This document shows, piece by piece, positions 1-64,000 of a DNA stretch of 64,000 nt. Both the position numbers and the translations under genes were made by a program. Under the pieces are notes generated by a model. That model saw only the letters and a list, made by a program, of their open reading frames with translations, searched no databases and had not been told where the DNA came from. Numbering within the stretch: position 1 is the first letter of the stretch; every line of letters starts with the position of its first letter. Origin of the DNA: Parasphaerochaeta coccoides DSM 17374 (GTDB lineage: Bacteria > Spirochaetota > Spirochaetia > Sphaerochaetales > Sphaerochaetaceae); the NCBI RefSeq assembly GCF_000208385.1, contig NC_015436.1, positions 806,001 to 870,000 on the forward strand, in the 5' to 3' direction.

Positions 1-7
1 AGCTGAC

Positions 8-565
8 ATGATGCCTGCCTCAATAGGTTCATCGGGCATGTACAAAAAAACTCATGCCACATCCACGATCGGAGAAAACCACCTACGCTGGAATTTCACT
101 TTGCCGCCCCGTCAGAACTATCTTCTCTGCAATGTCCCATTGCAAAGTACTTATACACACCAAGATTCGTCTTTTCTCAATAGCATTTCCGCTACCGCAA
201 AGAAAATGGATCTGCGTGGCGATGCCCTTCAGGAAATGGAGAGCCGTATCACCAACAAACTGGTACTTGTCGAATCCCAGCTTGTCAGGGATAGATTGTA
301 TTCCGGAATCCTTTCTGCCAGTGGCTTTGATTATCAAGGCAAGCTGAATCTTTGCAAGAGCGCAGTCGGGGACGCGTCCATGGTCCTCGAACTCCATTTG
401 GGTGGAGACACGGAAGATATCATGGTCGTCCAAGCGATGGAAGTGATAGACGCCACGAAAAAGAATGCTATGCTCAAGGCAAAAATCATGCCTGACGGAC
501 AGGAAAGAATCATTCCAATCAGCAGTATCTTCCGTGTCAGGCGGGAACGGTTCTCACTTTTTTGA
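8..565 (+). CDS. Hypothetical protein, possibly 5'-partial
   Basis: I do not recognise this 185-residue protein. It has no signal peptide or membrane segment; the second half is mixed alpha/beta-like and ends in a basic-aromatic tail (RVRRERFSLF). The frame is open up to the window edge, so the true start may lie outside and the ATG at 8 is only the first visible one. It converges on aroDE with about 75 bases between the stops. The tail and small-domain look are vaguely PilZ-like, but I see no clear RxxxR or DxSxxG motif, so no function is given. Confidence 0.55.
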   Translation: MMPASIGSSGMYKKTHATSTIGENHLRWNFTLPPRQNYLLCNVPLQSTYTHQDSSFLNSISATAKKMDLRGDALQEMESRITNKLVLVESQLVRDRLYSGILSASGFDYQGKLNLCKSAVGDASMVLELHLGGDTEDIMVVQAMEVIDATKKNAMLKAKIMPDGQERIIPISSIFRVRRERFSLF

Positions 566-639
566 GGATGACAAGGAAGTTCCGTGTCGCTGCCAATCAC
601 CGGAACTTCAGCTTTGCCGTACTCGTGTTGTCCGTCCCG

Positions 640-2097
640 TTACCAATCGGGTTCCAGCCAATGGGGGTAATGATATCCTGTAAATGCCTCGAACTGAAGC
701 TTGCCTTGTTCCAGCAGCATCTGCGCGCCATAGATGACTTCACATCCCGCCTCCGCCGCACGGAGAAGGAAGCGTGTCTGATGAGGCTTATACACAAGGT
801 CGTATGCTATTTCTTTTCCAGAAAAGACATATCCGGCAGAGGGATCCTCATCGCTGTCAGGTGTCATCCCTACCGATGTCGTCTGAACAATCATATCAGA
901 CTTGCCGCTGTATTCAGAAATGTTCTCCAGGACATCCCATCCAGCCATGGTTTCCGCAGCCAACTTCCGGGCGGCTTCCGCGCTTCTGTTGAGTATGGTT
1001 ATCTTCACTGAATGATTGTGCAATGCCCACGCCACAGCCCTCGCCGCGCCGCCTGCTCCCAGAATCAAGGCTGTCCTGACTCTCCCTGAAGTGATGGCTG
1101 GCATAAGCTGGGAAAGAAAACCATGGTAGTCGGTGTTGATACCCTTCCACAAATCCTTGACCCGCACGACGGTGTTACAGGAGCCTATCTGCTTGACTTC
1201 ACGGGAGATAGTCCCCAGATAAGGAATCACATCCCGTTTGAAAGGCACGGTAACCGAAAAACCACGGATATCCAAGACATCTGCCAATCTGAAAAAAGGC
1301 CGGACGGCATCGACAGGGAACAAGGAATAGATGGCGTTCTTCTTGATTGCCCGGAAACCAGGATTATGTATCAGTGGGGAAGCCGACTGGGACACAGGAT
1401 TGCCTATGATACCGAAAATTTCAGTTTCAGCGTCAACCTTATCGGCTCCATATACTTCGCTCAACACACGGGCTGAAAGCATCCCTGGAGCAACGGATTC
1501 CGCTGCTTCATCACAGCAGAACATCATGGATGAGCCAATCTTCCTGTATAGGATACGTGTCGGTATTCCAAGCACTCCCATCCCAATGACAATTTTCTCT
1601 GTTGAACCGGGAATTTCATCCTTGATGCGAAAAAGCCTTATCACATCCTCGACGGTATGCGGGGTGACAGCCAGTTTCGGGATGTCCCCTTTTGCCAATA
1701 TGCGTGCCATGCGGGCATAGATATCAGCAGGCATGCCGGAAAAATCATGGTGAGAACGGATGATCCTGATTCCTTTCCTGCGGGCAAGCTGTTCCGCTTC
1801 CGTCTTTTTCAAATCATCCTCAAGATCAACATAAGCAAAGGCTCCCCTGTCCAGTACTTCCTTCATCAAGGAAAGACGTTTCCTTTCCGTACTTGTACAC
1901 AGCCCCCCATCACTTTCCCTGCGACACGTCAGTATCATGGGAACAGGAAACTGCTCCGGCAGACTTCCCGCAAGCCGTGCTTCCGATTCCTCAAGATAGT
2001 CAAGCCTCAGTTCGACAGCTCCCACCCAGTCCTTGTTCCTCTCATACTGTGAAATGTTTTCCAGCAGGGTTCTCCCTGTCAGGGTAAGACATAACAT
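640..2097 (-). CDS. aroDE: Bifunctional 3-dehydroquinate dehydratase / shikimate dehydrogenase
   Basis: Fusion of two shikimate-pathway enzymes: type I dehydroquinase (about residues 1-215) makes 3-dehydroshikimate, and AroE (about 226-485) reduces it with NADPH to shikimate. Visible dehydroquinase residues are the catalytic His in RSHHDF (116-117) and the Schiff-base Lys in PKLAVTP (141). The AroE half shows the substrate motif SQSASPLIHN, catalytic Lys in VTVPFK (287), Asp in NTDYHGF (323) and the nucleotide loop GAGGAAR (347-353). The ATG at 2097 is chosen because AAGGA sits six bases upstream; an in-frame start further up (2145) lacks this. It is divergent from the ABC-F gene. The same domain order is known in plants and some bacteria. 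Confidence 0.93.
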   Translation of the reverse strand: MLCLTLTGRTLLENISQYERNKDWVGAVELRLDYLEESEARLAGSLPEQFPVPMILTCRRESDGGLCTSTERKRLSLMKEVLDRGAFAYVDLEDDLKKTEAEQLARRKGIRIIRSHHDFSGMPADIYARMARILAKGDIPKLAVTPHTVEDVIRLFRIKDEIPGSTEKIVIGMGVLGIPTRILYRKIGSSMMFCCDEAAESVAPGMLSARVLSEVYGADKVDAETEIFGIIGNPVSQSASPLIHNPGFRAIKKNAIYSLFPVDAVRPFFRLADVLDIRGFSVTVPFKRDVIPYLGTISREVKQIGSCNTVVRVKDLWKGINTDYHGFLSQLMPAITSGRVRTALILGAGGAARAVAWALHNHSVKITILNRSAEAARKLAAETMAGWDVLENISEYSGKSDMIVQTTSVGMTPDSDEDPSAGYVFSGKEIAYDLVYKPHQTRFLLRAAEAGCEVIYGAQMLLEQGKLQFEAFTGYHYPHWLEPDW

Positions 2098-2297
2098 GGG
2101 CTGTTCCTTCTGCCTGCCAGACTGCCTTGTGACGTGCAGCATCACCCGCGTTCATCCCAAGGCACGATGCGGCATAAAGCCATCCACTTCTTGCACGTGG
2201 CAGCTTTCTTGTGGTACGGTACATCATACAGAGATAAAATCTAATCTGCAACACCTGGCTTTCGGACGGGATTGCATCATGGACGGAAATACACTTC

Positions 2298-4247
2298 ATG
2301 GGTAGCCTGAACATACAGAACCTCAGCGTAGCGTTTGGGGACAGAGATCTCCTGCACGACATAGGTTTTACATTGTCATCCTCAAGCCGTGCCGCCCTTG
2401 CCGGGGCCAATGGAAGCGGAAAATCTACCCTGATGAAGGCTATCGCCGGTCTCATAACCCCTGATTCACTCTCCAGGGATATGACAAAAGGCATGCGTAT
2501 CGCCTATCTCCCCCAATCGGATATCGTACTTGGCGAACTTTCTGTCCGAGAAGAAGCCTCCAAAGGTTTCGAACGTTTCCGTCCATTGCTTGGAGAAAAG
2601 AAATCCATCGAAGAACAATTAGGCTCCATGGTCGATGATGTCACCTCACGACCGCTTCTTGTCCGTCTGCATGACATTGAAGACATCTTGCAAACCCAAG
2701 GATACCATCAACGTGACGCCTTGGTCACCCGCATACTCCAAGGACTCGGTTTTTCCCTTGAGGATTTCGACCGACCATGCGCTGAATTTTCCGGCGGCTG
2801 GCAGATGCGTGTGTCCCTTGCCCGCCTGCTGGTCAGTACTCCGGATATCATGCTTCTTGATGAACCGACCAATTACTTGGATATCGAAGCCGCCATGTGG
2901 CTGAGAAACTACCTGAAATCATTTCCCGGCGGCGTGATGATTGTTAGCCATGACCAGTATTTCCTTGACGAAACCGTCACTGAAGTTTATGAACTTTTCA
3001 ACGGCAACCTTACCCGCTATAGCGGAAATTATACTGCGTATCTTACACAGCGGGAGATGGAACTCCAGACGTTGGAAAAAGCGTGGAAACAACAGCAGGC
3101 GGAAATCAGCCGGACGGAACAGTTCATTGAAAAGTTCCGTTACAAAGCGACAAAGAGCAAACAAGTACAGAGCCGGATAAAACAACTGGAGAAAATCGAA
3201 CCGATCGAGATTCCCGGTCACTTGCGGAAACTTTCTTTTTCCTTTCCCCCTGCTCCCCATAGCGGCAATGATGTCGTCATCATCGAACATCTGGAAAAGC
3301 ATTATGGAAGCCAGCAGATCTTTTCAGACCTGTCCTTCGTTGTCCGCAAGGGAGAGAGATTGGGAGTCACCGGACGGAACGGCATGGGAAAATCAACGCT
3401 CCTCCGTCTGCTGGCGGGAAGGGATGCCGACTATGGGGGTATGATTCGCTTGGGGAGCGGTGTTTCGACAGGGTATTTCGCGCAGGATACCGCTGATATG
3501 CTTGACCCAGCAAACACCGTGTTGCAGGAAGTCGAGTCCACGGCGTCACTATCAGACATCCCTCGTCTGCGGAACCTCCTGGGCTCATTCCTGTTTTCCA
3601 ATGACGATATCGATAAGAAAGTCACTGTCTTGTCAGGCGGGGAACGTAGCCGTCTTGCGCTTCTGAAAATACTTCTGCATCCAGCGAACCTCCTGATTCT
3701 CGATGAGCCGACGAACCATCTGGACATCAATGCCAAGGAAATGCTTCTTGATGCCCTGAAAGCCTATGACGGAACAATCGTTTTTGTCAGCCATGACCGT
3801 CATTTCATTGAGAAGACCGCCACGCGCATCCTGTATCTCTCCCATGAGACACCGGAATTTTTTGAGGGAGACTACTCCTACTTCGCATGGAAACTCGAAC
3901 AGAAGGAAGCCATCCCCGCTCCTTCCATGTCCATCGGCACTGTCCAGTCATCCTACGGAGAAAAACCCAAAGATGGCGCACTTCATTGGAAGGATGAAAA
4001 CCGACGCCGCAACAGAATCAAAATCCTTAAGACAAAAGCTGAGGATATCCTTCTGGAAATAGCTTCCTGTGAAAAAAAGATTGCACGGCTCAACAGTGAA
4101 ATGTCACAAGAAGATACTTATACCGTCCCTGAGAAATTGACAGCTCTTTTCTCAGACCGTCAGAAGGAAGAGCGCAGGCATGCCGCCCTGACCGAAGAAT
4201 GGCTGGAAACCACCGCCGCCATGGAGGAATTGGAACATGAGTCATGA
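2298..4247 (+). CDS. ABC-F family ATPase (Uup/YheS-like)
   Basis: Soluble protein of 649 residues with two ABC ATPase domains and no membrane segments, the ABC-F layout. Members act on the ribosome, as translation factors or ribosome protection proteins. Domain 1 has Walker A GANGSGKST, signature FSGGW and Walker B IMLLDEPTNYLD. Domain 2 has GRNGMGKST, LSGGE and LLILDEPTNHLD. The charged linker between the domains (about 245-315) is typical, and a lysine/glutamate-rich helical tail of about 90 residues resembles the Uup C-terminal coiled coil. The stop overlaps maf by 11 bases, suggesting co-transcription. The subgroup cannot be fixed by eye, and no antibiotic-resistance role is implied. Confidence 0.88.
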   Translation: MGSLNIQNLSVAFGDRDLLHDIGFTLSSSSRAALAGANGSGKSTLMKAIAGLITPDSLSRDMTKGMRIAYLPQSDIVLGELSVREEASKGFERFRPLLGEKKSIEEQLGSMVDDVTSRPLLVRLHDIEDILQTQGYHQRDALVTRILQGLGFSLEDFDRPCAEFSGGWQMRVSLARLLVSTPDIMLLDEPTNYLDIEAAMWLRNYLKSFPGGVMIVSHDQYFLDETVTEVYELFNGNLTRYSGNYTAYLTQREMELQTLEKAWKQQQAEISRTEQFIEKFRYKATKSKQVQSRIKQLEKIEPIEIPGHLRKLSFSFPPAPHSGNDVVIIEHLEKHYGSQQIFSDLSFVVRKGERLGVTGRNGMGKSTLLRLLAGRDADYGGMIRLGSGVSTGYFAQDTADMLDPANTVLQEVESTASLSDIPRLRNLLGSFLFSNDDIDKKVTVLSGGERSRLALLKILLHPANLLILDEPTNHLDINAKEMLLDALKAYDGTIVFVSHDRHFIEKTATRILYLSHETPEFFEGDYSYFAWKLEQKEAIPAPSMSIGTVQSSYGEKPKDGALHWKDENRRRNRIKILKTKAEDILLEIASCEKKIARLNSEMSQEDTYTVPEKLTALFSDRQKEERRHAALTEEWLETTAAMEELEHES

Positions 4248-4917
4248 TGACAATGATGTTTTCTGGACGCCACCTTCCACCCCCACTCCCCACCAAGTTC
4301 GCCTTGGCACACTGATGAGCACGGTCATACTGGCGTCCGGTTCCCCCGCACGGAAAAAACTCCTTGAAGACTGTGGAATCATCGTGACTGCCATACCGAC
4401 CGACTGTGATGAATCCCATGGGGACATAGCTCCCCAAGACATCGTACATCTCCTTGCCCGACGGAAGATGGAAGCATACCTTGCCATGAATCCTTATCCC
4501 CTGGTTCCCGTCATTACCTGCGACACCTTGGTACATCTTGGGCATGAAATATTCGGCAAGGCCGCTGATTATGAAGAAGCATTCACATATCTTGGAAAAA
4601 TGCAGGGACGGTCCCATCAGGTATCTACCGGATGGGCTCTCTACCTACCCCTGGCGGAACCCATCGGGACATCACATCCTTCTTCATTGCCTTTCTTTTC
4701 CGGAATCGATACGGCGGATGTTGCATTCCGTCCTTTGGATTCCCGCCAGATTCACGAATACCTTGCGACCGGAGAATGGCAGGGCGCAGCCGGAGCCTAC
4801 AGGATACAGGGAGCCGGGGCGCGTCTGGTCAGGGAAATATCAGGAGACTGGACTACCATCGCGGGCTTGCCAATATCCCGGATTTCTGACATGATGGCAG
4901 ATACCGTATCCACGTAA
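4237..4917 (+). CDS. maf: Maf-like nucleotide pyrophosphatase
   Basis: Maf/Ham1-superfamily enzyme that hydrolyses non-canonical or excess nucleoside triphosphates to monophosphates. The N-terminal signature ILASGSPARKKLL is clear; further motifs are the TCDT stretch (usually TADT), the Gly-Arg-SHQV-T-G segment, and a C-terminal region with AGAYRIQG. The start at 4237 overlaps the ABC-F stop by 11 bases and has GGAGG nine bases upstream. An alternative ATG at 4315 starts right at the family core but lacks a good ribosome site; the extra 26 N-terminal residues are proline/threonine-rich and not part of the family. The Ala-to-Cys change in TCDT is unusual. Confidence 0.85.
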   Translation: MSHDDNDVFWTPPSTPTPHQVRLGTLMSTVILASGSPARKKLLEDCGIIVTAIPTDCDESHGDIAPQDIVHLLARRKMEAYLAMNPYPLVPVITCDTLVHLGHEIFGKAADYEEAFTYLGKMQGRSHQVSTGWALYLPLAEPIGTSHPSSLPFFSGIDTADVAFRPLDSRQIHEYLATGEWQGAAGAYRIQGAGARLVREISGDWTTIAGLPISRISDMMADTVST

Positions 4918-5026
4918 GTGGAATGGAATATCCGCCCCTTGCGGGTGAGAACGAGAAGAAGGGTGATGATGCGTGCGTGATGTCCCTGACGGGCATGTCG
5001 CAGTGTGTCGTCAACAGGAGGGAATT

Positions 5027-5953
5027 TTGTCCGTAGTCACCATGAAAAGCCTGTTGGAATCAGGCGTCCATTTCGGTCATCAGACCAAACGTTGGAATCC
5101 CAAGATGGCAAAGTACATCTTCCAGGAACGGAATGGGATCCATATCATCGACTTGCAGAAGACCAGTGCATGTATCATTGAAGCATATGATGCCATCCGC
5201 GCCCAGGTACGCAATGGAAAGAGCATTCTTTTTATCGGAACCAAGAAACAGGCACAGCAGACCATTGAATCCGAAGCCAATCGCTGCGGTATGCCGTATG
5301 TGAACAATCGCTGGCTCGGCGGTATGCTCACCAACTTCACTACCATCAAGAAATCCATAGCGACCTTGAAGAAAATCGAGAAGATGGAAGTCGATGGAAC
5401 CTTTGACAGCCTTACCAAGAAAGAAATCTCCCTGCTTACCAAGGAGAAGACGAAACTTGAGAAGAACTTGGGAGGAATCAAGGACATGACGTCCCTTCCT
5501 GGCGCAGTCTTCATTATTGATACCAAGAAGGAAGCCATTGCCGTCGCCGAGGCCAATCGTCTGGGAATCCCTGTCGTAGCTGTCGTTGATACCAACTGCG
5601 ATCCTACGAACATTGACTACCCTATCCCTGGAAATGATGATGCCATCCGCGCCATCCAGCTGTTCACCGAAATCATTGCCAATGCCGTCGTCGATGCTGA
5701 TAATGAAGCCGGAATCCAAATCATTGAAAGCCTTCCTTTGGAAGATGACCTTCACGCAATGGCTCCCGCTGCGGATGTATCTGCCGATGCGGGCTCTGAT
5801 GAAGAAGATGAAGAAGGAATCGTGTTCTCCACTGAGGGAGGAACTGCCAAGTTCGAGGACTTCGATGGTTCGTCAACGGATGTACCTGCGGACGAGGATG
5901 ATGAAGCCTCCACTGGCATTTCCGTTGATGAAGAAATCTTGTACAAAGACTAA
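5027..5953 (+). CDS. rpsB: 30S ribosomal protein S2
   Basis: Ribosomal protein uS2 of 308 residues. The core [20 protein letters not shown] and the downstream [11 protein letters not shown] are textbook S2. The TTG at 5027 is chosen because AGGAGGG lies a few bases upstream and the resulting start ([10 protein letters not shown]) matches the family; an in-frame ATG at 4973 lacks a site, and the ATG at 5042 is too far from it. The last 60 residues form a strongly acidic Asp/Glu/Ser tail beyond the normal S2 end. It is first of a + strand run with tsf, frr, uppS, cdsA, dxr and rseP, an order common in bacteria. Confidence 0.97.
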
Positions 5954-5971
5954 AACAGAAGGAGTATCATC

Positions 5972-6817
5972 GTGGCAGCTATTACTGCGGAATTAGTAAA
6001 GAGACTTCGGGACGCCACCGGCGCCGGAATGATGGATTGCAAGAAAGCACTGATGAAAGCCGATGGGGACTTCGACGCAGCAGCGAAAATTCTTAAGGAG
6101 ATGGGACTGGCGGCCGTTGCCAAGAGAAGCGACAGAGCTACTGACAACGGACGTGTGTTCGCGCGTATTTCCGACGGCAAGGCTGTCCTGCTTGAGATTT
6201 CCTGCGAGACTGACTTTGTCGCCCGCAATGATGATTTCATTGCCTTGGGCAATGAGCTTATCACCGACATCATCGCCAATGGGTGGACTTCCCCCAATGA
6301 CCAGCTTAACGCCAAGGTCGATGGGTTGATTTCCCTGATTAAGGAGAACATGCATCTCAAGTCCGTCGTGGTGGAAGATGTACCGGCTGACAGTATCGGG
6401 GCATCTTACATCCATGGCGACGGGGTACTCGGCGTCATCACCGTGCTTAAGGCTTCCAAGCCTGAAGTCCTGAAGAATCCCGTTGTCGAGGAACTTGCGC
6501 ATGACATAGCCCTGCATGTCGCTGCTTTCACTCCCCAGTTTCTCTCCGACAAGACCGTGACCAAGGAGTATGAGGAAGAACAGCTTTCCATATTCCGTGT
6601 CCAAGCCGCATCCCTCGATAAGCCGGAGAAGGTCAAGGAAGGCATTGTCCGTGGCAAGCTATCCAAGTTGTACAGCGAGATATGTCTGCTCGATCAGGCT
6701 TTTGTGAAGGACGATAAGATTTCCGTTGCCCAGAAGCTGAAGGAAGTCTCAAAGGCTGTCGGAGCTGACTTGGAGATTGCCTCCTATCACTTCCTGCGTG
6801 CTGGTGTAGAAGCGTAA
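5972..6817 (+). CDS. tsf: Elongation factor Ts
   Basis: EF-Ts, the guanine-nucleotide exchange factor for EF-Tu, 281 residues. The N-terminal UBA-like segment ends in the signature LRDATGAGMMDCKKAL, followed by the EF-Tu binding core with the second signature ETDFVARN. The start is GTG, preceded by AAGGAG at about 5959-5964. It lies 18 bases after rpsB, the usual pairing. A GC-rich hairpin follows the stop. Confidence 0.97.
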   Translation: MAAITAELVKRLRDATGAGMMDCKKALMKADGDFDAAAKILKEMGLAAVAKRSDRATDNGRVFARISDGKAVLLEISCETDFVARNDDFIALGNELITDIIANGWTSPNDQLNAKVDGLISLIKENMHLKSVVVEDVPADSIGASYIHGDGVLGVITVLKASKPEVLKNPVVEELAHDIALHVAAFTPQFLSDKTVTKEYEEEQLSIFRVQAASLDKPEKVKEGIVRGKLSKLYSEICLLDQAFVKDDKISVAQKLKEVSKAVGADLEIASYHFLRAGVEA

Positions 6818-6830
6818 CTGACTATCATTC

Positions 6831-6860
6831 CGCCTGTTTCTTTGGAGACAGGCGGTTCTC
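6831..6860 (+). terminator. Hairpin between tsf and frr (possible attenuator)
   Basis: Perfect 8-bp stem CCGCCTGT (6831-6838) with ACAGGCGG (6849-6856) and a 10-base loop, followed only by TTCT. The weak T-run suggests a partial terminator or processing site rather than a full stop, which would let S2 and EF-Ts be made in excess over the downstream genes. Confidence 0.5.
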
Positions 6861-6872
6861 ATGGAGTATCGT

Positions 6873-7427
6873 ATGCAAGATGTATTATCACAATGTGAAG
6901 ACAAGATGAACAAGAGCGTCAATACGCTGTCAGCATCTTTCCAAGGGTTGCGCACTGGACGTGCCACGGCTGCAATCTTCGACAAAATCAAAGTCGATTA
7001 TTATGGTCAGGAAACTCCCCTCAACCAAGTGGCAAGCATTTCCATCCCTGAAGCACGCATGGTCGTAATCCAACCGTGGGATAAGGGACTTCTCGGTCCT
7101 ATTGAAAAGGCTATCCAGAAAAGTGAACTTGGCTTGAATCCAAACAATGACGGAAAACTTCTCAGAATCAATTTTCCGCCCCTGACCGAAGATCGGAGAA
7201 AGGATCTTGTAAAAAGTTCCAAGGCAACGGCGGAACAAAGCCGGGTAGCTATCCGCAATATTCGCCGCGATGCCATGGAAGACCTGAAAAAACTCCAGAA
7301 ATCCGGCGCAATCAGTGAAGACGAACAGAAGGACGGCGAGTCCAGAATCCAGAAACTGACGGATTCATTCATCACCAAGGTGAATTCCTTGGCCACTGAT
7401 AAAGAAAAGGAAATAATGGAGATTTGA
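6873..7427 (+). CDS. frr: Ribosome recycling factor
   Basis: RRF splits post-termination ribosomes together with EF-G. With the ATG at 6873 the protein has 184 residues, the family norm, and shows LRTGRATAAIFDKIKVDYYG and the C-terminal long helices of the three-helix bundle. This ATG is preferred because GGAG sits six bases before it; the ATG at 6861 lies only four bases after the upstream hairpin and has no site. The gene is followed after one base by uppS. Confidence 0.95.
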   Translation: MQDVLSQCEDKMNKSVNTLSASFQGLRTGRATAAIFDKIKVDYYGQETPLNQVASISIPEARMVVIQPWDKGLLGPIEKAIQKSELGLNPNNDGKLLRINFPPLTEDRRKDLVKSSKATAEQSRVAIRNIRRDAMEDLKKLQKSGAISEDEQKDGESRIQKLTDSFITKVNSLATDKEKEIMEI

Positions 7428-7428
7428 G

Positions 7429-8148
7429 GTGCTTGATACCACTGTCTCGTCCATCATCCCCACTCATGTTGGGTTCATCATGGACGGAAACGGAAGATGG
7501 GCACAAAAAAGAGCCCTGCCCCGCGTGGCAGGGCATCTTGAGGGACTCAAGGCTTGCCGTCGCGTCATTATTGCCGCGGCAAAACAAGGCATCCGTTATG
7601 TAACTCTTTATGTTTTCTCCACGGAGAATTGGAAGCGTCCCGCGCAGGAGGTATCTTACCTGATGGGGATGCTTGTTTCCAAGATTCATGGAGAACTGAA
7701 TTTCTACCGGACTCATGATATCCGTATTCTTGTCCGTGGAGATATATCCCAACTCCCCCAAGCCTCACGGGAAGCTCTGGAAGCGACCATACGGGAAACC
7801 GCATCGGCCAAGGGGATGACCTGCGTGCTTGCCATAAACTATGGCGGTAGAGATGAAATTGTACGTTCTATACGGGACTGCCTCAAGACAGGCAGGATTT
7901 CTTGTCCAGAGGACGTGACCGAGGAACTGATTTCCACGTCATTGACCCTGCCATCAGTGCCTGACCCGGACATCGTGGTACGTAGCGCCGGAGAAAAAAG
8001 ACTGAGTAACTTTCTCCTGTGGCAGATTGCCTACGCAGAGCTTGCGTTCTATGATAAACTATGGCCGGACTGGGATAGTGAAGACGTAAAGAAACTCTGC
8101 GATGACTTCGCCTCACGAACCCGTCGTTACGGAGGATTATCAGTATGA
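7429..8148 (+). CDS. uppS: Undecaprenyl diphosphate synthase
   Basis: cis-Prenyltransferase that adds isopentenyl units to make undecaprenyl diphosphate, the lipid carrier for peptidoglycan and surface glycans. The HVGFIMDGNGRWA signature near the start carries the catalytic Asp; FSTENW and the late block DPDIVVRSAGEKRLSNFLLWQ contain the family RTSGE-like motif (here RSAGE). The start is GTG, one base after frr. The stop overlaps cdsA by four bases, so translation is probably coupled. Confidence 0.94.
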   Translation: MLDTTVSSIIPTHVGFIMDGNGRWAQKRALPRVAGHLEGLKACRRVIIAAAKQGIRYVTLYVFSTENWKRPAQEVSYLMGMLVSKIHGELNFYRTHDIRILVRGDISQLPQASREALEATIRETASAKGMTCVLAINYGGRDEIVRSIRDCLKTGRISCPEDVTEELISTSLTLPSVPDPDIVVRSAGEKRLSNFLLWQIAYAELAFYDKLWPDWDSEDVKKLCDDFASRTRRYGGLSV

Positions 8149-8996
8149 CCAGTGTGATCAAGCGCATCTTTGTCACCTTGTTGCTTCCGCCCTTGCTGTT
8201 CTGCCTCATCCTGTTTCTTCCGCACTATGCATACCTGACCCTTGCCCTTCTTGCCCTCCTGGTGGTATTGATTGGATCGCATGAAATGTATGCACTCATC
8301 CGGAAAGCTACCGGTATCTCTCCTCAGATTCCTTTCTGGTTGCCTTCTTTCCTCATTGTCGCGCAATGGGGGGAACTCTATTTTTTCCCCGGCTCCCCTG
8401 TCACTGACCTTATGTTCATCTCGCTTATCATAACCTCCATGATTATTGAAATCTTCCGTGGGGCATCAGATATGTTCGCCGGAGGAATCCGTCGGCTCGG
8501 TTCTACCTTGCTGCTCATTGTTTATCCGGGTTATCTGACTACTTTCATCATAAGATTGACGGCTTTTCCCGACATGAACATCACGTTTCACCTCATTCTT
8601 TTCTTCCTGCTTGTTTTCACCAACGACATCTTCGCCTATGTATTCGGAATGCTTTTAGGGAAAAACAACAGGGGTATCTTCAAGGTCAGCCCGAACAAAA
8701 GCATGGCAGGGTTCATCGGAGGCATCCTGTCAACAATGGTCATCGGCATCGCTTTCGTCCTGTTGTTCCCGGCATACACTCATCTCAGTGTCATCCAGAC
8801 GGCTGTAATCGCCCTCTTGGTTTCCCTTGCGGCAACCATCGGCGACCTGATTGAATCCGTCTTCAAAAGAGCAGCGGGCGTCAAGGATTCTGGAAGGTTC
8901 ATCCCTGGCCGTGGCGGCATGCTTGATTCTCTGGATTCTCTGCTCACCAGCGCACCGCTTTTTCTCTTGCTTGTCACCATGACACTCCAAGCATAG
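8145..8996 (+). CDS. cdsA: Phosphatidate cytidylyltransferase
   Basis: Integral membrane enzyme making CDP-diacylglycerol from CTP and phosphatidate, 283 residues with about seven or eight hydrophobic segments. The CdsA signature is at the C-terminal end: the stretch from SVFKRAAGVKDSG through FIPGRGGMLDSLDS contains the conserved KR, DSG, GRGG and D-S-D residues. It begins inside the uppS stop and continues the standard uppS-cdsA-dxr-rseP order. Confidence 0.94.
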   Translation: MTSVIKRIFVTLLLPPLLFCLILFLPHYAYLTLALLALLVVLIGSHEMYALIRKATGISPQIPFWLPSFLIVAQWGELYFFPGSPVTDLMFISLIITSMIIEIFRGASDMFAGGIRRLGSTLLLIVYPGYLTTFIIRLTAFPDMNITFHLILFFLLVFTNDIFAYVFGMLLGKNNRGIFKVSPNKSMAGFIGGILSTMVIGIAFVLLFPAYTHLSVIQTAVIALLVSLAATIGDLIESVFKRAAGVKDSGRFIPGRGGMLDSLDSLLTSAPLFLLLVTMTLQA

Positions 8997-9009
8997 GCAG
9001 GGCTAACGC

Positions 9010-10182
9010 ATGAGAAACACTGCCACCTGCCGTAGTGCCATCATTCTCGGATGCACCGGTAGCATCGGAATAACCGCCATCAAGGGGCTCTCTGCCCTTT
9101 CTTCCCCTCTGCGCATCCGCGCCCTTTCAGCCCATACCCAAGCACAAAAGCTCATTGACAGCGCGGTCAGTCTCGGCGCGGAAGCCGTCTGCTTGACCGG
9201 AGCACGCTTCTCTGATTTCCCTGTTCACTGTCCTGCGGATGTCAGGCGTTATGACGGACCGCATGGCCTGCGCTCCATGCTTGAAGACATACATGCAGAT
9301 GTCGTCCTGAATGGAATAGCGGGAGCAGATGGTCTTGCAGCCTCACGGTGGACTCTGGAGAACGGAATGGATCTCGCCTTGGCGAACAAGGAGACTATTG
9401 TCATGGCCGGTTCTCTGATAGAAAATACCGCCCGGCGGAACAGTTGCTCCATTTTTCCTGTTGACAGCGAGCACAGCGCGCTCAAGGCTCTGATTGACGC
9501 GCACGGACGGGAACGGGTCTCCTCATTAGTCATCACGGCAAGTGGTGGGCCTTTTCGTACCATCCCTATGGAAAAGCTGTACGACATCACCCCAGAGCAA
9601 GCAACCGCCCACCCAACATGGAGCATGGGCAGGAAGATATCGGTTGATTCCGCGACTCTTGCCAACAAAGGACTGGAACTCATTGAAGCCGCGCGCCTGT
9701 TCTCCTTTGATTCATCCTGCCTTGAGATTGTGATTCATCCTCAGAGCATCGTTCATTCAATGATTCGAATGGTCGATGGCGCAGTGTACGCCCAGCTCTC
9801 TCCACCGGACATGTCCCTTCCCATTCTCTCCGCTCTGGCAGGAGGCGTGCTCCCTGGCCAAGGGGTGAAAGCCCTCGATTTTACACATATTTCCTTGGAA
9901 TTTGAAAAAGCCGATGAAAAACGTTTCCCTTTCCTTGCCCTCGCTCGTTCCTGCATCAAGGGGAATGATGCTTTGCCCATAGTGTTCAATGCGGCGAATG
10001 AAGTGGCCGTCCATGCGTTCCTTGCTCGCACGTGCAGGTTTCCCGACATCTACGCGACGGTTGAAGAAGCACTTGCGCGTGGCAATTGGTCACAATATAT
10101 CGAAGACTACGAGGATGTCATGCAGGTAGATGCTTCGGCACGCAGGATTGCACAAGACATCCTCTCGGAGAAACACGTCTGA
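9010..10182 (+). CDS. dxr: 1-deoxy-D-xylulose 5-phosphate reductoisomerase
   Basis: Second step of the MEP isoprenoid pathway: conversion of DXP to MEP with NADPH, 390 residues. Visible motifs are the nucleotide loop GCTGSIGITA at the N-terminus, LANKE, the metal site VDSEHSA, the ITASGGPFR segment and the MGRKISVDSATLANKGLE block. The upstream uppS uses the end product of this pathway, so the operon joins precursor supply and carrier-lipid synthesis. The stop shares a base with the rseP start. Confidence 0.96.
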   Translation: MRNTATCRSAIILGCTGSIGITAIKGLSALSSPLRIRALSAHTQAQKLIDSAVSLGAEAVCLTGARFSDFPVHCPADVRRYDGPHGLRSMLEDIHADVVLNGIAGADGLAASRWTLENGMDLALANKETIVMAGSLIENTARRNSCSIFPVDSEHSALKALIDAHGRERVSSLVITASGGPFRTIPMEKLYDITPEQATAHPTWSMGRKISVDSATLANKGLELIEAARLFSFDSSCLEIVIHPQSIVHSMIRMVDGAVYAQLSPPDMSLPILSALAGGVLPGQGVKALDFTHISLEFEKADEKRFPFLALARSCIKGNDALPIVFNAANEVAVHAFLARTCRFPDIYATVEEALARGNWSQYIEDYEDVMQVDASARRIAQDILSEKHV

Positions 10183-11582
10183 TGTGGGATATCCTTCTTA
10201 ACGTAATCCTTGGCCTTACGGGAATCGGAATTATGATTTTTGTTCATGAAGCGGGGCATTACATTGTTGCCCGTTTCTGTGGCATCACAGTTGAAGTCTT
10301 TTCATTCGGATTGGGGCCAAAGCTATTTTCGTGGAAACGTGGCCATACGGAGTTCCGCATCAGCCTGCTTCCGGTCGGTGGATTCTGCCGGATGAAGGGG
10401 GCTGATGATCTGACCCGCGCCCTGGAAGCCAAAAACGATTCTTTCATTCATACCGAAGCAGGCTCCCTGTTCGCAGCCAGTCCCGGTAAGCGTTTCCTCA
10501 CGTATCTTGCAGGGCCTTTGTCAAATATCATCTTTGCCATCATCGTCTATACGATTTTCTCCATGATGACCTACACCACACTTTCCGACCCTGCGCGAAT
10601 CGTGGTGACAGCCGACTATTCACAGTTCTTTCCTATGGTGGGAGAAATGAATGCCGCCCGTCTCCATGGGCTTGAGACAGGCGACACCATCCTTGAAGTA
10701 GATGAAATTCCTGTACTGGACTATCAGATGTTGGTTGAATACCTGTGGAATTCACAGGGAAAGACCGTCATCTTTACTGTTCAGCGGGAAGGAAACATCC
10801 TCACATTCCCTGTCTCTCCCTTCAAGGACAAGAACAATCGCTACGCCTTTGGCATCACCAGTTATATTGAACCCGTGGTTGCCTTCGTCAAGGAAGACAG
10901 TCCTGAAAAAGCGGCAGGACTGCTGCCTGGTGACCGCATTGTGATGACCCAAACCAGCGAAGTGACCAATATGCTTGACCTGACCATTGCTCTTGAGGCA
11001 TCACCTGGCATCCAGACTTATGTTGTAGCACGTATTTCTGATGACAAGGATGCCAGCACTGCAACAGTGCAGTTCATTCCAGAAACTGACAAAGACGGAA
11101 AAGCACAGCTTTCCTTTTCGCTTGCCAGCGGAAACCGTGTCGTCACGGGACAGTCTCTTCCGAAAGCTCTGTCGTCTTCGCTGACACAATCCTTGGACAT
11201 GGTGCGGAATACCCTGACATCACTTGGCGACCTGGTCACGGGAAAAGGCAACATCAGGGACAGCTTCACCGGACCATGGAGAGCCTCCATGATGATTGGA
11301 AGCATCACGTTCCAAGGATTCAAGGAGAGTTTTTCCAGCGGACTGCGTGCCATGCTTTATCTTCTGGGAGTCGTTAGTATTTCCCTTGCCATTGCAAACA
11401 TCCTTCCTATCCCGGCACTGGACGGCGGATTCATGCTAATTTGCGTTGCTGAGATGGTGATGGGACGACAGCTTTCCCCGAAGGCGTACATGCGTATCCA
11501 GATTATCGGTGTAATCTGCATCATCACCATAATCGTCATCATGACGCTTGCCGACTTAAGATTTTACGTGAGCGGAAAGTAA
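10182..11582 (+). CDS. rseP: Site-2 zinc metalloprotease RseP
   Basis: Intramembrane protease that cuts anti-sigma factors or signal-peptide remnants within the membrane, 466 residues. The first transmembrane segment carries the zinc motif HEAGH (residues near 20), and the C-terminal segment PIPALDGGFM supplies the third metal ligand (LDG motif). Between them lies a periplasmic region with one or two PDZ-like repeats (GLETGDTILEVDEIP; AAGLLPGDRIVM). The ATG at 10182 overlaps the dxr TGA by one base (TGATG), so the start is well set. No anti-sigma factor is seen in the window. Confidence 0.93.
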   Translation: MWDILLNVILGLTGIGIMIFVHEAGHYIVARFCGITVEVFSFGLGPKLFSWKRGHTEFRISLLPVGGFCRMKGADDLTRALEAKNDSFIHTEAGSLFAASPGKRFLTYLAGPLSNIIFAIIVYTIFSMMTYTTLSDPARIVVTADYSQFFPMVGEMNAARLHGLETGDTILEVDEIPVLDYQMLVEYLWNSQGKTVIFTVQREGNILTFPVSPFKDKNNRYAFGITSYIEPVVAFVKEDSPEKAAGLLPGDRIVMTQTSEVTNMLDLTIALEASPGIQTYVVARISDDKDASTATVQFIPETDKDGKAQLSFSLASGNRVVTGQSLPKALSSSLTQSLDMVRNTLTSLGDLVTGKGNIRDSFTGPWRASMMIGSITFQGFKESFSSGLRAMLYLLGVVSISLAIANILPIPALDGGFMLICVAEMVMGRQLSPKAYMRIQIIGVICIITIIVIMTLADLRFYVSGK

Positions 11583-11589
11583 TTTCTGT

Positions 11590-12960
11590 TCACATGCGTG
11601 TTTCCAGATTAACAAAGGAAACATACCGCCCGTGGAAGCCTAGCTCGAAATCCCCTATCTCACCATTCCTCTGCTTTGCAAGGATGATCTTGATGTTCTG
11701 TATTTCAGGGGGAGGAAGATTCATGGGAGCCCCTTCTTCTTTCGCGCCAGTTTTTTTGTCCAGAGATGGCCTGTGAAGAAGCAGGACGACGTCCGCATCT
11801 TGTTCGATGGAGCCGCTTTCCCGAAGACTTGCCAACGTGGGTTCTTTCTCAGCACTGTCACGCCCGACCTGGGAAAGACAGACTATGGGGATCTCCAGCT
11901 CACGCGCAAGTGACTTCATGGCGCGTGATACCCCAGCAATCTGTTCATGACGTGGGATACGTGAATCCATGTCAGGATTAATAAGACCAATATAGTCTAC
12001 GAAGATAATCTGTGCGCCTTCCTTACGTTTCATTCTCCGCGCTTGGGCACGCAGGTCGAACAGCTTCATGTTGGGCGTATCCTGAATGCAGATTTTCTTT
12101 TCATACAATTTATCGGCAGCTTCGGAAATTGCCGCCAGATCATTCTTCTTGAGCAGCTTTGCAGAACGGAAACGCTTGAAATCAATTTTACTTTCAGCGG
12201 AAAGCAAGCGTTCCGTAATGGCAATCGCACTCATTTCAAGAGAGAAAAAACCAACACGGATGTTGTTGTGAACTGCCATGTAGCGTACCATGGACAAAGC
12301 CAGAGCTGTTTTTCCGACAGACGGTCGAGCGCCGATTACTATGAAGTCAGATGGCTGGAAACCGCCGGTCATTGCATCAAGCCGATGGAATCCACTCATG
12401 ATGCCTTCATCATCATTGGAATCCATCCTTTTTTGGATACGACCAAAGGTGTCTGCAATAAGACGGCTCATCACCTGATATTCGGCACCAGCGGCTCCTT
12501 CTGAATTCAAGGCATTGATACGGGTTTCTCCCTCATCAAGGAGCTTCTGTATGTCCTGTGCTTCGTCAAAAGCGTCGGTACGGAGACGGGATGACACATC
12601 AAGAAGACGCCTGCGCAGTGCCATGTCACGGACAATGCGGGCATAATACGTTATGTTTGTCGTGGTAGGGACATCAGATGTAATGGATGAGAGGTAGGCA
12701 TAGCCACCCACATTGGACAGCTTGTTCTTCCTTGACAAATACTCGCCGATTGTGATGATGTCAACACGCAACGATCCGTTTTCCTGATGGAACTCCTGAA
12801 TCGCGGCGAAAAGTTCTTGATGACCAGTCCTGTAGAAATCATCCGCATGGAGAAAATCTATTTCAGCAAGGAGCTGGTCATTGAGAAGTACAGCCCCAAG
12901 AACCGCTTTTTCAGCATCTTCATTATGGGGCAGTACATTCATAGATACTGGAGACGCCAT
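11590..12960 (-). CDS. dnaB: Replicative DNA helicase DnaB
   Basis: Hexameric helicase of 456 residues. The N-terminal domain begins VLPHNEDAEKAVLGAVLL; the RecA-like C-terminal domain has Walker A GARPSVGKTAL, Walker B IIFVDYIGLI and the conserved SQVGRDSAEKEP and GSIEQDADVV blocks. No intein or frameshift is visible. It is the last gene of the minus-strand rpsF-ssb-rpsR-yybS-rplI-dnaB operon, three bases after rplI, and converges on rseP with only seven bases between the stops. Confidence 0.96.
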   Translation of the reverse strand: MASPVSMNVLPHNEDAEKAVLGAVLLNDQLLAEIDFLHADDFYRTGHQELFAAIQEFHQENGSLRVDIITIGEYLSRKNKLSNVGGYAYLSSITSDVPTTTNITYYARIVRDMALRRRLLDVSSRLRTDAFDEAQDIQKLLDEGETRINALNSEGAAGAEYQVMSRLIADTFGRIQKRMDSNDDEGIMSGFHRLDAMTGGFQPSDFIVIGARPSVGKTALALSMVRYMAVHNNIRVGFFSLEMSAIAITERLLSAESKIDFKRFRSAKLLKKNDLAAISEAADKLYEKKICIQDTPNMKLFDLRAQARRMKRKEGAQIIFVDYIGLINPDMDSRIPRHEQIAGVSRAMKSLARELEIPIVCLSQVGRDSAEKEPTLASLRESGSIEQDADVVLLLHRPSLDKKTGAKEEGAPMNLPPPEIQNIKIILAKQRNGEIGDFELGFHGRYVSFVNLETRM

Positions 12961-12963
12961 GGA

Positions 12964-13632
12964 TTACTCCTCGTCAACAGTTGTTTCCTCTGCTTCACTG
13001 CCAGTAGCTTCATCAGCAGCGGCATCAACAGCTTCTTCCGTCTCGACAACTTCTTTATCAGCTTCCGCCGCCTTGACAGCAGCTTCATCAGCAGCAATTT
13101 TGGCTGCTTTCTTTGCTTCCGCCGCAGCTACTCTCGCCTTATCTTCCTCTGCCTGACGCGCAGCGGCTTCACGCTTCTTCACTTCGATGTCGCTCTCGAC
13201 AACGAGGGAGAATTGCGCGTTTTCAGATTCATAAAGATGCGCCGCAATCGAATAGGTGCCGACAGTCTTGATGGCGTGCGTAGGAACCTCAAGTTTCTTT
13301 CTCTCGATTTCTATGCCTTCCTTGGCCAAAAGGTCCTGTACCATGGAAGATGTAACGGAACCAAAGAGCTTCCCGCTCTCACCTGCCGCAACAACCACCG
13401 TCAGTGTCAGGGAGTCGATACGCTCCTTCAATGTCCGCGCGGCGTATCTTTTCTGTACCTTGCGCTTTTCAATCGCGGCAGCACGATCAGCAAACAATGC
13501 TTCATTGGCACGATTGAAAAGAACGGCCGCCCCGGTCGGAATCAGGTAGTTACGGGCATATCCGTCCTTGACGACACGGACATCTCCTTCTTCGCCCAAA
13601 TTCGGAACGTCCTGATTAAGAATGATTTTCAT
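12964..13632 (-). CDS. rplI: 50S ribosomal protein L9 with long acidic tail
   Basis: Ribosomal protein bL9. The N-terminal domain starts MKIILNQDVPNLGEEGDV and the PTGAAVLFN segment follows; the connecting helix and C-terminal domain occupy residues up to about 150. The protein is 222 residues, about 70 longer than usual: the extension is Ala/Glu/Lys-rich with coiled-coil character and ends in a run of Glu/Thr/Asp. The start overlaps the end of the upstream membrane-protein gene by 17 bases. Confidence 0.95.
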   Translation of the reverse strand: MKIILNQDVPNLGEEGDVRVVKDGYARNYLIPTGAAVLFNRANEALFADRAAAIEKRKVQKRYAARTLKERIDSLTLTVVVAAGESGKLFGSVTSSMVQDLLAKEGIEIERKKLEVPTHAIKTVGTYSIAAHLYESENAQFSLVVESDIEVKKREAAARQAEEDKARVAAAEAKKAAKIAADEAAVKAAEADKEVVETEEAVDAAADEATGSEAEETTVDEE

Positions 13633-14626
13633 TTTCGAACTCCTTGTTCGTCTTTCTAAATTCTATCCACGTTTCCAGGATTCCCACCAACGGTAATCCC
13701 AGCATGACCACGGCATTCACCAACGGGAACAGGCAGAGCAACCCACAACGGATGAACAATCCCTGCACTCCCGTTCCGGGAATCCGTGCCGACACCTGAA
13801 ATACCAAGATTGCAAAACCTTGTACCATGTACAACACGCAGGCTGCCATCAAGGTATTCCCGCCAGCCACCAGCACCGCAACCGGCATGGTGACAAACCT
13901 GCTTCCCAGAACCACGGCGAATCCCACCAGAAAAATCCATACGAACCACTGGGGGAGCCGCCATCGGGCGACCTGTGCCGTCCATTCCGGATTCTTGCCC
14001 CGCGCTATGTTTTCCGCGAGGAATACAATGAAACCGACCCACAGCATCACCATCGGCACAAGAAGCGCCATGAATACCAATCCCGCCGCCTGAACCATCA
14101 TTTCCACTGAAAATCCAGCAGGCAGCAAATCCTGTACAGAAGAAGCTCCCGGAGAAAGCGTGGCAGACATGGCATGTAATCCTTGCCGTACCGCCTCCAC
14201 CATAATCTCCCTTGTGGCTCCGGCTCCATCAGACGTTCCCGTCAGCCAGAGGGAAAAAAACATCAGGGAGAGAACTCCAAAGATACAACTTCCTGAAAAC
14301 CGCACAAACATGCGCCTTCCGGCTGTCATCACCCAAATGATGGCAGCCACACCTGGTATCATGGAAATCAAGACCTCCATGCCAGCAATTCCGGCGCCGC
14401 CATGCACAAAAAACACTTCACGCACTTTGAAGACATCAACCATCAGGGCAACAGCTACGGTCACAATGACCATGATTCTGTTTTCCCGCCGGCAATGTCT
14501 TCGGAGTGCCAGGACAAGTACAGGCAAAGGAAACACAAACCGCGGTATTCCCATCAGGCTCATCAGTACACTGGCACCGATGGCAAGCATTGCCTTCCTG
14601 TCAAGCACTCGTGTCATATCTGACAT
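13616..14626 (-). CDS. YybS-like (DUF2232) polytopic membrane protein
   Basis: Protein of 336 residues with about eight to nine hydrophobic segments and little soluble sequence. Its position between rpsR and rplI matches that of yybS-type DUF2232 proteins in other bacteria; function is not established. The family call rests mainly on context and topology. The ATG at 14626 starts nine bases after the rpsR stop. The gene end overlaps rplI by 17 bases, implying tight translational coupling. Confidence 0.65.
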   Translation of the reverse strand: MSDMTRVLDRKAMLAIGASVLMSLMGIPRFVFPLPVLVLALRRHCRRENRIMVIVTVAVALMVDVFKVREVFFVHGGAGIAGMEVLISMIPGVAAIIWVMTAGRRMFVRFSGSCIFGVLSLMFFSLWLTGTSDGAGATREIMVEAVRQGLHAMSATLSPGASSVQDLLPAGFSVEMMVQAAGLVFMALLVPMVMLWVGFIVFLAENIARGKNPEWTAQVARWRLPQWFVWIFLVGFAVVLGSRFVTMPVAVLVAGGNTLMAACVLYMVQGFAILVFQVSARIPGTGVQGLFIRCGLLCLFPLVNAVVMLGLPLVGILETWIEFRKTNKEFENENHS

Positions 14627-14634
14627 GCCGCCGT

Positions 14635-14922
14635 TTATTTCTTCTCGAACGGCAGGTAGGCCAGTACACGCGCTCTCTTTACCGCCAATGTCAAGGCACG
14701 CTGGTTCTTGGCGCATGTACCTGTAATACGGCGGGGCAGAATCTTACCGCGTTCCGTAATGAAACGCCGGAGCAAATCAGGATTCTTGTAGTCAGGGGTC
14801 ACGTTCATCTGAGTGAACTTGCACACTTTCTTCCTGAAACCACCGGGACGGCGGGGGGAACGTCGATCCCTGCCCCCAGCGGAACGGCCATCATTTTCCA
14901 TTCTATCGTCATCTTCACGCAT
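14635..14922 (-). CDS. rpsR: 30S ribosomal protein S18
   Basis: Ribosomal protein bS18, 95 residues. The core KVCKFTQ, the [22 protein letters not shown] block and the C-terminal [18 protein letters not shown] are diagnostic. It has a polar, Arg/Gly/Asp-rich N-terminal extension of about 25 residues. The ATG at 14922 is preceded by GAGGAG nine bases upstream; a start further up at 14970 would overlap ssb and lacks a site. CKF keeps one Cys and I see no zinc-binding set. Confidence 0.95.
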
Positions 14923-14966
14923 ATTCACAAACTCCTCGTTAATTAACCTGTTACGGATGACTCCCA

Positions 14967-15452
14967 TCAAAACGGGATGTCATCATCAAACTGTTCAGGC
15001 CCCAGGAAATCATCCGCGGGAGCCTGCGACTGAGCCGGACGGCGGGACGGCTGCCCTTGCTCGGAGGGGTTGAATCCTCCCTGCTGGCGGCCACGATCCG
15101 AAGAACGCGAGTCAGCATTTCCGGAAGATGATCCCAGCAGCTGAAGGTTCGTAACGAATACCTCGACCTTGCTGCGGCTCTGCCCTTCCTGTTCCCAACG
15201 GTTTTGACGCAGTTCTCCGACAATAGAGACCTGTCGGCCTTTGTCAAGGTACTGATGAAGATTCTCCGCTGATTTTCCGAACAGGACACAGTCAAAATAG
15301 CTGGCTTCATCTTCCCATGTCTCTCCTGTTTTCTTCCTGCGGTTGACCGCAATGGAAAAACGGCAGACAGCGGATCCGGAATTTGCATACCGGAGTTCAC
15401 TTTCACGGGTGAGACGACCGACCAGTGCAACGACGTTCAAGTCATTCGCCAT
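14967..15452 (-). CDS. ssb: Single-stranded DNA-binding protein
   Basis: SSB of 161 residues: OB-fold in the first 105 (begins [15 protein letters not shown]), then a Gly/Gln/Ser/Pro-rich disordered linker, then the acidic partner-binding tip ending DDDIPF. Located between rpsF and rpsR, the usual place, about 45 bases before rpsR and 12 after rpsF. Confidence 0.96.
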
Positions 15453-15464
15453 GTCAACCTCCCG

Positions 15465-15767
15465 TCAATCTTTCTTTTTCGGGGCATGTATTTCTTTTTT
15501 CACAAAAAGAAACTTGAGAATCTGGGGAGCAAGCAGGAACTGCTTCTCATATCCCTTGATATCGGCAGGATCAGCTTGAAGCTCAAAATAGACATAATGA
15601 CCTTTGTCCTGCTTCTTGATTAGGTATGCGAGGGTTCTGACCCCCATGTCATCCTGTTTGGTGATGATTACACCTTTTTCTGCGAAAGCCTGGGTAACAA
15701 GCTCCAGGCCAGCCGTCGTCTTTTCTTCGTTCGCATCGAAGATGACGGTGAACTCATAATCTCTCAT
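15465..15767 (-). CDS. rpsF: 30S ribosomal protein S6
   Basis: Ribosomal protein bS6, 100 residues. It starts MRDYEFTVIFDANEEK and carries GVRTLAYLIKKQDKGHYVYFE, the family's central strands. AAGGAGG lies six bases before the ATG at 15767, so this start is preferred over in-frame codons further upstream. It is first in the dnaB-bound minus-strand operon; a likely promoter lies just upstream at 15820-15849. Confidence 0.95.
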   Translation of the reverse strand: MRDYEFTVIFDANEEKTTAGLELVTQAFAEKGVIITKQDDMGVRTLAYLIKKQDKGHYVYFELQADPADIKGYEKQFLLAPQILKFLFVKKEIHAPKKKD

Positions 15768-15819
15768 GGTTCCTCCTTGTGGACATAAGATCCGCACACA
15801 GCGGATAAAGAGGCAACTT

Positions 15820-15849
15820 ACACTAACATGCATCAAGAAAGCATGTCAA
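15820..15849 (-). promoter_or_regulatory. Predicted sigma-70 promoter of the rpsF operon
   Basis: Read on the minus strand, a perfect -35 TTGACA (15844-15849) is followed after 18 bases by TAGTGT (15820-15825). The -35 is strong and the -10 is weak. It lies 53 bases upstream of the rpsF start, with no other gene between. Confidence 0.45.
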
Positions 15850-15875
15850 GGCAAGCTGTTTTCCTGTCAGAACTT

Positions 15876-15921
15876 GGGAGCATAGGCTCCCGACAAATAA
15901 AAACCGCCGGTGTTCCGGCGG
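15876..15921 (-). terminator. Rho-independent terminator of the 29-residue gene, plus a second hairpin
   Basis: On the minus strand a 7-bp GC stem CCGCCGG/CCGGCGG with a four-base loop (15904-15921) is followed by TTTTTATTT (to 15895), a classic intrinsic terminator. A second perfect 6-bp hairpin GGGAGC-ATAG-GCTCCC lies just beyond at 15876-15891. Confidence 0.85.
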
Positions 15922-15954
15922 CTTTCCAAGCGGATTGCCAGGACACGCGAGAAG

Positions 15955-16044
15955 CTATTTCTTCTTGTGCCGGTTCTTCCGCAGCTTCTTCTTGCGCTTG
16001 TGAGTAGCAATCTTGTGCTTCTTTCTCTTTCTTCCGCAGGGCAC
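15955..16044 (-). CDS. 29-residue Lys/Arg-rich ribosome-associated type microprotein
   Basis: A very small gene: GTG start at 16044, TAG at 15955, with AAGGAG seven bases before the start. The product begins MPCGRKRKKHKIATHKRKKK and is about two-thirds Lys, Arg and His. This length and the KKHKIATHKRKKKLRKNRHKKK-type composition resemble the AURKAIP1/COX24-domain small proteins seen in several bacterial phyla, thought to sit on the small ribosomal subunit; that link is from family resemblance. It has its own promoter and a strong terminator, so it is a single-gene unit between murD and rpsF. Confidence 0.8.
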   Translation of the reverse strand: MPCGRKRKKHKIATHKRKKKLRKNRHKKK

Positions 16045-16108
16045 TGTAGAACTCCTTATCATGACCGACCGGGAAAACCGGCGTGGTACGACGAAATATT
16101 ACCACGAC

Positions 16109-16137
16109 ATTATGCAAGCTTGTATGCAGAACGTCAA
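16109..16137 (-). promoter_or_regulatory. Predicted promoter of the 29-residue gene
   Basis: On the minus strand, -35 TTGACG (16132-16137), exactly 17 bases, then -10 CATAAT (16109-16114). The inferred leader is about 58 bases before the GTG at 16044. Confidence 0.6.
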
Positions 16138-16225
16138 GTGGACTACGATTTTCCGCAGGGGAAAAGTTTGACAAAGCATTGTGTCCGTCTCGACTTATGG
16201 CTACACTGAACCCATGGGTGGGAAA

Positions 16226-17599
16226 ATGCGTGTACTCATTTTCGGTTTTGGCGTTCATGGCGGCGGTTATGCCGCTGCTGAATACTTTCTCTCTCGCGGG
16301 CATGATGTCTGCATCACAGACCTGCGCTCCCGCGAAGAACTAGGCTACGAGCTCGAAACCCTTGCAAGCAAAGGCTCCCGTCTAGTCTTGGGTGAACATC
16401 GCCCCGATGATGTCGCATGGGCGGATCTCGTGGTGAAGAACCCCGCCGTCCCCGCCAGTCACCCGCTGCTGCTCAAGGCAAAGAACATCATGAACGATAT
16501 GGCATGGTTGCTGTCCAACCCGAAAATTGATGAAGTGAAAATCATCGCCATCACCGGGACAAAAGGCAAGACGACTACAGCAAGCGCCATCGCCCATGTT
16601 TTGGAAAGCATGGGAAAAGAAACCCAATTGTGCGGCAACATGGGGATCAGTGGTTTTACCGTCGCGGATGACTGGGAAAGACGTCAAGCCAAGGCAGCCC
16701 ATCTTCCTTCTTACCTTGTATGTGAATTTTCATCTTGGCAAATCCATGACTGGTTTGTGGCAATGGCTCACCATAAGATTCCCCGCTTCACCACGGCTGT
16801 CCTTACCAGTTTTTTTCCTGATCACCTGAATCGCTATACAGGACTAGAGAGTTATCGCAAAGATAAGATGCATCTTTTCGGGCCACACTGTGACATCATG
16901 CTTGTCCCGGAAACCATCAGGAAGACTTTCATGCGGGAAGTGAGCGTACCCGCCAAGAACGTAAAAAGCATCGAGAAACTGTCTGCGACCGCCCAAGGGA
17001 CAATCCCGACATCTCTGCACGCAGCTTTCGCCACATGCCGTGCCATGGGTTTCCCTCCCTCCCTTATTCTGGAAGCTCTCAAGAATTTCAAGGGAGTACC
17101 ACACAGGCAGGAATATGTCTGTACGGTCGCCTCGGTCATGTTCATCAATGACTCCGCGGCAACTATCCCAGAAGCCGTCGTCTTCAGTTGCTCGTCCTTC
17201 GCTTCCCTGCCCATACATCTTGTCTGCGGGGGCACGGACAAGAATCTGGAAGCTCATTCCCTGGCAGAACCCTTCCGACAAGCCGCAAGCATCACACTCC
17301 TCGACGGTTCCTTCACCCGTGAGAAAATCATTCCACTTCTCAGGGAAATGAATCTAGAGTTTTCAGGACCTTTCCAGACCATGCATGAAGCGGTTACGGT
17401 CGCATGGGAAAAAACCGTTGACCGACTTGGCCATACCAGGAACCAAGTCGTCATGCTCTCTCCCGGTGCGGCATCTTTTGAGCTTTTCAAGCATGAATTT
17501 GACAGGGGTGACCAGTTTTGCAGGGAAGTCCAGGAACTCAGGAAAAAAGAAATCACATCAGAAAATGAACAGAGTTCAGACCGTCCCTCTACGCACTGA
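16226..17599 (+). CDS. murD: UDP-N-acetylmuramoylalanine--D-glutamate ligase
   Basis: Cytoplasmic peptidoglycan-precursor ligase that adds D-Glu to UDP-MurNAc-L-Ala using ATP, 457 residues. The N-terminal Rossmann segment begins MRVLIFGFGVHG; the ATP loop is GTKGKTTT, with the Mur-ligase features FSSWQ, FPDHLNRY and a C-terminal domain carrying FINDSAATIPEA and VCGGTDKN. The ATG at 16226 follows a GGTGGGA stretch and starts exactly at the family N-terminus; 16214 is possible. Its last 24 bases overlap the convergent FemAB-type gene. Absence of frameshifts argues that the cell still makes muropeptide precursors. Confidence 0.9.
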   Translation: MRVLIFGFGVHGGGYAAAEYFLSRGHDVCITDLRSREELGYELETLASKGSRLVLGEHRPDDVAWADLVVKNPAVPASHPLLLKAKNIMNDMAWLLSNPKIDEVKIIAITGTKGKTTTASAIAHVLESMGKETQLCGNMGISGFTVADDWERRQAKAAHLPSYLVCEFSSWQIHDWFVAMAHHKIPRFTTAVLTSFFPDHLNRYTGLESYRKDKMHLFGPHCDIMLVPETIRKTFMREVSVPAKNVKSIEKLSATAQGTIPTSLHAAFATCRAMGFPPSLILEALKNFKGVPHRQEYVCTVASVMFINDSAATIPEAVVFSCSSFASLPIHLVCGGTDKNLEAHSLAEPFRQAASITLLDGSFTREKIIPLLREMNLEFSGPFQTMHEAVTVAWEKTVDRLGHTRNQVVMLSPGAASFELFKHEFDRGDQFCREVQELRKKEITSENEQSSDRPSTH

Positions 17600-18595
17600 G
17601 TAACGCAAGTTTTCCAGCATGACATATGCCCTGCGTCTCAACCGTCCCCGAATAAAGTCAAGAGAGGCCGGTCGATCAATAATCTCACCACCAAAGGATG
17701 TCTTAAATAAATCAAGACGGCCAAGATGCCCTCTACCATCATGGGAGGCGGAAATGCCATGGAGATCATACACTTTGCATCCAACCTCACAGGCTTTCTC
17801 CATGGCATGAACCTGAAGCAGCCAAGAAGCCCCCATGGAGAAAACATCCCGGCGCGACGAACCATGGAGATACACCGCCTCCTGCCTTCCGAACAGTACG
17901 ATGATGCCTCCCGCCAAATCCCCGTTTGCGTCATACGCTACGTAAAGATCGGCCTGTCCATCACTTTCTTCGACTTCAAGGACATCCTTGATATACGGCA
18001 GCGGTCGGGGGGAGAATCCATCACGCCTTGCCGTCCCCAGGTATAACTCATACCACTGTGAGAGAACGGTTGCGTTTTTCTCCCAATGCCGAATAGTAAT
18101 GCCATTGTCCACGGCTTTTTTTAGATTTCGCCGGCATCGCTGCCGGAATCCCTGATAAACCGCTGACATTCCTTTATGAAGACTGATCCTGACGGTAGCT
18201 ACCGGCTGGACACTTTCCTTACAGGAACGCAGGCGTGAAATACGAAAATCTTCCTGTAGTCCCGGCGTTCCCCACGGCAAATCATACCTCAGGACGAACA
18301 CCCCATGCGGCAAAAGGGAAAGAATAGCCTGAGAAAGAACCTCCATGTCCACGCCGGTCATGCATCCTTCCGGAGCAAATGGCACATAAGCGAGTTTCTG
18401 CCCTAAAGGAAAGCACCGGACAAGAACCAATAATCCACATGGGGAATCGTGATGCATATAGGAAAAAAAACATGGCGTCCATCCATGACTATTCTTGAGA
18501 CGAGCCCAATAAAGACTTTGGAACGGTGAAGTCGTCCCAGATGTCGTTCCAGAGAAAGAAGCGGCATCAAGACGCCTGACACCGGAAATGGCCAT
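17576..18595 (-). CDS. FemAB/FemX-type peptidoglycan aminoacyltransferase (GNAT fold)
   Basis: Protein of 339 residues with the two-GNAT-domain arrangement of Fem ligases, which transfer amino acids from aminoacyl-tRNA to the lipid II stem peptide. Seen here: the conserved FRQRCRRNLKKA segment, the VYLHGSSRRD motif before a helix, and the family ending with YDLHGI and LFKTSFGGEI. Its tail overlaps murD by 24 bases in convergent orientation, and metG lies 18 bases upstream on the same strand. The specific amino acid added cannot be told. A general acetyltransferase role is less likely but not excluded. Confidence 0.75.
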   Translation of the reverse strand: MAISGVRRLDAASFSGTTSGTTSPFQSLYWARLKNSHGWTPCFFSYMHHDSPCGLLVLVRCFPLGQKLAYVPFAPEGCMTGVDMEVLSQAILSLLPHGVFVLRYDLPWGTPGLQEDFRISRLRSCKESVQPVATVRISLHKGMSAVYQGFRQRCRRNLKKAVDNGITIRHWEKNATVLSQWYELYLGTARRDGFSPRPLPYIKDVLEVEESDGQADLYVAYDANGDLAGGIIVLFGRQEAVYLHGSSRRDVFSMGASWLLQVHAMEKACEVGCKVYDLHGISASHDGRGHLGRLDLFKTSFGGEIIDRPASLDFIRGRLRRRAYVMLENLRYSVRRGTV

Positions 18596-18613
18596 GCAGA
18601 AGTCCCTTGTGGC

Positions 18614-20833
18614 TCAACCCACGTCGCCGTTCACATAGACATGGGCTTTCAACGTGACACCGTGGGCAGAAACTGGACGACCATCAATCTTAACAATGCC
18701 ATCCACAGTGTGCATCGGCATTTCAAAAAAGTGTTCGCCCTTAATCTGTCCCGGCTTCACATCCGGAGCATCACACCCTTCCGGGATAAACTCCGTGCCC
18801 GGCGGAAGTTCAGGGACGAACAGAACCTCACAGGTCGAATGAGTCTCATCATGAGCTTCACTGGCTGCCAGAAGCATCCCATAGCTTTTCACGCCGCGGA
18901 AATTCGCCGGCTTCAGGTTGGCGACGATGACAATGTTCCTATCTTGGAGTTCTTCTTCTTTATAATAGGGGACAATGCTGGAAACTATGGTACGGGGTTC
19001 TTCGGAACCGTCATCCAAAGTGAGGATATACAGTTTGTCTCCGCCTGGGTGTCGCTCCACTCCGGTAATTTTTGCAACCTTAAGGATGACCTTTCGTGCA
19101 AATCTTTGCGCCAGCCCTTCGTTTTCTTCCATGTCACCGTTCTCCTTCTCAGGTTCCGCCATCTGGATTTCACGTTCCTCACGTTCCTTCTGACTGCCGC
19201 TGTACTTTTCCCGCAATGCTTCAACAGTAGCGTCATCAAGCTTGGAGAACAACAGCTCCACGTCTCCGATTCTTCCGATTCCATCTCTCAATCCGAGATC
19301 CTTCCACGTATCCCCTTCCCTGCCAAGCCATCCAAGAATCTTCTCCGACGTACCAGGCATAAAAGGAGCAATCAGGACGGCGATGTCATGAATCACATAG
19401 ACAAGGGTCGTCAACAGATCTGCCGCCCGTGTCGGATCGGTGGTACGGGTCTTCCATGGCTCTCCGGCCTGGAAAGCCTTGTTCCCGATATCGGACAGAG
19501 CAAAGATAGTCCGCAAGGCATCACGTTCCTCCGCCCTTTCCAGAAGTGCCTCTATCACAGCTTCCTTCTCAGCCACCTGGGTCATGAGATTTTCGTCGAT
19601 GCTGCCAGACGGAAGTTCCCCGTCATAGAAACGCTTGATGAATGAAAGCGTCCTGTTGACCAGATTGGACAGGTTGCCGATGAGTTCCCCATTCACCTTT
19701 TCTTGGAAATCCTTCCATGTGAAGGTCACGTCACTTGTCTCTGGGCGATTGTAATACATATAGAAACGCCATATATCGACAGGGATTCCCGTGTCCTGCA
19801 CATCATTGCCAAATATGCCGATACCTTTGCTCTTGGAGAATTTTCCCCCTTCATAGTTCAGGTATTCGGTGGAACTCATATGATGAAGCATGGTCCATTT
19901 CTGACCTGTCGCAAGCTGCGATGAAGGAAATATCACTGTGTGGAAAGGAATGTTGTCCTTTCCGATGAACTGGAAAAGCTCGACATTCTCAGGATTCCGC
20001 CACCATGTCTCCCATTGGTCGGTTAGATTCGCGGTGATGGAGATATACCCAATCGGCGCATCGAACCAGACATAGAACACTTTATTCTCGTATCCTTTCC
20101 TGGGCACGGGAATACTCCATTTCAAATCACGGGTGATGCCCCTTTCCTTCAAGCCTTCCCGAATCCATGCCTTGGTCATCTGGATGGCGTTGTTTGCCCA
20201 GAAACCCTCGACGCTGGCCTTTTGCATCCATTCTTCCAAGAGAGGAAGTATCTGGGGCAAATCCAGGTATAGATGCTTCGTCTTGCGAAGCTCAGGTGTA
20301 TTTCCACAAACCCCACAGACAGGCTTTATCAAGTCAGTGGGATTGAGCAGGGTCCCGCAGTTCTCGCACTGATCCCCACGGGCATTCTCATACGCACAAT
20401 GAGGGCAGGTCCCCGTGACGTAACGGTCGGCAAGATACATCTGGTCGTGGGTACAGTAAAGCTGTTCAATCTCATGTTCGTGGATATAGCCGTTGGCATC
20501 CACGGCATTGAAGATATCCTGCACTATTTTGGTTTGCAAGGGTGTGGATGTCCTGCCGAAATGATCAAAGGAAATGTTAAACCAGCGGTAGATGTCCCGA
20601 TGTATGGCATGATACCGGTCGCAAAGCTCCTGTGGAGTGACCCCTTCCTGAAGGGCTTTGGTCTCGGTCGCAGTCCCGTATTCGTCCGTACCACAGACAT
20701 AGAGTGTCTCATATCCTTTTGAGCGGCAGAAACGAGCGAACACATCGGCTGACAGGACTTGGGTCAAATTGCCGAGGTGAGGGATATTGTTCACATACGG
20801 CAACGCAGAGGTAATCAGTCTTCTTTTCTTCAT
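18614..20833 (-). CDS. metG: Methionine--tRNA ligase
   Basis: Class I synthetase of 739 residues. The HIGH-type motif is PHLGN after ITSALPYVNNI; the KMSKS-type loop is KFSKSKG. Two Cys pairs, CPHC/CENC and a third CGVC set in the connective insert, indicate zinc-knuckle binding. The last 110 residues form a Trbp111/EMAP-like tRNA-binding OB domain (ITGVERHPGGDKLYILTLDDG), fused as in E. coli. The ATG at 20833 starts at the family core; another in-frame start at 20860 adds nine residues. Confidence 0.95.
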   Translation of the reverse strand: MKKRRLITSALPYVNNIPHLGNLTQVLSADVFARFCRSKGYETLYVCGTDEYGTATETKALQEGVTPQELCDRYHAIHRDIYRWFNISFDHFGRTSTPLQTKIVQDIFNAVDANGYIHEHEIEQLYCTHDQMYLADRYVTGTCPHCAYENARGDQCENCGTLLNPTDLIKPVCGVCGNTPELRKTKHLYLDLPQILPLLEEWMQKASVEGFWANNAIQMTKAWIREGLKERGITRDLKWSIPVPRKGYENKVFYVWFDAPIGYISITANLTDQWETWWRNPENVELFQFIGKDNIPFHTVIFPSSQLATGQKWTMLHHMSSTEYLNYEGGKFSKSKGIGIFGNDVQDTGIPVDIWRFYMYYNRPETSDVTFTWKDFQEKVNGELIGNLSNLVNRTLSFIKRFYDGELPSGSIDENLMTQVAEKEAVIEALLERAEERDALRTIFALSDIGNKAFQAGEPWKTRTTDPTRAADLLTTLVYVIHDIAVLIAPFMPGTSEKILGWLGREGDTWKDLGLRDGIGRIGDVELLFSKLDDATVEALREKYSGSQKEREEREIQMAEPEKENGDMEENEGLAQRFARKVILKVAKITGVERHPGGDKLYILTLDDGSEEPRTIVSSIVPYYKEEELQDRNIVIVANLKPANFRGVKSYGMLLAASEAHDETHSTCEVLFVPELPPGTEFIPEGCDAPDVKPGQIKGEHFFEMPMHTVDGIVKIDGRPVSAHGVTLKAHVYVNGDVG

Positions 20834-21044
20834 ATCCTGCTCATCATAGCCACACAGCATTGATTGTTCAATATTAAACAGCCCTCCATTTCAGGCATCC
20901 CAACGGAAACCAAGAAGAAAACATGATTCCCTTCATGAAAAACACATCGGTTCCCGCTCGTATTCCTTGCTCCCTTTCCCGATATTCACTACATTTGAAG
21001 TGTCTGCGCGATATGCCAGACATATCCAATGTGAAGGAGACAGG

Positions 21045-22040
21045 ATGGAAAACAAAACACAGCATTTCCGTAATAAATTCACACTCACCCCAAAGGTGGT
21101 CGTCGGAATCATCGGAATCATCTTAGCCATTGCCATTCTCACCACCAGCATGTTCGTCGTAGACCAGACGGAACAGGCCGTCGTCCTGAGATTCGGACGT
21201 TTCCAACGAACCGTAGGACCGGGCCTGCAATGGAAGCTGCCACTGGGCATAGAGAAGAACTTGAACGTACCGACACAAGTAGTACAGACAATGACATTCG
21301 GATATCAGACGTCTTATCCTTCATCGCGTTCCCTGACGGTTTCCTCAAGGGCTGATGAAGAAGCACGCATGCTGACCGGCGACCTGAACATCATTGATGT
21401 GGAATGGATCGTCCAGTATCAAATCAGCGACTTGGCCGCATGGCTTTTCAATGTGAATGAAAGGGAAAAGACAATCAGGGATATCAGCCAGTCCGTCATA
21501 AACCTACTGGTAGGAGACCTTCCCATACTGTCGGTCATGACGAGCGAACGCACAAACATAGAAATCAGGGCACAGCAGAACATGCAGGCTATCTTCGACA
21601 GCTATCATATGGGCTTGAAGATTGTCACAGTGAAGCTACAGAACATTGTTCCACCGGTCGGGGATGTCCAAGATGCGTTTGAAGATGTCAATAAGGCAAT
21701 CCAGGACATGAACCGCTTCATCAATGAAGGAAAAGAAGGCTACAACAGGCAGATTCCCGGAGCCCAGGGAGAGGCGAATAAACTTATCCAAGAAGCTGAA
21801 GGATATGCCGCGGAACGCGTCAACCAAGCAACGGGAGACGTTGCCCGTTTCGTCGCGGTGCATGATGCTTATAAGGAGAACAAGGAAATTACCGGACTCC
21901 GGCTTTATATTGAAACCATGGAGGATGTCATGCGCACTGATAAAGCGGCAGGAACCACGACTCTCATCGACAAGAATCTTGAGAATTTCCTGCCCATCAG
22001 TACCATCGGCGCATCCGCCGCTTCCCAGGGAGGACTGTAA
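21045..22040 (+). CDS. hflK: HflK-like SPFH membrane protease regulator
   Basis: Stomatin/prohibitin-family protein of 331 residues: one N-terminal membrane segment (about residues 15-37), then the SPFH domain facing the periplasm (VVDQTEQAVVLRFGRFQRTVGPGLQWKLPLGIE) and a long Ala/Glu-rich coiled coil. HflK and HflC form a cage around FtsH in E. coli. AAGGAG lies five bases before the ATG at 21045, which rules out the longer in-frame start. The stop overlaps hflC by one base. No ftsH in this window. Confidence 0.92.
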   Translation: MENKTQHFRNKFTLTPKVVVGIIGIILAIAILTTSMFVVDQTEQAVVLRFGRFQRTVGPGLQWKLPLGIEKNLNVPTQVVQTMTFGYQTSYPSSRSLTVSSRADEEARMLTGDLNIIDVEWIVQYQISDLAAWLFNVNEREKTIRDISQSVINLLVGDLPILSVMTSERTNIEIRAQQNMQAIFDSYHMGLKIVTVKLQNIVPPVGDVQDAFEDVNKAIQDMNRFINEGKEGYNRQIPGAQGEANKLIQEAEGYAAERVNQATGDVARFVAVHDAYKENKEITGLRLYIETMEDVMRTDKAAGTTTLIDKNLENFLPISTIGASAASQGGL

Positions 22041-23023
22041 TGAAAAAATTGATCACTACCCTCGTCATCATCGCGGTCCTGTTCATCATTATCTTGGTGC
22101 TGGGACCCTTCTATAAGATTGAAGAAGGAGAACAGGCCGTCGTGACGCGGTTCGGCAAAATTGTCGATACCCAGCTGACTGCCGGACTCAAGTTCAAGAT
22201 GCCCATTATTGATGAAGTCCTGGTATATCCGAAGAAAATCCTTTCATGGGACGGAGACGCCCAGCGCATCCCGACAAAGGAAAACCAGTTTATATGGGTT
22301 GATACCACAGCACGCTGGACCATCAAGGATCCCGGCAAGTTCTACGAAAGCGTCAAATATATTCCGAATGGCGTAAGTCGTCTGGACGACGTGCTGGATT
22401 CCACCATCAGAACCATCATCAGCGAAAACTATTTGGTTGAGGCAGTACGTAATACGAACGATATCAACAGCATGCGCGTACAGGAGCAGGTGCAGAGCTT
22501 GGAAAACGTCGAGGACGCGGAGAGACTGCGCAACCTTACGGTGACCAACACCCAGCAAGAACGGATTTCCATTGGACGTGAAGGACTCTCTCAGCTCATG
22601 CTCAAGATGGCCGAACCTTTCATGGACGCATACGGCATTGAGCTGGTTGACATCGTCATCAGGCAGATTCGCTACAGTGACGACCTTACGCAGAGTGTCT
22701 ACCAAAGGATGATCAAGGAACGCAATCAGATTGCCGAAGCCTACCGTTCCTATGGGCGCGGACAGCTTGCCATGTGGCAGGGCAAGACCGAGAATGACAG
22801 GAAGAACATCCTATCAGGCGCTTATGCCAGTTCAGAAGCCATCAAAGGAAAAGCAGATGCCCAAGCATCCAGAATCTATGCTGAGGCATATTCCGTAGAT
22901 GCTGATTTCTTCAAGCTCTGGCGTTCATTGGAATCGTATAAGAAGACCGTACCGGCTCTGGACAAGATTTTGTCCACTGACATGGCGTATTTCGATATCA
23001 TGTATGGTCCGACCATACCCTGA
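22040..23023 (+). CDS. hflC: HflC-like SPFH membrane protease regulator
   Basis: Partner of HflK, 327 residues: N-terminal membrane anchor (about 5-25), SPFH core beginning KIEEGEQAVVTRFGKIV, then a helical segment with Ala-rich stretches and the conserved end where subunits contact (FFKLWRSLESYK). The start codon shares one base with the hflK stop, so the two are translated together and probably in equal amounts. Confidence 0.93.
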   Translation: MKKLITTLVIIAVLFIIILVLGPFYKIEEGEQAVVTRFGKIVDTQLTAGLKFKMPIIDEVLVYPKKILSWDGDAQRIPTKENQFIWVDTTARWTIKDPGKFYESVKYIPNGVSRLDDVLDSTIRTIISENYLVEAVRNTNDINSMRVQEQVQSLENVEDAERLRNLTVTNTQQERISIGREGLSQLMLKMAEPFMDAYGIELVDIVIRQIRYSDDLTQSVYQRMIKERNQIAEAYRSYGRGQLAMWQGKTENDRKNILSGAYASSEAIKGKADAQASRIYAEAYSVDADFFKLWRSLESYKKTVPALDKILSTDMAYFDIMYGPTIP

Positions 23024-23030
23024 CCGAAGG

Positions 23031-23501
23031 ATGACGGATTTTTCCTCCCCTATCCGCTGTAACCGGACAGTGGTGGTCGGCTTTGTTATTTTTCTTCTTG
23101 GTTTGTTTGCTTCATGCGCTACTACGACAGTGCTATCGCCAGAAACAGCAGAACAAAGAATGGATTATGGCATTGTCACCGGAAGTGTCATCTGGCCAGG
23201 TGCCTATCCTTATACTCAGGGAAATGTCATTGTTGATATTTCCCTGAGTTTCATTCCTTCGGACGGACAGCCCAGTCAGGAGATAGCCCACCAACAGATA
23301 CGTTCTCCCCAGCGTTTCCCTGTCAATTTCACCTTGCGCTATGACAGGACGGATATACGGCCTTCATCAGGGCGTTACAGCATCACAGCTTCAGTTTCCA
23401 GGACAACATCCGAAGAACCTTTTCTCTCGTCCTCTGGCAATACATGGGTGATCACCAGCGGAAACCCTTCACGGGACATCCTGCTGGTGCTCACTGGATA
23501 A
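23031..23501 (+). CDS. Small lipoprotein, YbaY/YscW-like beta-sandwich
   Basis: Protein of 156 residues with a membrane-type N-terminus and a lipobox LFASC, so likely a lipid-anchored envelope protein. The mature part has alternating strands, beginning YGIVTGSVIWPGA and followed by VDISLSF and a repeated ISASVSRTT-like strand. This pattern (G-V-x-P-x-A, ADVSL-type strand, I-x-P-F-x-L) resembles the type III secretion lipoprotein chaperone/YbaY family; the assignment is tentative. It starts 7 bases after hflC; the GAAGG site lies unusually close to the ATG, so a slightly different start is possible. Confidence 0.6.
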   Translation: MTDFSSPIRCNRTVVVGFVIFLLGLFASCATTTVLSPETAEQRMDYGIVTGSVIWPGAYPYTQGNVIVDISLSFIPSDGQPSQEIAHQQIRSPQRFPVNFTLRYDRTDIRPSSGRYSITASVSRTTSEEPFLSSSGNTWVITSGNPSRDILLVLTG

Positions 23502-23521
23502 CCGAATAACCCGACGAAACC

Positions 23522-25225
23522 CTACCGTGGCAACAACGCCTTGGTTGCAACCTTTCCTGCCAAGCGGATACCTCCCACAGAACTGAAGATTGCAAAAATG
23601 ACACTAAACCAGGCTGATATTTCCACCCTGATGCCCCACCAGAGGGCTGGAATGACACTACAAGCCGCCATCACAATAAGGATTCCAAGATTTATTCCCA
23701 TGGCAATCAGACCATTCATATTCTGCTTGACAGCCTGGGATGGAACCAACCAATCGATATGAGGGTTATGATAATCGACTGCAAGACCGATTGCTCCGCC
23801 TGTCAGGTTGATGAAGAAAGACAACAAAATCATCCAGAAGAATATTCCCAAAGGAAAATGGAACAGGAGGCCAACCACGATAAGATAAATAAACGCAGAG
23901 CCCTGCACAAGCAACATATGCACAATCAACTTAGCTCTGATCATTTCATGTGAAGACACCGGCCAGCTCAACGAAAGATGAAAATATTTTCCTTCCCGTG
24001 AAACGCTCGTGCCGGATACTACGGTCATCAGAGACATCAGGACAAAAAGCGCAACCACTATATACGGAAACCATGTAAACGAAGCAATGGACACAATCAT
24101 GGCGGAAATATCATTCATCCTGCCCATGAACGTATATATTACAATCAGGATGATGGGAAGAAAAAGTTGTGCTACTATCTCAAACGCAACCTGACTGGAA
24201 CTGAATATGCCTGCTAATTCCCTGCGTACAAGGGCGCGGAGCATCAGTGTCTGAGAACGGTGCGCATAACGGCGGGCATCTGGTTTATGGCGCACAGAAA
24301 CCTGGTGACTTCTGTTAGTAACGGAAGGAAGAGTACGTATTGCTCTCATGTAAGTCTTGCCGAGAACCATGACGCCGACAGCAAAAACTGCCACATTCAG
24401 CAGGAGCGTCAGGGGCGAAGCCAGCCATCCCGCCATCATCCCTCCTTTGGGGAAGAAAGATGCGCTCATAACGCCCACCATCCATAATCGGGACGGCAAA
24501 GACAAAATAAGATCAATCTGCCTCTGCATTGACGTGAACATATCTTCAACGACGTTAGCGCTAGAAAATCCCACGACAAGCAGATTTGTTACGGTCAGAC
24601 CTACACTGCTCAGTCCCTTTACCACATAAGACACCCATTTCCTGCCGCTTCGCTGAACCAGCCAAGCAATCAAGGCTCCGAGAAGCACAGGGATGACCGG
24701 CCCCGCTACCAAAGCAATCAGGAAACCGGTGAAGATATACACGGACAGAAGTCCTGTCAATGCCGCGACAATGACCGCGGGTCCCAGCACCAACGCTTGG
24801 ATACCGGCGACCATAAGATAGAGTATGAAAAAACGGGAGAAAAACAGCTCTTTGCCCGTAATCGGTAGAGGAAGCAACATGGGTAAATCTCTTGCCTTGT
24901 AAAGGATTGAATCCGCGACAAGAACCGATGAAATGAACAGGAACACCGCGCCAACACACAGACCCATGAAAATACCCATGTCAGGACGTCCGGCATATTC
25001 AATTCCTAGTATCTGAAAGCCATAGTACAAGACTCCGAGAAGCGCAAGTATTGCAAGTACTCCCAAGAGCATGCATCCTGCCAACAGAACCTTTCCTGCC
25101 ATCACCAGGATTTTTCCGACAGGTTTCCTTGTCTTTCCTGTACCCAGTGACCGGAACAGACGAGAAAAAGGAGCCCATGCCCGATAGAACACCTTTACCA
25201 AAAGCCATACAGTCTTGAATTTCAT
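23522..25225 (-). CDS. ABC transporter permease (exporter-type, unknown substrate)
   Basis: Membrane protein of 567 residues with about twelve hydrophobic segments arranged in two halves, joined by a basic cytoplasmic loop near residues 300-340. It resembles large ABC-2-like exporter permeases found beside a single ATPase. Its ATG lies inside the end of the ATPase gene (four-base overlap), so the pair is co-translated. The substrate is unknown; such pairs often export lipids, drugs or peptides. Downstream of it, hflC's lipoprotein gene converges. Confidence 0.75.
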   Translation of the reverse strand: MKFKTVWLLVKVFYRAWAPFSRLFRSLGTGKTRKPVGKILVMAGKVLLAGCMLLGVLAILALLGVLYYGFQILGIEYAGRPDMGIFMGLCVGAVFLFISSVLVADSILYKARDLPMLLPLPITGKELFFSRFFILYLMVAGIQALVLGPAVIVAALTGLLSVYIFTGFLIALVAGPVIPVLLGALIAWLVQRSGRKWVSYVVKGLSSVGLTVTNLLVVGFSSANVVEDMFTSMQRQIDLILSLPSRLWMVGVMSASFFPKGGMMAGWLASPLTLLLNVAVFAVGVMVLGKTYMRAIRTLPSVTNRSHQVSVRHKPDARRYAHRSQTLMLRALVRRELAGIFSSSQVAFEIVAQLFLPIILIVIYTFMGRMNDISAMIVSIASFTWFPYIVVALFVLMSLMTVVSGTSVSREGKYFHLSLSWPVSSHEMIRAKLIVHMLLVQGSAFIYLIVVGLLFHFPLGIFFWMILLSFFINLTGGAIGLAVDYHNPHIDWLVPSQAVKQNMNGLIAMGINLGILIVMAACSVIPALWWGIRVEISAWFSVIFAIFSSVGGIRLAGKVATKALLPR

Positions 25226-26055
25226 AAGAGGGCTTCCTTCACGCTTTTTCCCGCATGCTCCAAGGAAGCGGAGTCTTCTCCGGTAAGTTTAAGGAACAGT
25301 TCTTCAAGGGTAGCCGTCCCTGTGCTTCCGCTTGTCTCTTTCAATTCATCAAACGTGCCTTCAAAAAGCAGCCTTCCCCGTGAAATAATGCCCACGCGGT
25401 CACAGAGACGCTCAGCGACATCAAGAACGTGAGTGGAAAAGAAAACACTTCCTCCCAGATTACAGAACTCACGCATGACATCTTTCAGGAGATATACCGA
25501 CCGAGGATCGAGTCCGACCATAGGTTCATCCAGTATAAGGACGCGTGGGGCATGGGCAAGGGCACAGATGATTCCCAGCTTCTGCTTCATTCCGTGTGAG
25601 TAAGAACTAATCTTCGCGTCCAGTGCTTCGGAAAAAGAAAAAACCTGCGCCATCCTCTCAATGCGCTCATCTCTTTCAGGCCCTGTCTGGAAGATGTCGC
25701 AGATGAACCGTGAGTAGGAACGACCAGTCATGTTCTCATAGAAAAGAGGTTCATCGGGAACATAACCGATGATTTTCTTTACGTCTTCAGGAGAATCCGT
25801 GATGCGGAACCCACATATTTTCACAATGCCGGAATCAGGCATCAACATACCGGTCATTGTCTTAATTGCCGTCGTCTTCCCAGCTCCGTTCGGACCCAGG
25901 AAGCCGAATATTTCACCGGCACGCACAGAAAAACTCACTTCGGAGAGAGCGGGTTCCGCCTGAATCGCGTATCTTTTCGTTACATGGGAAAAACCTATCA
26001 ATATTTCATCTTCACCACCGGAGGCATCAGTCTCCACTCTGTCGTCATTCATCAT
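25222..26055 (-). CDS. ABC transporter ATP-binding protein (exporter-type)
   Basis: ATPase of 277 residues: Walker A GPNGAGKTT, signature YSHGMKQ (the SHGM variant typical of ABC-2/CcmA-like exporters), Walker B VLILDEPMVGLD and switch His in FFSTHVLD. A C-terminal extension of about 60 residues follows. The start at 26055 (or the next ATG at 26052) is preferred because GAGGAGG is two to five bases upstream; the longer in-frame start at 26190 would run through the promoter area. It pairs with the permease gene downstream. Confidence 0.88.
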   Translation of the reverse strand: MMNDDRVETDASGGEDEILIGFSHVTKRYAIQAEPALSEVSFSVRAGEIFGFLGPNGAGKTTAIKTMTGMLMPDSGIVKICGFRITDSPEDVKKIIGYVPDEPLFYENMTGRSYSRFICDIFQTGPERDERIERMAQVFSFSEALDAKISSYSHGMKQKLGIICALAHAPRVLILDEPMVGLDPRSVYLLKDVMREFCNLGGSVFFSTHVLDVAERLCDRVGIISRGRLLFEGTFDELKETSGSTGTATLEELFLKLTGEDSASLEHAGKSVKEALL

Positions 26056-26198
26056 TTCCTCCTCGTGCCCGGACATAAGCATTGGACACACAAAAATACC
26101 ATATACCTGCGGGTTCGCCGGGTCAATCTTTTGCGGCAAAGGAACGTTAAAATGGGTGCGGACGGTGTTGATTCGTACGGGTAGCATCATCTCTATTC

Positions 26199-26214
26199 AT
26201 GCAAAAATATTCAT
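26199..26214 (+). promoter_or_regulatory. ArgR-like operator, distal box upstream of argG
   Basis: ATGCAAAAATATTCAT matches 8 of the 10 conserved bases of the ARG box (TGAAT-W4-ATTCA). Its centre lies 40 bp, about four helical turns, upstream of the second box. Confidence 0.55.
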
Positions 26215-26238
26215 ACAATTGGTGGTTTTAGATTATGC

Positions 26239-26254
26239 ATGAATAAATATTCAT
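26239..26254 (+). promoter_or_regulatory. ArgR-like operator, proximal box upstream of argG
   Basis: ATGAATAAATATTCAT is a perfect palindrome around AA and matches all 10 conserved ARG-box bases. It ends six bases before the predicted argG -35. No argR gene is in this window. Confidence 0.8.
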
Positions 26255-26260
26255 AAAGAC

Positions 26261-26289
26261 TTGTATAAAATACATTTTATTTCTACTAT
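26261..26289 (+). promoter_or_regulatory. Predicted argG promoter
   Basis: TTGTAT (26261-26266), 17-base spacer, TACTAT (26284-26289). Moderate match to sigma-70. It sits six bases after the proximal ARG box and 35 bases before the argG ATG. Confidence 0.5.
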
Positions 26290-26324
26290 GCCGGATGTAG
26301 GAAATATCCTCCGGAGGAAAAGAA

Positions 26325-27566
26325 ATGAGCAAGGAAAAGGTCATCCTGGCATACAGCGGCGGTCTGGATACGTCCGTCATCCTTAAGTGGTTGGCCAACA
26401 AGGGCTACGAAGTCATTGCCTATGTCGCGGATGTCGGACAGAACGAAGATTACAAGGCCATAGAGAAAAAAGCATTTGCGACCGGTGCGTCCAAAGTCTA
26501 TATAGAAGACCTGCGTAAGGAGTTGGTGACGGATTATGTCTTCCCTGCCCTGAAAGCAAACGCCGTGTACGAGAACCTCTACATGCTCGGCACATCCCTT
26601 GCCCGTCCCATCATAGCAAAAAGGCACATGGAGATTGCCAAAAAGGAAAACACGAACATCGTTGCCCATGGCGCGACTGGCAAAGGAAATGACCAAGTCC
26701 GCTTTGAGTTCGGCTATCGGATGCACATGCCCGATGTGCGAATCATCAGCCCGTGGAAAGATCCTGAATGGCTCGGAACTTTCGTCGGGCGTTCTGATAT
26801 GATTGCCTATGCGGAAAAGCATGGAATTCCCATCAAGGCATCCCTGAAAAAACCTTACAGTGAAGATGAAAACCTCATACATATCAGCCATGAAGCTGGC
26901 ATCTTGGAAGATGCCTCCCTCCGTTGTCCTGAGGATGTCTTTTCCTTGACACTTTCCCCAAAGGAAGCTCCCGATTCCGAGACTGTGCTCGCCATCAACT
27001 TCAAGGACGGCATCCCCGTTAAAGTGACGAATGAAACGGACGGGACGGTCGTGACAGACCCCCTGGAGATGGTGTTGTATCTGAACAAGGTGGGACATGA
27101 CAATGCCATCGGACGCGTTGACATGGTAGAGAACCGCTACATAGGCATCAAGAGCCGCGGTGTCTACGAGACTCCGGGATGCACCATACTTTGGCATGCT
27201 CACCGTCTTCTTGAGGGGTTGACGATGGATAAGGAAGTCATGCACCTGCGGGACACACTATCACCAAAATATGCCGAACTGATTTACAATGGACTTTGGC
27301 ATGCGCCGGAATTTGATGTGCTGACAGCCGCTTTTGACAAGAGCCAAGAGTATGTCACCGGAACAAGCCGGGTAGCTCTGTACAAAGGCAACATGATAAG
27401 CGCGGGCGTCACAAGTCCCTTCTCACTCTACAACGAAGAACTGGGAAGCATGGAAGTCAAAGGGGGATATGAGCCGGTGGATTGCAAGGGATTCATCAAC
27501 ATAAACTCCATCCGCTTGGTCGCCTCCGCCCAGAGAGAAGCAAAACAGAAGCCTGAGAATAAGTGA
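26325..27566 (+). CDS. argG: Argininosuccinate synthase
   Basis: Enzyme joining citrulline and aspartate with ATP, the penultimate step of arginine synthesis; 413 residues. The PP-loop AYSGGLDTS is at residues 9-17; other signatures are [14 protein letters not shown] and the C-terminal [21 protein letters not shown] lies seven bases before the ATG. It stands alone, with no argH, argF or other arg gene adjacent. Two ARG-box palindromes upstream indicate arginine-responsive control. A 9-bp inverted repeat follows the gene. Confidence 0.97.
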
Positions 27567-27615
27567 TTGGGGACGTACTCGCCATGCAACACGAGTATAG
27601 CAAAGCCGCACGAAG

Positions 27616-27644
27616 CGGGAATGACGCCAAAGGTATCATTCCCG
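27616..27644. repeat. Inverted repeat between argG and the arsR-type gene
   Basis: CGGGAATGA (27616-27624) and TCATTCCCG (27636-27644) form a perfect 9-bp stem with an 11-base loop between convergent genes. There is no T-run on either side, so it is at best a weak bidirectional terminator. Confidence 0.5.
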
Positions 27645-27659
27645 GTGACTCCGATGGGG

Positions 27660-28031
27660 TCAGCTCATTGCTTCGTGATAATGTTCGGCTCCCATGGCGA
27701 GAATGCGGGATATGTGTTCATCGTTCAGACGGTAATAGATGAACCTGCCTACTTTTCTCCAGCGAACAAGCCGTGACGAACGGAGCAGTTTCAATTGCTG
27801 GCTTATGGCGGATTGCTGCATCTTGAGGGTTTCGGCTATGGCATTGACGGAAACCTCATCTTTTGCTTCCAGCAAGAAAAGAATCTTGAGGCGGGTCGCA
27901 TCTCCAAACACTTTGAAAAAATCGGCGATATCGACGACAGCTTCTTCGGCGGGGAGAGAATCAGTAAGAAGTTCTGCATCGGCATGGGGCTTGACAACCT
28001 CTTTTTCATCATGGGAATGTCTTGTATCCAT
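27660..28031 (-). CDS. ArsR/SmtB-family metal-sensing repressor
   Basis: Winged-helix regulator of 123 residues. The core is FFKVFGDATRLKILFLLEAKDE, then the recognition helix around QQSAISQQLKLLRSSRLV, and the wing VRWRKVGRFIYYRL. The last helix carries D-x-H followed by H and E with the spacing 0, 2, 13, 16 (in NDEHISRILAMGAEHYHE), exactly the alpha-5 zinc site of SmtB. The N-terminal tail also has His residues (RHSHDE). Zinc-type sensing is inferred from these ligands. No metal transporter lies next to it, so its targets are elsewhere or it is autoregulated. Confidence 0.87.
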   Translation of the reverse strand: MDTRHSHDEKEVVKPHADAELLTDSLPAEEAVVDIADFFKVFGDATRLKILFLLEAKDEVSVNAIAETLKMQQSAISQQLKLLRSSRLVRWRKVGRFIYYRLNDEHISRILAMGAEHYHEAMS

Positions 28032-28157
28032 ACAATCTGCCTCCTGACGGAGAGTATACTGGAAAGCTCTTTTGAAAGATAGGTTAAAGTACCAACGCTA
28101 CAGTCCACTCTATATTCCCAGAATGCAGTTTTTCGAATTGTCCGTTCTTCTGTCTCT

Positions 28158-30218
28158 CTACGCCTTCTTTCCTATTCTCTCGAAACGGGAAAAATATGTG
28201 ATACATACATCCTCCCATTCATGGGCGTCCTTGACTTGGATATCCAGTTTTTCCTTGACCTCCCTGTATTTTTCCTGGGGAAGTTTGTTCTCCAAAGTTT
28301 CCCATGATTGTCTGGCTTCTTCGGCTGACTCTACGCCCCTATGGTAGCGGAAAGCCAGTTCAGCCATTAATGTACGCCCATCCGGAAAGGTATGGCTCCA
28401 CGGCACATGATGGAACCAGAGAAGATACTCCTGTGGGCAGGTAACAATGTCATTGAACATATCCGCGACTGGCGGAGCATATTGGTCAACTGCTCCGGAG
28501 CCAATTCTTGTCCGGTCAAACCCAAGCCCGACGGCATCGGCACGATGATAGTATTTTGGCTTCCAGTCTTCCCTTTCACCTTCATCACATGCGGGATCAG
28601 GCCCATAGTGGTGTTCATATCTCATGATATGGTGCAATCCGAGTGGCGTCATATAATCGATGCACGCTTCCCATGAATGCAACAGGATGCGCATGATGAC
28701 CTCGACTATCTCCGGGTCATGTCCCCAGGTACAGAGAGTCCATTCTCTGGCGATATCGGAGGAAGATGCCGTACAGTCCCAAGCAAGCCGTCCGAATGCA
28801 TACCAGTTGGCAGGATGGAGCGGAGAACCGCACCATGAATAGTCATCACCGACATTCGCGACGCCCGCCATGCCGGAAACGCTATTTCCGCCTTTTGTGG
28901 ACAGCAATTCCGCTATGGTCGATCCCTTGCCCTTGAGCAGAGTATCGAACTCCAATATTTCCTTCCACATCGGTGCAAGGAAAACAATGTGATTCCCCTG
29001 CCCTAGATATTCCTGAGTTACCTGCACTTCAAGAAAGGTATGTGTCTTGTCCATCGAACCCAAAAGAGGATGGACAGGCTCGCGCGGCTGGAAATCAATA
29101 GGACCGTTCTTGACCTGGAGAGCAACATTACTCCTGAACAGGCCATCCAGTGATTTGAAAATATCATATGCTTTGGCAGCACGGTCTTTCTCTTGGTACC
29201 CATACACAAAAGCCCTCCAGATAAGAAGCCCGCCATGTGGAGCAAGGGCATCGGCAAGTATGTTCGTGCCTTCTTCCTGCGATCTGCCGTAACCCAAGGG
29301 TCCTGCTTGCCCCTCGGAATCCGCTTTGACGAGAAACCCGCCGAAGCCAGGTATCAATTGATAAATCTCATCCACCTTCCCACGCCACCACGCCCGAACT
29401 TCCGAATCCAAGGGGTCGGCAGTCTCCAAGTCTCCAAGACGCAGGGGAGCCGCAAAATTCACCGAAAGAAAAACCCTAATCCCCCATTCGCTCAGGATGC
29501 CGGAAACCACTGCGACCTTTTCCAGCCACTCCCGTGTAAGGAAGCATGCATCGGCGTTCACATTGTTCAGCGCACAAGCGTTGATGCCTACCGATGCGCA
29601 GAGCCGTCCGTAATCGTGGTAACGAGGGCTGACGATGGAAGGCAGTTCTTTCCACCGCCATATCGAATTGCCTGCATATCCTCTTTCCACCTTTCCGTCA
29701 GGATTATCCCAGTGGTCGAGCATACGATAAGAGAAGGATGGTTCTTCAAGGATGTCAAGCATGTCCAGGTTGGCGGCCAAGTCACCACATTGGAGCTTCC
29801 TCAAGAAAGCAAATGCACCATGGAGAATCCCTTCTTCATGCGCGGAAGTTATCACAATGTTGTTTCCGATACATGAATAAATCCGGAAACCTTCCGCTAC
29901 CATATCTTGTGAATCCCCCTGAGGTAGATATTCCGCGGGAATGTCGGAAAAAACTGAAAGTACCACTGCATCCTGCTGACCGGACAGCGACCGCACGGAT
30001 ACCGTATCAAGTTCTTTCCCCATGATGATTCCCATACCCTCCGTCAACTCTGTGACAGCGTTATTCCTCATTGCCCTGCCAGTTCCTGACAGCTCGACAG
30101 GCTCCAAGGAAAGAATTCGGTTGACCGTTTGCGCGCAACATACCTTCATTTTCTCAGGAGCCGGACGCCAATCCAGCCATAACGCGTCATAGTGCCTGCT
30201 GCTTTTTGAATTCGACAT
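28158..30218 (-). CDS. aguA: GH67 alpha-glucuronidase
   Basis: Removes (4-O-methyl)glucuronic acid from the non-reducing end of xylo-oligosaccharides (aldouronates); 686 residues. The N-terminal domain is followed by the TIM barrel with GFLVKADSEGQAGP (general acid Glu region) and a DFQPREPVHPLLG plus EVQVTQEYLGQGNH block containing the family's two other catalytic acids. The C-terminal helical region has WDCTASSSDIAREW. No signal peptide, so it acts in the cytoplasm on imported aldouronates. GGAGGAAAAAC precedes the ATG. It is last in the minus-strand transporter operon. Confidence 0.95.
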   Translation of the reverse strand: MSNSKSSRHYDALWLDWRPAPEKMKVCCAQTVNRILSLEPVELSGTGRAMRNNAVTELTEGMGIIMGKELDTVSVRSLSGQQDAVVLSVFSDIPAEYLPQGDSQDMVAEGFRIYSCIGNNIVITSAHEEGILHGAFAFLRKLQCGDLAANLDMLDILEEPSFSYRMLDHWDNPDGKVERGYAGNSIWRWKELPSIVSPRYHDYGRLCASVGINACALNNVNADACFLTREWLEKVAVVSGILSEWGIRVFLSVNFAAPLRLGDLETADPLDSEVRAWWRGKVDEIYQLIPGFGGFLVKADSEGQAGPLGYGRSQEEGTNILADALAPHGGLLIWRAFVYGYQEKDRAAKAYDIFKSLDGLFRSNVALQVKNGPIDFQPREPVHPLLGSMDKTHTFLEVQVTQEYLGQGNHIVFLAPMWKEILEFDTLLKGKGSTIAELLSTKGGNSVSGMAGVANVGDDYSWCGSPLHPANWYAFGRLAWDCTASSSDIAREWTLCTWGHDPEIVEVIMRILLHSWEACIDYMTPLGLHHIMRYEHHYGPDPACDEGEREDWKPKYYHRADAVGLGFDRTRIGSGAVDQYAPPVADMFNDIVTCPQEYLLWFHHVPWSHTFPDGRTLMAELAFRYHRGVESAEEARQSWETLENKLPQEKYREVKEKLDIQVKDAHEWEDVCITYFSRFERIGKKA

Positions 30219-30237
30219 GTTTTTCCTCCGCGCATAT

Positions 30238-30268
30238 CATGAAAATGCCATGAAAATATCATGAAAGA
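30238..30268 (-). repeat. Three 11-bp direct repeats upstream of aguA
   Basis: CATGAAAAT occurs at 30238 and 30249, and a variant CATGAAAGA at 30260, so the period is exactly 11 bases, one helical turn. The block starts 20 bases upstream of the aguA start, in the 220-base gap after the binding-protein gene. It could bind a regulator; no promoter is certain. Confidence 0.45.
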
Positions 30269-30392
30269 CTACGGCCATGGGGACATGAAATGGAAGCGTG
30301 CCATCACCCATCAAAGGCGACATCCACGCTTCCTTTCATACCTGTCACATAAAACCACCGGGAATTATGCCTTCAGCTTCATTCCCTCTGCA

Positions 30393-30412
30393 TACGGCTG
30401 ACTATAGCCGTA
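30393..30412. repeat. Inverted repeat after the aldouronate binding-protein gene
   Basis: TACGGCT-GACTAT-AGCCGTA is a 7-bp stem with a six-base loop, located 26 bases downstream of the binding-protein stop on the minus strand. There is no T-run, so it is more likely an RNA-stability hairpin keeping the binding-protein message abundant than a terminator. Confidence 0.45.
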
Positions 30413-30437
30413 CCCATAGTGTCTGCTTCACGCCAGA

Positions 30438-32081
30438 TTATGGATAAAATTTAGCGAACTTCGCAGCTCTTTCATCGATGATTGCCTGTCCTCCGGACCT
30501 CAGGAAATCAGCGTAACCGGTATCCCAGATTCTGTCGAACTGCGCGGTAGGAGCGACAACAGCCTGAGAAAGCAGATTGTTGCGTTTCTCCTTGAGAACA
30601 GTCGCCATTCCTTCCTCAGCCTTGATTTCTCCGACATTATAATGCTCAAAGACACGGGTATCGGTATACTGAATCGCCGAGGCTTTCTCAATGTAACGTG
30701 CATCGACACCACCATAACCCAAAGCGATGGAACGAGCGTTGAGCGTTTCATCTCCCAGGTCAAGCCCATTGAGGACTATCGTATAGTCGATGTTGTTCGG
30801 GCTGTTCATGATCTTATCACCAGCGACAGCAATGGTTTTGATGGCGCCATTAGGCTCCACGACATGGGTTACCCCTGCCTCTCCAATCTGTAGGAACCTG
30901 CGGTTCTCCAGTTTGCTCATCCAGTTCAGATAAAGGAGAGAGGCAAGCACTTCGTCATTCGTCGAAGGCAGGAATACCTTGCGGTCAATCGTATCAGGGA
31001 GATATTTCCTGTAAAGACCAGCATCATTCTTGAAGACATCGACAGCAATGTATGCCGCGTCAGGACCGACAATGTTTTTCATGCCTCCATGGATTCCGTT
31101 CTCACCATCCCTGTATGGATAATCCCAGTTGTGGATAAAGGCACCGACATAGCCCGCCCTCATCAGATTATCCTCAGTCTTGTCACCTTCGGGATATAAT
31201 GCGAAATCCTTCCAGACAAGACCTTCGTTATACCATTTGTTGACAAGACGCACGGCTTCCTTGTAATTGGGGAACATCATGCGGCGGTCATCATATCCAT
31301 AAATGTATGCGTCCTTATCTGTGATGGCATTGGGTATCACGGAGTTGGCGATGTTATCTATCCTCCAACCAACATCGACGGACAGAGAAAATGGAATGAG
31401 CTTCCCTGCATCTGCGCCAAGCAGAAGGCTGGCATTAGCCTTGAAAGCCCGCAACATGGCCTCGAACTCCTGGAGATTGGTAGGTTCAGCAAGATTAAGC
31501 TTCTTCAACCAGTCTTCACGCACAAAGGTCAGGACGCGGTTGTTCGGTTTTCTTGTCGCCTCAATCGCCCAAAGGCGTCCATCTTCCGGTCCTTTGTTGT
31601 AATAGATGTTCTTGTCACCAAGAAGTGCCCAGAGATCAGGAAGCAAATCCTTATGCTTTTCAAGGTACGGAGCCAAATCGACCACTCCGCCCATGTTGGC
31701 ATACGTCTGGATAGTCGGATAGCTGTATGTCACGCCAACGTCGGGCGCGTCACCGGCAGCCAACAGATTGTTCAGGACATCCACTTCCGTCCAGCGGGGA
31801 ACCGGTCGGAAGACAACATCGACATTGTATGTTTCCTTCATGCCTTTCTTGATGAAATCAGTATAGAAATTGTCTTCAGGCTTGGATCCACCGACATTGC
31901 CACGGTCATATATTTCGACTGTGATTGTCCGCGGTGTAGTGAACCGTCCGTTGGCATCCAGTTCCGTAGCCGGTGCTGCGGCAACAGGAGCGGCTTCCCT
32001 GCTTCCCGCTGCAAACACCGCAAACGGCAAGAACATAGCAACCATAGCGACTACGAGAATCATCGCCACTCTTTTCTTCAT
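30438..32081 (-). CDS. Lpl-type sugar ABC transporter binding protein (aldouronate import)
   Basis: Large extracytoplasmic solute-binding protein, 547 residues, of the LplA-like group that pairs with LplB/LplC permeases. The N-terminal signal ends FAVFAAGSREA without a lipobox Cys; the mature part has the family's D-x-P-D-V and NPNNIDY-like blocks. Position ahead of a GH67 gene and behind two Lpl-type permeases suggests aldouronate or acidic xylo-oligosaccharide as ligand, as in aldouronate clusters of Paenibacillus; this is inference. First transcript position is unclear because a 37-base gap follows the permease. Confidence 0.85.
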   Translation of the reverse strand: MKKRVAMILVVAMVAMFLPFAVFAAGSREAAPVAAAPATELDANGRFTTPRTITVEIYDRGNVGGSKPEDNFYTDFIKKGMKETYNVDVVFRPVPRWTEVDVLNNLLAAGDAPDVGVTYSYPTIQTYANMGGVVDLAPYLEKHKDLLPDLWALLGDKNIYYNKGPEDGRLWAIEATRKPNNRVLTFVREDWLKKLNLAEPTNLQEFEAMLRAFKANASLLLGADAGKLIPFSLSVDVGWRIDNIANSVIPNAITDKDAYIYGYDDRRMMFPNYKEAVRLVNKWYNEGLVWKDFALYPEGDKTEDNLMRAGYVGAFIHNWDYPYRDGENGIHGGMKNIVGPDAAYIAVDVFKNDAGLYRKYLPDTIDRKVFLPSTNDEVLASLLYLNWMSKLENRRFLQIGEAGVTHVVEPNGAIKTIAVAGDKIMNSPNNIDYTIVLNGLDLGDETLNARSIALGYGGVDARYIEKASAIQYTDTRVFEHYNVGEIKAEEGMATVLKEKRNNLLSQAVVAPTAQFDRIWDTGYADFLRSGGQAIIDERAAKFAKFYP

Positions 32082-32118
32082 GATAAACCTCCAATTTTTT
32101 TCTGAATTTAATTTCAGG

Positions 32119-32991
32119 TCATTCCTTGATTGCCCCTAAAGTCACCCCAGTTATGAAATATTTCTGTAGGAAAGGATAAACTACCAAAATCGGAACTGTA
32201 GCGAACATAATTGTCGCGGCCTTGAGGGTTTCATCAAGACCGGGTGGAGAGAATCCTTCCTGTGTGGCCGTTTCAATCGATGAAATAGCATTTATGATGT
32301 TGTAGAGCAAAAGCTGGATTGGATAATATCTCCTGTCATTCATGAACAAGAGCGCATCAGAGAATCCATTCCAGCGACCCACTGCGTAAAAGAGCGCGAG
32401 CGTGGCTATCACCGGCATGGACAGCGGCAGATATATCCTTACCAAAACGGTCACTGGGCCAGCGCCATCAATCTCCGCCGATTCCCGCAGGCTCTCCGGT
32501 ATCGTATAGAAGAAACTGCGCATGATAATCATATTGAAAACGCTCAGGCAATAGGGAATGATCAGTACAAGCGGTTTATTCAGCATCCCCAGATCCTTGA
32601 GCAACAGGTACATGGGAATAGTTCCCGCGTTGAAATACATCGTGAAAATGATGAATGTATTGATGAGCTTCCGCCCCTTGAGTTTGTCAAAGACGAGAGG
32701 ATACGCGCAGAGAGTGGTCATCACTAATGACAGGCACGTACCGATTACTGTAATGAACGCCGTCCAGACCAAGGATATTGTGTAACGGGAATCCCGAAGA
32801 ACCAGCCGGTATGCGTTCAGATTCCATCCCTTTGGCCAGAATGTGACCTCATTGCGTATCAGCGCGGTGGAAGAACTCAGGGAACGAGCGGCAATGTGCA
32901 GCATGGGGAACAGACAAAGGAATATGGTAAGGACGCATATCAGGACGAGAACGATGTTTCCTCTCTGGTGCGACCGTGATGCAACCTTCAT
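32119..32991 (-). CDS. Lpl-type ABC transporter permease (LplC/YtcP-like)
   Basis: Inner-membrane permease of 290 residues with six hydrophobic segments. The CUT1 EAA loop, ESAEIDGAGPVTVLVRIYLPLS, contacts the ATPase. The C-terminus ends FITGVTLGAIKE, a common CUT1 permease ending. It lies ten bases after the partner permease gene and 37 bases before the binding-protein gene. No ATPase gene is in the operon, so a shared MsmK/MalK-type ATPase encoded elsewhere is assumed, as is usual for CUT1 systems. Confidence 0.9.
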   Translation of the reverse strand: MKVASRSHQRGNIVLVLICVLTIFLCLFPMLHIAARSLSSSTALIRNEVTFWPKGWNLNAYRLVLRDSRYTISLVWTAFITVIGTCLSLVMTTLCAYPLVFDKLKGRKLINTFIIFTMYFNAGTIPMYLLLKDLGMLNKPLVLIIPYCLSVFNMIIMRSFFYTIPESLRESAEIDGAGPVTVLVRIYLPLSMPVIATLALFYAVGRWNGFSDALLFMNDRRYYPIQLLLYNIINAISSIETATQEGFSPPGLDETLKAATIMFATVPILVVYPFLQKYFITGVTLGAIKE

Positions 32992-33001
32992 CCTTCCCTC
33001 C

Positions 33002-33964
33002 TCATACTATGCCGCGTTCGCCGGATCTCTTTGCGGCGGCATCCGACAGCAATAGGAAAATGACACAGACAAACGACTGGAACAGTCCGACCGCTGTGGT
33101 AAGTGAGAATTGAAGACCTCGTATGCCAGCGGAGTAGACAAATGTTGAGATGACGTTCGATACATTGTTCACAAGGGCATTGCGCAAAGCAAATGGTCGG
33201 TCAAACTCACTGCCAAGGATGCGGCCCAGATTCAAAATCAACAGGACGACAATGGTATTCATGATGCCCGGAATCGTGATGTACCGTATTTTTTGCATTC
33301 TTCCCGCGCCATCTATGTCCGCAGCCTCATACAGGGTGGGATTTATGCCTGTGATGGCGGCCAGATATATGATTGAGTTCCAGCCGACGCTTTGCCAGAC
33401 TCCAAGCAGTATGTATGTGGCTACCCATGATTTCGACTCATTGAGGAATGGGATGGGACCTATCCCAATCTTCCCTAGCCAGACATTGACAAGCCCGGTA
33501 TTGGGGGCGAAAAGCTGGAGCGCAAGTCCTGCGATGATAATCCAAGACAGGAAATGAGGCATGTATGCCACTGTCTGGGTAAAACGTTTGAGTCGTCTGA
33601 ACGGCATTTCATTGAGAATCAGGGCAAAGATGATAGGAGCCGGAAACCCAATGACCAAATCCAGCAGGTTGAGCATGACAGTATTGCGCAGGGCATAAAG
33701 GAAGTCCCGGTTCTGGAAAGCCTGGATAAAATACTGCCACCCTTTATTATCGGCAAGCGACATCTTCCATGGGCTAAGTACGATACTGTATTTCTTAAAG
33801 GCAATCTGGATATACGTCATGGGGACGTATTTGAATATGGTAAAATATGCAAGAGGGAGAGCAAGCATCGCATACAAGGTCCAGTAACGGCTCATGTATG
33901 TACGGAACCGCCTGCCCCGTCCACCAATCTGGTGATGTCCGTGGGGCATAGGAATCTTTTTCAC
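33002..33964 (-). CDS. Lpl-type ABC transporter permease (LplB-like)
   Basis: Permease of 320 residues with about six membrane segments; the EAA loop reads YEAADIDGAGRMQKIRYITIPG. The start is GTG at 33964, since GGAGGAG lies five bases before it; the upstream in-frame codon at 34012 gives a non-family N-terminus. It is first in the minus-strand aldouronate operon and is divergent from the AraR-type regulator gene. Confidence 0.9.
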   Translation of the reverse strand: MKKIPMPHGHHQIGGRGRRFRTYMSRYWTLYAMLALPLAYFTIFKYVPMTYIQIAFKKYSIVLSPWKMSLADNKGWQYFIQAFQNRDFLYALRNTVMLNLLDLVIGFPAPIIFALILNEMPFRRLKRFTQTVAYMPHFLSWIIIAGLALQLFAPNTGLVNVWLGKIGIGPIPFLNESKSWVATYILLGVWQSVGWNSIIYLAAITGINPTLYEAADIDGAGRMQKIRYITIPGIMNTIVVLLILNLGRILGSEFDRPFALRNALVNNVSNVISTFVYSAGIRGLQFSLTTAVGLFQSFVCVIFLLLSDAAAKRSGERGIV

Positions 33965-34042
33965 CTTTTCTCCTCCGAACTCATGACGTTGTCCGATGGT
34001 CACGACACACAACCTGTACTATCTTTTCAAAAGTCATACTCT

Positions 34043-34073
34043 CAATACAAGACAAATCATGTGGATTGTATTG
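34043..34073. promoter_or_regulatory. Inverted repeat in the permease-operon leader
   Basis: CAATACAA (34043-34050) and TTGTATTG (34066-34073) are perfect 8-base arms 15 bases apart, about 80 bases upstream of the first permease gene. The spacing of two helical turns suits a dimeric regulator; binding by the neighbouring regulator is a guess. Confidence 0.4.
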
Positions 34074-34204
34074 ACCTTCTTTAAGAATCTTATAAGAAAC
34101 CAACAATGTCAATGAAAATTATTTTTCTGATGATTCATATAACTTTTTTCTTTTTAATGAAAAACCTCAAAATCATTGACGAGAATATTTCCATAATTTT
34201 TAGA

Positions 34205-34222
34205 AATTTGTCATTACAAATT
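34205..34222. promoter_or_regulatory. AraR-like operator
   Basis: AATTTGT-CATT-ACAAATT is a 7-bp perfect inverted repeat matching the arms of the Bacillus AraR operator (ATTTGT-N4-ACAAAT). It sits ten bases upstream of the -35 of the regulator's predicted promoter, in the intergenic region shared with the divergent transporter operon. Confidence 0.65.
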
Positions 34223-34231
34223 AGTTTATGC

Positions 34232-34260
34232 TTGTATTCTATGACAATCCACGGTATATA
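34232..34260 (+). promoter_or_regulatory. Predicted promoter of the AraR-type regulator gene
   Basis: TTGTAT (34232-34237), 17 bases, TATATA (34255-34260). Transcription would start near 34267, which favours the downstream ATG at 34287 as the regulator's start. Confidence 0.5.
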
Positions 34261-34286
34261 TTGAAAACAAGATGGAAGACATACAT

Positions 34287-35387
34287 ATGGACAACGGAGC
34301 CGCCAGTACCCTGAAATACATGGACATCGTGAACTGGGCAAATATTCAGATTGCCTCCGGAGTATTCCAGCCAGGAGAAAAACTCCTTACCGAAGCCAAG
34401 CTGGGGAGCAAGTTTTCATGCTCGCGCCAGACAGTCCGCCGTGCGCTGGAAATTCTTGAACAGAATGGGAAAGTCACAAGTATCCAAGGCAGCGGAACCT
34501 ATGTCACGGAAAACGTAGCACTGCCGGGACAAGGCACGGACAGGAACAAAACGCCTTCTTATACCATAGGCACGGTCTTTGCGTTCATGGACAACTACAT
34601 CTTTCCCAATATAATGAAAGGCATAGAAGGAGTTTTCACAAAAAAAGGCTATGCCGTACAGCTGGCATTGACAGACAATTCGGTGTCAAAAGAAGCCAGT
34701 GCTCTCCGTTTCATGCTGGCTCGTCCTCTTGATGGCTTGATTGTGGAGCCGACAAGAAGTGCCCTCCCCTGTACGAATCTCAATTTTTATCAGACTGCCA
34801 TGGAACGAGGCATTCCTGTGGTATTCATTGATTCATATTATCCTGAACTGGCAATTCCCTATGTAGCACTTGATGACGCAAGAGCCGGATATATCGCGAC
34901 ACGCCATCTGCTCGATATGGGACACCGGAATATTTCCGGCATATTCCCTTACAGCAACAGACAGGGACATCTCCGGTATCAAGGATATGTCAAAGCACTC
35001 ACGGAACGAGGCATCCCCGTGAAGGAAAGCCACATTACCTGGTATTCCCGCGAAACCATGAACCAATCGCTTCATAGCCCCCTGATGCTTGACATCCTGA
35101 CAGAATGTACTGCCGTATTATGCTTCAATGATTGGATTGCCGTACAAATCAAGGATGTCCTCCGCAAAAACAACAAGAGTATTCCCGACGATGTTTCGGT
35201 CATAGGCATCGACGATTCCGAGCTTGCCCGACATACAGGGCTGACCAGTATCATCCACCCCGCATGGCAGCTTGGAGAAACTGCCGCAAGTCTTCTGTTG
35301 GGCAAAATCAACGGGAACAAGGTTTCCAGCGTCCTGTTGCCTCCCGCGCTGGTAGAACGTTCCAGCGTAAAAAAAATCGTGACATGA
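34287..35387 (+). CDS. AraR-type GntR/LacI-hybrid transcriptional regulator
   Basis: Regulator of 366 residues with a GntR winged helix at the N-terminus (KYMDIVNWANIQIASGVFQPGEKLLTEAKL... with SRQTVRRALEILEQNG) and a LacI-type sugar-binding domain from about residue 90. This domain order is that of AraR, which responds to arabinose; the ligand here is unproven. The ATG at 34287 has GGAAG upstream; one at 34272 would leave almost no leader. An AraR-like palindrome lies just upstream, suggesting autoregulation and control of the divergent operon. Its stop overlaps the GH2 start (ATGA). Confidence 0.88.
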   Translation: MDNGAASTLKYMDIVNWANIQIASGVFQPGEKLLTEAKLGSKFSCSRQTVRRALEILEQNGKVTSIQGSGTYVTENVALPGQGTDRNKTPSYTIGTVFAFMDNYIFPNIMKGIEGVFTKKGYAVQLALTDNSVSKEASALRFMLARPLDGLIVEPTRSALPCTNLNFYQTAMERGIPVVFIDSYYPELAIPYVALDDARAGYIATRHLLDMGHRNISGIFPYSNRQGHLRYQGYVKALTERGIPVKESHITWYSRETMNQSLHSPLMLDILTECTAVLCFNDWIAVQIKDVLRKNNKSIPDDVSVIGIDDSELARHTGLTSIIHPAWQLGETAASLLLGKINGNKVSSVLLPPALVERSSVKKIVT

Positions 35388-38300
35388 TGAAGAAACTGCT
35401 GAACGGCGGCTGGGAGTTCGCGCTGGGCACTCCCGAGCATTTCTCCGCTGTGCGTCTGCCACATGACTGGTTGATTGCTAGCGAAGCGAACAGCACGAGG
35501 ATGTGCGAAGCTCTCCGGAGAGGAGTAGAGGCGCAAGCCGAGACTCTGATGATATCAAATCCATCCAACCTGTACGCGCCGGGTATCGGCTGGTACCGCC
35601 GTACGTTGGATTCCAGCATGTTTCTGCATGGTCAGCGCGTCTTCCTTCGTTTTGACGGAGTCATGGGTGAAAGCACCTTGTTCGTCAACGGGAAAGAAAT
35701 CGGATGCTGGAAATACGGATATACAGCGTTCGAGTTCGATATCACCGACTCTCTCAACTTCTCAGGAAACACCATCCTTCTGAAAGTCGAATACAACTCC
35801 CCATGCAGCCGCTGGTATACAGGAGCCGGTATTTACCGGGATGTCTGCCTGATAGTGAAAAATCCTTGCCACTTTGTTTCCGATGGCATCTATGTCACCA
35901 CCTTCCTCACGGAAGGACAATGGACATTTGATGTCACTGCCGATGTCGTCACTGACTCCCGTCCCTATGAAATCACCCATGACTTGCTCGATGGCGGTAA
36001 CCGCATTGAAGAATGGGACATCGACCATCCTCGTCTGTATACGCTCCGCTCGACTTTGCGAGTCGCAGGAGAAATCATGGACAGCGTGGATACCCGCATC
36101 GGTTTCCGCACGATTGAATGTACCCCTGATAGAGGCTTTTTCCTCAATGGACGGCATCTTAAGCTCCGGGGAGTATGTCTGCATCATGACTTGGGACTCT
36201 TGGGAGCTGCCGTACATACTGACGCCATCCGCAGGCAGCTTGCAATCTTCAAAGCCATGGGAGCCAACGCAATCCGTACCGCCCACAACCCTCCTGCCTC
36301 CATCTTCATGAGTATTGCCGATGAAATGGGATTCCTGGTCCTGTCTGAAATCTCCGACGTCTGGCATCACGCAAAGACACCTTATGACTATGCCCGTCAT
36401 TTTGATGAATGGATAGAGAAAGATGTGGCGTCATGGATACGGAGGGACCGCAACCATCCGTCAGTAATTATGTGGAGCCTGGGCAATGAAATTCCGGATA
36501 CCCACAAGGATCCTGAGAACGCAACACAAACCCTGCGGCGTTTGATGTCCCTGGTCGAACAACATGATCCCCGGCGGCATGCACGTGTGACCCTGTGCTC
36601 GAATTACATGCCTTGGGCAAACACACAGGAATGTGCTGACATCATCAAGCTCATCGGTTACAACTATGCGGAATACCTGTATGCCGCCCATCATGCCCTG
36701 CATCCTGACTGGATTATTTACGGCAGCGAGACCTGTTCGACCGTCCAGAGCCGGGGCATCTACCATTTCCCGCTTGAAGCATCCGTCATGGCAGATGATG
36801 ACCTACAATGCTCCGCCCTTGGAAATAGCCGTACAAGCTGGGGCGCGGAAAACGTTGAATCCTGCATCAAGGCTGATGATGAAGCATTGTTTTCCTTAGG
36901 ACAATTCGTCTGGGCAGGACAGGACTATCTGGGTGAGCCTACCCCTTATCACACGAAGAACTCCTATTTGGGTCATGTCGATACAGCGGGCTTCCCGAAG
37001 GACTCATATTTTATTTTCCAGGCCGCATGGACAGACTGGCGGGAAGCACCCATGATTCATCTCTGGCCATACTGGGATTTCTCTCCCGGACAGATGGTGG
37101 ATGTACGTGTCTGCTCCAACGCTCCCACCGTCGAGCTGTTCCTTGACGGGACAAGCCTGGGAAAAAGAAATCTTTCTCCAGACATGACCGTGACAGATAT
37201 CACTACGACATGGAAAATATCGTATCGTCCGGGAACCTTGAAAGCCGTAGCATATGGATCTTCCGGAGAAATCATCGCTGAAAAAACAAGAAGCTCCTTT
37301 GAGGATGCTCATATTATAAAACTTAATTCTTTACAAATAACAGAATTATCATTTATCACCATCACTGCGCTTGATTCCCGTGGCAACTTGGTTGAGAACG
37401 CCAACAGAAGAATCAATGTTTTGGTGAAAGATGGCGAACTGCTAGGCCTTGACAATGGAGATTCTACCGACTATGAACCCTATGGCTCCACAAGCCGACG
37501 GATGTTCAACGGCAAACTCCTGGCCATCGTAAGGGGGAGCAATCCAAGAATCGAGGCATCCTTCGACGACAAGGATATTCCTGTGAGAAAAATCGAGCTT
37601 GTGCAGGACGGCTGGCATGTCGAGGCACAGACATATCCACCTGACGCAACACATACTGACCTGCACTGGCGGGTGACCGATGAAAAAGGAATAGATACTC
37701 CCCTCGTGCAATTTCACGTAGCCAATGACCAAAGGAGCGTGGAAGTGGTTCCAAAAGGCGATGGTACTGTATATATCCGCTGCGGGACAAAAAACGGAAA
37801 AGGACATCTTGACTTGTATGCGCAGCGGGAAATGACAATCACAGGTAAGGGGAAACCCTTTTTGGATCCTTATTCCTATGTCTCCGGCGGTCTGTACAGT
37901 ACGTGCAACAGAACATTGACCAATGGCAACGAACGGGGAATCGCTACGGCACGGGACGGGGAAAGTCACGTAGTCTTTGCGGACCTTGACTTTGGCTCTT
38001 ATGGCTCTAATGAAATATCCCTGGACTTATTTCCGCTGGATGCCGAACCATTCACGTTTTCTTTGTGGGACGACATGCCTGGGAATGGCGGCATGAAGAT
38101 TTGCGACCTCACCTATGACAAAGGTTCCATCTGGAACACCTATCAGAGAACCACCTATCAGCTACCCCGCCGACTTTCGGGGATTGTATCCTTCTGTCTG
38201 GTATTTCGACAGAAGGTACACATAAAGGGTTTTGTCTTCACTCGTCTGGAAAAGGCTTTTCAGCGTCTGAACGCAGGTGAATGTGACAGTATTTCCGGCG

Positions 38301-38617
38301 ATACATATGTTGTCCGAAACGGGTGCGTGCAGGAGATAGGGAATAATGTGTCCCTCGTCTTCAAGGACATGGACTTTGGCGTGGACGGAGCAATGCAGCT
38401 TGAACTTTGCTGGAAATCACGGATTCCCCACAATTCAGTCAGGGTAACATGGGAGGGCAAAAGCCGCCACGCCACCATGGTCGAGCTTTCAGGTTCAGAA
38501 AGCTACATACAGGAGATTTTTCCCTTAGGAGAAACAATCAGAGGCAGAAAAACAATAATTCTCGAATTCCTGCCCGGCTGTATCATTGATGTAGCCTGGT
38601 TGAGATTCTTGCCGTGA
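35384..38617 (+). CDS. GH2-family glycosidase with C-terminal CBM-like modules
   Basis: Cytoplasmic glycosidase of 1077 residues. Order: GH2 sugar-binding jelly roll (about 1-170), immunoglobulin-like domain, TIM barrel with the acid/base motif WSLGNEI and the nucleophile in YGSETCS, then beta-rich domains. The final 250 residues hold two similar stretches, each with D-x-DFG (DLDFGSYGSNEI; KDMDFGVDGAMQ), resembling family 6-like carbohydrate-binding modules. GH2 covers beta-galactosidase, glucuronidase, mannosidase and others; side-chain removal from xylan fragments fits the setting but is not shown. No signal peptide. The start overlaps the regulator stop, so the pair is coupled. Confidence 0.85.
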   Translation: MMKKLLNGGWEFALGTPEHFSAVRLPHDWLIASEANSTRMCEALRRGVEAQAETLMISNPSNLYAPGIGWYRRTLDSSMFLHGQRVFLRFDGVMGESTLFVNGKEIGCWKYGYTAFEFDITDSLNFSGNTILLKVEYNSPCSRWYTGAGIYRDVCLIVKNPCHFVSDGIYVTTFLTEGQWTFDVTADVVTDSRPYEITHDLLDGGNRIEEWDIDHPRLYTLRSTLRVAGEIMDSVDTRIGFRTIECTPDRGFFLNGRHLKLRGVCLHHDLGLLGAAVHTDAIRRQLAIFKAMGANAIRTAHNPPASIFMSIADEMGFLVLSEISDVWHHAKTPYDYARHFDEWIEKDVASWIRRDRNHPSVIMWSLGNEIPDTHKDPENATQTLRRLMSLVEQHDPRRHARVTLCSNYMPWANTQECADIIKLIGYNYAEYLYAAHHALHPDWIIYGSETCSTVQSRGIYHFPLEASVMADDDLQCSALGNSRTSWGAENVESCIKADDEALFSLGQFVWAGQDYLGEPTPYHTKNSYLGHVDTAGFPKDSYFIFQAAWTDWREAPMIHLWPYWDFSPGQMVDVRVCSNAPTVELFLDGTSLGKRNLSPDMTVTDITTTWKISYRPGTLKAVAYGSSGEIIAEKTRSSFEDAHIIKLNSLQITELSFITITALDSRGNLVENANRRINVLVKDGELLGLDNGDSTDYEPYGSTSRRMFNGKLLAIVRGSNPRIEASFDDKDIPVRKIELVQDGWHVEAQTYPPDATHTDLHWRVTDEKGIDTPLVQFHVANDQRSVEVVPKGDGTVYIRCGTKNGKGHLDLYAQREMTITGKGKPFLDPYSYVSGGLYSTCNRTLTNGNERGIATARDGESHVVFADLDFGSYGSNEISLDLFPLDAEPFTFSLWDDMPGNGGMKICDLTYDKGSIWNTYQRTTYQLPRRLSGIVSFCLVFRQKVHIKGFVFTRLEKAFQRLNAGECDSISGDTYVVRNGCVQEIGNNVSLVFKDMDFGVDGAMQLELCWKSRIPHNSVRVTWEGKSRHATMVELSGSESYIQEIFPLGETIRGRKTIILEFLPGCIIDVAWLRFLP

Positions 38618-38630
38618 GGAGAACAGGAAA

Positions 38631-39314
38631 ATGGACTGCACTGAACCGGTCATGAGAACCGATGAGCATTTTGTCACAAAACACGCCATGATACTTGCCT
38701 TGAAAAACAAGAAAGCGGAAACCGTCTTTCTTGGTGATTCCCTGACACGCCGCTGGGAAGAGCATGAAGATCTGTGGAAAAGATTCTTTTCCCCCTATAC
38801 ACCGGAAAATTTCGGCATAGGAGGTGATGCCATAGAGAATATACTCTGGAGGGTCATGCACGGAGAACTGGATGGCATGTCACCACAAGTCATCGTCCTG
38901 CTTGTGGGAACCAATAATCTTGATGTGAATACCACCGAGGAAATCGGAGAAGGCATCAGGAACCTTGTCACTGTCATCCGGCGACGACAGCCTGCCGCGC
39001 AGCTGCTGCTCCTTGGCCTGTTGCCGCGCAATCCCGGCAGCACAGGCATGACCTATACTGACAGGATTACGGCAATAAACAAGAATCTGGAAGAATTTGC
39101 CCAAAGCCAAGACAATGAATCCGTCCATTATTCTGACCTGGGTTCAGTCCTGTCAACGGAAAACGGAGGACTCAATCCCGCATGTTCGGATGACGGACTG
39201 CACTTGAACGCCCATGGTTATGAACGGATAGGCCCCCCCGTGGCATCTCTCATTGCAGGACTTTTCAAAAGACCTGTCAGCAAGACGACAGGGCATGACT
39301 GCCCAACTGCATGA
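38631..39314 (+). CDS. SGNH/GDSL hydrolase, possible acetyl-xylan esterase
   Basis: Esterase of 227 residues. Four SGNH blocks are visible: the nucleophile Ser in FLGDSLTRRW, Gly in NFGIGGDAIEN, Asn in LLVGTNNLD and Asp/His in DDGLHLNAHGY. The DGLH block ends the active site. It has no signal peptide and follows the GH2 gene after 13 bases, so it probably removes acetyl groups from imported xylan oligosaccharides; the substrate is inferred from context. It converges on the GH3 gene with 24 bases between the stops. Confidence 0.85.
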   Translation: MDCTEPVMRTDEHFVTKHAMILALKNKKAETVFLGDSLTRRWEEHEDLWKRFFSPYTPENFGIGGDAIENILWRVMHGELDGMSPQVIVLLVGTNNLDVNTTEEIGEGIRNLVTVIRRRQPAAQLLLLGLLPRNPGSTGMTYTDRITAINKNLEEFAQSQDNESVHYSDLGSVLSTENGGLNPACSDDGLHLNAHGYERIGPPVASLIAGLFKRPVSKTTGHDCPTA

Positions 39315-39338
39315 CTCATGGAACAACGACAATAGGCA

Positions 39339-41468
39339 TCAGTCCGTCCGGAGATATTCCAGTTCAACCGGCTTGATTCCACAGAGAGCGATGCTACGGG
39401 AATCCGGCTGTGAAAAACCTACATGGAACAGGAATCGCCTTCCGCCAGGAATCCTCCTGCCTCCCTCGTCCACGACCGTGAACGCCTCTGGTTCAATGAC
39501 AATTGTCCTTGACGTTTTTTCTCCTGGCGCAAGTGTAATTCTCCTGAAGCCTGCGAGAGCATGATTTATGACCGCCAGCGGAGAATCCATGTCCTTGACA
39601 TAAACTTGGACAACTTCTTCCGTCGTCCGCCCGCCATCGTTGCGGATATCCACCGTTATCTCCACGCCGCCATCCGCCGTTTTCCCTGAGATCCCCGCAC
39701 TGACAATGGAACATGGAGAATACGTCAGGCCATATCCGAACGGATACAGGGCATTTCCTTTCATGTAGCGGTATGTCCGACCCGCCATGCTGTAATCCTC
39801 AAAGGCAGGAAGTTCGTCAGCCGACGCATAGAAGGTTACAGGCAACTTTCCCGCCGGAGCCCGTCTGCCGAACAGGACATCGGCGACCGCCTTGCCTCCC
39901 ATGGCTCCCGGATACCAAATTTGCAGGATGGCCTTGAGGTTTTCATCATTTTCCCTTCCTCCGAGAGTAAGCGCACTCCCTGATGCAAGAAGAAGTATGA
40001 CTGGCTTGCCAACCGTGAGCATCGTATCAAGCAGAAGCTGCTGGCGTCCGGGCAAGGACAGGTTTGGCTTGTCTCCCGAACCAAAACCGACCTCGACATC
40101 CCCCTCCTCTCCTTCCAAGGTTGCATCCAGACCAAGGCAGAGGACGACGACATCAGCATGTTGGGCAGCGGACACGGCCTCGGCCAGCCTGTCATTCCTA
40201 CCTGACAGCGATGAATGGAAGTTCTTGTATAAATGGCATCCTTCGGAATACCACACGCGGACGGAATCACCCACCAAATCCTGTATTCCCTCAAGGACAG
40301 TCACGTAACGGGATGCCGTCCCATTGTAGTTACCTTCAAGCATCTTCCTGCTGTTCGCATTTGGCCCAATGACGGCAATTGATGAGATTTTTTCCATCTC
40401 AAGAGGCAGTAGACCATCATTTTTCAACAGGACAAAAGAACGGGAGGCCGCTTCAACAGCAAGCTGATGATGTTCAGGAGTATCGTTTTCTTCATATCCA
40501 ATGGAATCATATGGACAGTCATCGGCCATCATGCCCATCATGATCCGTGTCGTGAATAGCCTCTCGACCGCCTCGGTTATCTCATCTTCACTAATCAACC
40601 CTTCGTCAACGGAAGAACGCAGATGTCGGGCAATCTTTCCCGCGCAAAGATTACACCCCGCTTTCAGAGCCACGGCCATGGTGTGGGCTTCGTCAGCGAC
40701 ATAATGATGATGCTTGAAAATATCTTCAAGAGCCTCATAGTCAGAAACGACGTGGCCCTCAAAACCCCATTCACTCCTGAGGATATCACTGAGCAGTTCA
40801 TGGCTGGCACAGGCAGGAACACCATTGACCCTGTTGTACGCTCCCATGACAATCTCAACCTGGGCTTCCTTCACAGCCGCCTTAAAAGCTGACAGATATG
40901 TCTCATGAAGATCCTTCTGGCTAACGCGGGCATCAAATTCATGACGGAGAGCCTCCGGCCCGCTATGTACAGCAAAATGTTTTGCGCATGCCGCGGCTTT
41001 CAAATACTTTCCGTCCCCTTGGATGCCACGGATGAACGCGACGGCGAGACGCGCTGTCAGGTAGGGATCCTCCCCGTATGTTTCCTGTCCACGCCCCCAG
41101 CGCGGATCACGGAAGATATTGACGTTCGGCGACCAGAAGGTAAGCCCCTTGTAGATGTCCCGGTCGCCGTGGCGGACAGCTTCATTGTACTTTGCCCGAC
41201 CCTCGGTCGAGATGACAGCTCCTATCCGTTCCATCATGTCGGAATCAAACATCGCGGCAAGACCAATGGCCTGGGGAAAAACCGTCGCTATTCCGGCTCG
41301 CGCTACACCGTGCAGAGCCTCATTCCACCAATTGTATTCCGGGATATCCAGCCGGGGAATGGCCGATGCCCTGTAGTCTATCTGGGAAATCTTCTCATCT
41401 AATGTCATCCGGGAAACAATTCTCCGGGCAATCTTCCAGGCATCAACCCGGAACATTCTCTTTTCCAT
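39339..41468 (-). CDS. GH3-family beta-glycosidase (beta-xylosidase/glucosidase)
   Basis: Enzyme of 709 residues: N-terminal TIM barrel (WWNEALHGVARAG; KHFAVHSGPEALRH), nucleophile Asp in HVVSDYEAL, alpha/beta sandwich with IAVIGPNA and the KPVILLLASGSALTL block, and a C-terminal fibronectin III-like domain. The RHEFDARVSQKDLHETYLSAF region and overall layout resemble XylA/BxlA-type beta-xylosidases more than Bgl-type enzymes; beta-glucosidase activity is not excluded. No signal peptide. Last gene of the second xylo-oligosaccharide operon. Confidence 0.9.
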   Translation of the reverse strand: MEKRMFRVDAWKIARRIVSRMTLDEKISQIDYRASAIPRLDIPEYNWWNEALHGVARAGIATVFPQAIGLAAMFDSDMMERIGAVISTEGRAKYNEAVRHGDRDIYKGLTFWSPNVNIFRDPRWGRGQETYGEDPYLTARLAVAFIRGIQGDGKYLKAAACAKHFAVHSGPEALRHEFDARVSQKDLHETYLSAFKAAVKEAQVEIVMGAYNRVNGVPACASHELLSDILRSEWGFEGHVVSDYEALEDIFKHHHYVADEAHTMAVALKAGCNLCAGKIARHLRSSVDEGLISEDEITEAVERLFTTRIMMGMMADDCPYDSIGYEENDTPEHHQLAVEAASRSFVLLKNDGLLPLEMEKISSIAVIGPNANSRKMLEGNYNGTASRYVTVLEGIQDLVGDSVRVWYSEGCHLYKNFHSSLSGRNDRLAEAVSAAQHADVVVLCLGLDATLEGEEGDVEVGFGSGDKPNLSLPGRQQLLLDTMLTVGKPVILLLASGSALTLGGRENDENLKAILQIWYPGAMGGKAVADVLFGRRAPAGKLPVTFYASADELPAFEDYSMAGRTYRYMKGNALYPFGYGLTYSPCSIVSAGISGKTADGGVEITVDIRNDGGRTTEEVVQVYVKDMDSPLAVINHALAGFRRITLAPGEKTSRTIVIEPEAFTVVDEGGRRIPGGRRFLFHVGFSQPDSRSIALCGIKPVELEYLRTD

Positions 41469-41559
41469 AAAGACTCTCTCCTTGTCATTCCCGCACCATC
41501 CACAGTGAAGCCAGGAAACATAATCATATCTTCGCTTTCAAAGACTCCGTCCGCTCAGC

Positions 41560-42408
41560 TCATTCCTTCAAAGCTCCCAGTGCAACACCGGATATGATGT
41601 ACTTTGACAATAGGAAGTAAATGATGAACAAAGGCAGTACCGTCAGGGAAAGTCCCAGATACACCGAGCCAAATTCCGTCTTGTAGATATCACCCCTGAG
41701 AAGACTCACCATGATTGGCATGGTGTACTTCGTCTTGTCCGTAAGCAGGATTAATGGAAGGAAAAGATTGTTCCAACTGGCCACGAAGGAGAAGATTGCC
41801 TGGGTAGCGAGCGCCGGTATCATAATTGGCAGGACTATCCTGTTGAAGATATAGAACTCGCCCGCCCCGTCAATCCTGGCGGAGCTTACTATGTCAAGCG
41901 ACAAAGCTCCCATGAGGTACTGACGCATGAAAAAGACCATTGCGGGTGAAGCTATCGCCGGCAGTATCAGAGGCAAGAAATTATTGGTCAGTCGCAAGCT
42001 GTACATGAACTGATAGAATCCTATGCTCGATACCTGCGCGGGAATCATCAGCACACACATGATGACCGTAAAGAACGGCTGCCTCATCTTCCAGCTATAA
42101 GCGACAAGAGCGTATGCGGTAAGGGATGAGAAATATACGGAAAAGAAAGTAGCTCCGGCGGAGATGGTCAATGAATTCAGAAACCCGACCAGTGGATTGA
42201 AACTTTTGCCGAGCAATATCTTGAGATTGCTGAAAAAAAACCGGGAAGGCAATAATGCCACAGAGCTTTGCTGTATTTCATACGTGCTTCGCGTAGCATT
42301 CATGAACATCACCCAGAAGGGGAATATGCTTAGCACTGCCAGGAAGAAGCAGGCAATGTATATTACTGTCTTGGTCGTGATACGGGACATTCTTAGTGAC
42401 TTGCTCAT
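41560..42408 (-). CDS. CUT1 sugar ABC transporter permease (MalG-like)
   Basis: Permease of 282 residues with six membrane segments; EAA loop in LDIVSSARIDGAGEFYIFNRIVLPIM. The ending YIISGVALGALKE is typical. The ATG overlaps the upstream permease stop by four bases. A gap of about 90 bases follows before the GH3 gene. Substrate is likely xylo-oligosaccharide by position. Confidence 0.92.
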   Translation of the reverse strand: MSKSLRMSRITTKTVIYIACFFLAVLSIFPFWVMFMNATRSTYEIQQSSVALLPSRFFFSNLKILLGKSFNPLVGFLNSLTISAGATFFSVYFSSLTAYALVAYSWKMRQPFFTVIMCVLMIPAQVSSIGFYQFMYSLRLTNNFLPLILPAIASPAMVFFMRQYLMGALSLDIVSSARIDGAGEFYIFNRIVLPIMIPALATQAIFSFVASWNNLFLPLILLTDKTKYTMPIMVSLLRGDIYKTEFGSVYLGLSLTVLPLFIIYFLLSKYIISGVALGALKE

Positions 42409-43373
42409 ACCTCAACCTCCCGTATGGTTTTCATGCTTCTCATCATGGCCTTCTTCTCCTTCCTGCGCCGGGCTGCATCCTTGTCCCTCATTATAAGGAA
42501 AAGGATACCGGACAGAATCATGATAAGGATGAACATAATCATGCTGGCAGCGGAGGCTCTGTTGTACAGGTAACTTCCACTGAAAGCCTGATTGTAGATG
42601 AAGACACTTGTGGTGAGCGTTGCGTTGTCAGGCCCTCCAAGGAGGAAAAGCCTGGGAATATCGAACATCTGCATGCCCCCGATCAGACTGGTGACCAAGG
42701 TATAAAGCAGAATCGTGCGCAGGTTAGGAAGTGTTATGCGGAAGAAAATCTGAGGCGCTGAAGCCCCGTCGATTTCCGCGGCTTCGAACAATGTGGGATT
42801 GATGCCCAGCACTCCCGCTATGAGTATTATCATCGTATTACCGTACCACATCCAGAACTGGATGAATCCGACGATGCCGCGGGCAGTCCATTTTTGGACA
42901 AGGAAATATATCGGACTGTCACTCAGTCCCAGCATCATAAGCAGGTCATTGACCGGTCCTTTGGGATAACCGAACAGGGAATTGAAAAGAATTGCTATCG
43001 TAGCTGCCGTGATGATGTTCGGCATATAGAACAAGACCTTGAACGCACCCTGCCCTCTCACCTTGAGGCTGTTGTTTGTGAACCATGCGGTGAGCAAAAG
43101 CGCAAGCAGTATCTGTGGAATGAAATTCATAATCCAGATAAGAAAGGTGTTGGATAAGGATTTCCTGAAAGATGGATTGGCAAGAATCAACTTGAAATTC
43201 TGAAACGGGTCTTCAAGAAAGGAAAACGCCGTCCGGCCTATGCCCCGGAGATCAGTGAAGCCGATGATGATAGTATAAATAAGTGGATACAGGGAAAAAA
43301 GAAGAAATATAAGTACGAATGGGATGGAAAAATAATAACCATACTTTGCATAATTGATGCCTTTTTGCCTCAT
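42405..43373 (-). CDS. CUT1 sugar ABC transporter permease (MalF-like)
   Basis: Permease of 322 residues with six or more membrane segments; EAA loop FEAAEIDGASAPQIFFRITLPNL. GGGAGGTGAG lies four bases before the ATG at 43373, so the in-frame upstream ATG at 43415 is rejected. Overlaps the next permease by four bases; no ATPase in the operon. Confidence 0.92.
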   Translation of the reverse strand: MRQKGINYAKYGYYFSIPFVLIFLLFSLYPLIYTIIIGFTDLRGIGRTAFSFLEDPFQNFKLILANPSFRKSLSNTFLIWIMNFIPQILLALLLTAWFTNNSLKVRGQGAFKVLFYMPNIITAATIAILFNSLFGYPKGPVNDLLMMLGLSDSPIYFLVQKWTARGIVGFIQFWMWYGNTMIILIAGVLGINPTLFEAAEIDGASAPQIFFRITLPNLRTILLYTLVTSLIGGMQMFDIPRLFLLGGPDNATLTTSVFIYNQAFSGSYLYNRASAASMIMFILIMILSGILFLIMRDKDAARRRKEKKAMMRSMKTIREVEV

Positions 43374-43450
43374 GGCCCTCACCTCCCGGTATACAGAAGC
43401 CATGCCGTCGCTCATACCGACGGCATGTTCTGTCCCTCCATGCGGACGTA

Positions 43451-44803
43451 CTAGTTGACTATGATGTCAAGATTGTCCGCGACCTGCTGCTTGAAGTCTG
43501 CAATCGCCTTGGCGCGACTCTTGTTGCCCGCGGTATATTCACGGACCTGTCCACGCCAGTAATTGTTGATTGTCTCATCATATTGCGTCAGGTTCTTGCC
43601 TGTGGCGAATGTCCCTGCGGGAATAAATACATCAAACATGTTCTGACCGCCCAGGAACGGGAGTGCGCCGTCAGCCTTCTTCATCACAGTACCGGAAGCA
43701 ACCGTATCCTTGGTTCCGCCAGGTCCTGCGAGAGTGCCGGTTGCCCAGTAATACTGGAGACCGGTATTGGAGCTGTCAAGAGTGATCCATTCTATGATGT
43801 CCCCGACCGCGTCCTTGACCTTGCTGTTCTTATTGGCAAGAATCCACGTACCACCCCAGAAGAATCCGACAGGAGGCTCACATACCGCCCAATCCCCATA
43901 CGTCCCTTCACCAGGCTTCGAACCACCGGAGTTACCGGCCATCACATAGTTAATCAGCCATGCCGGGCCGAAGAAGCCCAGAACCTTCTGTTGTCCAGCG
44001 TCCTTCATGTCCGCGAACCATGCGTCCGTCCAGTCTTGGGAATCACTGTGCCAGCCATTGTCCTTAAGAGCCTTGGAGATATCAAGGAACTGCTCGCGCA
44101 GAGGATCGATGTACAGCTTGCCATCGACAATCCAGCCTTTCTCTGAACTGTTCTCAACCGCGTGCCAGACATCACCATCTCCAGATACAATACCATAACC
44201 CTTTGCCTTGAGTTCCGCGGCAGCTTTGAGGAACTGATCCCAACCTGGGCCGACCTTTGTCTTGATTACGGACGGATCATCCGTACCCCAGACTGCTTTC
44301 GCTATGGAACGACGATAGATGAATGCACCGCCTGTCGCCTGATAGCCCAAAGCCACTAGTTGTCCATTTGGATTAGTGCCGATATCGACAGTATATTGGG
44401 CGATATCGGATTCTTTCAGCAGGCGGTCAACATCAATGCCGAGATCCTTGTAAGAGGCCGCCAAGTGAGCCGCATCACCTTTCGTATACTTCAACACGAA
44501 AGCAGCCTCAGCCGTATAGATATCGGGAGCATCGGCGCTGCCGCCGGTCAAAGCCATGTCCAAGGCCGGCTGGTAGGCACCGTCCGTCGTGGCGATAATC
44601 GTTGTTTTAATCTCATACGGGAACTCAGGATGAAGCGCAAGGTACTTGTCCAGCATCTTGGGAACTTCATCAGTAAAACTCCACAGATTGATCACCTGTT
44701 TTCCTGGAGCCGCGCTTTTCTCAGCAGATCCACCCGCAAACACTTGGATACTGATGCAAGCCATCAGCAGCAAGCATACGAAAAAAACCACTTTTTTCTT
44801 CAT
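43451..44803 (-). CDS. CUT1 sugar ABC transporter binding protein
   Basis: Family 1 binding protein of 450 residues. The signal ends IQVFAGGSAEK and carries no lipobox Cys at the expected place. The mature region has VINLWSFTDEVPKMLDKY and the PDIYTAEAAFV block. Proximity to GH52 and GH3 genes and to two permeases points to xylobiose or longer xylo-oligosaccharides as ligand. A hairpin lies between this gene and GH52, which may raise its message level. Confidence 0.9.
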   Translation of the reverse strand: MKKKVVFFVCLLLMACISIQVFAGGSAEKSAAPGKQVINLWSFTDEVPKMLDKYLALHPEFPYEIKTTIIATTDGAYQPALDMALTGGSADAPDIYTAEAAFVLKYTKGDAAHLAASYKDLGIDVDRLLKESDIAQYTVDIGTNPNGQLVALGYQATGGAFIYRRSIAKAVWGTDDPSVIKTKVGPGWDQFLKAAAELKAKGYGIVSGDGDVWHAVENSSEKGWIVDGKLYIDPLREQFLDISKALKDNGWHSDSQDWTDAWFADMKDAGQQKVLGFFGPAWLINYVMAGNSGGSKPGEGTYGDWAVCEPPVGFFWGGTWILANKNSKVKDAVGDIIEWITLDSSNTGLQYYWATGTLAGPGGTKDTVASGTVMKKADGALPFLGGQNMFDVFIPAGTFATGKNLTQYDETINNYWRGQVREYTAGNKSRAKAIADFKQQVADNLDIIVN

Positions 44804-44837
44804 AAAAGTCCTCCTCTATGAAAATTTCACTTTGTTT

Positions 44838-44862
44838 CAGGAAAAATTCTCCCTGTTTCCTG
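44838..44862 (-). repeat. Hairpin before the CUT1 binding-protein gene
   Basis: CAGGAAA (44838-44844) and TTTCCTG (44856-44862) form a 7-bp stem with an 11-base loop, between GH52 and the binding-protein gene. It could be an RNA-processing or stability element; no U-run on the minus strand. Confidence 0.35.
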
Positions 44863-44872
44863 TCCTTCACTC

Positions 44873-47008
44873 CTATCTTTCATGATGCTTCGGCATCTTG
44901 AGACCTGTAAACAAACCACACGGGACCAACCACAGGATTGATGTCACCAAACGTGGATAGAAACGTGAGCCCATATCCCTGCCTGTGGAAGAATCCACTT
45001 GGTCGGTCATACCGGTGCCTGCGCTTCCTGTGAACTGCCATTTCCAATGATGCTCGTCCCGGCGAATCAGCTCCTGGGGCAGTTCCAGTATCTGTTCCGC
45101 AATAAACTGATTGAGGAAAATCTTGCTCAACCATGTATTGCGACTTGTAGATGAAAGCTTCCATCCTCCGCTGATGGAATCCAGACAGATGCCAGGTTTC
45201 AGGACGGTTAGCAGATGGGTTCTCAGGAGACTGATAAATTCCCCGTATGGCCCGTCAGGAAGGACAACGGGAGACGCCCCGGTAAAGAATGGGTAAATCA
45301 TGCCTTCGACTGCCGGTATGATACGCGATCGGTTGCCTCCCTCGAAAACAGCTGGAATGAACTTCTCATCCTCGATGAAACATGCGCTGACCGTCCGTGA
45401 AATCTTCTTGGCGGCATCCTGCGCCCGTAGGGAATTTTCCTTGTCCCCGGCACGTTCAAAAAATGATGAAATGCTGACGAACGCGCCCCAGGCTTTCACT
45501 GCAAGATAAAGATTGTTACGCGCCTGACCCAGACTTATATCAAGGGAGTCATAGGTCGTGATTTCCGCGCCACCTTCACAGAGATCGCTGTCCACGTCCA
45601 TGATGCCATCTCCATTTGCATCCCGTGCAATCAAGGAATCCATGGCGAGTATCAGAACCTTCTTATTGTCCGCCGCCCATACGGTGTCATTGGCGTTATA
45701 GGAATAGAGACAAGCCGTCAGCATCCAGTTGAGAGTTTCCTCATAGCTCATGTAGCTGAAACAATCGACAAGACCGGACAGTTCATAAACGGACCTTCCC
45801 TGGGGAGTGAAGCAGTCAGCTCCCCCCTGGTCATGGGAGAACGCAATGCCATACGCATCCCTGTACAGCGACTGTCGCTGGAGAAAGTCCAGCTCATTGC
45901 GCACGGTCCACGGAGAGAAAATCAGCTCATAGAATGCCTGGTCAACGGTAAGATCGAGCGTGTTCATCATCTGGTACTCGCCTTCATTGACAACGAATAC
46001 CGGTGCTCCCGTGTCATCAAGAAGCAGCTCGGTATTGGCACAATATGCATGCGTCGAGGCCGCAACGATGATTTTCTGCATCTCGGTCAAAGGGGAAGAA
46101 TCAAGCAACTCATCCATGGCGACTGAACGGGCAAGCATCTGTATCTTATTTTCAAGCGCAAATTCAAGAACTTCCTCAAGGTCTTTGAAAAGAGCGGTAT
46201 AATATCTGCGCATCGGCAATCCTGTGGTCACTACGCCATCCTCATAGACGCCAAGAGCAATGGTGAATGTCCGTTTTACCCCCGGAGGGACATGGAATCT
46301 GAGCCCTCCTTCCCGCGCAAGCCGCCTGAGCTGAAGGCTTTCATTGAAAGCAGCATCAACGGATTTCCAGTCCATGATTTCAACGACATTATCTTCTGGA
46401 AAAGTGGCGAAACCATATTTCACGCCCGCTGCCATCCCGGACAGACGTCCATCAGTCGCATCGGAAAGCGGTCTGCGGATGCCCTGCAAACCGAAATACC
46501 CCACTGCCTCATCTTGTCCATCTGTATTGTCCAGACAAAACTCCACCAGCAAAGCCGGACAAGCGGAAAGACGAAAGTCCTCCATGGATGTCGTGGCAGG
46601 ATCTGGCACTGGCCCGAAAAAAGAACGGATGGAGACTGTCAGGATACCTGCATGCCATGTCTCACCGCCTAAAGTGGTGGTTCTTTCGACCTGCTCCATG
46701 GGAAATGTCGTGAACCTGCGCATGCGCATTTGCTTCGGGGTGGATTCATCAGTGTCGTGGGTACTGTCATCCTTGTAGGCAGTGCTGTCCAGGCCCTCGT
46801 TTCTTTCCGTCACGAATGGCAGCAGCACAGGTTCCTCATTGCCAAGCTTATAGCCCATGTACACATTCCGTCCGGGCGGCTGCACATCTCCCGTCACAAA
46901 ACCGCCCCCATTGTTTGCGCGTCCGATGACAAAGGAAGAATAGGCTCCCCACATTCCATGCTGGGCATAATGATCTTTAGCGTTTTTCTGTTGCACACAT
47001 GTATCCAT
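44873..47008 (-). CDS. GH52 beta-xylosidase
   Basis: Cytoplasmic retaining beta-xylosidase of 711 residues. Strong GH52 blocks: VFVVNEGEYQMMNTLDLTVDQ (nucleophile Glu in NEGE, residues 342-344) and GGAEITTYDSLDISLGQARNNLYLA (general acid Asp in the TYDSLD part). The N-terminal YSSFVIGRANNGGGF and C-terminal WKLSSTSRNTWLSKIFLNQFIAEQIL also fit Geobacillus enzymes. Before the acid loop there is an EF-hand-like DANGDGIMDVDSD insertion, not typical of the enzymes I know. No signal peptide. It lies 105 bases from the response-regulator gene, which may be an operon internal promoter region. Confidence 0.94.
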   Translation of the reverse strand: MDTCVQQKNAKDHYAQHGMWGAYSSFVIGRANNGGGFVTGDVQPPGRNVYMGYKLGNEEPVLLPFVTERNEGLDSTAYKDDSTHDTDESTPKQMRMRRFTTFPMEQVERTTTLGGETWHAGILTVSIRSFFGPVPDPATTSMEDFRLSACPALLVEFCLDNTDGQDEAVGYFGLQGIRRPLSDATDGRLSGMAAGVKYGFATFPEDNVVEIMDWKSVDAAFNESLQLRRLAREGGLRFHVPPGVKRTFTIALGVYEDGVVTTGLPMRRYYTALFKDLEEVLEFALENKIQMLARSVAMDELLDSSPLTEMQKIIVAASTHAYCANTELLLDDTGAPVFVVNEGEYQMMNTLDLTVDQAFYELIFSPWTVRNELDFLQRQSLYRDAYGIAFSHDQGGADCFTPQGRSVYELSGLVDCFSYMSYEETLNWMLTACLYSYNANDTVWAADNKKVLILAMDSLIARDANGDGIMDVDSDLCEGGAEITTYDSLDISLGQARNNLYLAVKAWGAFVSISSFFERAGDKENSLRAQDAAKKISRTVSACFIEDEKFIPAVFEGGNRSRIIPAVEGMIYPFFTGASPVVLPDGPYGEFISLLRTHLLTVLKPGICLDSISGGWKLSSTSRNTWLSKIFLNQFIAEQILELPQELIRRDEHHWKWQFTGSAGTGMTDQVDSSTGRDMGSRFYPRLVTSILWLVPCGLFTGLKMPKHHER

Positions 47009-47113
47009 CTCGTTGTCCTCGCATACACACGATACTATTGTTCGTATATGCCCGGAACCGGAGATATTACCGTTTTTTCATTAGGTGATTTCCCCTAGGG
47101 ATGGATGAATCAT

Positions 47114-47755
47114 TCAGATATTTCCGGCAATCCAGTCGAACGCAAGCCGGCGCAGTTCTCCTGCCGTAAGGAGTCCCAGACGGTTTTTCATCCTGTCCTG
47201 GTGGGCATTGATGGTCTTTACGGAGAGATTCAGCCGGGTAGCGATATCCGAAGCGCCGTAGCCTTTGCCGATGAGGGAAAAGATTTCCAATTCACGATTG
47301 GTGAGCGCAATCCGGGGATCTATGGAAGATCTCAGTCCGGATGAAATATTCTCTACGAGACGATTGCGAAGATTGTCACTGATTGCCAGCCGTCCCGCAA
47401 GGACATCGGTTATGGCATCAATAAGCCTTTCAGGTGTTTCATGTTTCATGACATATCCCTTCGCGCCCGAACGGACAGCCCGTTCACCATATAAATTTTC
47501 ATCATGCATCGAAAGAACAAGTATCTTGAGCGCAGGCCAGGAAGTCCTGGCGCTGGAAACGAGGTCAAGTCCGCTTCCGTTCTGTAGGGAAATGTCGATT
47601 ATTGCCAGATATGGGAGGGTCTTCGCAATCATATCCGTTGCTTCCGCCACGGTGGAAGATTCCCCGACACATTCCAGGCCCAGCCTCTGCTCTATGAGAA
47701 GGCTGACCCCTTTCCTGTACAATGGATGGTCATCTACAATTATGAACTTTTTCAT
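47114..47755 (-). CDS. NarL/FixJ-family response regulator
   Basis: Receiver plus LuxR-type HTH, 213 residues. The receiver has the acidic pair VDDHP, phospho-acceptor Asp54 in AIIDISLQNG, Ser/Thr in LVLSMHDE and Lys in GYVMKHET. The HTH runs from about 150 (LTNRELEIFSLIGKGYGASDIATRLNLSVKTINAHQDRMKNRLG). It lies 13 bases after the sensor kinase gene; the two form a likely pair. Probable targets are the downstream GH52/transport/GH3 genes (inference). Confidence 0.93.
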   Translation of the reverse strand: MKKFIIVDDHPLYRKGVSLLIEQRLGLECVGESSTVAEATDMIAKTLPYLAIIDISLQNGSGLDLVSSARTSWPALKILVLSMHDENLYGERAVRSGAKGYVMKHETPERLIDAITDVLAGRLAISDNLRNRLVENISSGLRSSIDPRIALTNRELEIFSLIGKGYGASDIATRLNLSVKTINAHQDRMKNRLGLLTAGELRRLAFDWIAGNI

Positions 47756-47768
47756 TTTCTCCCACCCC

Positions 47769-49916
47769 CTATCTTGATACCCTGCAAGATATCGATGTGC
47801 CTTCCGGCGATGTCTGTATCCTTAGCAGGCCACCTATCATGTTCGCCCGGTACTTAAGTATCTTGAGTCCCATTCCCTGCCCGCTCTCCTGTTCAGAGGC
47901 TTCCATGCCGTGACCATCATCGGAAATCTCGACAGTCACCATCCCATGATCCATATACAGTCCTATCTTCACGTTCTCAGCATGAGCATGCCGGATGGCA
48001 TTCGACAGGGCTTCCTGGATGATGCGGAACAACTGGAGAGCTTTTTCAGGACGACGGACAAGGAAATCCTCTTGCACATCCACATGGATGGACGGTGAGC
48101 CTTCCCGTGACGAACGGGACGCGGCAAGCCGTCTTACGGCTGTGGCCAGTCCGTTGTCTTCCAGCTCTACGGGATACAGGTTCCGTGCAATCTTCTTGGC
48201 ATTCTTCGCCGTGTTCATCGCGGTTTCCGAAATCTGACGCGCTCGAATCCTTTCCTGCTTCAATCCTTTTTTTCCCAAGGAATCTTCAAGCGTCGCGGCA
48301 AGGATTCCGATTCCCGCTATATCCTGGCACAACTCATCATGGATATCCTGCCCGATACGGGTCATGATGTCGTTGGACACATCAAGTATCTCGCGTTCCA
48401 AATTCTTGCGTTGGGCTATTTCTACTTTCAACTTGTTGTTCGCATAGGACAATTCGGCAGTCCTGCGCCCGACTTCTTTAGCCAGTGCTTTTTCCCGATC
48501 CCTTTCACTTGCCATGACACGGGCACCCTTGAGGCTGATTGTCAGCAAGTCACGGAGCGTGGCATAGACATGACGATCCTGTGCTCCAGTGGAACACACA
48601 AGGTATCCTATCGGTTCTTCTCCGAATTGCAAAGGTTCGCACACGAAAGAAGCAAAGTCATCAGGCAATCCCCCCGGAAGCATTTCCTGCGTCCGGAACC
48701 TGAACCCATAGGGAGCAAGAATGCGGGTTTCGTTCCCTTGAGTCGTCATCAAAAGCTCTGACCATGTGGGATCTTTCGTGTCAAACATGACGACCGAACA
48801 AAAACATATACCCAACTGGCGGATACCCCGTGCCAGTTCCTTAAGTATCTTTTCCATGCTGAACGAACTGATGAGCGCGGACTGCACATCCTGCAACAAA
48901 GCGTTGCGCGTCTCGCCCGCCACCCTCCGGGACATCTGATGACGCAGTTGGTTTTCCAGCGTGAAAGAATGTACCTTCCCTGAATCTCTCCCCTTCGGCT
49001 GCATGCATCCGCAGGAAGTGCGCAAGACAAATGTCGAGACAAGCTGACGGTCATCTTCTTCGGCAGGTTCGAGAATACCAAGGATGCGGGCTAGTTCCCT
49101 GACAGCTCTCTCCCCCAGTTCTCCTGCCGGTTGATGGATCGTTGTCAATGGGGGCAGGGAATACAAGCTGTCCTCTATGTCGTCGAATCCGGTCACGGAA
49201 ACTTGTCCTGGGACTGCCAGTCCTTGCTCCGTCAACGCCCTGATGCTTCCCATTGCCATTTGGTCGTTTGCTGCCACGACAGCATCCCATTCCCAGCGTT
49301 TCTCAACAAGAGAACGCACTATGGCATAGGCTTTGTCTTCAAGGAAATCACCGTGCAGGACAAGTGGCCGCTGTCCATCAGGAAGGAGCATAGCGTACGT
49401 ATCCAGAAATTCCTTGAGTCTCTGTTCGCTTTCAGGATGTCCGAGAGGTCCTGCCAGAAAGAGAAAACGCTTGCGCTGATGCCCTTCAATCAGATGACGC
49501 GTCACGACAGCGATCCCCCCGGACGTATCGGCGCATATGCCGGGAATCCCTGGGAATCTGACTCCTACAGTCACCGTCGGGATATCATGGAATGCCGTCA
49601 TATATCCGGATATCCTGTCGTGTGAAAAAATCGAACCCATGGTATTGGTCATGATGAGCAAGCCATCCAGTTCCGTGCGTGCGGCTAAAGCAAAAGCAGT
49701 GTCATCGAGAGAGCCTGCCTTGTTCTGTGTCTCAAGGTTTGCCCCAACATAGAAAACATTGGACATGCCCAGCTTCTCCGCCTCACGAGCCGCACCATTC
49801 CAAACGGCATATTGGTATGATTCATCAAACTGGGATGCAAGGAAACCAAGACGAAGTTTGCTTTTTTTCTTTTTCTGATTCTTGACCATCCTGAGAATTA
49901 TACATGGTTTATCCAT
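47769..49916 (-). CDS. Soluble LacI-domain hybrid sensor histidine kinase
   Basis: Protein of 715 residues with no signal peptide and no visible membrane segment. Residues about 20-310 are a LacI-type periplasmic-binding-like domain (LRLGFLASQFDESY; LDGLLIM; VVAANDQMAMGS; VTGFDDIEDS), but the DNA-binding helix-turn-helix is missing. A GAF-like region (about 340-480), a coiled coil and a NarX/DegS-type kinase follow: HisKA_3 His in DIHDELCQD (about 526), N-box EALSNAIRHAH, and GQGMGLKIL. It would sense a cytoplasmic sugar and phosphorylate the neighbouring NarL-type regulator. The start may be at 49889 instead. Confidence 0.88.
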   Translation of the reverse strand: MDKPCIILRMVKNQKKKKSKLRLGFLASQFDESYQYAVWNGAAREAEKLGMSNVFYVGANLETQNKAGSLDDTAFALAARTELDGLLIMTNTMGSIFSHDRISGYMTAFHDIPTVTVGVRFPGIPGICADTSGGIAVVTRHLIEGHQRKRFLFLAGPLGHPESEQRLKEFLDTYAMLLPDGQRPLVLHGDFLEDKAYAIVRSLVEKRWEWDAVVAANDQMAMGSIRALTEQGLAVPGQVSVTGFDDIEDSLYSLPPLTTIHQPAGELGERAVRELARILGILEPAEEDDRQLVSTFVLRTSCGCMQPKGRDSGKVHSFTLENQLRHQMSRRVAGETRNALLQDVQSALISSFSMEKILKELARGIRQLGICFCSVVMFDTKDPTWSELLMTTQGNETRILAPYGFRFRTQEMLPGGLPDDFASFVCEPLQFGEEPIGYLVCSTGAQDRHVYATLRDLLTISLKGARVMASERDREKALAKEVGRRTAELSYANNKLKVEIAQRKNLEREILDVSNDIMTRIGQDIHDELCQDIAGIGILAATLEDSLGKKGLKQERIRARQISETAMNTAKNAKKIARNLYPVELEDNGLATAVRRLAASRSSREGSPSIHVDVQEDFLVRRPEKALQLFRIIQEALSNAIRHAHAENVKIGLYMDHGMVTVEISDDGHGMEASEQESGQGMGLKILKYRANMIGGLLRIQTSPEGTSISCRVSR

Positions 49917-49970
49917 GAAATGCTCGGTAATCCTGCTGGAGATGCAGATGTTTTCACAGGTACAAGGACA

Positions 49971-50615
49971 TCAGGCGTCTTTTTCTGCTTTTCCCAAGCG
50001 TTCAAGCATCCGCGCATGAACCACATCTGGGGTTCCCGTAGCATCAATATCGAGCAACAGTCCTCTCCTGCGGTAGTAATCAATCAGAGGAGTGGTCTGT
50101 TCCTCATACACCTCCAACCGGTGGAGTATGGCTTCTTCCTTGTCGTCCTCGCGCTGGATGAGCGGTTCGCCTGTCTCATCGTCCACCCCGTCCCTCTTGG
50201 GAGGGTTGTAAACCAGATGATATATTTTTCCCGTACTCTTGCTCATTCTCCTGCCGGACAAGCGTCTTACAATGCTTTCCTTGTCAAGAAGGAAATTCAC
50301 GACATGATCAATCCCGGAAATCCCTGCGAGAGCCTCTGCCTGTGCAATGGTACGAGGGAACCCGTCAAGGATATATCCTCTTTCCGCGTCAGCCTCAGCC
50401 AGCCTGTCCTTGACCATTGCGACAGTCACATCATCAGGAACAAGATTGCCGGCCGCCAGGATATCCCTCACCTTCTTGCCTAATGCCGTCCCCATGCGGA
50501 TGTTCTTTCTGAAAAGCTCTCCCGTCGAAACATGCGGTATCGACAGAGATTCCTTGGCCAATGCCGCAATCGTACCTTTTCCTGCTCCCGGAGGACCTAG
50601 AAACACAAGTTTCAT
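49971..50615 (-). CDS. adk: Adenylate kinase
   Basis: Interconverts ATP+AMP and 2 ADP; 214 residues. P-loop FLGPPGAGKGT near the start, the AMP-binding VSTGELFR, the family signature ILDGFPRTIAQA, and a long LID (residues about 125-160) without the Cys set that would bind zinc. The ATG at 50615 starts at the family core; the ATG at 50621 is possible. It lies 55 bases upstream of the sensor-kinase gene on the same strand but is probably a separate unit. Confidence 0.95.
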   Translation of the reverse strand: MKLVFLGPPGAGKGTIAALAKESLSIPHVSTGELFRKNIRMGTALGKKVRDILAAGNLVPDDVTVAMVKDRLAEADAERGYILDGFPRTIAQAEALAGISGIDHVVNFLLDKESIVRRLSGRRMSKSTGKIYHLVYNPPKRDGVDDETGEPLIQREDDKEEAILHRLEVYEEQTTPLIDYYRRRGLLLDIDATGTPDVVHARMLERLGKAEKDA

Positions 50616-50740
50616 AATCATCAATCCTCATCATCGCCTGTGGTTTTCGGTCGATGCGTACCGGCCGCACGTCAAGTATAGCGCATCTGGTCTTTTTTGT
50701 CTTATGTTACATTGCGGAATTCCCCGGTATCAGTTACACT

Positions 50741-50769
50741 TTCGCACGGTATAGCCTGACGCCTATAAT
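50741..50769 (+). promoter_or_regulatory. Predicted promoter of the UPRTase-like gene
   Basis: TTCGCA (50741-50746), 17 bases, TATAAT (50764-50769), 27 bases before the ATG. The -10 is perfect; the -35 is four of six. Confidence 0.55.
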
Positions 50770-50796
50770 CCGTTCGCACGGAAACAAGGAGACTCC

Positions 50797-51861
50797 ATGA
50801 ACAAAATCGTACTCCATGCCACTGACCTGGACGGTTATCTCAGGGACAGCGACAAGGAAAAGATTGCCCGCGCCGATTCCATGTATGAAACATCGCTCGC
50901 ATGCTGCAAAGCAATCGAAACGGCCTCGACTCCTGCGGAAAAAGAGAAAGCGGAAGCAGCATTGGTGGAAAGCGCCGCGCAAATCGGAAAATTCCTCAAG
51001 CATGTATGCTCTGAAGAACCGAATATCCATGTCTATTCCTTTGAGACCCCTCGCGAGCAGCACGGCGGCGCCAGCCGAATCATTGCAAAACTGAGGGATC
51101 CCCGTACATCCCATGAAGAATTCCTGTACTTCATCCAGAGGGCTTATGAATTGATGTTCGCCCATGTCTATTCCGATGCGGCGCTGCCCCGAAAAAGGAG
51201 CATCATCACCAAAACTCCGGTGACTTTCCCCATCCGCAACTATGCTGTGCATCGCATACCGGATGTAGATGAAATGATCAAGAATACCGTCATGTGCGTC
51301 ATGCTGAGGGGCGCGCTCCTCCCTTCCATCATCATCAGCAAGGAAATCCAGGAATATTCCTCCGATGACCATGTCACCCCATTTGCGCTTTTCAGAATCA
51401 AACGCGATGATTCAAAAAGCGAGAAGAACATGGACTACATCCTTGACCTTGACCGTTCATTCTTCAATCTTGAGAAACTCGATGGAAAGGATTTGATTTT
51501 CGCCGATCCAATGAATGCCACAGGAGGTTCCCTTGTCACTATCGTCACCTATCTGAAAAAACAGGGCATCCATCCAAAATCAATCACGTTCATCAATGTC
51601 ATCAGTGCTTTGAAAGGTTCCCTGCGTATAGTGAGAGCCATAGAAGATGCTTCCGTGCATACCCTTTGGATGGATCCGTCGCTCAACGACCAAGCGTATA
51701 TCCTGCCCGGACTTGGGGACGCAGGCGACAGGCTGAATGGCGCTGATACATCTGTGAACTCACGAAACATGATTCAGCTGATGGCTGATTACGGAAGTGG
51801 CATCATCAACCTGTATAGAGCCCAAGTCAAGGAAATCGAACAGACAGTATTGGGATATTAA
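50797..51861 (+). CDS. Uracil phosphoribosyltransferase-like protein with N-terminal extension
   Basis: Protein of 354 residues. The C-terminal 200 are UPRTase-like: the PRPP loop reads DPMNATGGS (normally DPMLATG), and the uracil-recognition block is PGLGDAGDRLNG, near-identical to the family. The NTVMCVMLRGALLPS stretch matches the family core. About 130 N-terminal residues, helical and charged, have no counterpart in the usual 210-residue enzyme. It could salvage uracil to UMP, or have taken on another role. The start has AAGGAG upstream. The lipoprotein gene follows 15 bases later. Confidence 0.78.
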   Translation: MNKIVLHATDLDGYLRDSDKEKIARADSMYETSLACCKAIETASTPAEKEKAEAALVESAAQIGKFLKHVCSEEPNIHVYSFETPREQHGGASRIIAKLRDPRTSHEEFLYFIQRAYELMFAHVYSDAALPRKRSIITKTPVTFPIRNYAVHRIPDVDEMIKNTVMCVMLRGALLPSIIISKEIQEYSSDDHVTPFALFRIKRDDSKSEKNMDYILDLDRSFFNLEKLDGKDLIFADPMNATGGSLVTIVTYLKKQGIHPKSITFINVISALKGSLRIVRAIEDASVHTLWMDPSLNDQAYILPGLGDAGDRLNGADTSVNSRNMIQLMADYGSGIINLYRAQVKEIEQTVLGY

Positions 51862-51876
51862 TTCCAAGGAGCCCCT

Positions 51877-52479
51877 ATGAAAAAGGCCGTCATCATCCTG
51901 ACTTTTTTTTCGTTCCTTGTCCTTGGCGGTTGCGTGTCAGTTTCCCAACAGCGGGAAACCCTGCTTGCCAAGGCTAATATCTTGCTCAGGGAAGGTAACC
52001 GTGAAGATGCGGAAGCCGTCTATCGGCAGATAATCGAGGACTTCGATGATGACGGACGGGCGGGATACAACCTTGTTGCGTTGCTGATGTTCGATGCACG
52101 ATATGAAGAAGCCTCCGCCATAGCCATGGAAATGTATTCATTGTACCCGGAGAAGATTGAATTTCCAAAAGCCGCCGCCCGTGCCTATACTCTGGCGGGA
52201 AATCCTGACGAAGCAGGGAACATCTGGTCCCAACTTGCCGATGCTTACCCCACGGACGGCAACGTACTCAAAGACACCGCTCTCTTTTTCAAAGAACAGG
52301 GAAACCTCATCATGTCAAAAGAAATGGCTTTCCGTCTTCTGGAACTCGCCACGCATGATGCGCTGGCATTGGAAATCCTGGCTGCCGCGACAGAGGATGA
52401 CGGTGGTGCGGAGCCGTGGAAGTCTTTGGCAGAAGATTCCAGATACCTGTCCCGGATTACATGGAATGAAACGCCCTAG
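51877..52479 (+). CDS. TPR-repeat lipoprotein
   Basis: Protein of 200 residues with a lipobox FLVLGGC and so probably lipid-anchored. The mature part has tetratricopeptide-like helical pairs: REGNREDAEAVYRQIIEDFDD, YEEASAIAMEMYSLYPEK, and AGNPDEAGNIWSQLADAYP. It may scaffold an envelope complex; no partner is visible. Its stop TAG and the rnhA stop share the palindrome CTAG at 52476-52479. Confidence 0.8.
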   Translation: MKKAVIILTFFSFLVLGGCVSVSQQRETLLAKANILLREGNREDAEAVYRQIIEDFDDDGRAGYNLVALLMFDARYEEASAIAMEMYSLYPEKIEFPKAAARAYTLAGNPDEAGNIWSQLADAYPTDGNVLKDTALFFKEQGNLIMSKEMAFRLLELATHDALALEILAAATEDDGGAEPWKSLAEDSRYLSRITWNETP

Positions 52480-52937
52480 GAAAGTGCCTTCAGGGAAAGG
52501 ATCTTGTCCATTTCAGTGCGCACCATGGCGTCACATCTTTCATTATGCTCGATTCCCGCATGCCCCTTCACCCAGTGCCACGTCAAGGGAAGCCCTGCCG
52601 CAAGCTCATCCAGAGTAAGCCAGTATTCCTTGTTCTTTACGGGATCCCTGGAAGCTGTGCGCCACCCGTTCCGTTTCCAAGCGAGAATCCATGTAGTGAT
52701 TCCGTTTTTCACATATTGGCTGTCGGTTCGGACGGTAATTGAAGATGGAGAAAGGGTTTTAGCGCAGCGTAACGACTCAATGACAGCATTCAGTTCCATC
52801 CTGTTGTTGGTCGTGAGGTCTTCTCCTCCGCTGCCTTCGGCAATCAAGGAACCGTTCTTCAGAATCAGGTATGCCCAGCCTCCCGGACCGGGATTACCCG
52901 AACAGCCGCCATCAGTATATATTGTCAGATCATTCAT
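52476..52937 (-). CDS. rnhA: Ribonuclease HI
   Basis: Cleaves RNA in RNA-DNA hybrids; 153 residues. Catalytic carboxylates in YTDGGCSGNPGPGGW, NNRMELNAVI, and VRTDSQYVKNGI, with the final His/Asp region WVKGHAGIEHNERCD. The ATG at 52937 starts at the family N-terminus; a longer frame to 52979 is not supported. Its stop overlaps that of the convergent lipoprotein. Confidence 0.95.
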   Translation of the reverse strand: MNDLTIYTDGGCSGNPGPGGWAYLILKNGSLIAEGSGGEDLTTNNRMELNAVIESLRCAKTLSPSSITVRTDSQYVKNGITTWILAWKRNGWRTASRDPVKNKEYWLTLDELAAGLPLTWHWVKGHAGIEHNERCDAMVRTEMDKILSLKALS

Positions 52938-52996
52938 TGCATTGCTACCTATAAATGGCATGATACAACGACCAGCCAAACGGGGTCAACGTCACA

Positions 52997-53275
52997 TCAG
53001 TCACGTAATCCGGTCTTCTTGATGATATGGTAACCGAACTGAGTGCGGATTGGCGCGCTGACTGCTCCGTGGGATAATTTCTGTACCGCACGCTCAAATT
53101 CCCCCACCATCTTTCCAGGACCGAACCAGCCGAGGTCGCCCCCTTTGCTCTTGCTGGGGCAGGTTGAATGTGTCCGGGCAAGAGAGCTGAAATCAGCGCC
53201 TCCTTTAATCTGCGCGTAAAGCCTGTCGGCCAGAGCTTTTTCTTTCACCAGAATATGACTTGCTTTCCATTCCAT
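52997..53275 (-). CDS. Parvulin-type peptidyl-prolyl isomerase
   Basis: Single-domain parvulin of 92 residues, without signal peptide: starts ASHILVKEKALADRLYAQI, then the FSSLARTHSTCPSKSKGGDLGWFGPG and FGYHIIKKTGLRD blocks of PpiC. Likely cytoplasmic and acts on proline bonds during folding. Family length for stand-alone parvulins is 90-100. Genes on either side are unrelated. Confidence 0.93.
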   Translation of the reverse strand: MEWKASHILVKEKALADRLYAQIKGGADFSSLARTHSTCPSKSKGGDLGWFGPGKMVGEFERAVQKLSHGAVSAPIRTQFGYHIIKKTGLRD

Positions 53276-53557
53276 GACGAACCCCTATCATCCGTTGCAT
53301 CCATTGTATTGTATTCCATTCATGATACCCTGAAATTACCTGTTTTTCCAGCACCGGCCATATTCTACCTGTACTCTGCCTGTACTCGACATAGCAAAAA
53401 AACAAGCTTTAAATCATGAAAGAAACAAAAACATCACACAACTGACATGCTATATCCATAGAACTCACGTCCTTTTAATACATGCTATAAACAGCTTGTC
53501 TGCCTTGGTGTAGAAGGAGTGGTGGGGTTCCTCTGTGCAAAGGGGAACCTCAGCTTT
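53276..53557. other. 282-base gene-free stretch with an orphan plus-strand terminator
   Basis: No coding region is seen. The stretch holds a hairpin at 53522-53551 (9-bp stem, one G-T pair, 12-base loop) followed by CTTTTTATCC, which is a plus-strand intrinsic terminator. No plus-strand gene ends nearby, as ppiC and the CYTH gene are both on the minus strand, so a short plus-strand transcript is possible. Confidence 0.4.
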
Positions 53558-54166
53558 TTATCCTTCTTGTTTGCTGATTTGTCCGGCCTTGAGCATGTCC
53601 ATGTAATATCGGCTTTCAATCGCCGATTTTTTTATGCCCAGAGTATTCAACATCTCCTGAAGATTCTCTTGGGCCTTCTTCACGTCTTTCACATCTGGAG
53701 CATCGGGCAATACGTACTCCATCTCAAGGAACCAGCCCAAAGGCGAAACTTCCAGCAGCTCAAGATGCAGAGGGAAACCATGAGTTCCTTTTTCCGTAAT
53801 CCACCAAGCCCATCCCCGCTTTTCTTTCCTGATGTATTCCTGCATGCCCAAAGCGGAACAGAAAGCGAATACTTCCTTCTCTTGCTGTATGTCAACGAAA
53901 AATTCCTGTTCGCAGTTGTTTTCAATCCCGTCTGACTGTCCATGAACCTTATGCGTGAAAACAATGCTTCCCTCTTCCTTTTCCTGCTCTCTGTGTTCCT
54001 TCACACTACGTACACGAAACCAAGGCCCTCCATGCAGAGGATGGGTGTAATAGACATCTTTCTTGGCAATGACACGGGGAGAAGAAATGCCGGGCAATGT
54101 GGAAATAAGCGCTTTTAGAACAAACGGTTCCGTGACACGCGCTTTCAGTTCTATTTCCGAGGACAT
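53558..54166 (-). CDS. CYTH-domain protein (class IV adenylate cyclase/thiamine-triphosphatase-like)
   Basis: Protein of 202 residues with the CYTH signature EIELKA at the N-terminus (ExExK), a set of acidic/basic strands (RVRSVKE; IVFTHKV; EQEFFVDI; LHLELLEVSPLG) and C-terminal helices. CYTH enzymes act on triphosphorylated substrates in a beta-tunnel: class IV adenylate cyclase, thiamine triphosphatase or polyphosphatase. The substrate cannot be told from the sequence. It lies one base downstream of the membrane-protein gene. Confidence 0.82.
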   Translation of the reverse strand: MSSEIELKARVTEPFVLKALISTLPGISSPRVIAKKDVYYTHPLHGGPWFRVRSVKEHREQEKEEGSIVFTHKVHGQSDGIENNCEQEFFVDIQQEKEVFAFCSALGMQEYIRKEKRGWAWWITEKGTHGFPLHLELLEVSPLGWFLEMEYVLPDAPDVKDVKKAQENLQEMLNTLGIKKSAIESRYYMDMLKAGQISKQEG

Positions 54167-54167
54167 A

Positions 54168-54950
54168 TCAATCCTTCCACGGAAAAATCATGTTCTTAAT
54201 GGAACGATGACCGACCTTCTCTCTCTCGTCAAAAAGCAAATCCTCCCAAGGAATATGCTTGCGGTCAGTTTCCGGATGTTCTTCCAGATAATCGTACTTG
54301 AACATCAGCAGCTTCACGGCAACCTGACGGCTGAGCAGTATTCCCCCCGTTCCGGGAGTCAGACCGACAAGAACAAGAGACAAGACGCCGGATATGATTC
54401 CGTGAAAAATCAGAAACAACGAGAACCCCAGGTTGTCCGCCAAGAGAATGAAACACTTGCGGAAAGTCTTCATGGGACGGTCGCCGCTCATGCGGCAAGC
54501 AAGAGGAAAGAAATATTGCATGGCAAGACCGACAATGACGAATACCCAGAAGACAAACATACCAAAGATGAAAGCAAGCGTCGTATTCTGGAGAAAATAA
54601 AAAGGTAATACAAAGAAAACAATGAGAATCAGCGCGGTATTGATGAAGAAATGCAGGACGCCATGTCTCCAGAGACGGGAAAACCCTTCCTTGAGCGCCC
54701 TGAAACCTTCCCGCTTGTAATCAGCATACAGGCACGTCTGCCATGAAACCACCGCGCAATAGAATGAATAGACAGCTGAGATGATGACCAAGGCTATGAT
54801 TCCCACAACGGAGTAGCCGTCAATGGCCATCAAGGACATCCCGCCATAGGCTCCCACGAAAACCAGCAGGAAACCCAAATTGTGTACGACAAGTCCGATC
54901 AGATTGTCCCATCCATCAAAAAAAGCCTTCTTTATGAAAAAGCCGACCAT
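54168..54950 (-). CDS. Hypothetical polytopic membrane protein
   Basis: Unrecognised protein of 260 residues with about six hydrophobic segments (for example 20-45, 48-70, 100-125, 128-150, 175-200) and a charged, mostly soluble C-terminal tail. GGAGGG lies before the ATG at 54950. It is directly upstream of the CYTH gene (one base between), so they probably share an operon. No transport or enzyme motif is seen. Confidence 0.7.
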   Translation of the reverse strand: MVGFFIKKAFFDGWDNLIGLVVHNLGFLLVFVGAYGGMSLMAIDGYSVVGIIALVIISAVYSFYCAVVSWQTCLYADYKREGFRALKEGFSRLWRHGVLHFFINTALILIVFFVLPFYFLQNTTLAFIFGMFVFWVFVIVGLAMQYFFPLACRMSGDRPMKTFRKCFILLADNLGFSLFLIFHGIISGVLSLVLVGLTPGTGGILLSRQVAVKLLMFKYDYLEEHPETDRKHIPWEDLLFDEREKVGHRSIKNMIFPWKD

Positions 54951-55062
54951 TCACATCCCTCCTGCCGTGCATCTGATACAAGAACCATATCTTTCCCCTC
55001 CAAGGTAATGCCAATCCCTGTATTGGACAAGTGGAGCATTAGGGAAAACATGGGAAACATCA

Positions 55063-56253
55063 TTATTTCGTAAAACGGCCGCGCAGGGCAATGGCAACGA
55101 TAATTTCCATCACCACTGCGAAAGCTCCCAGCCCTGCAAGGACGAGCATCACGGTAGGGAACCCAAGATGTTCATAGACAAACCCACCGCTTGCCGCGCC
55201 GATAATCATGCCGAAGGTAAGCAGGACTTCATGAATCATCATCCGACGTGCCCGATGTACGCTACCCGACGCTCCGTGGAATATGCTCATGGTATATGCG
55301 GTGGCAAAGACGCTGCCGAACACAACAAAGAAAGGTATGTACATCCATACCGTAGTGATTTTCACAGCATAAAGGCACACCAGGGAAAAGGCTACCTGTA
55401 CGCCCAGTATCACCCATGCACGGAAATGCCACCATGATGTACGCCCAAGGATATAGAACAAGCCACAGGTGGTTATTCCTCGGACAAGAAGCAAGGCTCC
55501 GGTCATGCTTTCCGGAATCTGAAGGACATCTTGGGCATACAGAGGAAATATTGTCTGGACGACACTCACTCCGCAATAGACAAGAACAAGTCCGCTCCAG
55601 CACAGATAGCGGAGAGGCGTACTTCCATCGGTTCCGGAGTCTTGGATGATGGCATGTTCTTCACTCGGTACTTCTTTCATGGAGGGAATGAAGCGGGAGC
55701 TGACAAACAGGAAGCACATCACGAAAAACAGGAAGACAGCTCCTGAAGACAATGCGGCGACAGTACTGATTTCAACCAGGATGCCCCCAATGAACGGAGC
55801 AACCCCGGCTCCGAAGGACCATGAAAAATTGAACTCTCCCATCGCCTTGTTCAAACGTACCCCTTCCCTGCCCCGACTTATCCAGCCTTCAATCTGCGGC
55901 CACATCAGCGACATGAATACCCCATAGAGAGCAAGTACTACGTAGAGAAAAAGAAGGGAGCGGACATAGATGACAGCAGCTATTGACAGAGACATGCCGA
56001 TAAGGGATACCTCCACGCAAATCCGGGGAGAAAATCTCCTGCTCCATGACTCTCCCGCAATACAGGCAAGAAGATAAGAGACCGTATAGATGCTTGTGGC
56101 AATGCCGATGTGATCCGCTCCCATGCCGAATGTCCTGCGTAGATGATAGACAAGGGCAAGATTAATCAGGGCTATGCCCAACTGGGTCAGGAATGAAACA
56201 AGATTCAGAACCGTATGATGGTCATTGACCGATGCGCGGGTGGTGACGGACAT
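55063..56253 (-). CDS. Major facilitator superfamily transporter
   Basis: Permease of 396 residues with twelve predicted membrane segments split by a central charged loop (about residues 180-205). The A-like motif at loop 2-3 is weak (GESWSRRFSP). GGAGGAG lies six bases before the ATG at 56253, so the in-frame upstream start at 56346 is rejected. Substrate unknown; no neighbouring enzyme suggests one. Confidence 0.87.
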   Translation of the reverse strand: MSVTTRASVNDHHTVLNLVSFLTQLGIALINLALVYHLRRTFGMGADHIGIATSIYTVSYLLACIAGESWSRRFSPRICVEVSLIGMSLSIAAVIYVRSLLFLYVVLALYGVFMSLMWPQIEGWISRGREGVRLNKAMGEFNFSWSFGAGVAPFIGGILVEISTVAALSSGAVFLFFVMCFLFVSSRFIPSMKEVPSEEHAIIQDSGTDGSTPLRYLCWSGLVLVYCGVSVVQTIFPLYAQDVLQIPESMTGALLLVRGITTCGLFYILGRTSWWHFRAWVILGVQVAFSLVCLYAVKITTVWMYIPFFVVFGSVFATAYTMSIFHGASGSVHRARRMMIHEVLLTFGMIIGAASGGFVYEHLGFPTVMLVLAGLGAFAVVMEIIVAIALRGRFTK

Positions 56254-56367
56254 GGAACACTCCTCCGTGGATGTCTGCGCTAAGATATAGCAGTCACACT
56301 TCACTAATGCAATATCATTACGGTTCTTGTTGCGAAATTTGTGCAAAGTATATAAAGTACGGTACGT

Positions 56368-56820
56368 ATGGAACTGTTATTGACCAATTCACCGCTTATT
56401 GCCTCGTTTCTCGCCCTTTTCACTGCACAGATGCTCAAGCCGATCATCGTCGCCATCCTTGAAAGGCGGTTTGAACCCAGCATGTTAGTCTCCACAGGGG
56501 GCATGCCATCATCCCATACTGCTGCCGTCATAGCCCTTGCGACCGCGACAGGCATCATCCAGGGCATTGGTTCCAACTACTTTGCCATTGCGGTCGTCCT
56601 TGCCGGCGTCGTCACCCATGATGCAATGGGCATCAGGCGGGAAGCCGGTAAGCAAGCGCAGGCGATAAACGAATGGAACAAGATTCTCGTCAAACTTTCC
56701 ACCAGCAAGGACAAGACGCCGGAAGTCCTCAAGACGATGCTCGGACATTCTTTCCCTCAAGTCCTCGGTGGCGTGCTGCTTGGACTTTTCTACGGATTCC
56801 TGACCCCAACCTTTTTCTAG
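56368..56820 (+). CDS. DUF212 / divergent PAP2 family membrane protein
   Basis: Protein of 150 residues, hydrophobic, with GGMPSSHTAAV in the second segment and HDAMGIRREAGKQA after it. This is the hallmark of DUF212 (divergent PAP2) proteins, in which the GMPSSH and following blocks resemble acid phosphatase signatures. Likely a small membrane lipid-phosphatase relative; activity unproven. Divergent from the MFS gene with a 115-base spacer. Confidence 0.88.
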   Translation: MELLLTNSPLIASFLALFTAQMLKPIIVAILERRFEPSMLVSTGGMPSSHTAAVIALATATGIIQGIGSNYFAIAVVLAGVVTHDAMGIRREAGKQAQAINEWNKILVKLSTSKDKTPEVLKTMLGHSFPQVLGGVLLGLFYGFLTPTFF

Positions 56821-56991
56821 GCATCTTCTTTCCACATATCAGTATCAATCTCTGCTCCTTAGATTGTCCGCATAATGGATATCATGATGTGTCATGGAGG
56901 GACAAGGAGGGATCAAGAGAGGGAACAAGGTGAAAACATAATTCCTCATGATGTGCATTCTTGTATATTATTACGAAATTTCACTCATTTA

Positions 56992-57007
56992 TTGCATATA
57001 TATTCCA
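56992..57007 (+). promoter_or_regulatory. ArgR-like operator upstream of the first amino-acid binding protein
   Basis: TTGCATATATATTCCA matches 8 of 10 conserved ARG-box bases. Six bases separate it from TTGACA at 57014-57019, the same spacing as at argG and at the permease gene. Confidence 0.5.
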
Positions 57008-57013
57008 AATCGC

Positions 57014-57054
57014 TTGACATTGAACGTATTTTTATGCAAGAACTCTGGTATAAT
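57014..57054 (+). promoter_or_regulatory. Predicted promoter elements of the first amino-acid binding protein gene
   Basis: An extended -10, TG-G-TATAAT (57046-57054), lies 55 bases before the ATG. A perfect TTGACA is at 57014-57019 but 29 bases away, too far to act with it as a normal -35; either could belong to a separate start. Confidence 0.45.
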
Positions 57055-57108
57055 GAGTATATCGAAAACTGAGTGCGGTATATGGCTTTATTAGTAGGAG
57101 ATGAAATC

Positions 57109-57885
57109 ATGAAAACAAAGACCTTGGCCCTGCTTCTTATCATATCATTGGTATCCGTGATGGCTGTCGGTGCGGCTGGCTCCAAGGAGAGCAGCAAGGA
57201 AAAAACTTCCTATGTGTTCGCCGCCAATGCGGCATGGCCGCCCCTGGAATATGTCGATGAAAACGGCAATGTGGTCGGCTATGAAATTGAACTGATCCAA
57301 GAAATTGGCAAAGCTGTCGGCAAGACTTTCACCATCAGGAATGTCGCATGGGATGGCATTTTCGCAGGTTTGGCAAATGGTGCTTATGATGGTATTGCCA
57401 GTGGAGTCTCCGTCACCGAAGAAAGAAAAGCTACCATGGATTTTTCAACTCCCATTCTCCAAGTGAAACAAGCTATCATCGTCCGCTCCGGAACAACGGG
57501 GATATCCAGCGGGGATGACCTTGTGGGAAAGAAAGTCGGAGTACAGATAGGCACGACAGGACACATTGCCCTGGAAGATACTTACGGCAAGGCAATCACA
57601 ATCCGTGCGTATGATGAGATTGGCCTGGCAATCGAGGATATGCTGAACGGCAATCTCGACGCTGCTGTCGCGGATTCAATCATTGCCAGTGATTTCGTCC
57701 TTGCCAATAAAAACTATCAGGGCAAGTTGTTCGTCAGCGGAGAAGCAAGCTCTATTGCTGAGGATATTGCCATCGTCGTCCCCAAGGGAAACGTTTATCT
57801 TCTTGGCTTGGTGAACGACGGATACGCTCTTCTCGTAAAAAACGGCACGGTCGCGACTCTCAAGGAAAAGTACAACCTGCTGTAA
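57109..57885 (+). CDS. Amino-acid ABC transporter binding protein (family 3), copy 1
   Basis: Extracytoplasmic binding protein of 258 residues. The signal peptide ends VGAAGSKESSK with no lipobox; the mature part shows AAWPPLEYVDENGNVVGYEIELIQEIGKAVG, the NVAWDGIFAGLANGAYDGI block and the VGVQIGTTG-type hinge of SBP_bac_3. AGGAG lies eight bases before the ATG at 57109. Genes of the same transport system (permease, ATPase) lie downstream beyond a second copy and an IS element. The ARG-box arrangement suggests arginine or another basic amino acid as ligand (inference). A strong terminator-like hairpin follows. Confidence 0.9.
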   Translation: MKTKTLALLLIISLVSVMAVGAAGSKESSKEKTSYVFAANAAWPPLEYVDENGNVVGYEIELIQEIGKAVGKTFTIRNVAWDGIFAGLANGAYDGIASGVSVTEERKATMDFSTPILQVKQAIIVRSGTTGISSGDDLVGKKVGVQIGTTGHIALEDTYGKAITIRAYDEIGLAIEDMLNGNLDAAVADSIIASDFVLANKNYQGKLFVSGEASSIAEDIAIVVPKGNVYLLGLVNDGYALLVKNGTVATLKEKYNLL

Positions 57886-57915
57886 ATCTCCTCTTTCCTT
57901 ATTGCATGACGGATG

Positions 57916-57947
57916 AAAGGTGTTGCAGTCAGTTTTGCAACACCTTT
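57916..57947 (+). terminator. Strong hairpin after binding-protein copy 1
   Basis: A perfect 12-bp stem AAAGGTGTTGCA/TGCAACACCTTT with an eight-base loop, followed by GTTGTATTC rather than a long T-run. It lies 30 bases after the stop. It probably ends or protects the highly expressed binding-protein transcript; a related GCAACAC stem is found after the IS element. Confidence 0.65.
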
Positions 57948-58114
57948 GTTGTATTCCCCCACTCTTGTTCATGCCACAAAACCAAACCTTTCTCTTCCCC
58001 CTTCCTTGTCTCTTCTTCTCACAGGACAGGAGCCTTGCGCCACAATTATTTCGTTATTTTAATAACATAAATGTAAATATTATAGGAGTATCAGAAAATA
58101 GCTAACAAATATAA

Positions 58115-58143
58115 TTGACATATAACACATGGATGATTATGGT
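58115..58143 (+). promoter_or_regulatory. Predicted promoter of binding-protein copy 2
   Basis: TTGACA (58115-58120), 17 bases, TATGGT (58138-58143), 35 bases before the ATG. No ARG box is seen at the position used in the neighbouring promoters. Confidence 0.45.
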
Positions 58144-58178
58144 TTCTCTATCTTTTTGGGGAAGTGATGGAGGAAAAC

Positions 58179-58943
58179 ATGAGAAAGACACATGCAATAA
58201 TCATTGGAATTCTGATTCTATGCATTGGCGGCCTTCTTTTCGGACAAGGTTCACGAGAATCAACAAAGACATCATATGTCATTGCTCATGATGCGACATG
58301 GCCTCCACTTGAATTCATTGATGAAAATGGAGTTTTGGTCGGATTTGAAATTGATCTGGTCAAAGAAGTCGCCAGACGAACGGGCATTACCTTCGAAAGC
58401 CGCAATGTCGCATGGGATGGCATCTTCGCCGGTCTTTTGAACAAGCAGTATGATGCAATTGCATCCAGCGTCACCATAACTGCTGAAAGACAGAAACAGT
58501 TTGATTTCACAGTTCCTGTCCTGCGTGTCACACAATCTATCATGGTTCGTACTAACGCCCAAGCACTGAAAACCCCGGATGATTTGAAGTTCCGGAAAGT
58601 CGGCGTCCAGATTGGAACCACGGGCGGATATGCCATTGAAGGGATTGAGGGCATCCAAGTCCTTTCCTACGATGAAATAGGTTTTGCGGTCGAGGATCTG
58701 CTGAATGGGAAAGTCGATGCGGTCGTCTGTGATTCCATCATCGCCAGTGATTTCGTTCTGTCCAATCCCAGCTATTCAGGACGGCTCACTGTTTCCGGAA
58801 CCGCCAGCTCTGACACCGAGGAACTCGCCTGGGTCGTGGTGAAAGGCAATACTTCTCTCCGTGACCTGCTGAGCTCCACACTTGAGGCCATGGAAGCGGA
58901 CGGCACGACTGCTGCATTAAAGAAAAAATGGAATATTATTTAA
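58179..58943 (+). CDS. Amino-acid ABC transporter binding protein (family 3), copy 2
   Basis: A 254-residue paralogue of the preceding gene: the mature halves align almost throughout, with identical blocks such as NVAWDGIFAG, VGVQIGTTG, DEIG-A-EDLLNG and DSIIASDFVL. The signal ends LLFGQGSREST, again without Cys. GGAGG lies five bases before the ATG. The frame is intact, so both copies may be active with different ligand preference. Downstream is the IS30 element, which separates it from the permease gene. Confidence 0.9.
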   Translation: MRKTHAIIIGILILCIGGLLFGQGSRESTKTSYVIAHDATWPPLEFIDENGVLVGFEIDLVKEVARRTGITFESRNVAWDGIFAGLLNKQYDAIASSVTITAERQKQFDFTVPVLRVTQSIMVRTNAQALKTPDDLKFRKVGVQIGTTGGYAIEGIEGIQVLSYDEIGFAVEDLLNGKVDAVVCDSIIASDFVLSNPSYSGRLTVSGTASSDTEELAWVVVKGNTSLRDLLSSTLEAMEADGTTAALKKKWNII

Positions 58944-58981
58944 ATTTCTGGCTTTTACTCAAATGAAAAAGAAAAGGCAAC
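58944..58981 (+). repeat. Repeat pair, left copy
   Basis: A 13-base segment ATTTCTGGCTTTT (58944-58956) is repeated directly at 60638-60650, and the next segment, 58962-58981, is the exact reverse complement of 60613-60632 (20 bases). The two units bracket the IS30 element but in different order. Confidence 0.75.
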
Positions 58982-58994
58982 GAGAAATCTGAGG

Positions 58995-60511
58995 GAAGTT
59001 GCGAGAGGCACTTCACAAGTATGATGCACTTACTGGTACACTGAAAGGACTCCGGCAACCGCCACGGCTCGGACAGGAGGAACGAGTATGGCGAAGAATC
59101 ATCTGACGTTGAGTGAGAGAATCAGAATAGAGGGGATGGTGTCCCAAGGAATCAGTTTTGCCCGGATAGCCAAGGAACTGGGCAAGGATCGCTCTACGGT
59201 GTCGCGGGAAGTGCGCCGGCACCCGAAGGAAAAGAAATCGGGAGGCTACAGCCGGCGTTTCAACGACTGTCGCAAGAGGACGGGATGTCCGGCCAGTGGG
59301 AACTGTGACGATCCGGGGTGCCGCAGAGAGAGGTGCAGCGGGTGTGCCGCGGGCTGTTCGCGGAAGCTGTGCCCCACCTACGAGCAGGAAATCTGCGGGA
59401 AACTGCGGGTCGTGCCGTATGTGTGCAATGCGTGTGTGGACAGGAGCCGCTGTACGCTGACGAAGGTCTTCTACGAGGCGACGCACGCGCAGAAGGAGTA
59501 TCTGGAGGACCTGTCCGCGAGCAGGTCAGGTCTTGCCATTACGGAAGAGGAGGCCCGGGCCATCCAGCAGATCATCTCACCTCTGCTCGCCCAGGGCCAG
59601 AGCCTGTACAGCATCAACCAGAGGCACGGACAGCTCATCATGCGTTCGACCAAGACGCTGTACACGTATGTGAATGCGGGAGTCTTTCCCGACATAGGGA
59701 ACATCGACCTGCCCCGCAAGGTCACCTATCGCAGACGCAAGAGGAAGGACGGGCATCAGTACAAGGGGGACAGGCGCTATCGTGTCGGAAGGACCAAGGA
59801 AGACTTCGACGCCTTCATGCGGGAGAGGGGAAATCTCTCTCCGGTTCAGATGGACACGGTGGAAGGACCCCGCTCAGAACGCAGGTGCCTGCTGACGTTG
59901 CAGTTCACCTCCTGTTCGGTGCAGCTGGCCTTCCTGAGGGAAGCACATGACGCGGCCTCGGTACGTGCGGTGTTTGCCTCCCTCCGCCAGCGGCTGGGAG
60001 ACGGCTTCCCTCTGCTGTTTCCCGTCATCCTGACGGACAACGGTTCCGAGTTCTCCTGCCCGGAGGCACTGGAGACCGATGGGCAGGGAGAGCTTCTCAC
60101 CCGTGTGTTCTACTGTCATCCGATGGCGTGCTGGGAAAAGGCCGCCTGTGAGAACAACCATGCCCTTATCAGGAGAATACTCCCCAAGGGGCGCACGTTC
60201 TCGGATCTGACGCAGCAGAAGGTGGACATGATGATGAACCATGTCAATTCCTATCCGCGGGCCCAGTACGGCGGCAAGTCCGCCTACGAGATGTTCGTCT
60301 TTCTCTATGGGCAAGAACTGGCACAAAGAATCGGGCTTGAGAATGTTCCCACTCGGAATATTACCCTCAAGCCCGTCCTGATCGACTAGAACCGAAGCCG
60401 TGGCGGTTGCCGGAACACCGCACCTTTCATCCTGCGGCCTGCTTGCGATGTTGCGTTAAAACGAATCGGAGCAGGTCGCGTTTCGGTGCGTCCGGAACTT
60501 AGTGCAACTTC
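58995..60511 (+). mobile_element. IS30-family insertion sequence (outer ends tentative)
   Basis: One transposase gene flanked by a perfect 19-base inverted repeat, TCCGGCAACCGCCACGGCT at 59051-59069 and its reverse complement at 60396-60414. These may be internal to the real ends. The stretch from GAAGTTGC (58995-59002) to GCAACTTC (60504-60511) gives an 8-base outer inverted repeat and 1517 bases total; GG flanks both sides, compatible with a two-base target duplication. Outer ends are a proposal. It is more GC-rich than its neighbours. Confidence 0.7.
59088..60389 (+). CDS. IS30-family transposase
   Basis: DDE transposase of 433 residues. N-terminal HTH in LSERIRIEGMVSQGISFARIAKELGKDRSTVSREVRRH; then a Cys-rich segment (about residues 65-125, over ten Cys) that looks like zinc-binding; then the catalytic core with D in VQMDTVEGP, D in VILTDNGSEF and E in KAACENNHALIRR. 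Length is greater than classic IS30 (about 380) because of the Cys-rich part. No frameshift seen, so it may be active. Confidence 0.93.
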   Translation: MAKNHLTLSERIRIEGMVSQGISFARIAKELGKDRSTVSREVRRHPKEKKSGGYSRRFNDCRKRTGCPASGNCDDPGCRRERCSGCAAGCSRKLCPTYEQEICGKLRVVPYVCNACVDRSRCTLTKVFYEATHAQKEYLEDLSASRSGLAITEEEARAIQQIISPLLAQGQSLYSINQRHGQLIMRSTKTLYTYVNAGVFPDIGNIDLPRKVTYRRRKRKDGHQYKGDRRYRVGRTKEDFDAFMRERGNLSPVQMDTVEGPRSERRCLLTLQFTSCSVQLAFLREAHDAASVRAVFASLRQRLGDGFPLLFPVILTDNGSEFSCPEALETDGQGELLTRVFYCHPMACWEKAACENNHALIRRILPKGRTFSDLTQQKVDMMMNHVNSYPRAQYGGKSAYEMFVFLYGQELAQRIGLENVPTRNITLKPVLID

Positions 60512-60591
60512 GGTCTTCTTGTAGGAATTATCACCTCTCTGACGCTTTTTGTAAAGATTTCATCTCCCGGTCGTGCACTTACTTCTACAAT

Positions 60592-60628
60592 GCAACACCT
60601 CCCTCCATTTGTGTTGCCTTTTCTTTTT
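60592..60628 (+). terminator. Predicted intrinsic terminator downstream of the IS element
   Basis: GCAACAC (60592-60598) and GTGTTGC (60611-60617) form a 7-bp stem, followed by CTTTTCTTTTT on the plus strand. It resembles the GCAACACC stem after binding-protein copy 1. It would stop read-through from the IS into the permease gene. Confidence 0.65.
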
Positions 60629-60650
60629 CATTCGACCATTTCTGGCTTTT
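60613..60650 (+). repeat. Repeat pair, right copy
   Basis: Bases 60613-60632 are the exact reverse complement of 58962-58981, and 60638-60650 repeats 58944-58956 directly. The first unit also forms part of the terminator T-run. Confidence 0.75.
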
Positions 60651-60651
60651 T

Positions 60652-60667
60652 ATGCATAATTATTCAT
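60652..60667 (+). promoter_or_regulatory. ArgR-like operator upstream of the amino-acid permease gene
   Basis: ATGCATAATTATTCAT has 9 of 10 conserved ARG-box bases and differs from the perfect argG box at two of 16 positions. Six bases separate it from the -35. Confidence 0.65.
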
Positions 60668-60673
60668 GATTTA

Positions 60674-60702
60674 TTGACATTGGCTGCATATTAATGTAGA
60701 AT
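60674..60702 (+). promoter_or_regulatory. Promoter of the amino-acid permease/ATPase operon
   Basis: TTGACA (60674-60679), 17-base spacer, TAGAAT (60697-60702). It is near-consensus and lies between the IS element and the permease ATG, so the downstream genes do not depend on the binding-protein transcript. Confidence 0.75.
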
Positions 60703-60756
60703 TACAAGTGGTGCGCAATTGCAGCCAAGCTGATAATTCAGGAATTAGGAAGGCAC

Positions 60757-61626
60757 ATGAAGAATCCCTATGACAAGGAAGGTGCGGACGGTGTCCTGCC
60801 CGTACCCCATCCCAAGAAAATCCAACCGTCACAGACGTTTCAGGATAAACCAACCGGACATACTTCTTTACAGATGACCGATGGTGTCCTGATACCCCGC
60901 AAGGACAACCATCATGTATTCACTTCATGGCGCATCACCTTCTTCGCCGCGCTGGTGCTTCTTGCTTGTCTGGTGATTTTCATTCCGGATCCTTATCGGA
61001 AAATATTTACTGTCACAGTGTCAGGCATACCGGTGACTTTCCAAGTGACGGTCTTCGCAATCATCCTGTCGGTGGTCATCGGCGTCCTCGCTGGTCTTGG
61101 AGCGGTAAGTAAAAGCCGTGTAATCAATCTAATCAGCGGTGTATACGTTGAGCTGATTCGCGGCATCCCTCTCCTTGTCCAGTTGATTTTCATTTATTTT
61201 GCGGTCGGACGTTTCATCAATGTAGAAGGCGTGGTGGCGGCTATCATAGCCTTGGGCATCTGCTTCGGGGCTTACATGGGAGAAATAATTCGGGCAGGCA
61301 TCCAGGCCATCCCGAAAGGTCAGATGGAGGCGGCCATCGCCTTGGGTCTGACAAGAACCCAGGCATTCCGTTCCGTCATCCTCCCCCAGACAATCAAGAT
61401 TGTCCTGCCTGCAATTGGCAATGAGTTCATCTCCATGCTCAAGGATTCGTCACTGGTTTCTACCCTTGCTTTAAGTGATATCCTCCGGCGCGGACGAGAA
61501 TACATTTCCCGCACTTTTCTTTCCTTGGAAACAATGCTTATCGTGGCATTGATTTATCTCATCATCACCCTCGTGCTTTCCCGTCTTGTCGGAATCCTTG
61601 AGGAAAGGCTTCACCAAAATGGCTAG
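60757..61626 (+). CDS. Polar amino-acid ABC transporter permease (HisM/GlnP-like)
   Basis: Permease of 289 residues with a long polar N-terminal segment (about 50 residues), then five membrane segments. The EAA loop is around [26 protein letters not shown], standard for PAAT permeases, followed by [23 protein letters not shown] precedes the ATG. It overlaps the ATPase gene by eight bases. The unusual N-terminal extension is not part of the family. Confidence 0.93.
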
Positions 61627-62359
61627 AATTGAAATCAAGAATCTTTATAAGACATTCGACTCAAAGAACACAGCGGTTCATGCTGTCAGAAACGCATCCC
61701 TGACCGTAGAGAATGGCGAAGTCGTCGTCATCATCGGCCCATCAGGCAGCGGGAAAAGTACTCTCCTCAGAACCGTCAATCGGTTGGAAATCCCTACATC
61801 AGGTGAAATCTGGATTGATGAAGAAGACGTGACGAAGCCGAGCGTGGACATACGCAAGATACGGGAAGAAGTCGGCATGGTGTTCCAGAATTTCAACTTG
61901 TTCCCGCATTTGACATCATTGGAGAATATCACGCTTGCGCTTCTGCGGGTAAAGAAAATGAACCAGAAGGCCGCTGATGACCTTGGCCGCCAGCTTCTTA
62001 CCCGCGTAGGACTCACGGAAAAAGCTGACGTCCATCCTGCCCAGCTCTCCGGGGGACAGCAGCAGCGAGTCGCCATTGCGCGAGCCTTGGCCATGCAGCC
62101 CAAGGTCATGCTGTTTGACGAACCGACCAGTGCCCTGGATCCTGAGATGATCAAGGAAGTCCTGGATGTCATGCTTGACCTTGCGGAAAGTGGGATGACT
62201 ATGTTGCTTGTAACCCATGAAATGGGTTTTGCCCGTGCAGCCGCAGACAAGGTAGTGTTTATGGATGCGGGAGAAATCGTCGAAACCGGCTCTCCTGAAC
62301 AGATATTCGAGCATCCTGCCAACGCCCGCACAAAACTGTTTCTGGATCATATCCTGTAA
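61619..62359 (+). CDS. Polar amino-acid ABC transporter ATPase (GlnQ/HisP-like)
   Basis: ATPase of 246 residues with Walker [10 protein letters not shown], signature LSGGQQQR, Walker [15 protein letters not shown] and switch His in [11 protein letters not shown]. The ATG at 61619 lies inside the permease end; GAGGAAAGG is about ten bases upstream. Together with the permease and one of the binding proteins it forms a complete importer. Ligand by context: arginine or another amino acid. Confidence 0.95.
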
Positions 62360-62550
62360 GCGGAAATATATCCTGCTCCCCTGTCAGGAATCTCCGAAAA
62401 AAATTCCGGATGCCTACACAATATGACCGGAATACAGTACAGTGTGCGACGATATCCTGAGTTTCGCAGTTAAAAAAGCGAAAAAACATCCGTACTCATT
62501 CTAATGCAAGGGGTTACTGACAAGATGCTATAACATTCATGTGTGTGGCA

Positions 62551-64000
62551 TCAGGTCTTCTTCACTGCCGCAAAAAGTGCCCTCACATCGGCTTTCGCGT
62601 AATACTTCCGGCTCATGTCGATGTCCAGGGCTGCGCCGATGTCCTGGATGACGGGGTCGCAGTACAGGTTCATGAAGCATTGCCCTTCGATGTCGCCCAG
62701 CAGGGCCTGGCGCAGAGAATCCACCATCCGGCCCACGGACATGGTTCCCCCCGTCCTCTTCTCCAGAAGCCGCAGGAGCAGCAGGGAGACGAAACAGGTG
62801 AGGAAATGAGCCTCGATGCTGTCGCGGGTACGCACATAGACCGGACGGGCCTCCAGGTGCGTCTTGGTGATGCGGAAGCATTCCTCGATGCGCCACAGGC
62901 CCCGGTACATGTCGATGATGTCCACGTCGTCCACTGGTCGGTTCAGCTCGAAGAGGTTGTCCCTGCGGAAACGGGCCCGCCCAGCGAAGGGGGGCTCCCC
63001 CTCCTCGGTGCCTACCACGTTGGTGCAGATAAGGTAATAGCCGTCCAGCGCCTCCTCCCGCTGTAGCAGCTCCGTATCCAGGGAGACAGAGAACTCAGGA
63101 GCTTCCACGCGCTCTCCGGAGGCCCCGTCGAAGATGCTCTTCTTCAGGAACCGTCTCCCCGCATGGTTGTTCAGTACGGTGTTCTGCCCCCCGCCCGCCG
63201 CCTGCTGGGCTTTCTCGATGCTCTTCATCCTCTCGTGGCGTGCCTTCTGCTGGTAGGCGCGGCTGAAGAACACCACCTGCCTCTCGTTGACCGTCACTTT
63301 CCTCTTTCCGCCCGTCGCGGAATCGGTCACCCAACGCTCGACCGGAGTCAGGCGGCTCTTGTACCTGAAATCTCCATCGGCGGCACCATGGACGTAGCCC
63401 TCCTGCTTCAGGATGAAGGCCTGCAGCTCCGCGGTGCAGGTGCGCACCGACGAGCTGATGACGTACCCGCTGTGCCGCAGCAGGATGGAGGCCACGTTCA
63501 TCCCGCTCATCATGCCCCTGTCCGCCACGTAGATGGTCCGGCCCGTCTGCTGCAGGGGGCGGAAGGTGGCCACGTCGGTGGTGTTGCCCGGGAACAGGCC
63601 GTAGGAGAGGGGGATGCCGTCGGCGTCCATGAACAGACCCATCTGCACGATGGGATCGGGCCGGTGTTCCTTGCTCACCCCCCGCCGTCTCAGCTCGTCC
63701 TCGGCGTCCACCTCCCAGTAATAGTTGGTCACGTCGTAGTACAGCAGGCCCGTGTCCCGCCCGTACTGCCGCTCCACCATCCGCCCCAGATGGTCTATGA
63801 GGGCGTCCTTGTGCCGGGAGAAGAACGCGAGGGAGCGGTACACGTCGTCGGCGCTGAAGGCCACGTCCCCGGCAAGCCTCTGGCGCGCCTGCCAGGTACC
63901 CAGCTTGCTGTCCGGCGCCAGGATGCGCGAACACACCAGCAGCCGGAAGATGCTGTTGTGGTTGAAGAGCGCCTTGGTGTAGCGCCTCCTGTTGTTCCAG
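62551..64000 (-). CDS. IS1634-family transposase, 5' end outside window
   Basis: DDE transposase of IS4-like type. Visible core: first Asp in LLYYDVTNYYWE, second in IYVADRGMMSG, Glu in YRGLWRIEECFRITK, followed by RPVYVRTRDSIEAHFLTCF. The reading frame is open to the last base of the window (…RYTKALFNHNSIFRLL precedes the first in-window GTG), so the start lies beyond it. It is clearly more GC-rich than its neighbours, especially in third positions, which suggests recent arrival. The stop lies about 190 bases after the amino-acid ATPase gene. Confidence 0.9.
   Translation of the reverse strand, partial: WNNRRRYTKALFNHNSIFRLLVCSRILAPDSKLGTWQARQRLAGDVAFSADDVYRSLAFFSRHKDALIDHLGRMVERQYGRDTGLLYYDVTNYYWEVDAEDELRRRGVSKEHRPDPIVQMGLFMDADGIPLSYGLFPGNTTDVATFRPLQQTGRTIYVADRGMMSGMNVASILLRHSGYVISSSVRTCTAELQAFILKQEGYVHGAADGDFRYKSRLTPVERWVTDSATGGKRKVTVNERQVVFFSRAYQQKARHERMKSIEKAQQAAGGGQNTVLNNHAGRRFLKKSIFDGASGERVEAPEFSVSLDTELLQREEALDGYYLICTNVVGTEEGEPPFAGRARFRRDNLFELNRPVDDVDIIDMYRGLWRIEECFRITKTHLEARPVYVRTRDSIEAHFLTCFVSLLLLRLLEKRTGGTMSVGRMVDSLRQALLGDIEGQCFMNLYCDPVIQDIGAALDIDMSRKYYAKADVRALFAAVKKT

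Follow-up and report, generated by a model that had tools for sequence, protein, structure and literature searches.

Two-component systems are usually thought to read the outside of the cell and LacI proteins the inside, and sugar-sensing kinases are usually membrane-bound. Repressors of the LacI/GalR family (LacI, RbsR, PurR, CelR, CcpA) are cytoplasmic and have a full effector core with its sugar-contact positions. Kinases of the NarX/DesK type (HisKA_3, HPK7; the pairs NarX-NarL, UhpB-UhpA and MctS-MctR) combine HisKA_3 and HATPase_c domains with an HD-x3-Q motif and a NarL-type partner, and the classical ones are membrane sensors. In Geobacillus, the xylose two-component system XynDCX senses the extracellular sugar via a separate binding protein and a membrane kinase. 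The XylR protein of E. coli joins a LacI-like core to an AraC DNA-binding domain; it is a cytosolic one-component regulator of xylose genes and works without phosphotransfer. The xylose sensor XylFII-LytS likewise relies on a separate binding protein and a membrane kinase to detect the sugar outside (PMC10384115, citing Li et al. 2017). In a 2022 review of c-di-GMP sensing, the LacI-type domain figures as a putative sensor with sugars as possible ligands (PMC8846402).

The window analysed here is a stretch of 64,000 nucleotides (C1:806001-870000) in a genome consisting of one contig, C1, of 2,227,296 bases. The organism, Parasphaerochaeta coccoides, is a termite-gut spirochete of the family Sphaerochaetaceae. 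The window encodes a kinase with the effector core of the LacI/GalR repressors but without their helix-turn-helix (HTH) or hinge helix, and its output is a histidine kinase. It has the domains, motif and type of partner of NarX/DesK-type kinases but, unlike the classical ones, it is soluble and has a LacI core as its sensor. With XylFII-LytS and XynDCX it shares a type-I binding-protein fold in a two-component system, but its fold is part of the cytosolic kinase itself, and hydropathy revealed no transmembrane segment such as theirs in the kinase or its clade. Like XylR, the proposed system would use a cytosolic LacI-like core for xylose genes, but with phosphotransfer. Other LacI-core kinases of Spirochaetota and Chloroflexota share the core and the kinase, and those of Chloroflexota also have GAF domains; they differ in clade and neighbours, and the Chloroflexota ones use HisKA, not HisKA_3. 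The open-access literature searched yielded no account of a cytosolic LacI-core kinase for xylan. Each domain is already known, and what is new is the xylan-linked, GH52-adjoining cytosolic LacI-core kinase. Since LacI-core kinases are widespread in Spirochaetota, it is a variant within a known class.

Results

Organisation of the locus

The genes of the locus follow one another on the minus strand in the order adk, kinase, regulator, GH52, solute-binding protein (SBP), two permeases and GH3 (table 1). The adk gene, assigned from its sequence, is separated from the kinase by 54 bp, and the kinase from the regulator by 13 bp. The regulator matches Response_reg and GerE above the cut-off, and its receiver residues D8, D9, D54, S82 and K104 are invariant. 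Because both glycosidases lack a signal peptide and the SBP has one, cleavage of the oligosaccharides is expected in the cytoplasm, in the same compartment as the sensor.

Table 1. Features of the kinase locus and of related loci (positions are those of the window unless a locus is named).
Position	Strand	Feature	Basis
47769..49916	-	Soluble sensor histidine kinase, LacI-core/GAF/HisKA_3/HATPase_c, 715 aa	Pfam, AlphaFold model, hydropathy
49005..49859	-	LacI repressor core, residues 20-304, no HTH	Pfam, structure match
48483..48959	-	GAF fold and flanking helices, residues 320-478, no Pfam match	Predicted structure
48165..48362	-	HisKA_3 dimerisation/phosphotransfer helices, residues 519-584; H526 in RIGQDIHDELCQ	Pfam
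47778..48041	-	HATPase_c ATP-binding domain, residues 626-713	Pfam
47114..47755	-	NarL/FixJ-type response regulator, receiver (D54, K104) and LuxR/GerE HTH, 213 aa	Pfam Response_reg and GerE
47082..47097	-	Primary dyad of the probable operator, TAGGGGAAATCACCTA, 73 bp ahead of GH52	Comparative motif
47058..47073	-	Weak second dyad ACGGTAATATCTCCGG, 24 bp on	Offset common to loci
44873..47008	-	GH52 beta-xylosidase, no signal peptide	PF03512 1.9e-131, full-length profile
43451..44803	-	CUT1-type SBP with signal peptide, itself without a Pfam match	73-79% identity to SBPs adjoining other LacI-kinase clade
42405..43415	-	CUT1 permease	Pfam BPD_transp_1
41560..42408	-	CUT1 permease	Pfam BPD_transp_1
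39339..41468	-	GH3 glycosidase, beta-xylosidase-like, no signal peptide	Pfam
L041 11722-12147; L042 11649-12095; L043 ~1680-2096		Receiver-only regulators beside orthologous kinase	

LacI-type cores also occur in other contexts. A GntR-like regulator with such a core (34272-35387) adjoins a large GH2-like gene in the window (30438-38617), and a second SBP/permease set lies beside it (30438-34012). Elsewhere, a protein of 1104 residues combines a LacI core, about 700 uncharacterised residues and an AraC-type HTH (L054 9745-13059; in the genome studied here, C1 ~61.7-65.1 kb), and proteins that match the LacI core with open frames near this length are common in the order.

A soluble kinase with a LacI core

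The kinase matches Peripla_BP_3 (4.7e-25), Peripla_BP_1, HisKA_3 and HATPase_c, the last two above the Pfam cut-off. In the AlphaFold model of the kinase (mean pLDDT 78.5), residues 20-304 matched the Lac repressor with a Z score of 26.4 over 267 residues, and CcpA was among the closest folds. The ribose-binding protein scored 24.0, and LacI repressors ranked above binding proteins. Pfam detected no LacI-type HTH ahead of the core, which is preceded by just some 20 residues. Folded alone, residues 320-478 reached a pLDDT of 87 and matched GAF domains (Foldseek E ~1e-4). A helix of about 100 residues (449-549) then runs into the kinase core, which retains an intact HDxxxQ motif and ATP-site residues and in which H526, N639, D666, G668 and G670 are invariant.

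We found no membrane segment in the kinase: its highest hydropathy over 19 residues is 1.14, with no window above 1.6, a value exceeded by none of the members of its clade, whereas a permease used as control reached 2.8. There is no signal peptide either; the N-terminus is rich in KNQKKKKSK, and a stop 18 codons upstream closes the reading frame. The initial annotation, which had described a LacI-domain kinase devoid of DNA-binding helices, signal peptide and membrane segment, joined to a GAF-like region and HisKA_3 and paired with a NarL-type regulator directly upstream of the GH52/CUT1/GH3 genes, is thus upheld by the coordinates, Pfam matches, structure comparisons and hydropathy.

The ligand pocket of the core is also conserved. 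The LacI pocket positions R197, N246, D274 and Q291 correspond to R166, N217, D245 and Q262 of the kinase. This mapping used the E. coli LacI sequence, and the same motifs aligned to solved LacI-family chains. R166 and D245 are identical in all aligned LacI-kinases, and N217 and Q262 in nearly all. In a set of six GH52-linked kinases, invariant residues occupy 12 of the 22 pocket positions, compared with 56 of the 257 in the rest of the domain (p=0.0015). The GAF region is much more divergent (17-27% identity beyond the closest relative) and has few invariant positions. The sensor is probably functional, as judged from its sequence, because the pocket positions, H526, the HDxxxQ motif, the ATP site and the receiver residues of the regulator are all intact.

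Association with GH52

We analysed the co-occurrence of the kinase with GH52 in 139 genomes of the order. GH52 is present in four, and in all four the kinase lies directly upstream (Fisher p=2e-6, relatedness ignored). The kinases of the three other GH52 genomes are 54-61% identical to that of the window, and seven genomes of the order hold the kinase in all (in one, G111, it is split across two contigs). The order kinase-regulator-GH52 recurs in Spirochaetales bacterium SZUA-377 and, in another family, in the genomes G332 and G393. The orthologous kinases form one clade (support 100/100), on which the GH52 label requires two changes against 5.7 in shuffles, and GH52 comes straight after kinase and regulator in all lineages but a single nested group of three species. 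The linkage and the tree led us to reject a chance neighbourhood. Co-occurrence with GH52 had been set beforehand as a test of the proposal that the system reads an intracellular and not an external sugar. The orthologues passed it within the order and outside, being linked to GH52 and not scattered, and the kinase showed neither membrane anchor nor Sec signal.

Two other genomes of the phylum (G489, G149) have a full-length GH52 without such a kinase; these enzymes are distant (33-37% identical). In one genome (G081) the GH52 gene (L039 ~5864-7941) is apparently frameshifted and holds a stop, possibly through assembly error, and the kinase, regulator and operator look intact.

A candidate operator

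By reading the intergenic regions we recognised a dyad, TAGG-N8-CCTA, with an A/T-rich centre. With its 4-8-4 layout it shares the geometry of the NarL 7-2-7 site. Of 22 LacI-kinase loci, 15 carry a perfect copy immediately after the regulator gene; shuffles predict 0.06, which is not an independent test because the motif and the regions tested came from the same, related loci. All seven GH52-linked loci have the dyad: four perfect, two with one mismatch and one (G095) with a 9-base spacer. At 24 bp from it a weaker second dyad scores a mean of 4.0 matches out of 8; the mean for all offsets is 1.96.

Independent tests of the motif came from control loci and from sites in trans. Of the GH52 loci that lack a LacI-kinase, two hold no copy and a third has its sole copy ~7.7 kb from GH52. 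The regulon scans were pattern searches. Perfect sites occur at a background of about 0.3 per 20 kb, and the genome showed no overall enrichment, with six perfect sites, several inside genes. A simple promoter scan was of little use (18 sites found, 9 expected). The site of the window is one of two perfect matches to TAGGNNAAANNNCCTA genome-wide. A tandem pair with the 24-bp offset (C1:777473-777512; one copy perfect, the other with a mismatch) lies ~150 bp before a distant CUT1/GH43 operon of the same genome (permease, permease, SBP, a 706-aa protein and GH43). In relatives, where an A/T-rich centre was the criterion for choosing sites and several other sites turned out to be intragenic, one copy lies ~30 bp before a GH3 gene clustered with GH67, UxuA and an SBP (G332), and others lie before CUT1 SBPs (~57 bp in G332, ~107 bp in G393). 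We treated a perfect match inside a permease gene (C1:445288) as chance. Three further sites were not counted as targets: those at 754348 and 1587589 fall within open frames, and that at 2119605 lies in or next to a doubtful frame. TAGG-N8-CCTA is, by comparative evidence, the probable operator of the regulator, keeping in mind that a conserved site is not by itself proof of binding by this regulator.

Species without GH52

Three species that have the kinase and no GH52 (G090, G091, G101) encode a receiver-only regulator, and TAGG-N8-CCTA is missing near it. Target gene, operator and DNA-binding domain are thus absent together. The truncated regulators and one internal stop codon in the kinase of G090 had led us to suspect regulatory decay. 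We dropped this as a general account, since the kinase in these species is under purifying selection (dN/dS ~0.07-0.1, dS near saturation). Its role is hence not solely the control of GH52, and the pattern suggests that the output has become a different, non-transcriptional one.

Other LacI-core kinases

Many genomes of the same family encode a second LacI-kinase, ~31% identical to the first and followed by a regulator, an SBP, two permeases and GH3, without GH52. The transporter proteins of the window (41560-44803) share 68-79% identity with their counterparts in this second system. The locus thus resembles a hybrid, with the kinase, regulator and GH52 of one system and the transporter of the other. 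The CUT1 transporter differs between GH52 loci, and the imported sugar may therefore differ as well. More generally, cytosolic LacI-core kinases are widespread in Spirochaetota, where they adjoin varied genes. The initial annotation had considered a cytoplasmic LacI sensor dedicated to xylo-oligosaccharides unusual. Dedication to xylan does fit this one clade, but the design itself is less rare than supposed.

In one spirochete genus (L175-L179), a LacI-kinase is divergent from its regulator and lies near a nucleoside phosphorylase gene, which suggests that its ligand may be a nucleoside or ribose. In a Brevinematales genome, a LacI core is fused to the chemoreceptor signalling domain MCPsignal (L073 9929-12154), possibly making a soluble sugar chemoreceptor.

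Discussion

Our computations show the architecture and solubility of the kinase, its gene linkage, its conserved pocket, the conserved site and the co-absence of this site with the DNA-binding domain. We consider it likely that the locus encodes a cytoplasmic two-component system for xylan-derived sugars, whose ligand (a xylo-oligosaccharide, given the neighbouring genes), direction of signalling and activating effect we infer. The CUT1 transporter would bring in short xylo-oligosaccharides, to be cut in the cytosol by GH52 and GH3. One of the sugars in this pool, an oligosaccharide or xylose, would bind the LacI core of the dimeric kinase, and the signal would pass through the GAF domain and the long coiled coil to the HisKA_3 core, shifting the balance between kinase and phosphatase. 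Once phosphorylated, the regulator would bind the dyads, arranged in tandem at a 24-bp offset ahead of GH52 and of further operons for xylo-oligosaccharides; most likely it would thereby activate GH52 and the dispersed CUT1/glycosidase operons.

The identity of the sugar is where this account has its most serious competitor. The LacI core might read another plant sugar (arabinose, an arabino-oligosaccharide or a pentose in general), with GH52 part of a broader hemicellulose regulon. Such a reading would accommodate the related LacI-kinases that adjoin CUT1/GH3 genes without GH52 or a nucleoside phosphorylase, the varying transporter of the GH52 loci and the sites in trans before GH43 and GH67/UxuA genes. 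We nevertheless think it rather unlikely, because GH52 is the most constant neighbour of the clade and the genes that follow the sites in trans are likewise xylan genes. The sign of the control and the owner of the site raise a separate question. Motif copies do occur inside genes, and the regulator could repress through the dyad, or the dyad could belong to another factor. This seems improbable given that the site is found beside the regulator gene in several families, is not seen there in the species whose regulator lost the HTH, and is absent from two of the GH52 loci without a LacI-kinase, the third having its copy far off.

Two further alternatives concern the sensor itself. The presence of a GAF fold and the likeness to CcpA would fit a LacI core that is merely structural, serving dimerisation, or that binds a protein co-effector as CcpA does, with the GAF domain as the real sensor. 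The sugar-pocket positions are however conserved above the rest of the LacI domain while the GAF region has diverged far more, which makes this option very doubtful. The kinase could also be envisaged as a conventional extracytoplasmic sensor of sugar with an overlooked signal peptide or membrane segment, because the fold is common to periplasmic binding proteins, as the match to the ribose-binding protein illustrates. We rejected this reading as having next to no probability: kinase and clade lack a hydrophobic segment, the upstream stop closes the frame, and LacI repressors outrank binding proteins in the fold comparison.

Whether the proposed xylo-oligosaccharide system is one case of a general scheme is a matter on which we are evenly divided. 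Cytosolic LacI-core kinases could be a large undescribed spirochete class of two-component systems for intracellular sugars that share one operator logic, tandem TAGG-N8-CCTA dyads 24 bp apart. The clade described here would be its xylan branch; in the species without GH52 it would have been rewired, with a regulator reduced to the receiver and an output that is no longer transcriptional. As a biosensor part, a soluble kinase gated by sugar could be of use, and the predicted operator makes the regulon directly testable. For the cell, a repressor core that drives a phosphorelay would allow signal amplification and the control in trans of dispersed operons from one internal sugar pool.
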